Below, piece after piece: positions 1 through 34,961 of a DNA stretch of 34,961 bases (position 1 is its first letter; each line of letters starts with the position of its first letter). Origin of the DNA: Bacteroidales bacterium. GTDB taxonomy: Bacteria > Bacteroidota > Bacteroidia > Bacteroidales > UBA3824. The position numbers and the translations under genes were made by a program. The DNA lies in the NCBI GenBank assembly GCA_017964465.1, contig JAGCRY010000032.1, positions 1 through 34,961 of the forward strand. The letters run 5' to 3'. The notes beneath the pieces were generated by a model. The model saw nothing but the letters and a program-made list of their open reading frames with translations. It did no database searches and had not been told where the DNA came from.

Positions 1-62
1 ACCAAAGTTGTCCATTTTTTGCTTCTTTTGTTGTAATTTAGTTGTTTGAGGAGTTAGGGCGA

Positions 63-476
63 CTATTCAGTCGTGAGTTTGTAGGGCAGTTGGGCGAGTT
101 CAACTTCCTTGCCCTTGCGGTCGAGGTAAACGACGTTGATGATGATGATTTCGTCGTTTACGCTTTCGGCGATTGCGGGATCGATTGTGATTTTCACGCG
201 GCCCCTGCCGAAGTCTTCAATGTTCTTCTGCATCGACATTGCGGAGATGCCAGTGGGGAGGATGAAGCCAATGATCTTCATGCTGTTAGGTTTGGCGTTC
301 TCGATGACAATTTCCTTGGTGATTACATCCTTGCCAATCTTGCCTACGTTAAACACCTTGCTTTCGGACATGCTGCGCGTGTAGCCGAACAATTGAGTCT
401 CTTCCTCTTCAATCTGTGCCGCGCATGTCAAGCTGAGCGCGAACATGAGTGCCAGAAGTCCAAATACTTTTTTCAT
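63..476 (-). CDS. Small secreted protein, possibly DUF1573-like
   Basis: This 137-residue protein begins with a clear signal peptide (basic start, hydrophobic core, cleavage near CAAQ around residue 20), so it is probably exported to the periplasm or processed as a secreted protein. The mature part alternates short beta strands and reads like a single beta-sandwich: 'VFNVGKIGKD', a strand pair ending in IENAKPNSMKIIGF, then a closing strand around RVKITIDPAI. This pattern loosely resembles the DUF1573 family common in Bacteroidota, but the usual cysteine motif is missing, so the assignment is weak. It is transcribed away from the TamB-like gene, with a 175-bp AT-rich gap between them in which I saw no clear promoter. 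Function unknown. Confidence 0.6.
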   Translation of the reverse strand: MKKVFGLLALMFALSLTCAAQIEEEETQLFGYTRSMSESKVFNVGKIGKDVITKEIVIENAKPNSMKIIGFILPTGISAMSMQKNIEDFGRGRVKITIDPAIAESVNDEIIIINVVYLDRKGKEVELAQLPYKLTTE

Positions 477-651
477 AATCGCTTTGGTTTGTTAATTGTT
501 AAAATATATAGTTTTGTTGTGAAAACACATTGATATTGTGTCGGTTAAAAATTATGTTTCAAAAATCTGCACAATATTACAGATTTTTTTTGAAACTACA
601 AAACATTTTTTTCACTTTTTTCTGCCTTTATAACGTAAAAATTGTGTTTCT

Positions 652-3600
652 TTGTACTTTGTTTTGAAAAAATTTTTGAAAAACTTTTTGGAACCGAAAA
701 AAGATAAGAAAAAGTACGCACGACGTGTCGTGTTGGGGGTGGTGCTGCTGCCGTTGATGGTGGCGGTGCTGCTTACTTTATTCTTGGCGTTCCAGCCTGT
801 CCAGAATTTCATCAATTCCCACGTCTCGTCATACCTGACTGAAAAATTCGGCACTGAGGTTAAGATTTCGAGGATTTTTTTCAATGTTTTCAGCCGCAGA
901 CTTGCCGTGGAGGGCATTCTGATGAGGGACAGTGAGAATGATACGCTTGTGCACCTCGGGAAACTGAATGGAAAGATAAATTTTTTCAATTTTTCCGGCA
1001 ATGTTTTCGATGTCAATGAAATTTCCATTGATTCCGTCACTCTCAAACTTTACGCCCTGAATGACAGCACTTTCAATTACAGTTTCCTGTCGTCGGACGA
1101 TGAAGGCGAGGACGAGGAAGTCGAGGAAGAATCCGCGCCCGCGAGGTATGACATTCAAGTCGGAAAGCTCAAAATCACAAATGCAAATTTCATCTACTCC
1201 ACGAAACCCGGCGCAAATCATCCCGGAGTTTTTGATTTTGAGGACATACGCCTGCGGGACATCAATCTACACGCCCACAACATCATTGCAAACGACAAAA
1301 ACATGATGGTTTTAGCCCGCATCGACTCGCTCCGCGCAAACGACGAGTGCGGCTTCAGGCTTGGACTTCTCAAAGTCAAGGCGGATTTTTCAGACAAGGG
1401 GCTGGCTCTCGAGGATTTGAGTTTGAAATGTCCAGAAACGAACCTCAACGCCGAGCATATCATCTTCAATTACAACAACTTGGACGCATTTTCAAATTTT
1501 GTGGACAGTGTTGCGATGGATGTTGCGATAGGGAGCGAGTCGGTCGTTGGATTGGACGACGTGGCGTATTTTGTGCCTGACATTTCGGGCTACGGGCTAA
1601 GTCCGACGCTTTCGCTCAATTTGAAAGGCCCTGTGGCAGACATGAAGATTTCAAACCTCAACCTCAAACTCGGCGAGGCTACTCATCTCTTGGCGGACGC
1701 GAGGGTAAAGGGGCTGCCGGACGTGAAGAATATGTATTTCGATGTCAATGTTAACCGCCTGCGTTTCAATAGTTTCGACATTAATTCCATTCATGTGCCT
1801 CATGACACAATCCCCTTGGTCGAGTTGCCGGAATTTTTGGACGAGTTCGGGAGCATGGACCTCGTTGCGCGGGCGTCGGGCTACACAAACAACTGCAACC
1901 TGAAATGGACGCTCGGCACGCGCCTCGGCGACATCATCGGCGACGTGGCTTGCAGGAGGATTGACAGCTGCTATAATATAAATGGCGGCGTAAAGGCTCA
2001 CGGTCTCGACCTCGGCGTCATCACAAGCGACAAACAGACGCTCGGCGCACTGACGACGGACGCGAAAGTGAATGTGAAGGTCATGGATTCGGGACGGGTT
2101 GATGGAAATGTGGACGGCACGGTGGATTCTGTGGGTTATATGCAATATTACTACCACAACATTACAATCAATGGCAGGTTCACCCAAAACTCCTTCAACG
2201 GGCTTTTGGCTGTGAAAGATCCATGCTTGGACGTTGATTTTTCGGGTTTTGTGGATGTTTCGGGCGTTGGAAAATATAATTTTGACCTCGATGTAAACCA
2301 CGCCGACCTGCGCCGCACTCACATCATGTCGGACAGCATCGACAAAGTGAAGTTTGGGCTTTCGGCTCGCATGACTGGAAATTCGCCTGACAATATCAAT
2401 GGAACTGTTAAAATGACCTCGCCTTTGGAGTTTGAGAAGGATGATAAAATACTGAAACTCAAAAAGATGGATTTGACGGCGTACATTGATTATTATATAA
2501 GTAGCATCCCGACGCGGAAGATGATTTTCAGGTCAGATTTCATTGATGCGGATTTTGAGGGGCGGCTTTTGACGTCTCAGGTCGCGGCGATTCTGTCAAA
2601 TTTTGCGTATGTGGTTTTCCCATCATTGGACTACAAAGGCGAATCAGAAGTGCGCACCCGCCGCCGTCCGACGCGCCCGGGCGTGATAGACTATAACAAT
2701 CCTGAGTTCAAACAATATCTCGGCAACAGGTTTGAGTTCAAAGTTGCGTTAAAAAACATGGATAGGCTGACGGATTTTGTCATGCCTGAACTTCATGTCA
2801 GCAACCACACGACCATCGACGGCGGCTTCAATACCCATCAGCGCAATTCGTGGGTGAATCTCCGCACTGACAATCTCGCCTACAATGACTATAATGTTGA
2901 TAGTCTGAATATTATGGCGCGGATTTTTGATGATAATTTTGAGTTCAACATGCACAGCGACACCGTGACAATCGGTGAAAACATAAAGTTGAAACAGCCG
3001 GTTTTTGAGGTTTTGGCGAACAATGACACCGCAAGTTTCTCGTTTGTGTGGGACAATTCCACTGAACTCCGCAACGAGGGCACTTTTGTCGGCAATTTTG
3101 TAGTCGCGCCGCATGAAATTGAGGGGCATTTTCCACTCCTGAAAACCGAGTTCTACGAGTCGGGATTTTATGTCATGGGGCAGAAATGGGATGTTCCTCA
3201 TTCTTCCATCACGCTGGACTCTAACGCCGTGTCAATCAAGAACTTCATACTCCGCAGCAACAAGCAGTTGCTTGATGTGAACGGCCACATCAGCAACAGC
3301 CCCGAGGACAAATTGGATGTTGAGTTGCAGGATTTTGACCTTGCGCTGTTCAATTATTTCCTCGGCAACACTTCCATTGCAGGACATTCCACGGGTCATG
3401 TGACGCTCTCAAATTTGTATGGAGCGTTGCCCTTGGTCGAGGTTTATAACAAGGTTGACACGCTGAAAATCAATGATGTGACCCTCGGACCATTCTCCGC
3501 AGAGATTGGATTCCAGCCGGCGGATTCCATGCTTGTGCTCGATTTCTACACTCTGTCGAAAATGCAGAAGAAAAATCTTCATGGTTCCGGCAGTCTTGAC

Positions 3601-5223
3601 CTGAAAAACATGATGTTGGATTTCACGTTTGACATTGGAAACCTGCCGTCGAGGGTTCTCCGCCCGCTGTTCCAGAATTACCTCAAAGTTCCTAACACTC
3701 AGTTCCTTGATGGCATAACGAAGATTACTGGAAAGTTAGACAGCCCAAAAATTGAGAGCAACCTGAAACTCAAGGGCGGCTACTTCCAAATCGACTATCT
3801 TGGTGTGAAATACACAATCCAAAACTCCCTCAACATCACTTTGGACAACAAGAAAATCACTCTCGAAAAGGTCAAACTTTTGTCCGGCAAGACTGGTGTG
3901 GCGTACTTGGAAGGCGTGATAAACCACAATAATTTTGATAATTTCAAGATGTCGGTTAACCTCCAGCTCAAGACTTTCACACTTTTAGACGCCAAACAGA
4001 CCGACAGTTCGGCGTTTTGGGGTACGGCGTATGCGTCTGGAAATGTGAGCATTACAGGCGACCCGACGCACATGATTAATATTGATGCAAAGGTAAAGAC
4101 CGACAAAAACACTCAGGTTTTCCTGCCACTCTATGGCGCGAGCGAGGTCAGCAACGACTTCAAATTCATACATTTCAAGTCGCCCGAGGACACTGTGGAA
4201 ATCCGCCGTCAACAGGCTGACTTGTCCGACATCCGCATGAATTTCAATCTTGAAGTTACGCCCGACGCGGAAGTGCAGGCGATTCTCGACGCGACCTCCG
4301 GCAACATCCTCAAAGCCTCCGCCGCCGGAAATCTCAAACTCAATGTCACGAGTAGCGGCGATTTTGCGATGTATGGCACGCTTTCCATGGAAAAAGGCAG
4401 CTATATGTTCTCCATGGGCACGGTTTTGAGCAAGAGATTTGAGGTCGTGAAGGGCGGCACTCTGCGATGGAACGGCGACCCGTTAGATGCAAATGTTGAC
4501 CTTCAGGCGATGTACAGGCTGAGGAAAGTGAGCCTCTATAACCTCATGGTTGACGACCGCTACCGCGACAAAAAAGTGCCGGTTCAGTGCCTCCTGAAGA
4601 TGCGTGGAAATGTCATGACGCCCGAAATTTCGTTTGGAGTGAAGATTGAGGACAATTCCGACGTTGCGCAGGGTCAGTTAGACAATCTCGACGAGGGCAA
4701 CATCAACAAACAGATGTTTTCATTGCTGTTACTCAATCAGTTCCAGCCGTTGCCGGGTTTGAGAAGTAGTGAAAGTTCCATGTTCTCCGACATCAACCCT
4801 GGCGAAATCGTCAGCAACAAAATTAATCACTGGCTTTCCGATGTGACGGACAAGGTGAATGTGGGTGTGAATTATCAGATGGGCAACGAGACCACCGCCG
4901 ACGAACTTGACGTTGCAGTTTCCACTCAACTTTTTGATGACCGCGTTTCCGTGACCACAAACCTCGGCGTAGGCGGCGAGAGCAACACCGCCGGCGCAAA
5001 CCAGCGCACAAACAATGTCGTCGGCGAGGTGGAAGTGGACGTCAAGCTCAACAAATCCGGCTCCATGACTCTCAATGTCTTCAACAAGGCGAACGACGAC
5101 GAACTCAGCGAAGCCCATTATAAACAAGGCGTCGGCTTGACGTACAAGCGTGAGTTTGACACGTTTGGAGAACTGTGGCGCAGTTTTGTGAAGTTCTTCA
5201 CGCCACGGCGGAAGGAGAAGTAA
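652..5223 (+). CDS. tamB: TamB-like translocation/assembly module protein
   Basis: A 1523-residue protein of the TamB (DUF490) family, which spans the periplasm between inner and outer membrane and acts with a TamA/BamA-type partner in envelope assembly and lipid transport. A basic N-terminus is followed by one membrane segment at about residues 25-47. More than a thousand residues of repetitive beta-strand sequence follow, with recurrent D/N-rich turns as expected for a beta-taco groove. The conserved C-terminal domain is visible from about residue 1140, including the 'GSYMFSMGTVLSKRFEV' and 'GGTLRWNGDPLDANVD' regions. The length is normal for Bacteroidota homologues. The start is uncertain: the frame opens after a TAA at 631 and offers only TTG codons (652, 664) before the membrane segment. 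The stop lies 3 bp from the convergent toxin gene, with no terminator visible between. Confidence 0.88.
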   Translation: MYFVLKKFLKNFLEPKKDKKKYARRVVLGVVLLPLMVAVLLTLFLAFQPVQNFINSHVSSYLTEKFGTEVKISRIFFNVFSRRLAVEGILMRDSENDTLVHLGKLNGKINFFNFSGNVFDVNEISIDSVTLKLYALNDSTFNYSFLSSDDEGEDEEVEEESAPARYDIQVGKLKITNANFIYSTKPGANHPGVFDFEDIRLRDINLHAHNIIANDKNMMVLARIDSLRANDECGFRLGLLKVKADFSDKGLALEDLSLKCPETNLNAEHIIFNYNNLDAFSNFVDSVAMDVAIGSESVVGLDDVAYFVPDISGYGLSPTLSLNLKGPVADMKISNLNLKLGEATHLLADARVKGLPDVKNMYFDVNVNRLRFNSFDINSIHVPHDTIPLVELPEFLDEFGSMDLVARASGYTNNCNLKWTLGTRLGDIIGDVACRRIDSCYNINGGVKAHGLDLGVITSDKQTLGALTTDAKVNVKVMDSGRVDGNVDGTVDSVGYMQYYYHNITINGRFTQNSFNGLLAVKDPCLDVDFSGFVDVSGVGKYNFDLDVNHADLRRTHIMSDSIDKVKFGLSARMTGNSPDNINGTVKMTSPLEFEKDDKILKLKKMDLTAYIDYYISSIPTRKMIFRSDFIDADFEGRLLTSQVAAILSNFAYVVFPSLDYKGESEVRTRRRPTRPGVIDYNNPEFKQYLGNRFEFKVALKNMDRLTDFVMPELHVSNHTTIDGGFNTHQRNSWVNLRTDNLAYNDYNVDSLNIMARIFDDNFEFNMHSDTVTIGENIKLKQPVFEVLANNDTASFSFVWDNSTELRNEGTFVGNFVVAPHEIEGHFPLLKTEFYESGFYVMGQKWDVPHSSITLDSNAVSIKNFILRSNKQLLDVNGHISNSPEDKLDVELQDFDLALFNYFLGNTSIAGHSTGHVTLSNLYGALPLVEVYNKVDTLKINDVTLGPFSAEIGFQPADSMLVLDFYTLSKMQKKNLHGSGSLDLKNMMLDFTFDIGNLPSRVLRPLFQNYLKVPNTQFLDGITKITGKLDSPKIESNLKLKGGYFQIDYLGVKYTIQNSLNITLDNKKITLEKVKLLSGKTGVAYLEGVINHNNFDNFKMSVNLQLKTFTLLDAKQTDSSAFWGTAYASGNVSITGDPTHMINIDAKVKTDKNTQVFLPLYGASEVSNDFKFIHFKSPEDTVEIRRQQADLSDIRMNFNLEVTPDAEVQAILDATSGNILKASAAGNLKLNVTSSGDFAMYGTLSMEKGSYMFSMGTVLSKRFEVVKGGTLRWNGDPLDANVDLQAMYRLRKVSLYNLMVDDRYRDKKVPVQCLLKMRGNVMTPEISFGVKIEDNSDVAQGQLDNLDEGNINKQMFSLLLLNQFQPLPGLRSSESSMFSDINPGEIVSNKINHWLSDVTDKVNVGVNYQMGNETTADELDVAVSTQLFDDRVSVTTNLGVGGESNTAGANQRTNNVVGEVEVDVKLNKSGSMTLNVFNKANDDELSEAHYKQGVGLTYKREFDTFGELWRSFVKFFTPRRKEK

Positions 5224-5226
5224 AAT

Positions 5227-5535
5227 TTATATATCTTTTTTCAATGATTTAGGATTGCGTTTTGTGTTCCAGAGGTTTTCGAGGCGTATTTCGTCCTCGG
5301 CGATTGAATAGATTATTTTGAAATCTTTTTCAAAATTGATTGCACGATATTCCTTGCTTTTGCCTTGTAGCAAAGGTTCTATGCGGTAACTTTCGGGAAA
5401 CAATTTGAGACGGTTGAGGATGTTATCGTATTCGTCACGTTTTTTCTGTGCGACGGTCATGCCATAATTCAGCTGACAATATTCAAAAAAGTCCTCTATC
5501 CTTTCTTGAAACTTTTTAGACGTAGAGATTTTCAT
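5227..5535 (-). CDS. RelE/ParE-type toxin 1 of a type II toxin-antitoxin pair
   Basis: A 102-residue protein with the RelE/ParE layout: an N-terminal helical pair (about 5-50), the 'LFPESYRIEPLLQ' turn, then beta strands 'EYRAINFEKDFKIIYSI' and a C-terminal strand ending LWNTKRNPKSLKKDI. RelE-type members cleave mRNA on the ribosome and ParE-type members poison gyrase; the sequence alone does not decide which applies. The start ATG at 5535-5533 lies inside the end of the antitoxin gene (20-nt overlap), the usual coupling for such pairs. A longer frame reaching 5697 only shadows the antitoxin. The last 17 residues are identical to those of the second toxin (8887-9195), while the N-terminal half is clearly diverged. 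Confidence 0.85.
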   Translation of the reverse strand: MKISTSKKFQERIEDFFEYCQLNYGMTVAQKKRDEYDNILNRLKLFPESYRIEPLLQGKSKEYRAINFEKDFKIIYSIAEDEIRLENLWNTKRNPKSLKKDI

Positions 5536-5827
5536 ACTTTTTGAATAATTTGTCGATTCGTGCCTTGCTTTCTTCTTCTGTGTAGAAAAGTCCTTGTTTG
5601 AACTCCTCCTCGATTTCATCCATTTCTCGGCTTGCCTCCTCCGGCGTTTGCGGCGTAGGAAAGTCAAGGTCGATTTCGACATCGTCGTCGTCATCATCTA
5701 AAAAGTTCTCGTACTGATGGTTGTCAATGATAAACAGCAATTTAGTCAGGGACTGTGAATCGAGCCTCTGTACGCGGTCTATTACCTGACTTCTCAATTT
5801 CGGTGTATCTAATTCTGCGGTGAGCAT
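5516..5827 (-). CDS. Antitoxin 1, partner of the RelE/ParE-type toxin
   Basis: A 103-residue acidic protein upstream of and overlapping the toxin gene. The N-terminal half (residues 1-48) is a helical segment with regular leucines, ending in a run of aspartates (LDDDDDD). The C-terminal half is charged and helical (PEEASREMDEIEEEF), as expected of a flexible toxin-wrapping tail. No standard DNA-binding motif is obvious. Its first 48 residues are identical to those of the second antitoxin (9176-9484), but the tails differ. The ATG at 5827 is preceded at suitable distance by a Bacteroides-type promoter. I call it an antitoxin from size, order, overlap and the paralogous second pair. Confidence 0.8.
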   Translation of the reverse strand: MLTAELDTPKLRSQVIDRVQRLDSQSLTKLLFIIDNHQYENFLDDDDDDVEIDLDFPTPQTPEEASREMDEIEEEFKQGLFYTEEESKARIDKLFKKYENLYV

Positions 5828-5856
5828 AGTTTTTATTTTTTGTGTTTATGATAATG

Positions 5857-5887
5857 CAAATGTACAATAAAAAATGAAGATTGCAAA
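5857..5887 (-). promoter_or_regulatory. Promoter of toxin-antitoxin pair 1
   Basis: Read on the minus strand, the -33 box TTTG (5887-5884) and the -7 box TACATTTG (5864-5857) are separated by 19 nt, matching the Bacteroidota consensus TTTG/TAnnTTTG. The -7 box is 30 nt upstream of the antitoxin ATG. Confidence 0.65.
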
Positions 5888-5903
5888 AATTTTGAAAAAA
5901 ATT

Positions 5904-5934
5904 TTTGATGTGTAAGGAAGATTGATTAACTTTG
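5904..5934 (+). promoter_or_regulatory. Promoter of the first TIR-STAND gene
   Basis: The -33 box TTTG (5904-5907) and the -7 box TAACTTTG (5927-5934) are 19 nt apart. The same -7 octamer, the same spacing and similar flanking bases occur in front of the second TIR-STAND gene (12030-12060). The ATG follows 34 nt downstream. This promoter is divergent from that of toxin-antitoxin pair 1, and the two -33 boxes are 16 bp apart. Confidence 0.7.
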
Positions 5935-5967
5935 GCGGTGAAAACATTAAGACATAAACCGTAACCA

Positions 5968-6762
5968 ATGGCAGAAGAAAAGGACAACACTGTATATATA
6001 TCATACGCAAGCAAAAGCAAGAGAATCTATGATGAAATTGCGCAACACTATAATGTTGAAACCAATAGTGTTGACCACGAGAGAGATTCTTTTGTGGATA
6101 TGTTGTACAAACAGTTGACGGCTGAGGGCATACCTTGCAAACTTGATGACGTTGATGTGCAAGGCGGCAGCATCACAGAATTTGAGCAAGCTATTGGCAA
6201 CGCCAATTATGTCGTCGTTGTATTGAGCGACAAGTATTTCATCTCGCCGCATTGCATGTACGAATGGGATTTGATTCACAAGGACGCGGAAGTAAAGAAA
6301 ATATACTACGTCTATTTCACCGGCGAAACGATTCGCTGTGAAGATGGAACCGAATTTAAAGGAATTAATTGCCCAATAAAAGACGAACACAAAGATTATT
6401 ATCCGAAAGTAATCAAACCCGTATGGGAAAAAAGATACAAAAATCTAAGGGACGAACTTGATGAAACATATCGAGAATTGTCGGCTGTAGAAGCGTATTT
6501 TTGCAATGGAGATATAAATAAGAATAAAGATATTTCTTCACCAATCAGCAAAGCATATTTGTTCAAAAAATCTTTTGAGTCAATAACGAGCATATTGAAG
6601 AATGTTGCTGTTATCAAAGATACCAATGAGGGGGAAGAAAAAAAGGTTGTTCAGTACATTAAGAACAAATTGGGATGGAAGACAAATTCTGTATCTCCAA
6701 CATTAGGTGCGAAATCTGATGTAAGGAGTAAACTTCCGTCCGCCATTCTGTCCAAATTCTAA
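5968..6762 (+). CDS. TIR-domain part of a stop-interrupted TIR-STAND-FGE gene
   Basis: This 264-codon frame encodes a complete TIR domain. The first strand motif is VYISYAS (residues 9-15). The second block is 'DVDVQGGSITEFEQAIGNA' (about 61-79), and 'VVVVLSDKYFISPHCMYEW' (82-100) follows. Glu99 in the CMYE motif sits where the catalytic glutamate of NAD-cleaving TIR domains lies. After about residue 165 comes a charged linker. The frame stops at TAA 6760-6762, but the same frame continues at once with linker-like 'DSSFIPRDSDVKKV' and then the STAND NTPase. A single nonsense change therefore appears to split a formerly continuous gene of about 955 codons. It may still give a free TIR protein. 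The paralogue at 12131-15814 is unbroken and shares its start (MAEEK). Confidence 0.85.
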   Translation: MAEEKDNTVYISYASKSKRIYDEIAQHYNVETNSVDHERDSFVDMLYKQLTAEGIPCKLDDVDVQGGSITEFEQAIGNANYVVVVLSDKYFISPHCMYEWDLIHKDAEVKKIYYVYFTGETIRCEDGTEFKGINCPIKDEHKDYYPKVIKPVWEKRYKNLRDELDETYRELSAVEAYFCNGDINKNKDISSPISKAYLFKKSFESITSILKNVAVIKDTNEGEEKKVVQYIKNKLGWKTNSVSPTLGAKSDVRSKLPSAILSKF

Positions 6763-6792
6763 GATAGTTCATTCATACCTCGCGATTCGGAT

Positions 6793-8832
6793 GTGAAAAA
6801 AGTTGCAGAACTTTTGGATAAGAAAAAGGTTGTTAACATTACTGGCATAGGCGGCTGTGGCAAATCTACAGTTTCAATTTTGTATTTGGTTGGCACGCAA
6901 GACAAGGAAAGTAAATATACGAATGGTTTTCAGGACAGATATTCTTGCGTCACTGATATTATCATCAATAATGAAAAAAATGTTTATAAAGATTTTTGCG
7001 AAACATTTGTAGATGAAAGACATGTTGTCGAATATGTAAAACAACGTGTGAACGATACTCAGCCTGATTACTATCAGACTTTTTTGTCAATATTGCGTTA
7101 TCTCAATGATTGTCCGACAGAGGACAAGCCAATGCTTTTGGTTATGGATGTAAACGAAACAGCCAATTACGCGCAGGTTAAGGAAGTCATAAAAAAATTT
7201 GTTGATATTTGTAAAAATTGGAAACTCCTTGTTGTTTCACGGGAGGTGCTATGTGACGACAAACAAGATTTTATTGATATTTCGAGGGTCGATACTATTG
7301 AGTTCTCGTTCATCAAACGGTTGTTTTTGTATTATGTTGACAAGAAGGGGTTTCGGTCAAAGTGTGAGGCAATTGATGATAATGATTTAAAGATAATTTT
7401 TTCAAAACTTGGCAATTTGCCAGTATTGATAAGAGCTCTTGCTGATTTTTGGAATGCGGAATGTACTGTATCAAGTATTTTGGATTATTTGGGTGATGGA
7501 AATTTAAGTCCAGAGATTGAAGCGTTGCAGACACGTTCCGTTAATAAAGAAGGTGTAAAGGCTGAAATGTTGCAGACACGTTCCGTTAATAAAGAAAGTG
7601 TAAAGGCTGAAATATATAATCAGATAGGTAACTTTTTGAGTTTGTTGTGTATATTCAAGAATTTGCCTGACGGCCTTCACAAAAATATTGTGAGGTGTAT
7701 GATGCTTTGGGATGCTGATTATTATCCTAAAATGTTCATACAAAAAGCTGTTTTAGGTAATGACAGCATGAATCCGGTTTTCATTCAAGCTTTGTCAGAA
7801 CTTGAAAATAGATGTTTGCTTGACAGTCGTAAGGACTCAAATGATGTTTTGGAATACAAAATGCATGGTTTGATAGCGCAGACATGTCGAGAACAGGTTT
7901 TCGCTTCTCATAAAACTATCATTGATAGCAATACAGGGAAAAAGAAAGTTGTCGATAATCCTGATTATGAAGTTAACGCTCCATATCGTGATTTCTCCGA
8001 TTATATCAGAAACATTTGTAGTTACGTCTGTGACAGAAAGGGTTTTGATGAGGATTTTTTAAGGCTAATTAAGAATACACGTTTCTTAAAATTATATCAG
8101 TATAAAGGTTTCGATGACTTTTATTACTCATGGCTCGATAATCAATCGGGCTATTCTTCCAATATTGTCGACAATATTTCAGATAATCCTATTATCAATG
8201 ATTATGTTAAAAACATGGTTTTTGTTAAGCGAGGCAAAAATGTTTATAACGATTTTTATATCGGCAGAACGCAAGTTACGCAGGAACTATGGCAGACTGT
8301 TATGGGGTTTAATCCAAGTCATTTCACGCCGAAAGAAGACAAAATCAAAGCGCAAAGAATCGCAGATACGTCAAAGTTTCCTGTAGAGCAAGTTTCTTGG
8401 TTTGATTGTCTCGCATTTATAATGAAGCTTAACGAAAAGGCTCATTTAAAATTCCGTTTGCCCTCCGGGGCGGAGTGGGTATATGCCGCAGGTTGGAGGA
8501 AATATGGCGGTCGGAATATGTACAGTGGGTGTGATTATGAAGGACTATTAAGCAAATTTGCGTGGTTTGCTAAAAATTCGAAAAAAACAACGCATGAAGT
8601 CGCAACAAGACAGCCAAACGAACTAGGTATCTGCGATATGACTGGTAATGTTTGGGAATGGTGTCAGGATTTGTTTAAATCGTCGGGTTCTTCGCGCGTT
8701 CTCCGTGGTGGCTCGTGGAACGGCAACGCTATCAGCTGCTGCGTTTCTTACCTCTACTACAACGACCCTGGCAATAGGTTCAACGGCAGCGGTATGCGCC
8801 TCGCCCTGCCGTGCTCGCCGTTCCCCAGTTAA
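6793..8832 (+). CDS. STAND NTPase-FGE/C-type-lectin part of the interrupted gene
   Basis: This frame is in phase with the TIR frame before the TAA at 6760. The first available start is GTG 6793, with no distinct promoter, so separate translation is doubtful. It has a P-loop GIGGCGKST (residues 18-26), a Walker-B-like LLVMDVN (about 115-121), the VVSRE sensor-like motif, and a winged-helix/arm region. From about residue 475 it carries an FGE-sulfatase (formylglycine-generating-enzyme-like) domain with the hallmarks 'YIGRTQVTQELW', 'FRLPSGAEWVYAA', 'GNVWEWCQD' and 'RVLRGGSWN'. Unlike the paralogue it has almost no TPR-like region between NTPase and FGE. A 45-bp tandem duplication lies at 7525-7614. 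The C-terminus resembles a DGR variable region. Its activity is uncertain because the gene is broken. Confidence 0.8.
   Translation: MKKVAELLDKKKVVNITGIGGCGKSTVSILYLVGTQDKESKYTNGFQDRYSCVTDIIINNEKNVYKDFCETFVDERHVVEYVKQRVNDTQPDYYQTFLSILRYLNDCPTEDKPMLLVMDVNETANYAQVKEVIKKFVDICKNWKLLVVSREVLCDDKQDFIDISRVDTIEFSFIKRLFLYYVDKKGFRSKCEAIDDNDLKIIFSKLGNLPVLIRALADFWNAECTVSSILDYLGDGNLSPEIEALQTRSVNKEGVKAEMLQTRSVNKESVKAEIYNQIGNFLSLLCIFKNLPDGLHKNIVRCMMLWDADYYPKMFIQKAVLGNDSMNPVFIQALSELENRCLLDSRKDSNDVLEYKMHGLIAQTCREQVFASHKTIIDSNTGKKKVVDNPDYEVNAPYRDFSDYIRNICSYVCDRKGFDEDFLRLIKNTRFLKLYQYKGFDDFYYSWLDNQSGYSSNIVDNISDNPIINDYVKNMVFVKRGKNVYNDFYIGRTQVTQELWQTVMGFNPSHFTPKEDKIKAQRIADTSKFPVEQVSWFDCLAFIMKLNEKAHLKFRLPSGAEWVYAAGWRKYGGRNMYSGCDYEGLLSKFAWFAKNSKKTTHEVATRQPNELGICDMTGNVWEWCQDLFKSSGSSRVLRGGSWNGNAISCCVSYLYYNDPGNRFNGSGMRLALPCSPFPS
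7525..7614 (+). repeat. 45-bp in-frame tandem duplication inside the STAND gene
   Basis: Two adjacent 45-bp copies (7525-7569 and 7570-7614) encode LQTRSVNKEGVKAEM and then the same 15 residues with small changes (GGT to AGT at one codon, and a different last codon). Near identity points to a recent duplication. It lies between the NTPase core and the following helical region, where extra residues are probably tolerated. Confidence 0.85.
8693..8811 (+). other. DGR variable-region-like 3' end without a matching template here
   Basis: This stretch aligns in protein to the variable region at 15665-15786 (VLRGGSWN, A, C, VS, P, R, GMRL conserved). Its DNA cannot derive from the template at 17352-17473 by changes at adenines only, since several differences are at G, C or T (for example GCG CAG against GCT ATC). 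The codons at variable positions are almost all NNC (GGC, ATC, AGC, TGC, TAC, CTC, TAC, TAC, GAC, GGC, TTC, AAC, GGC, AGC), which is what mutated AAC template codons would give. I infer a variable region served by a different template, or one left behind after its DGR was lost. No GC-rich hairpin follows it, unlike the second copy. Confidence 0.6.
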
Positions 8833-8886
8833 AAAATATTTGACACTCCGTCATTTTTTAAGCTTAGAGGCGGGGAGAAATGATGG

Positions 8887-9195
8887 CTAAATATCTTTTT
8901 TCAATGATTTAGGATTGCGTTTTGTGTTCCAGAGGTTTTCGATGATGATTTCGTTTTCGGTGATGGTGTAGATTATCTTGAACATTTTATCAAAATTAAT
9001 GGAGCGGTATTCCTTGTCCATATCTTGAAGCAATGGCTCAATGTGGTAGCTTTCGGGAAAAAGTTCCAAACGTTTGAGTATGCTTATCAGATGTTCATTC
9101 TTCTTGTTCGCCAAGGTCTTGCCATAATTCGTAACGCCGTAATCAAGATACTCGTCCCACCTCTCTTTGAATCTATCAGACAAGGTAACTTTCAT
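8887..9195 (-). CDS. RelE/ParE-type toxin 2
   Basis: A 102-residue paralogue of the toxin at 5227-5535, with the same length and layout. The C-terminal strand ENLWNTKRNPKSLKKDI is identical, LFPESYxIEPLLQ and KEYRxINFxKxFKIIY are shared, and the N-terminal 45 residues are much changed. The start ATG at 9195-9193 overlaps the end of the antitoxin gene by 20 nt, exactly as in pair 1. It converges on the TIR-STAND gene, which ends 54 bp away. RelE-type mRNA cleavage or ParE-type gyrase poisoning are both possible. Confidence 0.85.
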   Translation of the reverse strand: MKVTLSDRFKERWDEYLDYGVTNYGKTLANKKNEHLISILKRLELFPESYHIEPLLQDMDKEYRSINFDKMFKIIYTITENEIIIENLWNTKRNPKSLKKDI

Positions 9196-9484
9196 AACTG
9201 TTCAGTTTTTGATTGGTGTGAGCAATAAATTCGTCAAGCGTCATACATTTGCCTTGCCTGATTTCCTTCTCGATTTCTTCAATCTCTTTCCTTGCCTCCT
9301 CCGGCGTTTGCGGCGTCGGAAAATCAAGGTCGATTACAACATCATCGTCGTCATCCAAAAAGTTCTCGTACTGATGGTTGTCAATGATAAACAGCAATTT
9401 AGTCAGGGATTGTGAATCAAGCCTCTGCACGCGGTCTATTACCTGACTTCTCAATTTTGGCGTATCTAATTCTGCGGTGAGCAT
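9176..9484 (-). CDS. Antitoxin 2
   Basis: A 102-residue acidic protein whose first 48 residues are identical to antitoxin 1 (5516-5827), through the leucine-rich helix and the aspartate run. The C-terminal half differs and ends YESYLV. I start it at ATG 9484-9482 because that gives the conserved MLTAEL start and because the promoter at 9516-9546 lies just upstream; a longer open frame to 9589 would run through that promoter. Shared N-termini with diverged tails suggest common oligomerisation or operator recognition but toxin-specific neutralisation. That is an inference from the pattern of conservation. Confidence 0.8.
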   Translation of the reverse strand: MLTAELDTPKLRSQVIDRVQRLDSQSLTKLLFIIDNHQYENFLDDDDDVVIDLDFPTPQTPEEARKEIEEIEKEIRQGKCMTLDEFIAHTNQKLNSYESYLV

Positions 9485-9515
9485 GGTAGTTTCGTTTTTG
9501 TGGTTTTTGATAGTG

Positions 9516-9546
9516 CAAACGTAATAAATTTTTTTTATGTTGCAAA
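9516..9546 (-). promoter_or_regulatory. Promoter of toxin-antitoxin pair 2
   Basis: On the minus strand, the -33 TTTG (9546-9543) and the -7 TACGTTTG (9523-9516) are 19 nt apart, the same geometry as the promoter of pair 1. The palindromic 22-bp repeats (9583-9662) begin 36 bp further upstream. Confidence 0.65.
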
Positions 9547-9582
9547 AAATGTTTGTTATTTTTTGTATAAACTTGTGTTGAT

Positions 9583-9662
9583 TGAACATTTTTGTTCAGT
9601 GGATTGAACATTTTTGTTCAGTGGATTGAACATTTTTGTTCAATGGATTGAACATTTTGTTT
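9583..9662. repeat. 22-bp tandem repeats, each holding a TGAACA/TGTTCA palindrome
   Basis: Three exact copies of a 16-nt palindrome (TGAACA, TTTT, TGTTCA) lie at 9583-9598, 9605-9620 and 9627-9642. A degraded fourth copy begins at 9649. The repeat period is 22 bp, so successive sites are about two helical turns apart. The array sits between the promoter of toxin-antitoxin pair 2 and the gene remnant and SLATT gene. It may be a multi-site operator or iteron-like binding array. A CRISPR is excluded because there are no spacers. Confidence 0.85.
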
Positions 9663-9679
9663 AAATATTTGATAATTAG

Positions 9680-9787
9680 GTTAATATAACCAACACCTTC
9701 AACCCTCATCGCGCCTTCATCGTCGGCTCTGGCGGTCTGTCGGTTGAGGAGTTTTTGACGATGGATTTGGAAGTGTTGTTTAGGTAA
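9680..9787 (+). pseudogene. C-terminal gene remnant (possible AAA/DUF4143-type ATPase tail)
   Basis: An open stretch without a start codon, bounded by an in-frame TAG at 9677 and a TAA at 9785, translates to about 35 residues including 'NPHRAFIVGSGGLSVEEFLT' and MDLEVLF. Its composition looks like a real protein C-terminus rather than random frame. It vaguely recalls the C-terminal end of Bacteroidota AAA/DUF4143 ATPases, but I cannot confirm that. It is probably the stump of a gene deleted during assembly of the island. Confidence 0.35.
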
Positions 9788-9854
9788 GGGGAAATGCAGA
9801 AAAGATGGACGGAGGCAAATCCTAAAGTAAAAAATCCCTTAACTGAAAAAAAAA

Positions 9855-9886
9855 TTTGTATGGTTGAGATGCAATTATTATCTTTG
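9855..9886 (+). promoter_or_regulatory. Promoter of the SLATT-like gene
   Basis: The -33 TTTG (9855-9858) and the -7 TATCTTTG (9879-9886) are 20 nt apart. This places transcription start just before ATG 9923 and argues against the longer frame that opens at 9794. Confidence 0.6.
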
Positions 9887-9922
9887 GGCATCGAAAAATT
9901 CAAAAAATACAATACTAAAACT

Positions 9923-10882
9923 ATGGCACAAGAACCATCATCAAACCCAAAAAACGAGAAGGACATAACTGCCTTTGACGTTGAGAGTTACATTCAACAG
10001 AGGTGGAACTCGCAGCGTAACTATTTCAGCAAGACATCTGCCAAAAAGCAGAAAGCCTTCAACTTCTGTCAGATAACGATAATCATTTTGAGCGCGTTGT
10101 CGGTAACTGTTTTAACATTCGATTTGGATGCAAAGGTAATCAAAATCGTTTGTTCAATTCTTTCTTTGTTGGTGATAATCGTCTCGGGTATCGACAAACT
10201 CAAACAGTTTAGTGCCGAGTGGATCAAAGACCGCAAGGCGACCGAAAAACTCAAAAGCGAAATTTGCAAGTACAAGTTTGGCGTTGAACCTTACACTGTG
10301 CCTATCAAGTTGGCAGAGAAGAAAGATGAAGGCGGTGAGAAGAAAGAGGAAAGTGGAAAGAGTAAAGAGGAGAGTGGTGAGAAGAAACCGGAAGGCATTT
10401 CGGAGCGCACCAAATTCCTCTTGGAACGCCTCAACACTCTCGCCGAAAAATGCGAGGACGGCGGCATCCGCAGTTCTTACAAGGAAATCAAGGCAGAACT
10501 CGCCAACTACGTCGCCGGTACGAAGGAGTATGCCGACAAGGAAGGCAAAATTTCGTCCAAGGACAAGGATTTTGTGTCGCGTCTCAACTCCATTATGGAT
10601 GAATACGTGAAGATTGTGGAGGAGCAGAACATTTACAGCCGCATCAAAAACGAGATTTGCGACTTCTACACCGACAAGGGTGCATACAAGGTGGAGGAAA
10701 AGGCAAAACCCAAGCCCGCGCCCAAATACGTCATCACCGACAACGACCGTCTCTTTGTAACCCGCGTCGAGGAAATCATCGCCAAGGACGTCGAGGAATT
10801 TGAACAGGCCAAGTCAAAACTCGCCGAGATTGACGCTCAGATCGACAAACTCCTTGAGAGCAAGGGCGGAGGCAAGAAGTAA
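9923..10882 (+). CDS. Two-TM SLATT/DUF4231-like membrane protein
   Basis: A 319-residue protein starting at the ATG behind the promoter at 9855-9886 (an upstream in-frame ATG at 9794 would precede that promoter). A helical N-terminus (VESYIQQRWNSQRNYFSKTS) leads into two close membrane segments at about residues 45-66 and 72-90. After them comes IDKLKQFSAEWIKDRKATEKLKSE in pieces typical of SLATT (DUF4231) proteins, which are proposed pore-forming effectors in nucleotide-signal and conflict systems. A Lys/Glu/Ser/Gly-rich linker (about 130-155) precedes a long helical tail with recurring 'FxxRLNxIxxE'-like segments. It lies 49 bp upstream of the Fic gene and may be co-transcribed with it. The effector role is inferred from family and neighbourhood. 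Confidence 0.7.
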   Translation: MAQEPSSNPKNEKDITAFDVESYIQQRWNSQRNYFSKTSAKKQKAFNFCQITIIILSALSVTVLTFDLDAKVIKIVCSILSLLVIIVSGIDKLKQFSAEWIKDRKATEKLKSEICKYKFGVEPYTVPIKLAEKKDEGGEKKEESGKSKEESGEKKPEGISERTKFLLERLNTLAEKCEDGGIRSSYKEIKAELANYVAGTKEYADKEGKISSKDKDFVSRLNSIMDEYVKIVEEQNIYSRIKNEICDFYTDKGAYKVEEKAKPKPAPKYVITDNDRLFVTRVEEIIAKDVEEFEQAKSKLAEIDAQIDKLLESKGGGKK

Positions 10883-10893
10883 TGCAGTCGTTT

Positions 10894-10914
10894 AATTCGC
10901 AAAATTTGCGAATT
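10894..10914. promoter_or_regulatory. Perfect 10-bp inverted repeat before the Fic gene
   Basis: Arms AATTCGCAAA and TTTGCGAATT flank a single central A and end 17 bp before the Fic ATG. There is no following T-tract, so an operator is more likely than a terminator. The winged-helix C-terminus of the Fic protein is a candidate binder. Confidence 0.55.
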
Positions 10915-10931
10915 ATAAGACGCAAAGTGCA

Positions 10932-12041
10932 ATGTGGATATACGAAACAAATAATTGGACCAAGTTCGTTTGGGACAAGGATTCGGTTTCTGACAGGTTG
11001 ATGGCTGTGAATAAAAAAGCCGGTTTCCTGTCGGGAAGGTTGAGTGCGCTCGGTTTTGATTCGTGCCTCCGCGCAATGACCGACACCATAACTAACGATG
11101 TGATTGACTCTTACAAAATTGAAGGCGTTAATCTCGATAGTGATATGGTGCGCTCGTCGGTGGCGCGGAAGTTGGGCGTTGAACTGCCAAAACATAAAGA
11201 GCCGACACATTATATCGACGGCATTGTTGAGATGATGCTCGATGCAACTGCCAATTATTCCAAACCATTGACAGAGAACAGGTTGTTTGCGTGGCATTGT
11301 GCCTTGTTTCCGACTCAAAAAAGCGGAATTTCGGATATTAATGTCGGCAAATATCGAACTACGGGAATGAAGGTTGTTTCAGGCTCGTGGGGACGCGAAA
11401 AAGTCCATTACCAAGCACCCGAAGCCGCTGTAATTCCTGAAATGATGATGGATTTTCTTCAATGGTTCAATACTGACAATCAAAATGTTACATATCTCAA
11501 ATCGGCGATTGCGCACTTATATTTTATAAGTATCCATCCTTTCGACGATGGCAACGGGCGTATGGCGCGGGCAATCAGTGACATGGCTTTGTCGCAGGCT
11601 GACAATTCAAAGATGCGTTTTTTCAGCATGTCAAACCAAATCAACACCGAAAAAAAGCACTACTACGACATTCTCGAACGCACACAACGCGGTGACGGCA
11701 ATATTACAGAATGGCTTGTGTGGTATCTTTCGTGCATGGAACGCGCAATCGACAAGTCAAACGAAAACCTCACGCTTGTTCTGAAAAAATCAATATTTTG
11801 GCAGCAACATAGTCAAGTCATAATGTCTGAACGTCAGAAAGATATGCTCAATATTTGGCTCGACGGCTATGACGGCAAACTTACCGCCAAAAATTGGGCA
11901 AAACTCTCCAAAAAATCCCTCGACACGGCGTTGAGGGACATTGCGGATTTGGTGGACAGAGGTGTTTTGAAGGCGAAAGAAGGCGGGGTTAGGAATGTGG
12001 AGTATGAGGTGAATTTTGATGCAAATAATTTTGCGGAATGA
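10932..12041 (+). CDS. Fic-domain protein (DUF4172-Fic-winged helix), probable AMPylase
   Basis: A 369-residue protein. Fic enzymes transfer AMP or related groups from nucleotides to hydroxyl side chains of target proteins. The core motif HPFDDGNGR is intact, with the catalytic His at residue 202. An N-terminal inhibitory helix SYKIEG fits [S/T]xxxE[G/N], with Glu64 as the residue expected to block ATP binding, so activity is probably self-restrained. The N-terminal region (about 1-85) matches the DUF4172 type often found before Fic. The C-terminus (about 300-365) reads as a winged-helix DNA-binding domain. The perfect palindrome just upstream would suit autoregulation. It lies between the SLATT gene and the DGR-target gene. 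The target protein is unknown. Confidence 0.9.
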   Translation: MWIYETNNWTKFVWDKDSVSDRLMAVNKKAGFLSGRLSALGFDSCLRAMTDTITNDVIDSYKIEGVNLDSDMVRSSVARKLGVELPKHKEPTHYIDGIVEMMLDATANYSKPLTENRLFAWHCALFPTQKSGISDINVGKYRTTGMKVVSGSWGREKVHYQAPEAAVIPEMMMDFLQWFNTDNQNVTYLKSAIAHLYFISIHPFDDGNGRMARAISDMALSQADNSKMRFFSMSNQINTEKKHYYDILERTQRGDGNITEWLVWYLSCMERAIDKSNENLTLVLKKSIFWQQHSQVIMSERQKDMLNIWLDGYDGKLTAKNWAKLSKKSLDTALRDIADLVDRGVLKAKEGGVRNVEYEVNFDANNFAE

Positions 12042-12060
12042 ATTTGATTTGTTAACTTTG
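12030..12060 (+). promoter_or_regulatory. Promoter of the second TIR-STAND (DGR target) gene
   Basis: The -33 TTTG (12030-12033) and the -7 TAACTTTG (12053-12060) are 19 nt apart, partly inside the end of the Fic gene. The -7 box and the following G/C-rich bases match the promoter of the first TIR-STAND gene. The 5' leader is longer here (about 70 bp to the ATG). It contains a short overlapping frame from ATG 12084 to TAG 12155. Confidence 0.7.
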
Positions 12061-12130
12061 GGGCGGTTAAACATTAATCACCAATGGCTTTAATTTGTGA
12101 CGCTGTAAATAAATATATAAACATCATCAA

Positions 12131-15100
12131 ATGGCAGAAGAAAAAATCAACATAGAACCGGTATATATATCATACGCAAGCAAAAGCAAGAGGATATATG
12201 ATGAATATGCCAAACATAAAGTTACGCTTGTTGACAACAGACAAGAGCGTGACACTTTTGTGAATAATTTGGAAAAAAGTCTTAAACTTCCAGGTATTAA
12301 TTATAAAATTGACAGGGAAGATGTCGAGGGCGGCAGTATTACCGATTTCGAGAATGAAATCGGCAATGCTGCAATCGTTGTTGTGGTTTTAAGCGACAAG
12401 TATTTTATCTCGCCGCATTGTATGTATGAGTTTGATATGATTCATAAAAGTAAAACGACACCCACTGGTAAGGTTAAGAAAATTTATTATACATATTTCG
12501 ATGGCGAGATTATAACTGCCGAGGACGGTACAGTGTTTAAGGGTGCTGATTTTCCTATGAAGAATATTAATCTTGATTATTACCATAAGGTTATACTGCC
12601 ATTTTGGAAGGAAAGGTTTGAAAAATTAAAAGAACAATATTTTAAGAGTGACAAGCATTGCAATTTATCAGACGTTGAGGCTTATTTTTGTAATCATGAT
12701 ACAAATGAGAAGTCTATCAAAAAGGATGGAAACCCTTATTTGTTCGAGACAACATTTTTGGATATGCACAATAAGTTAAGCGAAGTTTCACTTGTCAAAG
12801 ATGACAGAGATTTGGCTCAGTTTATAAAAGATCATATTCTCATAAACCAACCGAAGGTAACTGCCAAATATAACTGGGACAGGTTAGGTAATTTACAAGA
12901 GCGTAAGCCGTGCGTGGAAGGTTTGTTAAAAAAATTGCGCCAGTATCCATACGTAAATATCACTGGCGTAGGAGGTTATGGCAAAACTACTCTGGCTAAC
13001 TTATTGGTTTTTGACTCAGACAAAAAAATTAAGCCGCCATTTCTTAATGTCGCATATTTTGTGGTGGAAAATAATGTCAAGAAAGCGGTGGTTAATCAAT
13101 TCAAAAACTCTGATTTCTGCACACCCGAGTTAAAACAAAAGTTGGACAAATGGATTTCTACAGATTCACTTGATTCAAAGTACAAAGATGTGATGGAATG
13201 TTTAGGTAAATGCAGTTCTCTCGGTGATTGGATTAACCTTTTTATCCTTGACATCAACGACTACGACGTGGATTTGATGAAGTCTTTCGCTGATAAGTTG
13301 ATTGATAATAAAAACCAAACGGATGACACAAGACTCTATCCAAAGGGATGGAATGTTTTGTTTGTTTCGCGCGAGCCAGTTACTGACGATAAAAAAGTCT
13401 ATAATTTCAATATAGACTACAATATCGACAAAACCGACAAGATAAATAATGACATTGATTATCTTAAAGATATTTTTTCGATTGTAAAAGAGGAAAATTC
13501 ACGTATTTACAATAGTTATTATGATTGCAATGGTAAGCCTAATAAACAATTAATCCAACTGTTTGAATATCTAAGATATTCGCCTCAGTTGATTAAGATG
13601 TTATCCTTCAAGATTGATAAATACACAAAGGATGTCTATAAAGATTTGTTGGGCACAACAGAGAAAAAGGCTCGTGACAAGTATGAGAAATTCAATGAGG
13701 ATGAAATCAAGGACCAAAAAACAAGGACAAAGTACTTGCGCGACTATTTGAACAATCTCATCCGTTTAAACAAGTTATCAAAAGGTGAGCAACGTTTATT
13801 GACCTATTTCATGGTATGGCCTGCGGGCAGTGACATAAAGGGGGATGTTGTTAAGTGTCTGACAGAACAGTGCTGTGCAATCGAAACTGATGAACTGCGC
13901 GAATTGGCTTTTAAGGAAGCCGAATCCAAAGGTCATTTGATTTGCAAAAATGATTTTGTGTATTCGTTGCATGGAATGTTGGCAGATACTTTGAAGCAAC
14001 AATTTTTCGAGAGGTTTTCGTTCCCGTTGTTCCGATATTTATGGTATAGGTTTGGCGTATATAAACGTTTTAAACAGTACATTGTCAACTGTGAATCCGT
14101 ATTGAGCAAGGTGTCCCTCAATGATTTGGATTCATACGTCAACTGCATTGTCGAAAGTGTTTATAACAACGATATTGGAAACACTGATAATCTTAAAAAC
14201 CATCCAAAGTTACGTACGTTTACCGATATTAAGAACATCAAGAAGGAGATTGAGATTCTCGAACAACGCGGACAATCGTTTGATTTGGCTATTAAATATT
14301 TGAAATTAGGAGAGTTATATTACAATAATCCGAAGGATTATTCTAAATCAGATGCTTTAGTGTATATTCATAAGGCTGTAGAATTCCTTTCCTCTACGCT
14401 ATTTGACGGAGACACTACCTATGACAAGCCCGACAAACAGCGTTTTGAAAGTTTTGAAATGATTCAAGACTTAATTCAAGGCGTAAAAATTTCAGACAAT
14501 CGTTTGTGTGAGTTCATGGGAAATGTGTATTCGCGTATGGGCGATTGGTATTTCAGAGAAGATGATGACATTGCACTTGAAAAGTACAACCTGTCAATCA
14601 GATTTTTTGAAGATGAGTCTATCGACGATTATACAGATTTTTGTTCTTTTACAAAAAGGAATATTGCAAATGCATATTACAGATATGCTTTGATGTTGGA
14701 TCTAAGCAACAATAAAGCCAAATCAAGTTCCTTTTTTGTGGAAGCCGACCGTATCTGGGCATCTTTTTCTCCCGAAACCGAAGGCAACCTCAAAGGTTTT
14801 GTGAAGACTTCATACGGCATTTACGACCCTGAGTTTGGTTTCAAACTTGTCAAAGTAGAAAAGGGCAGTTTTGATATGGGCATTTCTGAAGAAGAAATAA
14901 AAAAATGCAAGCTCAATGATTATCAATTTGGACAAGATGAATTTCCTTGCCATTCTGTTGCTGTGGAAGAAGATTTTTATATTGGTATGTATCCTGTAAC
15001 ACAGGGTGAGTGGGAAAAATGTGTATCTATTATTAACAATAAAACGCAAATTCATCTTTCGGATTACAAAGCCATGCAAAAAGATGGTTACAATAATCAG

Positions 15101-15814
15101 CTTGCGTTTTTGCATAAAAGATACGGTTCACGAGTAAATCATCTTACGCAATATAAGTGCGATGGCATAGGTAATAACAATCCGATGAATTATGTAAGTG
15201 CAAAGGATGCTGATGATTTTATCCAAGGTATTAACGCCTTGGGAAAAAAATATACGCTTCCTACAGAAATCCAATGGGAATATGCCGCAAGAGGAGGTTC
15301 TCGTAACGAAAGGTTTCTGTTTAGTGGTGTAGATGAAATTGAATTGTGTGCTGACTCTGGAAAAGGTAGCATTACCGAGGACGGAAACACTGCATATGTA
15401 GTAGGACCTTCTGTAGTTGGTTCATTAAGACCAAATATTCTTGGTATTTATGATATGTCTGGTAACGTATATGAGTGGTGTCAGGATTGGTACAAGGCTG
15501 ATTGGTACAATGTGGGAGTAAATAGAGTTTGCTCTTTTAAAGATGTATCTGATGTGGATTATGTAGAACCATATTTAGAGAAATATTATTTCAATGGACA
15601 ACCTGTGTCTTCGTCTGATTTTATACGACGGAATTATGACCAATCATTTGTGTCTGATAGAATTCCCGCCCGTGTTATGCGTGGGGGCTCGTGGAACAGC
15701 CGCGCGCAGAACTGCCGCGTATCCGGCCGCTACGGGGGCAACCCCGGCGACCGCTCCGACGAGCTCGGCTTCCGTTTGTCTCTCAGTTTGCAAACCGAAA
15801 AAGAAGAAAAATAA
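12131..15814 (+). CDS. TIR-STAND NTPase-helical repeat-FGE/C-type-lectin receptor, DGR target
   Basis: An intact 1227-residue protein. Residues 10-150 form a TIR domain (VYISYAS; 'VVVVLSDKYFISPHCMYEF' with candidate catalytic Glu100). A STAND/NACHT-like NTPase follows, with P-loop GVGGYGKTT (279-287, Lys285), Walker-B-like LFILDIND (Asp374) and a VSRE motif. Residues about 640-890 are helical and TPR-like. From about 900 there is an FGE-sulfatase domain ('YIGMYPVTQGEW', 'YTLPTEIQWEYAARGG', 'GNVYEWCQDW', 'RVMRGGSWN'). Its last 40 or so residues (about 1179-1218) are the DGR variable region, with changed residues at 1190-1212. By family logic, ligand binding at the lectin-like end should trigger NTPase-driven oligomerisation and TIR action, possibly NAD cleavage. 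That mechanism is inferred. The HRDC and reverse transcriptase genes follow directly. The upstream paralogue (5968-8832) shares both ends. Confidence 0.92.
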   Translation: MAEEKINIEPVYISYASKSKRIYDEYAKHKVTLVDNRQERDTFVNNLEKSLKLPGINYKIDREDVEGGSITDFENEIGNAAIVVVVLSDKYFISPHCMYEFDMIHKSKTTPTGKVKKIYYTYFDGEIITAEDGTVFKGADFPMKNINLDYYHKVILPFWKERFEKLKEQYFKSDKHCNLSDVEAYFCNHDTNEKSIKKDGNPYLFETTFLDMHNKLSEVSLVKDDRDLAQFIKDHILINQPKVTAKYNWDRLGNLQERKPCVEGLLKKLRQYPYVNITGVGGYGKTTLANLLVFDSDKKIKPPFLNVAYFVVENNVKKAVVNQFKNSDFCTPELKQKLDKWISTDSLDSKYKDVMECLGKCSSLGDWINLFILDINDYDVDLMKSFADKLIDNKNQTDDTRLYPKGWNVLFVSREPVTDDKKVYNFNIDYNIDKTDKINNDIDYLKDIFSIVKEENSRIYNSYYDCNGKPNKQLIQLFEYLRYSPQLIKMLSFKIDKYTKDVYKDLLGTTEKKARDKYEKFNEDEIKDQKTRTKYLRDYLNNLIRLNKLSKGEQRLLTYFMVWPAGSDIKGDVVKCLTEQCCAIETDELRELAFKEAESKGHLICKNDFVYSLHGMLADTLKQQFFERFSFPLFRYLWYRFGVYKRFKQYIVNCESVLSKVSLNDLDSYVNCIVESVYNNDIGNTDNLKNHPKLRTFTDIKNIKKEIEILEQRGQSFDLAIKYLKLGELYYNNPKDYSKSDALVYIHKAVEFLSSTLFDGDTTYDKPDKQRFESFEMIQDLIQGVKISDNRLCEFMGNVYSRMGDWYFREDDDIALEKYNLSIRFFEDESIDDYTDFCSFTKRNIANAYYRYALMLDLSNNKAKSSSFFVEADRIWASFSPETEGNLKGFVKTSYGIYDPEFGFKLVKVEKGSFDMGISEEEIKKCKLNDYQFGQDEFPCHSVAVEEDFYIGMYPVTQGEWEKCVSIINNKTQIHLSDYKAMQKDGYNNQLAFLHKRYGSRVNHLTQYKCDGIGNNNPMNYVSAKDADDFIQGINALGKKYTLPTEIQWEYAARGGSRNERFLFSGVDEIELCADSGKGSITEDGNTAYVVGPSVVGSLRPNILGIYDMSGNVYEWCQDWYKADWYNVGVNRVCSFKDVSDVDYVEPYLEKYYFNGQPVSSSDFIRRNYDQSFVSDRIPARVMRGGSWNSRAQNCRVSGRYGGNPGDRSDELGFRLSLSLQTEKEEK
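15665..15786 (+). other. DGR variable region (VR)
   Basis: This 122-nt stretch aligns without gaps to the template repeat at 17352-17473 (offset 1687). Seventeen core differences (15699-15765) all fall where the template has A: 9 become purine G in single or double hits, and the others become C or T as well as G. They change 11 residues (eight Asn codons plus Arg and Asp sites among them) and one silently. One further mismatch, a template T against A at 15677, lies upstream of the core. The 3' end (GGCTTCCGTTTGTCTCTCAG) is identical in both copies and would serve as the homing initiation segment. Confidence 0.95.
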
Positions 15815-15831
15815 AAAAACAGAGGAGCAAG

Positions 15832-15872
15832 GATTTTCGAAGCTGGCGGCCTAAAGCCGCCGCGCGAAAATC
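15832..15872 (+). other. Hairpin/cruciform downstream of the VR
   Basis: Nested inverted repeats have outer arms GATTTTCG (15832-15839) and CGAAAATC (15865-15872) and inner arms GGCGGC (15845-15850) and GCCGCC (15856-15861) around a CTAAA loop. The structure starts 46 nt after the VR and ends 15 nt before the HRDC gene. DGRs are known to use a hairpin just downstream of the VR for target recognition. There is no T-tract, which argues against a terminator. Confidence 0.75.
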
Positions 15873-15887
15873 AGAGCGACGAAAAAA

Positions 15888-16394
15888 ATGAAAAAAATGG
15901 AATTAAAAGTATTCAAAATTTCCGCGAGTGGCGGCGGTCTGATGGAGGAGGAAATCAACAAGTTCCTCCGCAGCCATCGGATTATTCAGGTGACAAAACA
16001 GTTTTCGCCTGATGGCGGCGGCTACTGGACGTTCTGCATCGAATATTCCGAGAATGACGCTTCGTCAGGAAAGCCATTTGGAAAAAAGGAACAGAAGGAT
16101 GCCACGGAAGACCTGTCTGCCGAGGAGAAGGAACGGTACGAGAAATATCGCACAATTCGTAAGCGAGTAGCGAGCGAATTGGGATTCCCTGCCTATAATA
16201 TTTTCTACAATGAAGAACTTGCACAGATAGCAAAACTTCCTGTCGTGGATGCTTCGGTAGCCGAAATAGAAGGTGTTGCTCCATCGCGCATCAGAGACTA
16301 CCTGAAATATTTTTATACTGAAGTCGATACTCAAAATATTCAGCAAAATGCCACAGCGGGTCAACAATCTGATGGACGAAATTTGCCGTTTTGA
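15888..16394 (+). CDS. HRDC-domain DGR accessory protein
   Basis: A 168-residue protein between the DGR target and the reverse transcriptase. Residues about 4-55 form a small alpha/beta domain (MELKVFKIS, then 'GGGYWTFCIEYSE'). An acidic linker follows. Residues about 85-155 are an HRDC domain: 'YRTIRKRVASELGFPAYNIF', the LAQIAKLPVVD helix and 'IEGVAPSRIRDYLKYF', where the GV(A/G)xxR turn is typical. HRDC domains bind nucleic acid in RecQ helicases, and stand-alone HRDC genes are known as DGR accessories in place of Avd. It probably helps template RNA or target DNA handling. The start could be 15888 or the ATG at 15897. Its end overlaps the reverse transcriptase by 47 nt, suggesting coupled translation. 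Confidence 0.85.
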   Translation: MKKMELKVFKISASGGGLMEEEINKFLRSHRIIQVTKQFSPDGGGYWTFCIEYSENDASSGKPFGKKEQKDATEDLSAEEKERYEKYRTIRKRVASELGFPAYNIFYNEELAQIAKLPVVDASVAEIEGVAPSRIRDYLKYFYTEVDTQNIQQNATAGQQSDGRNLPF

Positions 16395-17343
16395 CAATCT
16401 CAACGAGGCTTTTCTTCGCGCTGCAAAAGGCAAGTCAGGTTTCTTTCCTGTCATTGCGTTCCGTGAGAATTATGACCTCAATATATATGAATTGGCGAGG
16501 CAACTTGCCGACGGCACTTTCAAATTTGGCAATTATCATTTTTTCACCATTTTTGACCCTAAAAAACGTCGTATTTGCGCAGCAAGTTTTCCTGAAAGGG
16601 TAGCGTTCCATGCATTGATGCGCGTATGCCATCCTTTTTTTGAAAACCGGCAGGTAGCCGACAGTTACGCTTCGCGGATTGGCAAAGGTACATACGCGGC
16701 GTTGGATAGGGCGCGGCACTTTGCGCGGAAATATCAGTTTTTTGCAAAACTTGATGTCACTAAATATTTTGATTCAATAAATCATACCATACTTTTCAGG
16801 ATGCTTTGCCGGATGTTTAAAGATGACAGGTTGCTTGATAGTTTTAATAAGATAATAAATTCGTATTCTGTTTGCGAAAACAGCGGGCTGCCCATTGGAA
16901 ACCTTACGAGCCAGTATTTGGCAAATCATTACCTGACATACGCCGACCGTTTTTTGTATGATGACTGTAAAATCCCCGGCCTTGTCAGGTATATGGACGA
17001 CACGCTGATATTCTCCAACGACAAAAGCCAAATCTTTTCGGCGGTGAGTGATTATGAAAAGTATCTTTCGGAAAAACTCGATTTGAAGATACATGCTCCG
17101 TCAGTCAACCGCACATGTTATGGTGCGCCATTCCTTGGTTATGTCGTATATTCCGACAAATTGAAGTTGAGCCAGCGTAGTCGCCATCGTTTCCGTGTGA
17201 AAATGGCCGTCCTTCAAAATCTTTACGATGATGGCATAATCAGTGAAAAAGAAATATCAAAGCGTTCAGGCTCTATGTTTGCATTTATAAACAAGGCCGA
17301 CACTTTTAATTTTAGACGATCTTTGAAGGGAATATACCTATAA
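16348..17343 (+). CDS. DGR-type reverse transcriptase
   Basis: A 331-residue reverse transcriptase. Visible motifs are the first catalytic aspartate in KLDVTKYFDSINH (Asp136), the DGR-characteristic GLPIGNLTSQ (residues 180-189) and the YMDD active site (215-218, Asp217 and Asp218). The enzyme copies the template repeat RNA into error-prone cDNA, misincorporating opposite adenines, and that cDNA replaces the VR. There is no maturase or endonuclease domain, so it is not a group II intron protein; retron enzymes usually carry YADD and need an msr/msd RNA, which is not seen. A second in-frame ATG lies at 16372. The stop is 8 nt before the template repeat on the same strand. Confidence 0.96.
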   Translation: MPQRVNNLMDEICRFDNLNEAFLRAAKGKSGFFPVIAFRENYDLNIYELARQLADGTFKFGNYHFFTIFDPKKRRICAASFPERVAFHALMRVCHPFFENRQVADSYASRIGKGTYAALDRARHFARKYQFFAKLDVTKYFDSINHTILFRMLCRMFKDDRLLDSFNKIINSYSVCENSGLPIGNLTSQYLANHYLTYADRFLYDDCKIPGLVRYMDDTLIFSNDKSQIFSAVSDYEKYLSEKLDLKIHAPSVNRTCYGAPFLGYVVYSDKLKLSQRSRHRFRVKMAVLQNLYDDGIISEKEISKRSGSMFAFINKADTFNFRRSLKGIYL

Positions 17344-17351
17344 TTATGAGA

Positions 17352-17473
17352 CCCGCCCGTGTTTTGCGTGGGGGCTCGTGGAACAACAACGCGCAGAACT
17401 GCCGCGTATCCAACCGCAACAGGAACAACCCCGACAACCGCAACAACGAAAACGGCTTCCGTTTGTCTCTCAG
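17352..17473 (+). ncRNA. DGR template repeat (TR)
   Basis: The adenine-rich template is 122 nt and lies directly behind the reverse transcriptase. Its core is a series of AAC codons in the frame of the VR, a bias that gives the widest amino-acid range when adenines mutate. About 30 adenines lie in the core and 17 of them are changed in the VR. It still reads as protein from ATG 17346 to TGA 17520-17522 (58 codons, starting MRPARVLRGGSWN), which suggests it began as a copied gene end. I treat it as RNA template, not as a gene. Confidence 0.93.
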
Positions 17474-17543
17474 CTCTCAAACAATCTCGGTTTGCGAACA
17501 AGGTATATCTCCCGTCCGCTGAAATAGGCGGCGAATCACCCCC

Positions 17544-17598
17544 GCGGAGTTTTTGGCGAGTAGGCTTGGTGCCGGAAGCGAAAGACTCCGCATTTTTT
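17544..17598 (+). terminator. Likely terminator of the DGR template transcript
   Basis: Arms GCGGAGT (17544-17550) and ACTCCGC (17585-17591) are followed by A and six T (17593-17598). The loop is long (34 nt), so the call is moderate. It would end transcription 125 nt past the template repeat and so define a structured 3' part of the template RNA. Confidence 0.5.
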
Positions 17599-17722
17599 GA
17601 TTTTATCCACCTCTCCCCCTCAAAATGGAGTGCTATTGTGTCCGTTTGTCCCCCTGAAAAATTTGCTGTTAAGGAAAAATATCCTTTTCTTTGCACAAAA
17701 CTTAACACTTAATAGCATAATT

Positions 17723-19750
17723 ATGAAACTTCAATTATTGACAGGCGCGCGTGCGCTTGCGACGGCTTTCACGGCATCGGCGCAGAGCCACGTGATGGAA
17801 GTCAACACCGCAAAGCCCGGCGCGGCGGTGCAGAGTACGATGTACGGCATCTTTTTCGAGGACATCAATTTTGCGGCGGACGGTGGTCTGTACGCCGAAA
17901 TGGTAAAAAACCGCTCGTTTGAGTTTCCACAGACCTTGATGGGATGGCGGACATTTGGCAACGTTCAGGTGAAGGACGACGGCCCTTTTGAGAATTGTCC
18001 TCATTATGTAAGGCTCGGCTATTCGGGACATCCGCACAAGCACACCGGCATTGAGAATGAGGGCTTCTTCGGCATCAATATCGAGGAAGGCAAGGAGTAC
18101 AGATTTTCCGTTTGGGCGCGTTGTCCCGAGGGCGGCAAGGCGACGGTGCTTGTACAGATTGTTGACAATGCATCTATGGGCGAGGTTCAGGAACAGGAAG
18201 TTTGCTACGTGGACGTTGTGGGCAGCGAGTGGAAAAAGTACACCGCAAAGTTCAAGGGCAAAGTTACAAACCCCAAGGCTTCGATGAGGATTTTCTTGCG
18301 TGGTTTTGACAAACAGCCCATCGTAACCACCGACCTCGAACACGTTTCACTCTTCCCGGTTGACACTTGGATGGGTCGCGAAAACGGTATGCGCAAGGAT
18401 CTTGCACAGGCATTGTGCGATATGAAGCCCGGCATTTTCAGGTTCCCCGGCGGCTGTATCGTGGAAGGCACGGATTTGGAGAGCCGTTATCAATGGAAAA
18501 ACTCCGTGGGTCCCGTTGAAAACCGCAAACTCAATGAAAACCGTTGGCACTACACCTTCGATTTCCGTTTTTATCCTGATTACTACCAGAGTTACGGACT
18601 TGGTTTCTACGAGTTTTTTGAACTCTGCGAGGATTTTAACTGCGAGGCTTTGCCGGTGATTAGTTGCGGCTTGGCTTGTCAGTTCCAAAATGAAAACAAG
18701 ACTCCCGGACAGCCCGATATGGAGGCACATTGCCCCATAGACAACCTCCAACCCTACATCGACGACGCTCTCGACCTCATTGAATTTGCAAACGGCGACC
18801 CCTCCACAAAGTGGGGCAAGGTACGCGCCGAGATGGGCCATCCGCGTCCGTTCAACCTCAAATTCCTCGGCGTCGGCAATGAGCAGTGGGATTACAAGGA
18901 CAATCCAGTCTTCACCGAAAGGCTCAAAAAATTCACCGCTGCCATCCGCGCCAAGTACCCGAATATCAAGTTGATAGGCACAACGGGTCCCGATTCTGAG
19001 GGCGCAAAGTTTGATATGCTCCAACCCAAGATGAAGGAGATTGGAGTTGACCTCTATGATGAACATTTCTACCGTCCCGAATCGTGGTTTTTGGATGGTG
19101 TCAATCGTCATCGTTATGATAATTATGACCGCAAAGGCCCGAAGATTTTTGCGGGCGAGTACGCTTGTCACGGCAAGGGCAAGAAGTGGAACCATTACGA
19201 GACCTCGCTCCTCGAAGCCGCCTTTATGACTGGCATTGAGCGCAATGCGGATGTTGTTCAGATGGCAACGTATGCGCCTCTGTTTGCGCACGTTGAAGGT
19301 TGGCAGTGGAGACCCGACGCCATTTGGTATGACAATTCGAGGTCGTTCCGCTCGGTTTCGTATTACGTTCAACAGATGTATTCCCTCAACAAGGGTCACA
19401 ATGTGTTGCCGCTCTTGATGAACAAAAAGGTTGTTGCCGGCGACCCCGACCAAGACGGACTTTTTGCAAGTGCCGTGGTTGATAATAAGACCAACGAGGT
19501 AATTGTAAAGGTTGTCAATACGAGCCGTCAGTCGCAGCCTATCACCTTGAATCTCAAAGGAATGAAGGGCAATCATACCGTGAAGACCATTACCCTTACC
19601 TCCAACGATATGGACGCCGAAAACTCCCTCGACAATCCCACCCGCATCGTTCCCATTGACGGCACAGCATCCGCCGACGGCGACAAGATGACAGTTTTGT
19701 CGGACAACGTTCCGGCGATGACGTTCAGGATTTACAAGGTGAAGAAGTAA
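17723..19750 (+). CDS. GH51 alpha-L-arabinofuranosidase, exported
   Basis: A 675-residue glycoside hydrolase of family GH51, which removes terminal arabinofuranose from arabinan or arabinoxylan with retention. The acid/base is Glu387 in GVGNEQWDY and the nucleophile is Glu479 in FAGEYACHG. The N-terminal carbohydrate-binding-like part (about 25-240) begins 'STMYGIFFEDINFAADGGLY', and the C-terminal beta domain follows the barrel. I start it at ATG 17723 because this gives a signal-peptide-like N-terminus ending TASAQS; the open frame to 17597 adds nothing family-like. The signal core contains an arginine (LLTGARALATAF), which is unusual. A strong terminator follows at 19772-19815. It marks the return to ordinary metabolic genes after the island. 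Confidence 0.93.
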   Translation: MKLQLLTGARALATAFTASAQSHVMEVNTAKPGAAVQSTMYGIFFEDINFAADGGLYAEMVKNRSFEFPQTLMGWRTFGNVQVKDDGPFENCPHYVRLGYSGHPHKHTGIENEGFFGINIEEGKEYRFSVWARCPEGGKATVLVQIVDNASMGEVQEQEVCYVDVVGSEWKKYTAKFKGKVTNPKASMRIFLRGFDKQPIVTTDLEHVSLFPVDTWMGRENGMRKDLAQALCDMKPGIFRFPGGCIVEGTDLESRYQWKNSVGPVENRKLNENRWHYTFDFRFYPDYYQSYGLGFYEFFELCEDFNCEALPVISCGLACQFQNENKTPGQPDMEAHCPIDNLQPYIDDALDLIEFANGDPSTKWGKVRAEMGHPRPFNLKFLGVGNEQWDYKDNPVFTERLKKFTAAIRAKYPNIKLIGTTGPDSEGAKFDMLQPKMKEIGVDLYDEHFYRPESWFLDGVNRHRYDNYDRKGPKIFAGEYACHGKGKKWNHYETSLLEAAFMTGIERNADVVQMATYAPLFAHVEGWQWRPDAIWYDNSRSFRSVSYYVQQMYSLNKGHNVLPLLMNKKVVAGDPDQDGLFASAVVDNKTNEVIVKVVNTSRQSQPITLNLKGMKGNHTVKTITLTSNDMDAENSLDNPTRIVPIDGTASADGDKMTVLSDNVPAMTFRIYKVKK

Positions 19751-19771
19751 CGGATTGAGTTTCGCAAGTAA

Positions 19772-19815
19772 TTTTTTTAGCCGCTCGGAAAATTTCGGGC
19801 GGCTAAAATTTTTTT
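19772..19815 (+). terminator. Rho-independent terminator after the GH51 gene
   Basis: Stem TTTTAGCCGC (19775-19784) pairs with GCGGCTAAAA (19799-19808), with a loop containing a minor secondary pairing and seven T at the end. The T-tract before the stem makes it potentially bidirectional. Confidence 0.85.
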
Positions 19816-19844
19816 GGATGATTCAATAATAATTTGTTACTTTG
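19813..19844 (+). promoter_or_regulatory. Probable promoter of the Rpn-like gene
   Basis: The -33 TTTG (19813-19816) and a slightly degenerate -7 box TTACTTTG (19837-19844) are 20 nt apart, with the ATG 31 nt downstream. Confidence 0.45.
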
Positions 19845-19874
19845 TAGTGTCAAATTTTTTTTGAATGAAACGCT

Positions 19875-20792
19875 ATGAGTAGGTTTGTAAATCCTTTTAC
19901 GGATGTTGGCTTCAAGATTATCTTTGGACAGGAAATCAGCAAGCCGTTGCTGTTGGATTTTTTGAACACCCTTTTGGAGGGCGTTGAAAAAATCGTCGAT
20001 TTGTCGTTTTCGGACAAGGAGCAAGTACCTGATTATGACGACGAAAGGACATTGATATACGATGTTCTTTGCACTACGTCTGATGGTCGCAAGATTATCG
20101 TGGAGATGCAGAACAAGAAACAGGGCTATTTCAAAAAGCGCAGTATTTATTATGTTGCGCGTGCCATTTCGCGTCAGGGCGAGAGTGGTGTGAAGTGGCG
20201 TTATGACATCAAGGCAGTCTATTTCGTGGCGTTTATGAATTTTACTCTCCCCGATATGCCTGACTTCCGTACAGATGTAGTCCTGATGGATGTTCAGAAC
20301 AAGAATGTCTTTTCTCGCGACGTTAGGATGACGTTCTTGCAGTTGCCCTTGTTCAATAAGGAGATGGAGGAGTGTGAAACATATTTTGAAAAATGGATAT
20401 ATATTTTTAAGAATATGGATATATTAGAAAGAATGCCGTGGTTGGCGCAGAATTCAGTTTTTCAGAAGTTGGATGAGTTGGCAACGGTTGCCCATCTTGG
20501 CAGCGAGCAACGTGACAGTTACGAGGCCGCTCTGAAAAAATATCGCGATTCATACGACATATTTGAGACGGCAAGAGAAGATGGTTTGGAGGAAGGTCGT
20601 GCGGAAGGACGTGTGTTGGGCCGTGAAGAAGGTCGAGCGCAAGGCCGTGCGGAAGGCCGAGCCGAAGGCCGTGCGGAAGGCGAAAGGTTAGCCAACGAAA
20701 AGACTGCACGTAATCTGATTTCCTTGGGCATTCCTGTTGACAAAATTGTTAAGGCAACGGGATTGACTGTTGAAGAAATATCGAATCTTTAA
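19875..20792 (+). CDS. Rpn/PD-(D/E)XK family nuclease-like protein
   Basis: A 305-residue member of the family often labelled 'Rpn family recombination-promoting nuclease/putative transposase'. Members carry a PD-(D/E)XK nuclease core, and some promote RecA-independent recombination. The N-terminal 'RFVNPFTDVGFKIIFG' is diagnostic. Active-site candidates are Asp63 (IYDV), Glu77 and Gln79 (IVEMQ). The C-terminal third has an eight-unit EGRA-like tetrapeptide repeat and a short helical end (LISLGIPVDKIVKATGLTVEEI) typical of these proteins. No terminal inverted repeats or target duplications are visible, so it is not an insertion sequence. The SBF transporter gene starts 10 bp after it. Confidence 0.85.
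   Translation: MSRFVNPFTDVGFKIIFGQEISKPLLLDFLNTLLEGVEKIVDLSFSDKEQVPDYDDERTLIYDVLCTTSDGRKIIVEMQNKKQGYFKKRSIYYVARAISRQGESGVKWRYDIKAVYFVAFMNFTLPDMPDFRTDVVLMDVQNKNVFSRDVRMTFLQLPLFNKEMEECETYFEKWIYIFKNMDILERMPWLAQNSVFQKLDELATVAHLGSEQRDSYEAALKKYRDSYDIFETAREDGLEEGRAEGRVLGREEGRAQGRAEGRAEGRAEGERLANEKTARNLISLGIPVDKIVKATGLTVEEISNL
20592..20687 (+). repeat. Eight 12-bp repeats encoding EGRA-like tetrapeptides
   Basis: Eight consecutive 12-bp units encode variants of E-G-R-A (EGRA, EGRV, LGRE, EGRA, QGRA, EGRA, EGRA, EGER). The regular period is prone to slippage in steps that keep the frame. It forms a charged helical hinge before the C-terminal motif of the Rpn-like protein. Confidence 0.8.
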
Positions 20793-20802
20793 TTAAGTTC
20801 GG

Positions 20803-21771
20803 ATGAAACTCCTTCTCTTTCTTAGCCGCCACGCTTCGGCGTTTGTGATTTTGACGGCAATTGTTTCTTTCTTGTTCCCCGTGGTGTTCGGGTGGGTGAG
20901 GGGCAATGTGTCGTCGTTGATATTGGGATTTATAATGTTGACGATGGGTCTCACGCTCTCCACCAACGATTTTAAAGTGTTGATACACAGACCGCAGGAC
21001 ATCGGCATCGGTGCGGTGGCGCAGTTTACGGTGATGCCGTTTTTGGCGTTTGGATTGACAAAAATTTTCGGTCTCGACCCTTACCTCGCCGTCGGCATAA
21101 TCTTGGTGGGTTGTTGTCCGGGAGGCGTTTCGAGCAACATAATGTCGTTCCTCTGCAAGGGCGACGTGGCGTATTCTGTGGGTATGACAACGGTCTCCAC
21201 CTTGCTCGCGCCGTTTATGACACCGTTTTTGGTTTGGTTTTTGGCTGATACGTCCATCAATGTCGATGCCATTGGTATGTTTTTGAATATTTTGTTGGTA
21301 ACGATTTTGCCGGTGACGCTTGGTTGTTTGCTCAATTATTGGGTTGGCAGGTCGGAGAATTTCAAGACGTTGCAGTCGGTGATGCCGGGATTCAGCGTCA
21401 TTGGATTGGCGTTGATTGTGGGCGGCGTGGTGAGTCAGGTGCAGCCGCAGTTAGTCAGCAACGGCGTCGCGCTGTTCTTTTTGGTGTTGGCGGTGGTATT
21501 TTTGCACAATGGCATCGGCTACGTCCTCGGCTACAATGTCGGAAGGCTGTTTAAGTTTCCATTGGCGAAGAAAAAGACGCTCTCCATCGAAGTTGGAATG
21601 CAAAATGCAGGTATGGCGACGGTCTTGGCATCGGCGTTTTTTGTTGTTGAAGGCAATCCCGATTCCGTACTCTGCGTCCTTCCCTGCGCAATCTCCTGCG
21701 CCTATCATTCCATTTCAGGAACGATATTGGCAGGGGTGTTTGCGAAGTGGAAAGAGGAGAGTAAAGATTAA
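20803..21771 (+). CDS. SBF/bile acid:sodium symporter-family transporter
   Basis: A 322-residue inner-membrane protein with eight to ten hydrophobic segments across its length. Family hallmarks are 'TMGLTLSTNDF' early in the protein, the crossover motif 'GCCPGGVSSNIMSFL' (about residues 104-118) and EVGMQNAGMA (about 265). BASS/SBF proteins couple sodium entry to uptake of organic anions such as bile acids, 2-keto acids or pantoate. The substrate cannot be read from sequence. It follows the Rpn-like gene with a 10-bp gap and converges on the flavin-reductase-like gene. Confidence 0.9.
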   Translation: MKLLLFLSRHASAFVILTAIVSFLFPVVFGWVRGNVSSLILGFIMLTMGLTLSTNDFKVLIHRPQDIGIGAVAQFTVMPFLAFGLTKIFGLDPYLAVGIILVGCCPGGVSSNIMSFLCKGDVAYSVGMTTVSTLLAPFMTPFLVWFLADTSINVDAIGMFLNILLVTILPVTLGCLLNYWVGRSENFKTLQSVMPGFSVIGLALIVGGVVSQVQPQLVSNGVALFFLVLAVVFLHNGIGYVLGYNVGRLFKFPLAKKKTLSIEVGMQNAGMATVLASAFFVVEGNPDSVLCVLPCAISCAYHSISGTILAGVFAKWKEESKD

Positions 21772-21789
21772 AGTTGAAAGATTAAAGTA

Positions 21790-22284
21790 TTATTCCACAT
21801 CCAAAATCTCCACTACATACATCGTGTGAAGTCCGCCGGGGGCTTTGATGTAGAATTGATTGAAGATTTCTTGGTCGGCGAATTGGTCGCCTTGCATTGT
21901 TGAAGCGAACAGTTTGCGGCAGTTGACAGTGGTGTGCGCCTCGGCGAATGTTACCGCGCCGTTGTTGAGGAATTTGGGAGTGAGGTTGGCGGCTTTTACC
22001 TTGTCGGTGTCGCGTCCTGACTTCGAGCCGCAGATTTGCAACGCTTGGCGGTATTTCTCATCGAAAAATGACAGCGTAATCTTGTCGCCGCTTTCCGTAA
22101 ATTCGTGGGTGTAACGGCTTTCGCGAATGAAGATGAACGCCACAGGACGGTTCCAAATGTATCCGAATCCGCCCCACGATGCCGTCATTGTATTGAATTT
22201 TTGGCTGTCGCCCGCCGTTATGAGCATCCAATCCTTGCTTATCAGATTGAAGATGTCGTGTTTTGAGATTTTTGATAAGTCCAT
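21790..22284 (-). CDS. Flavin reductase-like FMN-binding protein
   Basis: A 164-residue cytosolic protein of the flavin-reductase-like fold, a split barrel that binds FMN. The segment 'SQKFNTMTASWGGFGYIWNRP' matches the conserved N-terminal part where flavin phosphate is held, followed by FIRESRYTHEF and 'DKITLSFF'. The length is typical. Members reduce flavins or flavin-linked substrates with NAD(P)H; the exact substrate is unknown. It has its own divergent promoter at 22309-22340 and converges with the SBF transporter. Confidence 0.82.
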   Translation of the reverse strand: MDLSKISKHDIFNLISKDWMLITAGDSQKFNTMTASWGGFGYIWNRPVAFIFIRESRYTHEFTESGDKITLSFFDEKYRQALQICGSKSGRDTDKVKAANLTPKFLNNGAVTFAEAHTTVNCRKLFASTMQGDQFADQEIFNQFYIKAPGGLHTMYVVEILDVE

Positions 22285-22308
22285 AATGGTAAATATTTAT
22301 TTTCTGCA

Positions 22309-22340
22309 CAAATATATTGTAAATTTTTGTACCTCGCAAA
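22309..22340 (-). promoter_or_regulatory. Promoter of the flavin reductase-like gene
   Basis: On the minus strand, TTTG (22340-22337) and TATATTTG (22316-22309) are 20 nt apart, with the -7 box 24 nt before the ATG. Confidence 0.6.
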
Positions 22341-22346
22341 TTATAT

Positions 22347-22377
22347 TTTGATAAATGAATGATTTTTTCTACATTTG
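22347..22377 (+). promoter_or_regulatory. Promoter of the GH3 operon
   Basis: TTTG (22347-22350) and TACATTTG (22370-22377) are 19 nt apart. The ATG at 22404 follows 26 nt later, which supports that start over the open frame beginning at 22359. Confidence 0.65.
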
Positions 22378-22403
22378 CCAAACAAACATTAAAAGCGATT
22401 TCT

Positions 22404-24746
22404 ATGAAACATCTCAAAACATTATCTGCCGCTGCGTTGCTGATTGCGGGCTGTGGTGGCAGTGCCGACGCTCCGCAACTTGGTAAGGCGAGCATCGACG
22501 AAGTAATTGCCGCAATGACCAACGAGGAGAAGGCTTACTTGCTGGTCGGCAGTGGCATGAAGGGCGAGACTGGCAATGTGCCGGTTGTCGGCTCAACGGA
22601 CGACCTTGTGCCCGGTGCGGCTGGCACAACTCACGCTATCCCGAGGCTTGGCATTCCTTCCATTGTTCTCGCCGACGGTCCTGCCGGTCTGCGCATCAAA
22701 CCTACACGTGAAGGCAGTGAGGACACGTATTATTGCACGGCGTTCCCGATTGCAACGGCATTGGCTTCGACATGGAACACTGACCTTGTTCAAAATGTCG
22801 GCAAGTCGATGGGCAACGAGGTTCTTGAGTATGGCGTTGACGTCATTTTAGGACCGGGCGCAAACATGCACCGCAATCCGTTGTGCGGCAGGAATTATGA
22901 ATATTATTCCGAAGACCCGATTTTGGCGGGCAAGACTGCCGCCGCGCTCATCAACGGTATCCAGACGCAGAATGTGGGCACTTCAATCAAGCATTTCGCC
23001 GGAAACAGCCAGGAAACCTACCGCAACAAGACCGATGCAAGGCTGTCCGAGAGGGCTTTGAGGGAGATTTATTTGAGGCAGTTCGAGATTGCGATTTGCG
23101 AGTCGCAGCCGTGGACTGTGATGACTTCCTACAACAAAATCAATGGTACGTATTCATCTGAATCTCAGGAACTTTGCAACACAATTCTCCGCGACGAGTG
23201 GGGCTTCAAAGGGCTTGTGATGACAGACTGGTTCGGCGGTAGCGACTCAAAAGCGCAGATGCGTGCCGGAAATGATTTGCTCATGCCGGGCGTTGACCGT
23301 CAATACACTGAAATTCTCGAGGGTCTCAATTCCGGCACTCTCGATTCAAAGGTCGTGGACACAAACGTGAAACGACTTTTGGAGTTGATTCTCAAGTCGC
23401 CGACTTTCAAAGGCTACAAATTCAGCAACAAACCCGACCTCAAGGCTCATGCAGACATCACACGTCAGACTGCCGCCGAGGGTTCTATCTTGTTGACTAA
23501 CAAGAACAACACATTGCCTTTCACTGACAAGACGAAGAAAGTTGCATTGTTCGGCATCACGTCCTACAACTTTGTTTCGGGCGGCACAGGCTCAGGCGAT
23601 GTGAACGAGGCTTACACGGTTTCTTTGTATGAAGGACTTCGCAACGCCGGTCTCACGGTAGATGAAAATCTCAATAAAATCTATGCCGATGCCGTTAAGT
23701 ATCAGCGTGATACGTTCTATCAAAACCCCGCCCACAAGGATTCTTTGATGTTCAGGTTCCATGGCGTCAATCCCGACATGAAAGCCAATGACATCAATGC
23801 CGCTGTGAAGGCTAACGATGTGGCAGTCATCACATTTGGCAGGATTTCCGGCGAGTTCAAGGACAGGCGCATTGCGGATTTCTATCTTTCGGATGTTGAG
23901 AAATCGCTCCTGAAAAACGTCACAGCCGCATTTCGCAAGGCTGGCAAAAAGACCATTGTGATTTTGAATATTGGCGGCGTCATCGAGACCGCTTCATGGT
24001 GCGACATTCCCGACGCGATTTTGTTGCCGTGGATGGGCGGTCAGGAAGGTGGCAATGCCGTTGCAGATATTCTGACAGGCAAAGTCAACCCGTCAGGCAG
24101 GCTGCCGATGTCGTTCCCGATTGATTATTTCGACGTGCCGGGCGCAAAGAATTTCCCGTATGACATCGAACCGACCCAGGCAACACTTTGGGGCGGCGAG
24201 AAGAGCGATGTTGTTGAGAATGTGGACTTTACAAATTATGTTGAGGACATTTTCGTCGGCTACCGCTATTATAACACCGTCAACAAGAAGGTCGCCTTCC
24301 CGTTTGGTTATGGACTTTCATACACCACTTTTGAAATGTCGAACATCAAAGTCACTGAAAATCAGAATGGTTATGAGGTTTCGGTTGACATAAAGAACAC
24401 CGGCAAGGTTGACGGCAAGCAAGTCGCTCAACTCTACATCGCTTCGCCGGTTGAGGGCGTGAAGAAGCCCGCTGTGGAACTCAAGGCTTTTGCAAAGTCG
24501 CGCAACCTCAAACCCGGCGAGACCGAGACCGTGAAAATGACCGTCAGCAAGAATGACATTCAATATTTTGACACGGCGTCTGGCTCGTGGGTGCTCGACA
24601 AAGGCACTTATAAGTTCTCCATTGGCACTGATGCCTGCAATTTGGTTGTGAGCCAGGATGTTACTGTGAATGAACCAGTTATCCGCAAAGCCCACAACGT
24701 TCTCGCGCCGGCTCAGCCAATCGAAATTTTGCCTGAACTTAAATAA
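22404..24746 (+). CDS. GH3 beta-glucosidase, lipoprotein
   Basis: A 780-residue glycoside hydrolase family 3 enzyme that removes terminal beta-linked sugars, probably glucose. The signal peptide ends in a lipobox LLIAGC (Cys17), so it is lipid-anchored. The N-terminal TIM barrel includes 'AFPIATALASTWN', 'GPGANMHRNPLCGRNYEYYSEDP' in segments, KHFAGN, and the nucleophile Asp275 in VMTDWFGG. The second alpha/beta domain starts near residue 370 ('AAEGSILLTNKNNTLPF'). The C-terminal fibronectin-III-like domain contains 'FPFGYGLSYTTFE'. It is the first gene of a run with the lipoprotein and GSCFA genes. Substrate linkage is not readable from sequence. Confidence 0.93.
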   Translation: MKHLKTLSAAALLIAGCGGSADAPQLGKASIDEVIAAMTNEEKAYLLVGSGMKGETGNVPVVGSTDDLVPGAAGTTHAIPRLGIPSIVLADGPAGLRIKPTREGSEDTYYCTAFPIATALASTWNTDLVQNVGKSMGNEVLEYGVDVILGPGANMHRNPLCGRNYEYYSEDPILAGKTAAALINGIQTQNVGTSIKHFAGNSQETYRNKTDARLSERALREIYLRQFEIAICESQPWTVMTSYNKINGTYSSESQELCNTILRDEWGFKGLVMTDWFGGSDSKAQMRAGNDLLMPGVDRQYTEILEGLNSGTLDSKVVDTNVKRLLELILKSPTFKGYKFSNKPDLKAHADITRQTAAEGSILLTNKNNTLPFTDKTKKVALFGITSYNFVSGGTGSGDVNEAYTVSLYEGLRNAGLTVDENLNKIYADAVKYQRDTFYQNPAHKDSLMFRFHGVNPDMKANDINAAVKANDVAVITFGRISGEFKDRRIADFYLSDVEKSLLKNVTAAFRKAGKKTIVILNIGGVIETASWCDIPDAILLPWMGGQEGGNAVADILTGKVNPSGRLPMSFPIDYFDVPGAKNFPYDIEPTQATLWGGEKSDVVENVDFTNYVEDIFVGYRYYNTVNKKVAFPFGYGLSYTTFEMSNIKVTENQNGYEVSVDIKNTGKVDGKQVAQLYIASPVEGVKKPAVELKAFAKSRNLKPGETETVKMTVSKNDIQYFDTASGSWVLDKGTYKFSIGTDACNLVVSQDVTVNEPVIRKAHNVLAPAQPIEILPELK

Positions 24747-24752
24747 GTGTTG

Positions 24753-25199
24753 ATGGCGAAAATATTTTTCATAACTGCTTTTGTGTTGCTGTTGGCGGGA
24801 TGCTCCGAGATTGATTTTGAGGAGAATGTGCGTACCGCCAACAGTGACACTTTTATTGACGAATGTAAGTTTGACAAGGCCGATGATTGGCATTTTGTCT
24901 ATAAAAATATACGTCCGTCGATTGTCTTCATATATTCCGATGGCGTTGAGCATTGCCGACAACAGGCCGAGGTTTTCAATAACATTGCGGCTCTTTACGG
25001 CAACGGCATCAATTTTTGGGCTATGGAATATGACGATGCGCAGTCATTGTTGATGTTTTTCAATCCAACTGGTCGGCTGCCTATCTATCTGTATATCAAT
25101 CAGAACTGCGCCCAAATGTTAGCGCCCGAACATACTTCCGTCTCCGACATGAAGAAACATATCGCCGAGGCTTTTGGAATTTTCCCACAAACAAACTAA
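24753..25199 (+). CDS. Thioredoxin-fold-like lipoprotein without CxxC
   Basis: A 148-residue lipoprotein starting at ATG 24753, six bases after the GH3 stop. The lipobox is LLLAGC (Cys17). The mature part reads as a thioredoxin fold: a strand PSIVFIYSDG, a helix 'CRQQAEVFNNIAALY', a strand INFWAMEYDD and a cis-proline-like 'RLPIYLYIN'. The redox CxxC is replaced by GVEHC, so disulfide chemistry is doubtful and a binding or scaffold role is more likely. It is probably co-transcribed with GH3 and GSCFA. Confidence 0.65.
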   Translation: MAKIFFITAFVLLLAGCSEIDFEENVRTANSDTFIDECKFDKADDWHFVYKNIRPSIVFIYSDGVEHCRQQAEVFNNIAALYGNGINFWAMEYDDAQSLLMFFNPTGRLPIYLYINQNCAQMLAPEHTSVSDMKKHIAEAFGIFPQTN

Positions 25200-25211
25200 A
25201 TTTCTCAAATC

Positions 25212-26204
25212 ATGGAGTTGTTCACGAAGGTTGACATGCCAAAAACCAATATATCAATAGATTACACGTCTAAATTGATGTTCATTGGCTCGTGTTTCGC
25301 CGAGAATATTGGAAAATTTTTCGTCGATGCAAAGTTTGATTGTGTTGTGAATCCGACGGGCATCATCTATAACCCGCTGTCAATCAGCCGGATGATTTCT
25401 AATTTGATTGATAATAAAACCTACAACGAGGACGATTTTTTCTTTGATGGAAACCATTATCTTTCATACGATTTCCATAGTTCGTTTGCGTACAAAACAC
25501 TTGATGAGTCTCTCACGAATGTAAACGCCTGCATTTTGAAGGGCAGAAATTTTTTGAAAGATGCTGATATTGTGTTCATTACGCTTGGCACGGCATACGT
25601 CTATTTCCTCGCCGACAATCCATCGCAGCCAGTTTGCAACTGCCACAAACAAAAGCCTGAAACCTTTGTGCGCCGTCTCGTGAGCGTTGATGAAGTCGTG
25701 GAGGCTTTGTCGGACATTGTTTCTAAACTTTCATCTCTAAACTCTTCTCTAAAAATCGTTTTCACAGTCTCTCCAATCCGGCATTTGAAGGACGGCGCAC
25801 ACGGCAACCGTCTGAGTAAAAGCACGTTGCATCTTGGGATTGAGCAAGTATTACGGAAATTTGATTGTTGTGAATATTTTCCGAGTTATGAAATTTTGGA
25901 GGACGAGTTGAGGGATTATCGTTTTTATGCTGAAGATTTGGTTCATCCGTCGCCGGTCGCTGAAAAAATCATTTGGGAGCGTCTGCGCGACACATATATA
26001 AATAAGGTGTGCCAGGCTCAAATTTCCCGCGTTGAAAGGTTCATGCAGGCTGTCCACCACCGCATCATCGACAGAAATTCACAAGCCACGATAGATTTTT
26101 GCAAAAAAAATGTCGCCCTTGCCGAAGTCTTAGAATCAGAAATTCAGGGTCTTAACTTGAATGATGAAAAAAAATATTTCCAAAATATGCTTTTGGGTTT
26201 GTAA
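25212..26204 (+). CDS. GSCFA-domain protein
   Basis: A 330-residue protein of the GSCFA family, named for its N-terminal motif, seen here as FIGSCFAENIG (about residues 25-35). The family is a branch of SGNH-type hydrolases. The serine of GSC and the C-terminal DLVHPSP (about 238-244, Asp and His) would form the catalytic set, with ITLGTAYVY and 'VFTVSPIRHLKDG' as intervening blocks. The substrate is unknown in Bacteroidota. No signal peptide is visible. It sits 12 bp after the lipoprotein gene. Confidence 0.88.
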   Translation: MELFTKVDMPKTNISIDYTSKLMFIGSCFAENIGKFFVDAKFDCVVNPTGIIYNPLSISRMISNLIDNKTYNEDDFFFDGNHYLSYDFHSSFAYKTLDESLTNVNACILKGRNFLKDADIVFITLGTAYVYFLADNPSQPVCNCHKQKPETFVRRLVSVDEVVEALSDIVSKLSSLNSSLKIVFTVSPIRHLKDGAHGNRLSKSTLHLGIEQVLRKFDCCEYFPSYEILEDELRDYRFYAEDLVHPSPVAEKIIWERLRDTYINKVCQAQISRVERFMQAVHHRIIDRNSQATIDFCKKNVALAEVLESEIQGLNLNDEKKYFQNMLLGL

Positions 26205-26229
26205 ATGTCGAAAAAGGTTTCTACTTTTG
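26198..26229 (+). promoter_or_regulatory. Promoter of the surface protein-OmpA pair
   Basis: TTTG (26198-26201) and TACTTTTG (26222-26229) are 20 nt apart, overlapping the end of the GSCFA gene. The ATG follows at 26268. Confidence 0.6.
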
Positions 26230-26267
26230 GAAGATTTTATGGAAGTCTAACATAAAACTATAAAAAA

Positions 26268-29200
26268 ATGAAAATCAGAAGGTTCGTCATAATGGTTGTG
26301 TGCTTGCTCGCGTGCGTGAACGTGTGCAAGGCGCAGGACTTAATTTATTTGTCCATATATTTAGGCGAAACGCATACTCCAATTGCTGGAAAAGATTTGA
26401 CAACGACGTTTGGCGAAAATTTGGATGCTTCATATAATTTCTCACTTCATGACGATATGATGGATATGGAATTGCCGACAAGTTTATTGGAAGCATATTT
26501 GACTGATGAAAATGGCAATACACAAGGTCCTGTTAAATTCAATGACATAAAGACTTTGCCTGCCATGACGTATAAACTTGTGTTTAAATGCCAAGGTACA
26601 ACGGTTGGTAATTATAATCTTGTCGTCAAGAAGCGTCCGGTTGTTTTTTCTTCACGTCATTCCGCGATTTTTTATTGCATGTACAATGGAGGGCGTACCT
26701 TCAAACTTGCTGATTATGACGATGGAACGGGAAATGATGCGGGCAAACAGCAATGGTACACTGCGTTTGAACTTGGAAACCTTGCGCCTTTCGACGAATC
26801 AACCCAAATTGATTTTGATAAGACCACTTTTGAATTCAATAGCCCAGAGGCGTCTGAGTCTATGAAGAGCGGCATGATTCATTGGGCTTTGAAGGCTGAC
26901 CCAAACAAGACCGATGATTGGTCTGCAAATTATGAGTGTCAAAATATTACTACCAAGGAGGCTTGTGAATGTGAAAATGCATTTGACGGCTACATTCTTA
27001 ATAAGTGTCCATACGATATTTCATGGATAAACAACGGCACGACAGTGAGCGAGAATGTGTCGTTGTACTATGGAATGAAGGTTGGCGCGGATGATTATGC
27101 CACAAAATCATATTATGACCTTGTGCCGCTGATGTATGACAATGGAAATTTGGTTGATGAGAGCATGAAAATCGAGATGTCTCAAAGCGGCCTCGTTTTT
27201 ACTCCATACACCGAAGGCACTGTCATGTCGGCTGGCGATTATGTTTTCATGGCTACTTCCGTCAACAATTCCGCTTGCAAGAGCCAGATTAATGTTACGG
27301 TTAAGAAGTTGATAATTACGCCTACTCTCGACGAGATTGTCACCGAGAAGAATTATGACGGTTCGACTAAAGTCTTGGAATACAGTGAGTATGGAACGCC
27401 GCATCCAGCATTTTTGAAGGGTGACGACATAGTGATTATTCCCACAGTTTCGTATGATTCTCCAGAGGTGGGCGACCGTCAGATTACCGTTGATTTTTCA
27501 ATGGAAGGCACGGGAGTGGAAAATTACGAGATGTTAATCAGTGGTTTGCAGATTCCTGGCACAATCAATCCAATCCAACCGACAGTTTCATGGTGGTATA
27601 ATCAGGAGAGCGTTTCAGGTTCAACGTCCATTGCATACGGCGAGCCTATAAAGAATGTCACTGCAAAACTTGAACTCGGCGAGTTTGACAAATACCGTGA
27701 TCATTATTCGACAACTGCAAAGTATGAGGTTTATGATAATGGGACTTTGCTTGAGGACAATGCCGTTTTGGTTTCAGGAAAGACGTATCAGTTAAAGGCG
27801 ATTTTCGAGAGCGACATGCCAAACAATTTGTTGTCCGCAGTATCCTCTATCAATGTGACTGTCAAGAAGATACAGATTGAGTTGTCATGGTTTGGTGATC
27901 AGAACAATTTGGAATATCAGAGAGACAAGGTTGACGAACAATTTGGCTATCGTGCAAACTTTATTCTTGAAAACTCGGATGTTGAGTATCAATATTACTT
28001 GTCGAAGGATTTGACGATTTCCGAGGCTGATTTGTTCAAGGATGAAAACAAAGTTGTTAGTGGTTTTGCGCCGGCGGTCGGAAAATATATGTTGGGTTGT
28101 ATCGCCACTGACAAGAATGGCTATATGGATGATGGTCAGATTGCTAAGCCGATTGAAATCAAGAAATCGAGCGTGTTGATGAAAATCGACGAGCCTGAGA
28201 TTGAAACAACGAGAGATTATGAGGCTGGCAAAGTTCAAGCTAATGTTATGCAACCCGCAATGTTCAACGGTCGTGAACTGCCGACAACTGCATATTTTGT
28301 TGATGGAGTTACTGGTTCGGACATTGTAGATTATAAGGCAGAGTTGACAGAATCCAATTTCACCGACGAAGTCGGCGAGCATTTTGTTTTCTACAAAATC
28401 GACATTCCGGAAGACATTGCAGAAAACTCTAATTTCTACATCAAGTCCGATCGCAATTCAAATGGCGACATTGTATATTATGAGTACAAGTCCGGTGAGT
28501 ATATCTATGTAACCAATAAGGGCAAAATCAATTGTATGAAAATCGTTTTGGAACCTGATATTCCTGAGAATGCGATTTATGGCGATTGTAAAATTGGTGG
28601 CGAAACTCCTAACGACGTCAGAATCTTTCAAACATACAAAGACCAGATTATTTCTGTCGAGGGCGAGTGGGATTTTTATGGAGTTCCATCCGGCAGGTAT
28701 GAGCCCGGCACAATCTTGGATGCCAAGGATTATAAGATGTCTGTGTGGTTTGAATCCCATGATGACAGGTATTGCTCGGAAGCCTCAACCGACAATTTCT
28801 CATTTACAGTTCAGCCGCGCGAGTTGACATCGAAAGGAGAATTGCGTATAGCCGACAAGACGTATGACGGCACGGTTACAATCAATTCTAATCAAATTAT
28901 TGAAGTTCCAAGTTTTGAAGGCATTTTGGAAAAGGATTTGGGCAGTGTTTCTGTGGTTTGGGATTACTCAAACACAAAATATCCAAGTCCCGACATCAAA
29001 TACACCGACGAGACAAAGACCGTACTCGCGGCTTACACTGACATTCCTGCAACGGCTTCATTATCAGGCAGTCGCGTTTCAAACTACAAACTTCCGCAAA
29101 CGACTTTCTACGGCAGCTCCACAATCCTGCCGGAAATCAACATTGAGATTGAGTACATCTCGCCGCAGCCTCCCGAGGACGTGCTGACCTACCGTTTAGT

Positions 29201-30644
29201 GTATGGCAAATCTGTGATGGGCGTTGACTTCAGAGTGAAGGACGCAATTTTGACGGACGGTTTGTATGCACGCTATTTGCTCGACTACACCACCGACCGC
29301 ACTTTCAAGATGCAGTCGCCGAAGGAGAACCCCGACGAGTATTTCAATTATGAAGTGCAAATCGTGAAGGGCAACCGTGACGTGGACGCCGCCGACAACA
29401 CATACGATGTCGTGGCGCGTCAGCGTGTGAGGATTTATGTTGACAAGTATCAGCTGAAAATCTCCACGCCAAACATTGTCAAGCAAAAGACATACGACGA
29501 GAACACTTCCGTTCAATGGGTGAACGGCAATAACTGTAAGATTACCAATGCGGTTGAGGGTGACGATGTTGCGCTCGACGGCGAACCTGTCATTAAGTAT
29601 GACTCGCCGGAGGTCGGCACGAACAAGACCATCACTGCTGTTTACACTTTGAAAGGCAATGACTTGTACAAGTATATTTTGCCTGACAATTACACAACTA
29701 CTGGCTCCATCATTGATGCGGAAGTCGATCCTCCAAATCCGCCTAACCCACCAGACCCGCCAAATCCGCCGGACCCGCCAGTCACCGGCAACATTGTCAT
29801 TGTTGAAGTGACGCCCGTGAGTGGTGGCACGACCGTGACTCCAAACGAGGACGGTTATTGTGCTGGCGAGCGTATCATGCTGAATATCAGGGTTTCAGAA
29901 GGCATTCCTGTGAGCGGCTCGATTGAGTTCAATGAAGTTGCTCAAAAGGCTGGCTTCAAGGATGTCAACAATGGAGACGTAACTAATCTTGGAAATGGCA
30001 TGTTCCAGATGGCTTTCGATTGTCCGAACGCTTCATACGGTGTGTATGGCGGCACGGTTAAATTGATGGACGACGAGGGACATGTAAGCAATGGCTATGG
30101 TTTTGAATTGCAGGTCAATTACAGTTCTAAGTACCTGAAAGCCAAGTTCTATGATGTTGTGCTTGTCGATAATCACGAACAGCCGCGACTGTTCAGTGAA
30201 GCAAATCCCGACATCTCGTACAAATGGTATGTGCGCGAGGATGGCGTTGACCGCATAATCCCCGACGAGACCAAGCAGTTCTATAATGTTTCCACGTTTG
30301 ACGCTTGGTATGGCGCGTTTGCAAAGACGAGCAATGAAGATTGGGTGAAGATTTGCCCGAAGTATTTCGGCAAGTCTCTGTCCAAGTCCGCCGTGGCGTC
30401 GTCTGTGACTGTGTATCCAAATCCCGCAGCAAGCATGGAGCCTATAACCATAAGGCTAAACGACTTTGATACAGATAGTTACGATAACGTGACGATTTAT
30501 ATCTACAATTCCACCGGCTCGTTAGTCAAGACGTTGGAGGATGTTGAAGAGCTCAATACTGTTGCGCTTCCTTTCGGCAACTATTCGGGAGTCGTGGCAA
30601 TCGACGGAAAGAAAATTTCGTTTAAATTTATTGTTAGAAACTGA
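26268..30644 (+). CDS. Large type IX-secreted surface protein with YDG/MBG-like repeats
   Basis: A 1458-residue exported protein. A signal peptide (VCLLACVNVCKAQ, cut near residue 22) leads to a long series of beta-sandwich repeats. Several carry KTYDGT-, KTYDEN- or KNYDGS-type openings and 'YDSPEVG' turns, as in the YDG/MBG-like repeats of bacterial surface proteins. A Pro/Asn/Asp-rich linker lies near residues 1147-1170. The last 80 or so residues look like a type A C-terminal sorting domain of the type IX system (SVTVYPNPAA, IYIYNSTGSLVKTL, GNYSGVVAIDGKKISFKFIV). It is therefore probably displayed on or released from the outer membrane. The role may be adhesion or polymer binding; no enzyme motif is seen. 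It overlaps the OmpA-like gene by one base. Confidence 0.8.
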   Translation: MKIRRFVIMVVCLLACVNVCKAQDLIYLSIYLGETHTPIAGKDLTTTFGENLDASYNFSLHDDMMDMELPTSLLEAYLTDENGNTQGPVKFNDIKTLPAMTYKLVFKCQGTTVGNYNLVVKKRPVVFSSRHSAIFYCMYNGGRTFKLADYDDGTGNDAGKQQWYTAFELGNLAPFDESTQIDFDKTTFEFNSPEASESMKSGMIHWALKADPNKTDDWSANYECQNITTKEACECENAFDGYILNKCPYDISWINNGTTVSENVSLYYGMKVGADDYATKSYYDLVPLMYDNGNLVDESMKIEMSQSGLVFTPYTEGTVMSAGDYVFMATSVNNSACKSQINVTVKKLIITPTLDEIVTEKNYDGSTKVLEYSEYGTPHPAFLKGDDIVIIPTVSYDSPEVGDRQITVDFSMEGTGVENYEMLISGLQIPGTINPIQPTVSWWYNQESVSGSTSIAYGEPIKNVTAKLELGEFDKYRDHYSTTAKYEVYDNGTLLEDNAVLVSGKTYQLKAIFESDMPNNLLSAVSSINVTVKKIQIELSWFGDQNNLEYQRDKVDEQFGYRANFILENSDVEYQYYLSKDLTISEADLFKDENKVVSGFAPAVGKYMLGCIATDKNGYMDDGQIAKPIEIKKSSVLMKIDEPEIETTRDYEAGKVQANVMQPAMFNGRELPTTAYFVDGVTGSDIVDYKAELTESNFTDEVGEHFVFYKIDIPEDIAENSNFYIKSDRNSNGDIVYYEYKSGEYIYVTNKGKINCMKIVLEPDIPENAIYGDCKIGGETPNDVRIFQTYKDQIISVEGEWDFYGVPSGRYEPGTILDAKDYKMSVWFESHDDRYCSEASTDNFSFTVQPRELTSKGELRIADKTYDGTVTINSNQIIEVPSFEGILEKDLGSVSVVWDYSNTKYPSPDIKYTDETKTVLAAYTDIPATASLSGSRVSNYKLPQTTFYGSSTILPEINIEIEYISPQPPEDVLTYRLVYGKSVMGVDFRVKDAILTDGLYARYLLDYTTDRTFKMQSPKENPDEYFNYEVQIVKGNRDVDAADNTYDVVARQRVRIYVDKYQLKISTPNIVKQKTYDENTSVQWVNGNNCKITNAVEGDDVALDGEPVIKYDSPEVGTNKTITAVYTLKGNDLYKYILPDNYTTTGSIIDAEVDPPNPPNPPDPPNPPDPPVTGNIVIVEVTPVSGGTTVTPNEDGYCAGERIMLNIRVSEGIPVSGSIEFNEVAQKAGFKDVNNGDVTNLGNGMFQMAFDCPNASYGVYGGTVKLMDDEGHVSNGYGFELQVNYSSKYLKAKFYDVVLVDNHEQPRLFSEANPDISYKWYVREDGVDRIIPDETKQFYNVSTFDAWYGAFAKTSNEDWVKICPKYFGKSLSKSAVASSVTVYPNPAASMEPITIRLNDFDTDSYDNVTIYIYNSTGSLVKTLEDVEELNTVALPFGNYSGVVAIDGKKISFKFIVRN

Positions 30645-32107
30645 TGAGCATGAAACGATTTTTACTATCAGTTTTGATGGTTGTTGTGGCAGTGTATGCC
30701 GCTGACGCTCAAAACAATACGGAAAAAGAAGAAGTCAATTCCTGTAACGCGGGTCATTACTTTGTTTTTGACGTGGGTGGCGGTCTTCATACATTGGCGT
30801 ACAACGTCGATGGCTTCGGCAAGAAAAAGCCGGGCGCGGGCATCATGGTGCGTGGTGGCTACAGGTATTTTTTCACTGAGAACTGGGGCGTCGGTACTGA
30901 ACTGAATTTCAAGTCGTTCCAGTCAACTTTCATTGCTGACTACACCCAAAAAATCTCCGATGCAATTGATGAGGACAATTACACTTATCAGCACCGCACG
31001 TATTACAATGACCTCAAAGAAAAACAGTCTCAGATGGTTCTGAGCCTGCCTATCGCCATATATTTCCAGCAAAGGCTCAACCAAAAATGGAAACTTGGCG
31101 GCGGACTTGGCGCAGTTGCGCAGTTTGAGATTGTGAATAAATACAATACTTCAGACGGCGACCTCGAAACTCGCGGCTATTATGACATTTTCAATGTTGA
31201 GCTTTATGGCATGGACCAGCACAATTTCTTCACGAAATCTGACTTTGACGGCAAAAACAAGAAGCGTTCAAGCATCGGACTTTTGGTCGAGGGAAATGCC
31301 TTGTACTACATCACAAAGCGTCTTTCGATTGATTTGGGCATTTATTTCACTGTCGGAATGGGCTACAAGAGCGAGGGCGACGACCTCAATCAGTTCGACC
31401 CCGACTGCATGAAGCGCGATGGCTATCAATGGAAATATAATGGTGCTTTGGATTCAAAAGTTGTTGACATTCCCACTCCAATCGCCGTCGGCGGCATGGC
31501 TGGCATAAGGTATCAGTTTGGCAAAATCAAGCCGAAAACCGTTCCCGAAAAGCCCATCGACAAGCCTGTGGATGTGCCTGACACTAACATTGTTGTTGAT
31601 GTGCCGGTTAAGGACACAATCCCGAATGTTGTTGTCGTGGAGGATATTCCGGAGAAAGACACTGTGCCTGTGGTTGTTGACGTTCCGAAACAGGACACCG
31701 TGCCGACAGTCGTCGTGACAGAGCCTGAAAAGCCGAAGGAAGACGTGACAGTCGTCGTGAAGAAATTTACACGTGTGAATGTAACATTCGGATTTAATGA
31801 GTCTTACATCAAGTCGCGTCCAGACCTTGCGCGTATGCTCGACGAGATTTCTGAAGTGATGAATGAATATCCCGAAACAAAACTCAGTGTTACGGGTCAC
31901 ACTTGTAACATCGGTTCGCTGGATCAGAACATGAGGCTCGGTCAAAAACGCGCCGAGGCTTTCAAGGCTGAACTTGTCAAGCGTGGTGTTAATTCAGACA
32001 GGATTTCATGCGACAGCAAGGCTTATTTAGAGCCGCTGTTCCCGAACACAACCGAGGCAAATCGCGAGAAAAACCGCCGTGTAGAGTTCACATTGACGGA
32101 AAAATAA
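30644..32107 (+). CDS. OmpA-like outer-membrane protein with long Val/Pro/Asp linker
   Basis: A 487-residue protein. The signal peptide ends near AADAQ, with a start at ATG 30644 (TGATG overlap with the upstream stop) or the ATG at 30650. Residues about 30-290 alternate strands with aromatic ends as in an outer-membrane beta barrel ('FFTENWGVGTELNFKSF', 'LSIDLGIYFTVGMGYKS'). A repetitive linker (about 296-375) has VDVPVKDT, VEDIPEKDT and VDVPKQDT units. The C-terminal OmpA domain (380-487) has TGHTCNIG, 'MRLGQKRAEAFKAELVKRGV' and 'EANREKNRRVEFTL', which bind peptidoglycan. The one-base overlap with the type IX surface protein suggests a working pair, with this gene anchoring it or spanning to the cell wall. 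Confidence 0.88.
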   Translation: MSMKRFLLSVLMVVVAVYAADAQNNTEKEEVNSCNAGHYFVFDVGGGLHTLAYNVDGFGKKKPGAGIMVRGGYRYFFTENWGVGTELNFKSFQSTFIADYTQKISDAIDEDNYTYQHRTYYNDLKEKQSQMVLSLPIAIYFQQRLNQKWKLGGGLGAVAQFEIVNKYNTSDGDLETRGYYDIFNVELYGMDQHNFFTKSDFDGKNKKRSSIGLLVEGNALYYITKRLSIDLGIYFTVGMGYKSEGDDLNQFDPDCMKRDGYQWKYNGALDSKVVDIPTPIAVGGMAGIRYQFGKIKPKTVPEKPIDKPVDVPDTNIVVDVPVKDTIPNVVVVEDIPEKDTVPVVVDVPKQDTVPTVVVTEPEKPKEDVTVVVKKFTRVNVTFGFNESYIKSRPDLARMLDEISEVMNEYPETKLSVTGHTCNIGSLDQNMRLGQKRAEAFKAELVKRGVNSDRISCDSKAYLEPLFPNTTEANREKNRRVEFTLTEK

Positions 32108-32212
32108 TGGCGATTTGATGGTTTGAGAATCATTTCAGGTTGTTTTTTGGCGTTTGCAAGTGGCTGAAAAATAAATTGATGAAAATTTTTTTGAAAAAAG
32201 TTTCATAAAAAT

Positions 32213-32243
32213 TTTGTCAGAATGAAAAAACGTTTTACCTTTG
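32213..32243 (+). promoter_or_regulatory. Promoter of tRNA-Leu
   Basis: TTTG (32213-32216) and TACCTTTG (32236-32243) are 19 nt apart, 34 nt before the tRNA 5' end. Confidence 0.7.
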
Positions 32244-32277
32244 CAGCGTCAAAATAATACAAGACATATTAAACGAT

Positions 32278-32363
32278 GCGCTGGTGGCGGAACTGGTAGA
32301 CGCGTATGTTTGAGGGGCATATCCGAGTTTTATTGGGTGCAGGTTCAAGTCCTGTCCGGCGCA
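32278..32363 (+). tRNA. tRNA-Leu (anticodon GAG)
   Basis: An 86-nt cloverleaf with a long variable arm as expected for leucine. The acceptor stem GCGCTGG pairs with CCGGCGC, and the discriminator is A at 32363. The D-arm contains TGGTAGACGC, and the anticodon stem TATGT/GCATA encloses the loop TTGAGGG with anticodon GAG at 32312-32314. The T-loop is GGTTCAAGTCC. CCA is not encoded in full. Confidence 0.96.
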
Positions 32364-32366
32364 CAA

Positions 32367-32410
32367 AAAATCCTGAAAATCAGAAATGATTTTCAGGATT
32401 TTGTTTTTTT
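32367..32410. terminator. Strong hairpin terminator shared by tRNA-Leu and the minus-strand gene
   Basis: The stem of AAAATCCTGAAAATC (from 32367) pairs with GATTTTCAGGATTTT (to 32402) around a 6-nt loop, followed by G and seven T. The A-rich left side makes it usable from both directions. Confidence 0.88.
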
Positions 32411-32909
32411 ACTCAATTTGAAAATCTCCAAATTTGAGAGCCTTGCCTTTTTTGGCTTTGTCGGGCGTGCCGTCGTAGTGAATTTCCTCGACGAGAACGA
32501 AATCACCTTTCTTGTAATGGAAGGTGTAGGATGTGAGGATTTCGGCGTCAAAGTCCTCCGGGTCATAAAGTTCGATTTTCAGGTCGCCATTTTCGGTGAT
32601 TTCCATCAAAAATTCGGGCGTGTAGTTCATCTTGTCAAAGGCACGGAAAGCGTTGCCGTATTCTTTGAAAAGTTGCCATTTTTCGTCGCCGTTGTCCCAA
32701 TAGATTGCGGCAACAGGCTTTTGGTCAGGACGCGCCACAACAATCATGTCGGCTCTGCCGTCGCCGTTGAGGTCGCCTGTCGCGCTGCCTACGTACTCCC
32801 AGCCCTCGGGTATCATCTCGTCGGATATGTCGCCTGTCCGCGCAAACTGGCTTGGCGTCACGGCTGTCAATGCTGTAATCAGTGAAAAAATCGCTAAAAA
32901 TTTTGTCAT
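32409..32909 (-). CDS. Small exported protein with one FG-GAP/VCBS-like repeat
   Basis: A 166-residue protein with an N-terminal signal peptide (FLAIFSLITALTAVTPS). The segment 'GSATGDLNGDGRADMIVVAR' is a typical calcium-binding FG-GAP/VCBS or dockerin-like loop (DLNGDGRAD). The remainder reads as a small beta domain (AAIYWDNGDEKWQLF, 'LMEITENGDLKIELYD', 'YTFHYKKGDFVLVEEIHY'). It is probably periplasmic or surface; function unknown. A -7 box TATATTTG (32956-32949, minus strand) lies 40 nt upstream, but no good -33 TTTG accompanies it. It ends at the shared terminator. Confidence 0.72.
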   Translation of the reverse strand: MTKFLAIFSLITALTAVTPSQFARTGDISDEMIPEGWEYVGSATGDLNGDGRADMIVVARPDQKPVAAIYWDNGDEKWQLFKEYGNAFRAFDKMNYTPEFLMEITENGDLKIELYDPEDFDAEILTSYTFHYKKGDFVLVEEIHYDGTPDKAKKGKALKFGDFQIE

Positions 32910-33008
32910 AATGTTTTGGTTTTTTGTTTTCTATCTTGTTCTCTTTTGCAAATATAACGCCGTCATTTGAAAAAAGTTTCACTTTTTGAAAAAAAAGTTT
33001 TATTTTTA

Positions 33009-33039
33009 TTTGGTAGTTAAAATTTTGTTTGTATATTTG
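33009..33039 (+). promoter_or_regulatory. Promoter of the 55-residue membrane protein
   Basis: TTTG (33009-33012) and TATATTTG (33032-33039) are 19 nt apart, 49 nt before ATG 33089. Confidence 0.65.
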
Positions 33040-33088
33040 GCTCAAAATACAGCTAACATTTGTTTAACACATCAAAAACTACAACATT

Positions 33089-33256
33089 ATGAAATTGACA
33101 GCACCCACCAACGCAGTCTGGGGCGTTGCAGTAGGCCTCGGCGTACTCGGCATTCTTGGTAAATTTGCCATCGCAGCCCTCGCACCTTACGCATTCTGGC
33201 TTGTTTTCGCAGGATTTGCAGTATTGGCGATTGCTTGCCTCCTCAAAGGCTTGTAG
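33089..33256 (+). CDS. Small two-segment membrane protein (55 residues)
   Basis: A short gene with its own consensus promoter upstream and a clear rho-independent terminator downstream, which makes translation likely. It begins MKLTAPTNAVWGVAVG and has two hydrophobic segments: about residues 10-24 (glycine-rich, GVAVGLGVLGILG) and 26-52 (with APYAFWLVFAGFAVLAIACLL), ending KGL. The codons look normal for this genome. Function unknown; as a single-gene unit directly before the symporter it may be a small regulator or membrane-stress peptide, but nothing in the sequence decides this. Confidence 0.65.
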   Translation: MKLTAPTNAVWGVAVGLGVLGILGKFAIAALAPYAFWLVFAGFAVLAIACLLKGL

Positions 33257-33289
33257 GAAGACAATCTAAGTCAGCAATTCTTTGACAAT

Positions 33290-33328
33290 TAACGGCGATT
33301 GGCAACAGTCGCTGTTAGTTGTTTTTTT
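33290..33328 (+). terminator. Rho-independent terminator of the small membrane protein
   Basis: Nine-bp stem TAACGGCGA (33290-33298) pairs with TCGCTGTTA (33309-33317), with one G-T pair and a 10-nt loop. A seven-T tract follows at 33322-33328. Confidence 0.82.
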
Positions 33329-33386
33329 GTGTCAAATTCATAAATAAATCAACAAATCAACAATTCAACAATTCAACAAATCTCAA

Positions 33387-34961
33387 ATGGTAAACCTAAC
33401 TATCGCCGACATCGTGATTATTTCGGCGTTTTTCTTGATAATAATTGTAATTGCAAAGATTGCCACGAGCCGTGCAAAAGGCGGCGTGGTTGACTATTTT
33501 TTGGGCGGCAGGGCTATGCCGTGGTGGTTGCTCGGAGTGAGTATGGTGGCGTGTACTTTTAGCGCCGACACTCCAAACCTCGTTACAGGTATGGTGCGCG
33601 AGAGCGGTGTCGCCAAAAACTGGGCGTGGTGGGCGTTCCTCATCACGGGCATGGCGACGGTGTTCATTTTTGCAAAATTGTGGCGCAGGACGGGCATCGT
33701 TACCGATTTGGAATTTTATGAAAAACGCTATTCCGGCAAGGCTGCAAGTTTCTTGCGCGGGTTCAGGGCGGTTTATCTGGGATTTTTTTTCAATATTTTG
33801 ATTCTTGGGTCTGTCACGCTTGCCGCCATCAAAATCGGCGCGGTGATGTTTGGCATCAGTCCGCTTTATACGGTTTTGGGCGGGTCGTTGATGGCTGTGA
33901 TTTACACTACGTTAGGCGGTTTCAGGGGCGTCGTTTGGGCTGACTTTTTCCAATATATTGTGGCGATGGCGGGCGCGATTGTGGCGGCTGTGGTGGCTTT
34001 GCAACAGCCCGAAGTCGGCGGTCTGAGCGGTCTGGTCAGCAACCCTGAGATTCAGGACAAATTGGATTTTATTCCCGATTTGACCAATCCGTCGGTCTTT
34101 GTGCCGATGCTGATTATTCCGATTGCGGTTCAATGGTGGTCGGTGTGGTATCCGGGTGCGGAGCCGGGCGGCGGCGGTTATATGTGTCAAAAAATGTTGT
34201 CCGCCAAAAACGAAAAACACGCCGTTGCAGCCAATCTGTTTTTCAATTTTGCGCATTATGCGCTGCGTCCGTGGCCCTGGATTATTGTGGCGTTGGCGTC
34301 GTTGGTGATTTTTAAGCCTGATGCTCCCGACGTTCAGGCAGCCGCCGCGCAGGAACTCCAAAAGCCCGAAATTGCGCCGTTATACGCGAAAGTTTTGCAG
34401 GATTTCAATACTACCGAAGTCCCCGCCGATGTGCGCGAAAACATCGTAAAATTGCACTTTCAGAAGGAGGGTTTGACCACCATTCACGAGGCGTTCCCAA
34501 ATGCTGATGCGCGTTATCTTAAAAATGATGCCGCCTATCCGATTATGGTTACAAAAACCGGCAGTGGCTGGCTTGGATTGATAATTGCCTCATTGATAGC
34601 GGCTTATATGAGCACGATTGCAACTCATTTGAATTGGGGCGCGTCGTATTTGGTGAACGATTTTTATAAGAGATTTGTTGAGCCGGGCGCATCCGATAAG
34701 AAATTGACCCGCGTGGCGTATTTGTGCACGGTTGTATTGGCGGTTTGCGGCGGTTTGGTGTCGTTGACTGTAATGGACAATGCAACGCAAGCGTTTGATA
34801 TACTGTTGCTTAGCGGCGCGGGAACTGGCGCGGTGTATCTGTTGAGGTGGTTTTGGTGGAGGATTAATGCAATCACCGAAATCGTGGCGATGGCGGCGGC
34901 TTTCGTGATGTCGTTGGTGATGGTTTTTGTGGTGCCGGACGGCTGTATGGCTACTGAGGTA
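33387..34961 (+). CDS. Sodium:solute symporter (SSS family), truncated by window end
   Basis: An open frame from ATG 33387 to the last base (525 codons, no stop) encoding a polytopic sodium:solute symporter. N-terminal hallmarks are 'VVDYFLGGRAMPWWLLG' and the TM1 break region 'ACTFSADTPNLVTGMV'. Further membrane segments follow, with 'YTTLGGFRGVVWADFFQ' in the middle (about residues 173-189), as in the sugar/solute:sodium branch. A soluble insertion of about 80 residues rich in charged residues lies at roughly 315-395. The substrate is unknown. Upstream is a G-poor leader of CAACAATT-like repeats, common before Bacteroidota genes. The C-terminus lies outside the window. Confidence 0.88.
   Translation, partial: MVNLTIADIVIISAFFLIIIVIAKIATSRAKGGVVDYFLGGRAMPWWLLGVSMVACTFSADTPNLVTGMVRESGVAKNWAWWAFLITGMATVFIFAKLWRRTGIVTDLEFYEKRYSGKAASFLRGFRAVYLGFFFNILILGSVTLAAIKIGAVMFGISPLYTVLGGSLMAVIYTTLGGFRGVVWADFFQYIVAMAGAIVAAVVALQQPEVGGLSGLVSNPEIQDKLDFIPDLTNPSVFVPMLIIPIAVQWWSVWYPGAEPGGGGYMCQKMLSAKNEKHAVAANLFFNFAHYALRPWPWIIVALASLVIFKPDAPDVQAAAAQELQKPEIAPLYAKVLQDFNTTEVPADVRENIVKLHFQKEGLTTIHEAFPNADARYLKNDAAYPIMVTKTGSGWLGLIIASLIAAYMSTIATHLNWGASYLVNDFYKRFVEPGASDKKLTRVAYLCTVVLAVCGGLVSLTVMDNATQAFDILLLSGAGTGAVYLLRWFWWRINAITEIVAMAAAFVMSLVMVFVVPDGCMATEV

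What the first reader, a model, noticed from the sequence alone, without database searches (positions are those of the whole stretch)
12131..15814. DGR diversifies the tip of a TIR-STAND immune-like receptor
The DGR target is a 1227-residue protein with TIR, STAND NTPase, helical repeats and a lectin-like FGE end, the layout of an NLR with a self-rewriting sensor. Reverse-transcription-driven diversification of such a receptor would be a prokaryotic route to somatic-like receptor variety. DGR targets linked to NTPase and conflict domains have been reported in comparative surveys, but this TIR-STAND-TPR-FGE form in a Bacteroidales island with Fic and SLATT may be little described. This is the best candidate for an undescribed system in the window.
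Basis: partly seen in the sequence, partly recalled or inferred. Interest (0 to 1): 0.92.

Follow-up and report, generated by a model that had tools for sequence, protein, structure and literature searches.

The report
Self-mutating tip on bacterial immune-like receptor
A gut-type bacterium carries a gene-rewriting element that changes the tip of an immune-receptor-like protein inside its own cells; such pairings have been predicted before, but this one looks like a separate capture, with a second rewritten receptor beside it.

Summary
ORF 12131-15814 (TIR, STAND NTPase, helical region, FGE) ends in a variable repeat (15665-15786). It differs from a template repeat (17352-17473) at 17 of 31 template adenines and 1 of 91 other bases. 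HRDC and reverse-transcriptase genes lie between them: a canonical HRDC-type diversity-generating retroelement (DGR). The architecture is not new: STAND-FGE proteins with TIR and DGR links were described by Kaur et al. 2021 and Doré et al. 2024.

What this work adds:
(1) The neighbouring TIR | STAND-FGE gene (5968-8832) is probably a second DGR target. Its tail shares a framework with two other species' tails and varies at template-adenine columns (p=1e-10). Its template was not found.
(2) The RT's clade diversifies mostly secreted proteins, while this receptor looks cytoplasmic, differs in GC and belongs to a local TIR-STAND family. This suggests DGR capture.
(3) At the same site a sister species lacks HRDC-RT-TR but keeps the DGR hairpin beside a different STAND-FGE gene.
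(4) SLATT (2TM effector) genes recur near these receptors.

Best reading: a diversified intracellular STAND sensor of an abortive conflict system. The immune role is untested.

The parts
12131..15814 (+). DGR target: 1227-aa TIR-STAND-helical-FGE receptor
   Evidence: ORF, Pfam, VR at its 3' end
12152..12631 (+). TIR domain; putative catalytic Glu100 in SDKYFISPHCMYE
   Evidence: Pfam TIR/TIR_2; Glu aligned with plant SNC1 TIR (weak match) and conserved in 13 TIRs of the genus
12923..14050 (+). STAND NTPase (NB-ARC/nSTAND3-like)
   Evidence: weak Pfam hits; Walker A, VSRE and LHG/MHG motifs shared with the paralogue at 36% overall identity
14846..15778 (+). FGE (C-type-lectin subtype) sensor domain
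   Evidence: PF03781 E 3e-40; best PDB profile match is DGR protein TvpA 2y3c, E 6e-69; model pLDDT 74
15665..15786 (+). variable repeat (VR)
15832..15872 (.). inverted-repeat hairpin downstream of VR (GATTTTCG..GGCGGC-CTAAA-GCCGCC..CGAAAATC)
   Evidence: similar GC-rich hairpins in related DGR loci L044, L047, L049, L051, L085
15888..16394 (+). HRDC-domain accessory gene
   Evidence: PF00570; HRDC gene beside RT in nearly all of the 80 related loci
16348..17343 (+). DGR reverse transcriptase
   Evidence: RVT_1; IGNLTSQ and YMDD
17352..17473 (+). template repeat (TR); 12 AAC codons, no codon can mutate to a stop
15888..17600 (.). HRDC-RT-TR cassette, absent at the same site in sister species G393
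   Evidence: L164 6602-6667 matches 15822-15887 and L164 6669-8818 matches 17601-19750
5968..6762 (+). paralogue TIR part (264 aa), ends at an in-frame TAA
6793..8832 (+). paralogue STAND-FGE part (679 aa), same frame as 5968
8679..8830 (+). second VR-type tail (family B); its template was not found in the incomplete assembly
9794..10882 (+). SLATT/DUF4231 2TM protein, recurrent neighbour of TIR-STAND loci in the genus
   Evidence: PF14015; also L154, L164, L147
10932..12041 (+). Fic protein (DUF4172-Fic), conserved in G393

Best explanation
This is an intracellular, NLR-like conflict receptor whose ligand-binding tip is rewritten by a resident DGR. The RT, with HRDC as accessory, copies the TR RNA with errors at adenines. 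The cDNA replaces the VR at the 3' end of the receptor gene, changing up to about 15-17 residues on the lectin-fold binding face of the FGE domain. When a variant binds an invader-derived (or non-self) ligand, the STAND NTPase should oligomerise and activate the TIR effector, probably NAD+ cleavage or nucleotide signalling. The SLATT membrane protein nearby may be a second effector, giving abortive infection or dormancy. Shown by sequence: the DGR, the adenine-specific VR, the domains, the second VR-type paralogue tail, and presence or absence of the cassette at the same site. Inferred: cytoplasmic location, ligand sensing, effector activity and anti-phage role. The DGR cassette seems to have been captured from a gut Bacteroidales lineage that diversifies mostly secreted proteins (inference).
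For: TR/VR statistics: 17/31 A versus 1/91 non-A; the single non-A difference implies recent homing. TR is stop-proof with 12 AAC codons. Hairpin after VR, an element required for efficient homing in the Bordetella phage DGR (PMC3240598). Intact RT and HRDC. FGE best matches TvpA, a DGR variable protein, and its VR aligns without gaps with the TvpA VR; variable residues are solvent-exposed in the solved proteins (PMC6328139). All 89 VR-bearing targets found in the related loci match the window FGE, with swapped N-termini including NACHT, nSTAND1, caspase, calcineurin-like and kinase. Paralogue tail is VR-like across three species: 24/33 A columns vary versus 11/95 (p 1e-10). Of 11 inspected targets of close DGR relatives, 10 begin with a signal-like hydrophobic segment by eye (exception: kinase L046), whereas the receptor starts with its TIR. 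GC is 34-38% in most of the receptor versus 43-46% in VR-HRDC-RT-TR. RT sits in a 13-row clade (SH-aLRT 100) apart from the other STAND-linked RTs. SLATT near TIR-STAND genes in window, L154, L164, L147.
Against: No functional data. A single MAG snapshot: no population variation of this VR could be tested. The STAND match is below Pfam's curated cut-off (motifs support it) and the model of residues 1-910 is unusable (pLDDT 38). The paralogue has an in-frame TAA between TIR and NTPase. PADLOC gives no hit for the target. SLATT is closer to the paralogue than to the DGR target. The RT tree is the quick version, and the FGE tree has weak supports on long branches.
Confidence: 0.6

Rival explanations
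1. The DGR diversifies a STAND receptor used for kin or non-self recognition (like fungal heterokaryon incompatibility), not for anti-phage immunity.
For: Same anatomy predicts both; Doré et al. 2024 raise this alternative. Sensors are species-private while engines are exchanged: in G387/G402 the TIR-NTPase block is about 98-99% identical but the FGE region falls to about 68-89%.
Against: A predicted cytoplasmic receptor would need imported non-self ligands; no secretion or delivery genes were recognised in the island.
Confidence: 0.15
2. A relic: the DGR is no longer active and the present VR is fixed.
For: Paralogue has a nonsense codon; sister species G393 has a DGR-type hairpin with no RT at the same site; sparse presence in the genus (5 of 18 genomes with any RT match at 1e-10).
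Against: RT, HRDC, hairpin and reading frame are intact; 1/91 non-A mismatches mean little time has passed since the last homing.
Confidence: 0.15
3. The FGE end is an enzyme (formylglycine-generating type) and the VR tunes its substrate.
For: Pfam name FGE-sulfatase; fold matches true FGEs.
Against: The position aligned with the first catalytic cysteine of FGE (SFLC) is residue 1190, a variable site (Asn in TR, Ser in VR) (alignment by eye); the best profile match is the binding protein TvpA.
Confidence: 0.03
4. Variation in the paralogue tail (family B) and in the short FGE proteins (family C) comes from ordinary positive selection at binding residues or recombination, not from retrohoming, so the window holds only one DGR target.
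For: No template found for B or C; genomes with family C have no DGR-type RT, only RTs with a different motif.
Against: Framework bases stay constant: L179 versus L180 differ at 17/50 A columns and 0/105 others, although the rest of the gene is 6% different; family B frameworks match while the G393 and window proteins are only 36% identical in the FGE region.
Confidence: 0.2

Closest known systems
STAND NTPase-FGS conflict systems of Kaur et al. 2021 (eLife 10:e70394, PMC8195603)
   Same: STAND NTPase fused to C-terminal FGS/FGE, N-terminal effector may be TIR, DGR association noted, proposed as analogues of hypermutating immune receptors
   Different: They describe the four-helical (Avd-type) accessory, here HRDC; they stress multicellular bacteria; no second VR family, capture or relic site in the section read
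DGR-diversified antigen sensors of Thiohalocapsa PB-PSB1 and other multicellular bacteria (Doré et al. 2024, PMC10907252)
   Same: DGR targets with STAND/NACHT and C-terminal CLec/FGE, often two targets per locus, some with N-terminal TIR or peptidase
   Different: Those RTs are clade 5 of mostly multicellular bacteria; here the RT groups with gut/rumen Bacteroidales RTs whose scanned targets lack STAND domains; 'Bacteroid' does not occur in that paper's main text
Treponema denticola TvpA DGR (HRDC type; PDB 2y3c)
   Same: FGE-type variable protein with C-terminal VR; DGR with HRDC accessory (PMC4891356)
   Different: TvpA is a single-domain variable protein (PMC6328139), without TIR or STAND part
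Antiviral STAND (Avs)/bacterial NACHT proteins
   Same: effector-NTPase-sensor layout (as described)
   Different: their sensors are not DGR-rewritten; PADLOC models gave no hit to this target

Membership tests
Diversity-generating retroelement | RT of DGR type with IGxxxSQ and YxDD | tested here: met
   IGNLTSQ, YMDD in A1 alignment
Diversity-generating retroelement | TR/VR pair with adenine-specific mismatches | tested here: met
   17/31 A versus 1/91 non-A
Diversity-generating retroelement | accessory gene (Avd, HRDC or MSL) | tested here: met
   HRDC PF00570
Diversity-generating retroelement | hairpin downstream of VR | tested here: met
   its spacing (about 58 nt) is longer than in BPP-1
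Diversity-generating retroelement | mutagenic homing occurs | not testable with these tools
   needs culture or deep reads
STAND-FGS/DGR conflict sensor (Kaur 2021; Doré 2024) | STAND NTPase fused to C-terminal FGE | tested here: met
   FGE strong; STAND by motifs and sub-threshold Pfam hits
STAND-FGS/DGR conflict sensor (Kaur 2021; Doré 2024) | N-terminal effector or adaptor | tested here: met
   TIR above Pfam cut-off
STAND-FGS/DGR conflict sensor (Kaur 2021; Doré 2024) | VR lies in the FGE sensor | tested here: met
STAND-FGS/DGR conflict sensor (Kaur 2021; Doré 2024) | RT in clade 5 (mostly multicellular bacteria) | tested here: inconclusive
   RT falls in a gut Bacteroidales clade within a tree that also holds Chlorobiota/Saprospiraceae STAND-linked RTs; no reference clade labels at hand
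STAND-FGS/DGR conflict sensor (Kaur 2021; Doré 2024) | defence function | not testable with these tools
   experiment needed; it is also untested for the published members
NAD-consuming TIR effector | conserved catalytic Glu | tested here: met
   E100 in SDKYFISPHCMYE, aligned with SNC1; activity untested
Formylglycine-generating enzyme | catalytic cysteine pair | tested here: not met
   first Cys position is variable residue 1190 (Ser here, Asn in the TR)

The most novel reading that the evidence does not exclude
A gut-type Bacteroidales genus runs a shared, DGR-driven repertoire of TIR-STAND receptors: several receptors per genome have tips rewritten from more than one template (some possibly supplied in trans), and receptors, SLATT partners and the DGR cassette are exchanged as modules at one hotspot between a TamB-like and a GH51 gene, giving bacteria not known to be multicellular a somatic-like receptor pool.
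Probability: 0.3. Interest if true: 0.85.

Novelty: new variant of a known kind. Interest (0 to 1): 0.62.

Why it matters
If it works as read, a gut-type Bacteroidales lineage uses reverse transcription to generate immune-receptor variety in advance inside the cell, outside the multicellular bacteria for which this was proposed. The paired sites (window versus G393) and the TIR-STAND-FGE relatives without a DGR in the same genus give natural with/without comparisons, so the claim that DGR-rewritten STAND sensors act in defence becomes testable by genetics and by VR allele counts in gut metagenomes.

Tried and rejected
Target TIR-STAND part searched in plasmids, phages and IMG/VR: no relatives. 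Profile search of the whole receptor across the phylum gave only FGE-region matches outside the own genome among the rows listed. Structure of residues 1-910 with two sequences: unusable. Phage origin of this DGR: IMG/VR RTs are at most 42% identical in their best segment (most 31-38%) versus 54% for cellular ones. Templates of tail families B and C on viral contigs: no exact framework match. RTs in genomes with family C: not DGR type by motif. Rfam: nothing in 5-20 kb. FGE-enzyme reading rejected by the missing catalytic Cys. Promoter/terminator scan not above chance.
Full report
Observation. The window lies in an incomplete Bacteroidales MAG (64% complete, 218 contigs; order inferred from its relatives). 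ORF 12131-15814 encodes 1227 aa with TIR (residues 36-123 in Pfam), a P-loop STAND NTPase (Walker A GVGGYGKTTL at about 279-288, VSRE, LHGML in the position of the MHD motif), a helical region and a C-terminal FGE domain. Pfam gives no TPR. The last 131 nt repeat at 17352-17482 with 84% identity. In the 122-nt core all but one of 18 differences face template adenines (17 of 31 A; 1 of 91 others; p 1.6e-11). Eleven codons between 1190 and 1212 change the amino acid. The TR has 12 AAC codons and no codon that adenine mutagenesis could turn into a stop in the VR frame, whereas the other frames have some. HRDC (15888-16394) and RT (16348-17343, IGNLTSQ and YMDD) lie between VR and TR. A GC-rich hairpin lies about 58 nt after the VR core. 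Similar hairpins lie at similar distances in several of the closest DGR loci; such an element is required for efficient homing in the Bordetella phage DGR (PMC3240598).

Comparison with other DGRs. Eighty RT relatives were fetched from named genomes, and an A-biased TR/VR detector was run on them. Eighty-nine VR-bearing target ORFs, the window's included, match the window FGE domain, and nearly all loci have the HRDC gene beside RT. The N-terminal parts are swapped: PEGA, BACON, kinase, LRR, caspase, calcineurin-like-NACHT, nSTAND1, nSTAND3, DUF4062-NACHT, KAP. No other target in this set carries a TIR by the genus TIR profile, though TIR proteins lie in the flanks of L089 and L067. The closest RTs (52-54%) come from rumen-type Prevotella/Bacteroidaceae MAGs. 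The window RT sits in a 13-row clade (SH-aLRT 100) whose other scanned members diversify PEGA/BACON-type proteins or a kinase, while the other STAND-linked RTs lie elsewhere (quick tree only). Ten of 11 inspected targets of close relatives begin with a signal-like hydrophobic segment (by eye), while the receptor begins directly with its TIR. GC changes from 34-38% in most of the receptor to 43-46% from the VR through the TR. The FGE tree without the VR places the window FGE with the FGE of a sister-species STAND protein (0.88, long branch), not with the targets of its RT's relatives. Together these suggest that a DGR cassette was captured by a local TIR-STAND-FGE receptor (inference).

Local receptor family. 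In the 18 genomes of the genus there are many TIR and TIR-STAND genes. Related proteins without a DGR nearby include TIR-nSTAND3-FGE plus TIR-FGE (L153), TIR-NB-ARC-FGE directly beside SLATT (L154), TIR-FGE (L156), separate TIR and nSTAND1-FGE genes (L124, L150), and a TIR-STAND without FGE (L147, 41% identical to the target's N-terminal part). SLATT/DUF4231 genes occur near TIR-STAND genes in the window, L154, L164 and L147. In the G387/G402 pair the TIR-NTPase block is 98-99% identical against a background of 77-87%, and identity drops at the start of the FGE domain: engine and sensor evolve as separate modules.

Second diversified tail. The upstream TIR (5968-6762) and STAND-FGE (6793-8832) ORFs are in one frame, separated by a single TAA, and are 36% identical overall to the target. 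Split TIR and STAND-FGE genes exist in relatives, so this may be a pseudogene or a working pair. Its last 152 nt share a framework with the tail of a STAND-FGE gene in G393 and of a fragment in G397, although the G393 protein is only 36% identical in the FGE region. Using adenine columns of the two known templates (window and G393), 24 of 33 A columns vary among the three tails against 11 of 95 others (p 1e-10). A similar stop-proximal inverted repeat (GAC-A[CT]TCC-GTC with A and T runs) follows in all three (by eye). The query used was a hand-made consensus with adenines put in at variable sites, so it served as a probe only; the statistics use genomic sequences. No template for this family was found.

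Island history. TamB-like (652-5223) and GH51 (17726-19750) genes are adjacent in G398 (L166), so 5.2-17.6 kb is an insertion zone. In G405 the SLATT gene joins directly to window position 17601. In G393 Fic is followed by SLATT, a TIR gene and a different STAND-FGE gene, then a 66-nt piece matching 15822-15887 (the DGR hairpin), then 17601 onward. HRDC-RT-TR is thus absent there with clean ends. Because the hairpin is typical of DGR loci, loss in G393 is likelier than gain in the window, but the direction is not proven. Two related ParE-like toxin-antitoxin regions (about 5228-5871 and 8888-9528, 77% identical) flank the paralogue and could mediate exchange.

Mechanism. Shown: the DGR anatomy and its targeting of the FGE tip. 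From families: FGE-type DGR proteins bind ligands through solvent-exposed variable residues (PMC6328139); the window VR aligns without gaps to the TvpA VR, and the FGE catalytic Cys site is a variable position. Inferred: ligand binding, STAND oligomerisation, TIR NADase, a possible SLATT pore, and abortive infection.

Known or new. Kaur et al. 2021 and Doré et al. 2024 already describe the kind. The variant here has the HRDC accessory, an RT apart from the other STAND-linked RTs of this set, a cytoplasmic-looking TIR receptor from a local family, a second diversified receptor beside it and a relic site in a sister species. Function is untested.

Noticed in passing
L179 7229-8017 (-), L180 6579-7364 (-), L181 7959-8762, L182 8135-8923: A short, signal-bearing 261-267 aa FGE protein in four species of the genus varies at template-adenine columns (27/33 versus 6/95; L179/L180 17 versus 0 of 105) although no DGR-type RT was found in those genomes; template and RT are missing or act in trans.
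   Followed up: partly
L124 2525-9525 (-) versus L150 5842-12812: TIR plus nSTAND1 block is 98-99% identical between two species whose neighbouring genes are 77-87% identical, with identity dropping at the FGE boundary: recent exchange of the engine, private sensors.
   Followed up: partly
window 5228-5871 and 8888-9528: Two related ParE-like toxin-antitoxin regions (77% identical, same orientation) flank the paralogous receptor; G405 has a single copy and no receptor there.
   Followed up: partly
window 6760-6762: In-frame TAA separates TIR and STAND-FGE parts of the paralogue; could be a nonsense mutation or a natural split as in G393.
   Followed up: no
L089 186-2867 and L067 12184-15342: Proteins with a C-terminal TIR lie in the flanks of other DGR loci (L089: directly upstream of the target).
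   Followed up: no
L122 2199-12793, L108 6702-8609: DGR targets with N-terminal caspase-like (Peptidase_C14) domains and FGE tips; L122 has four VR-bearing genes.
   Followed up: no
L127 12197-17633 (-): Same-genus genome G255 has a DGR whose target is a 1416-aa BspA-type LRR-FGE protein (18 of 18 mismatches at TR adenines).
   Followed up: partly
L185-L190, L192, L193: Several genomes of the genus, G000 included, carry a related group of non-DGR reverse transcriptases (about 405-470 aa, MAGVPVSAFFANIYL and YSDD) of unknown role.
   Followed up: no
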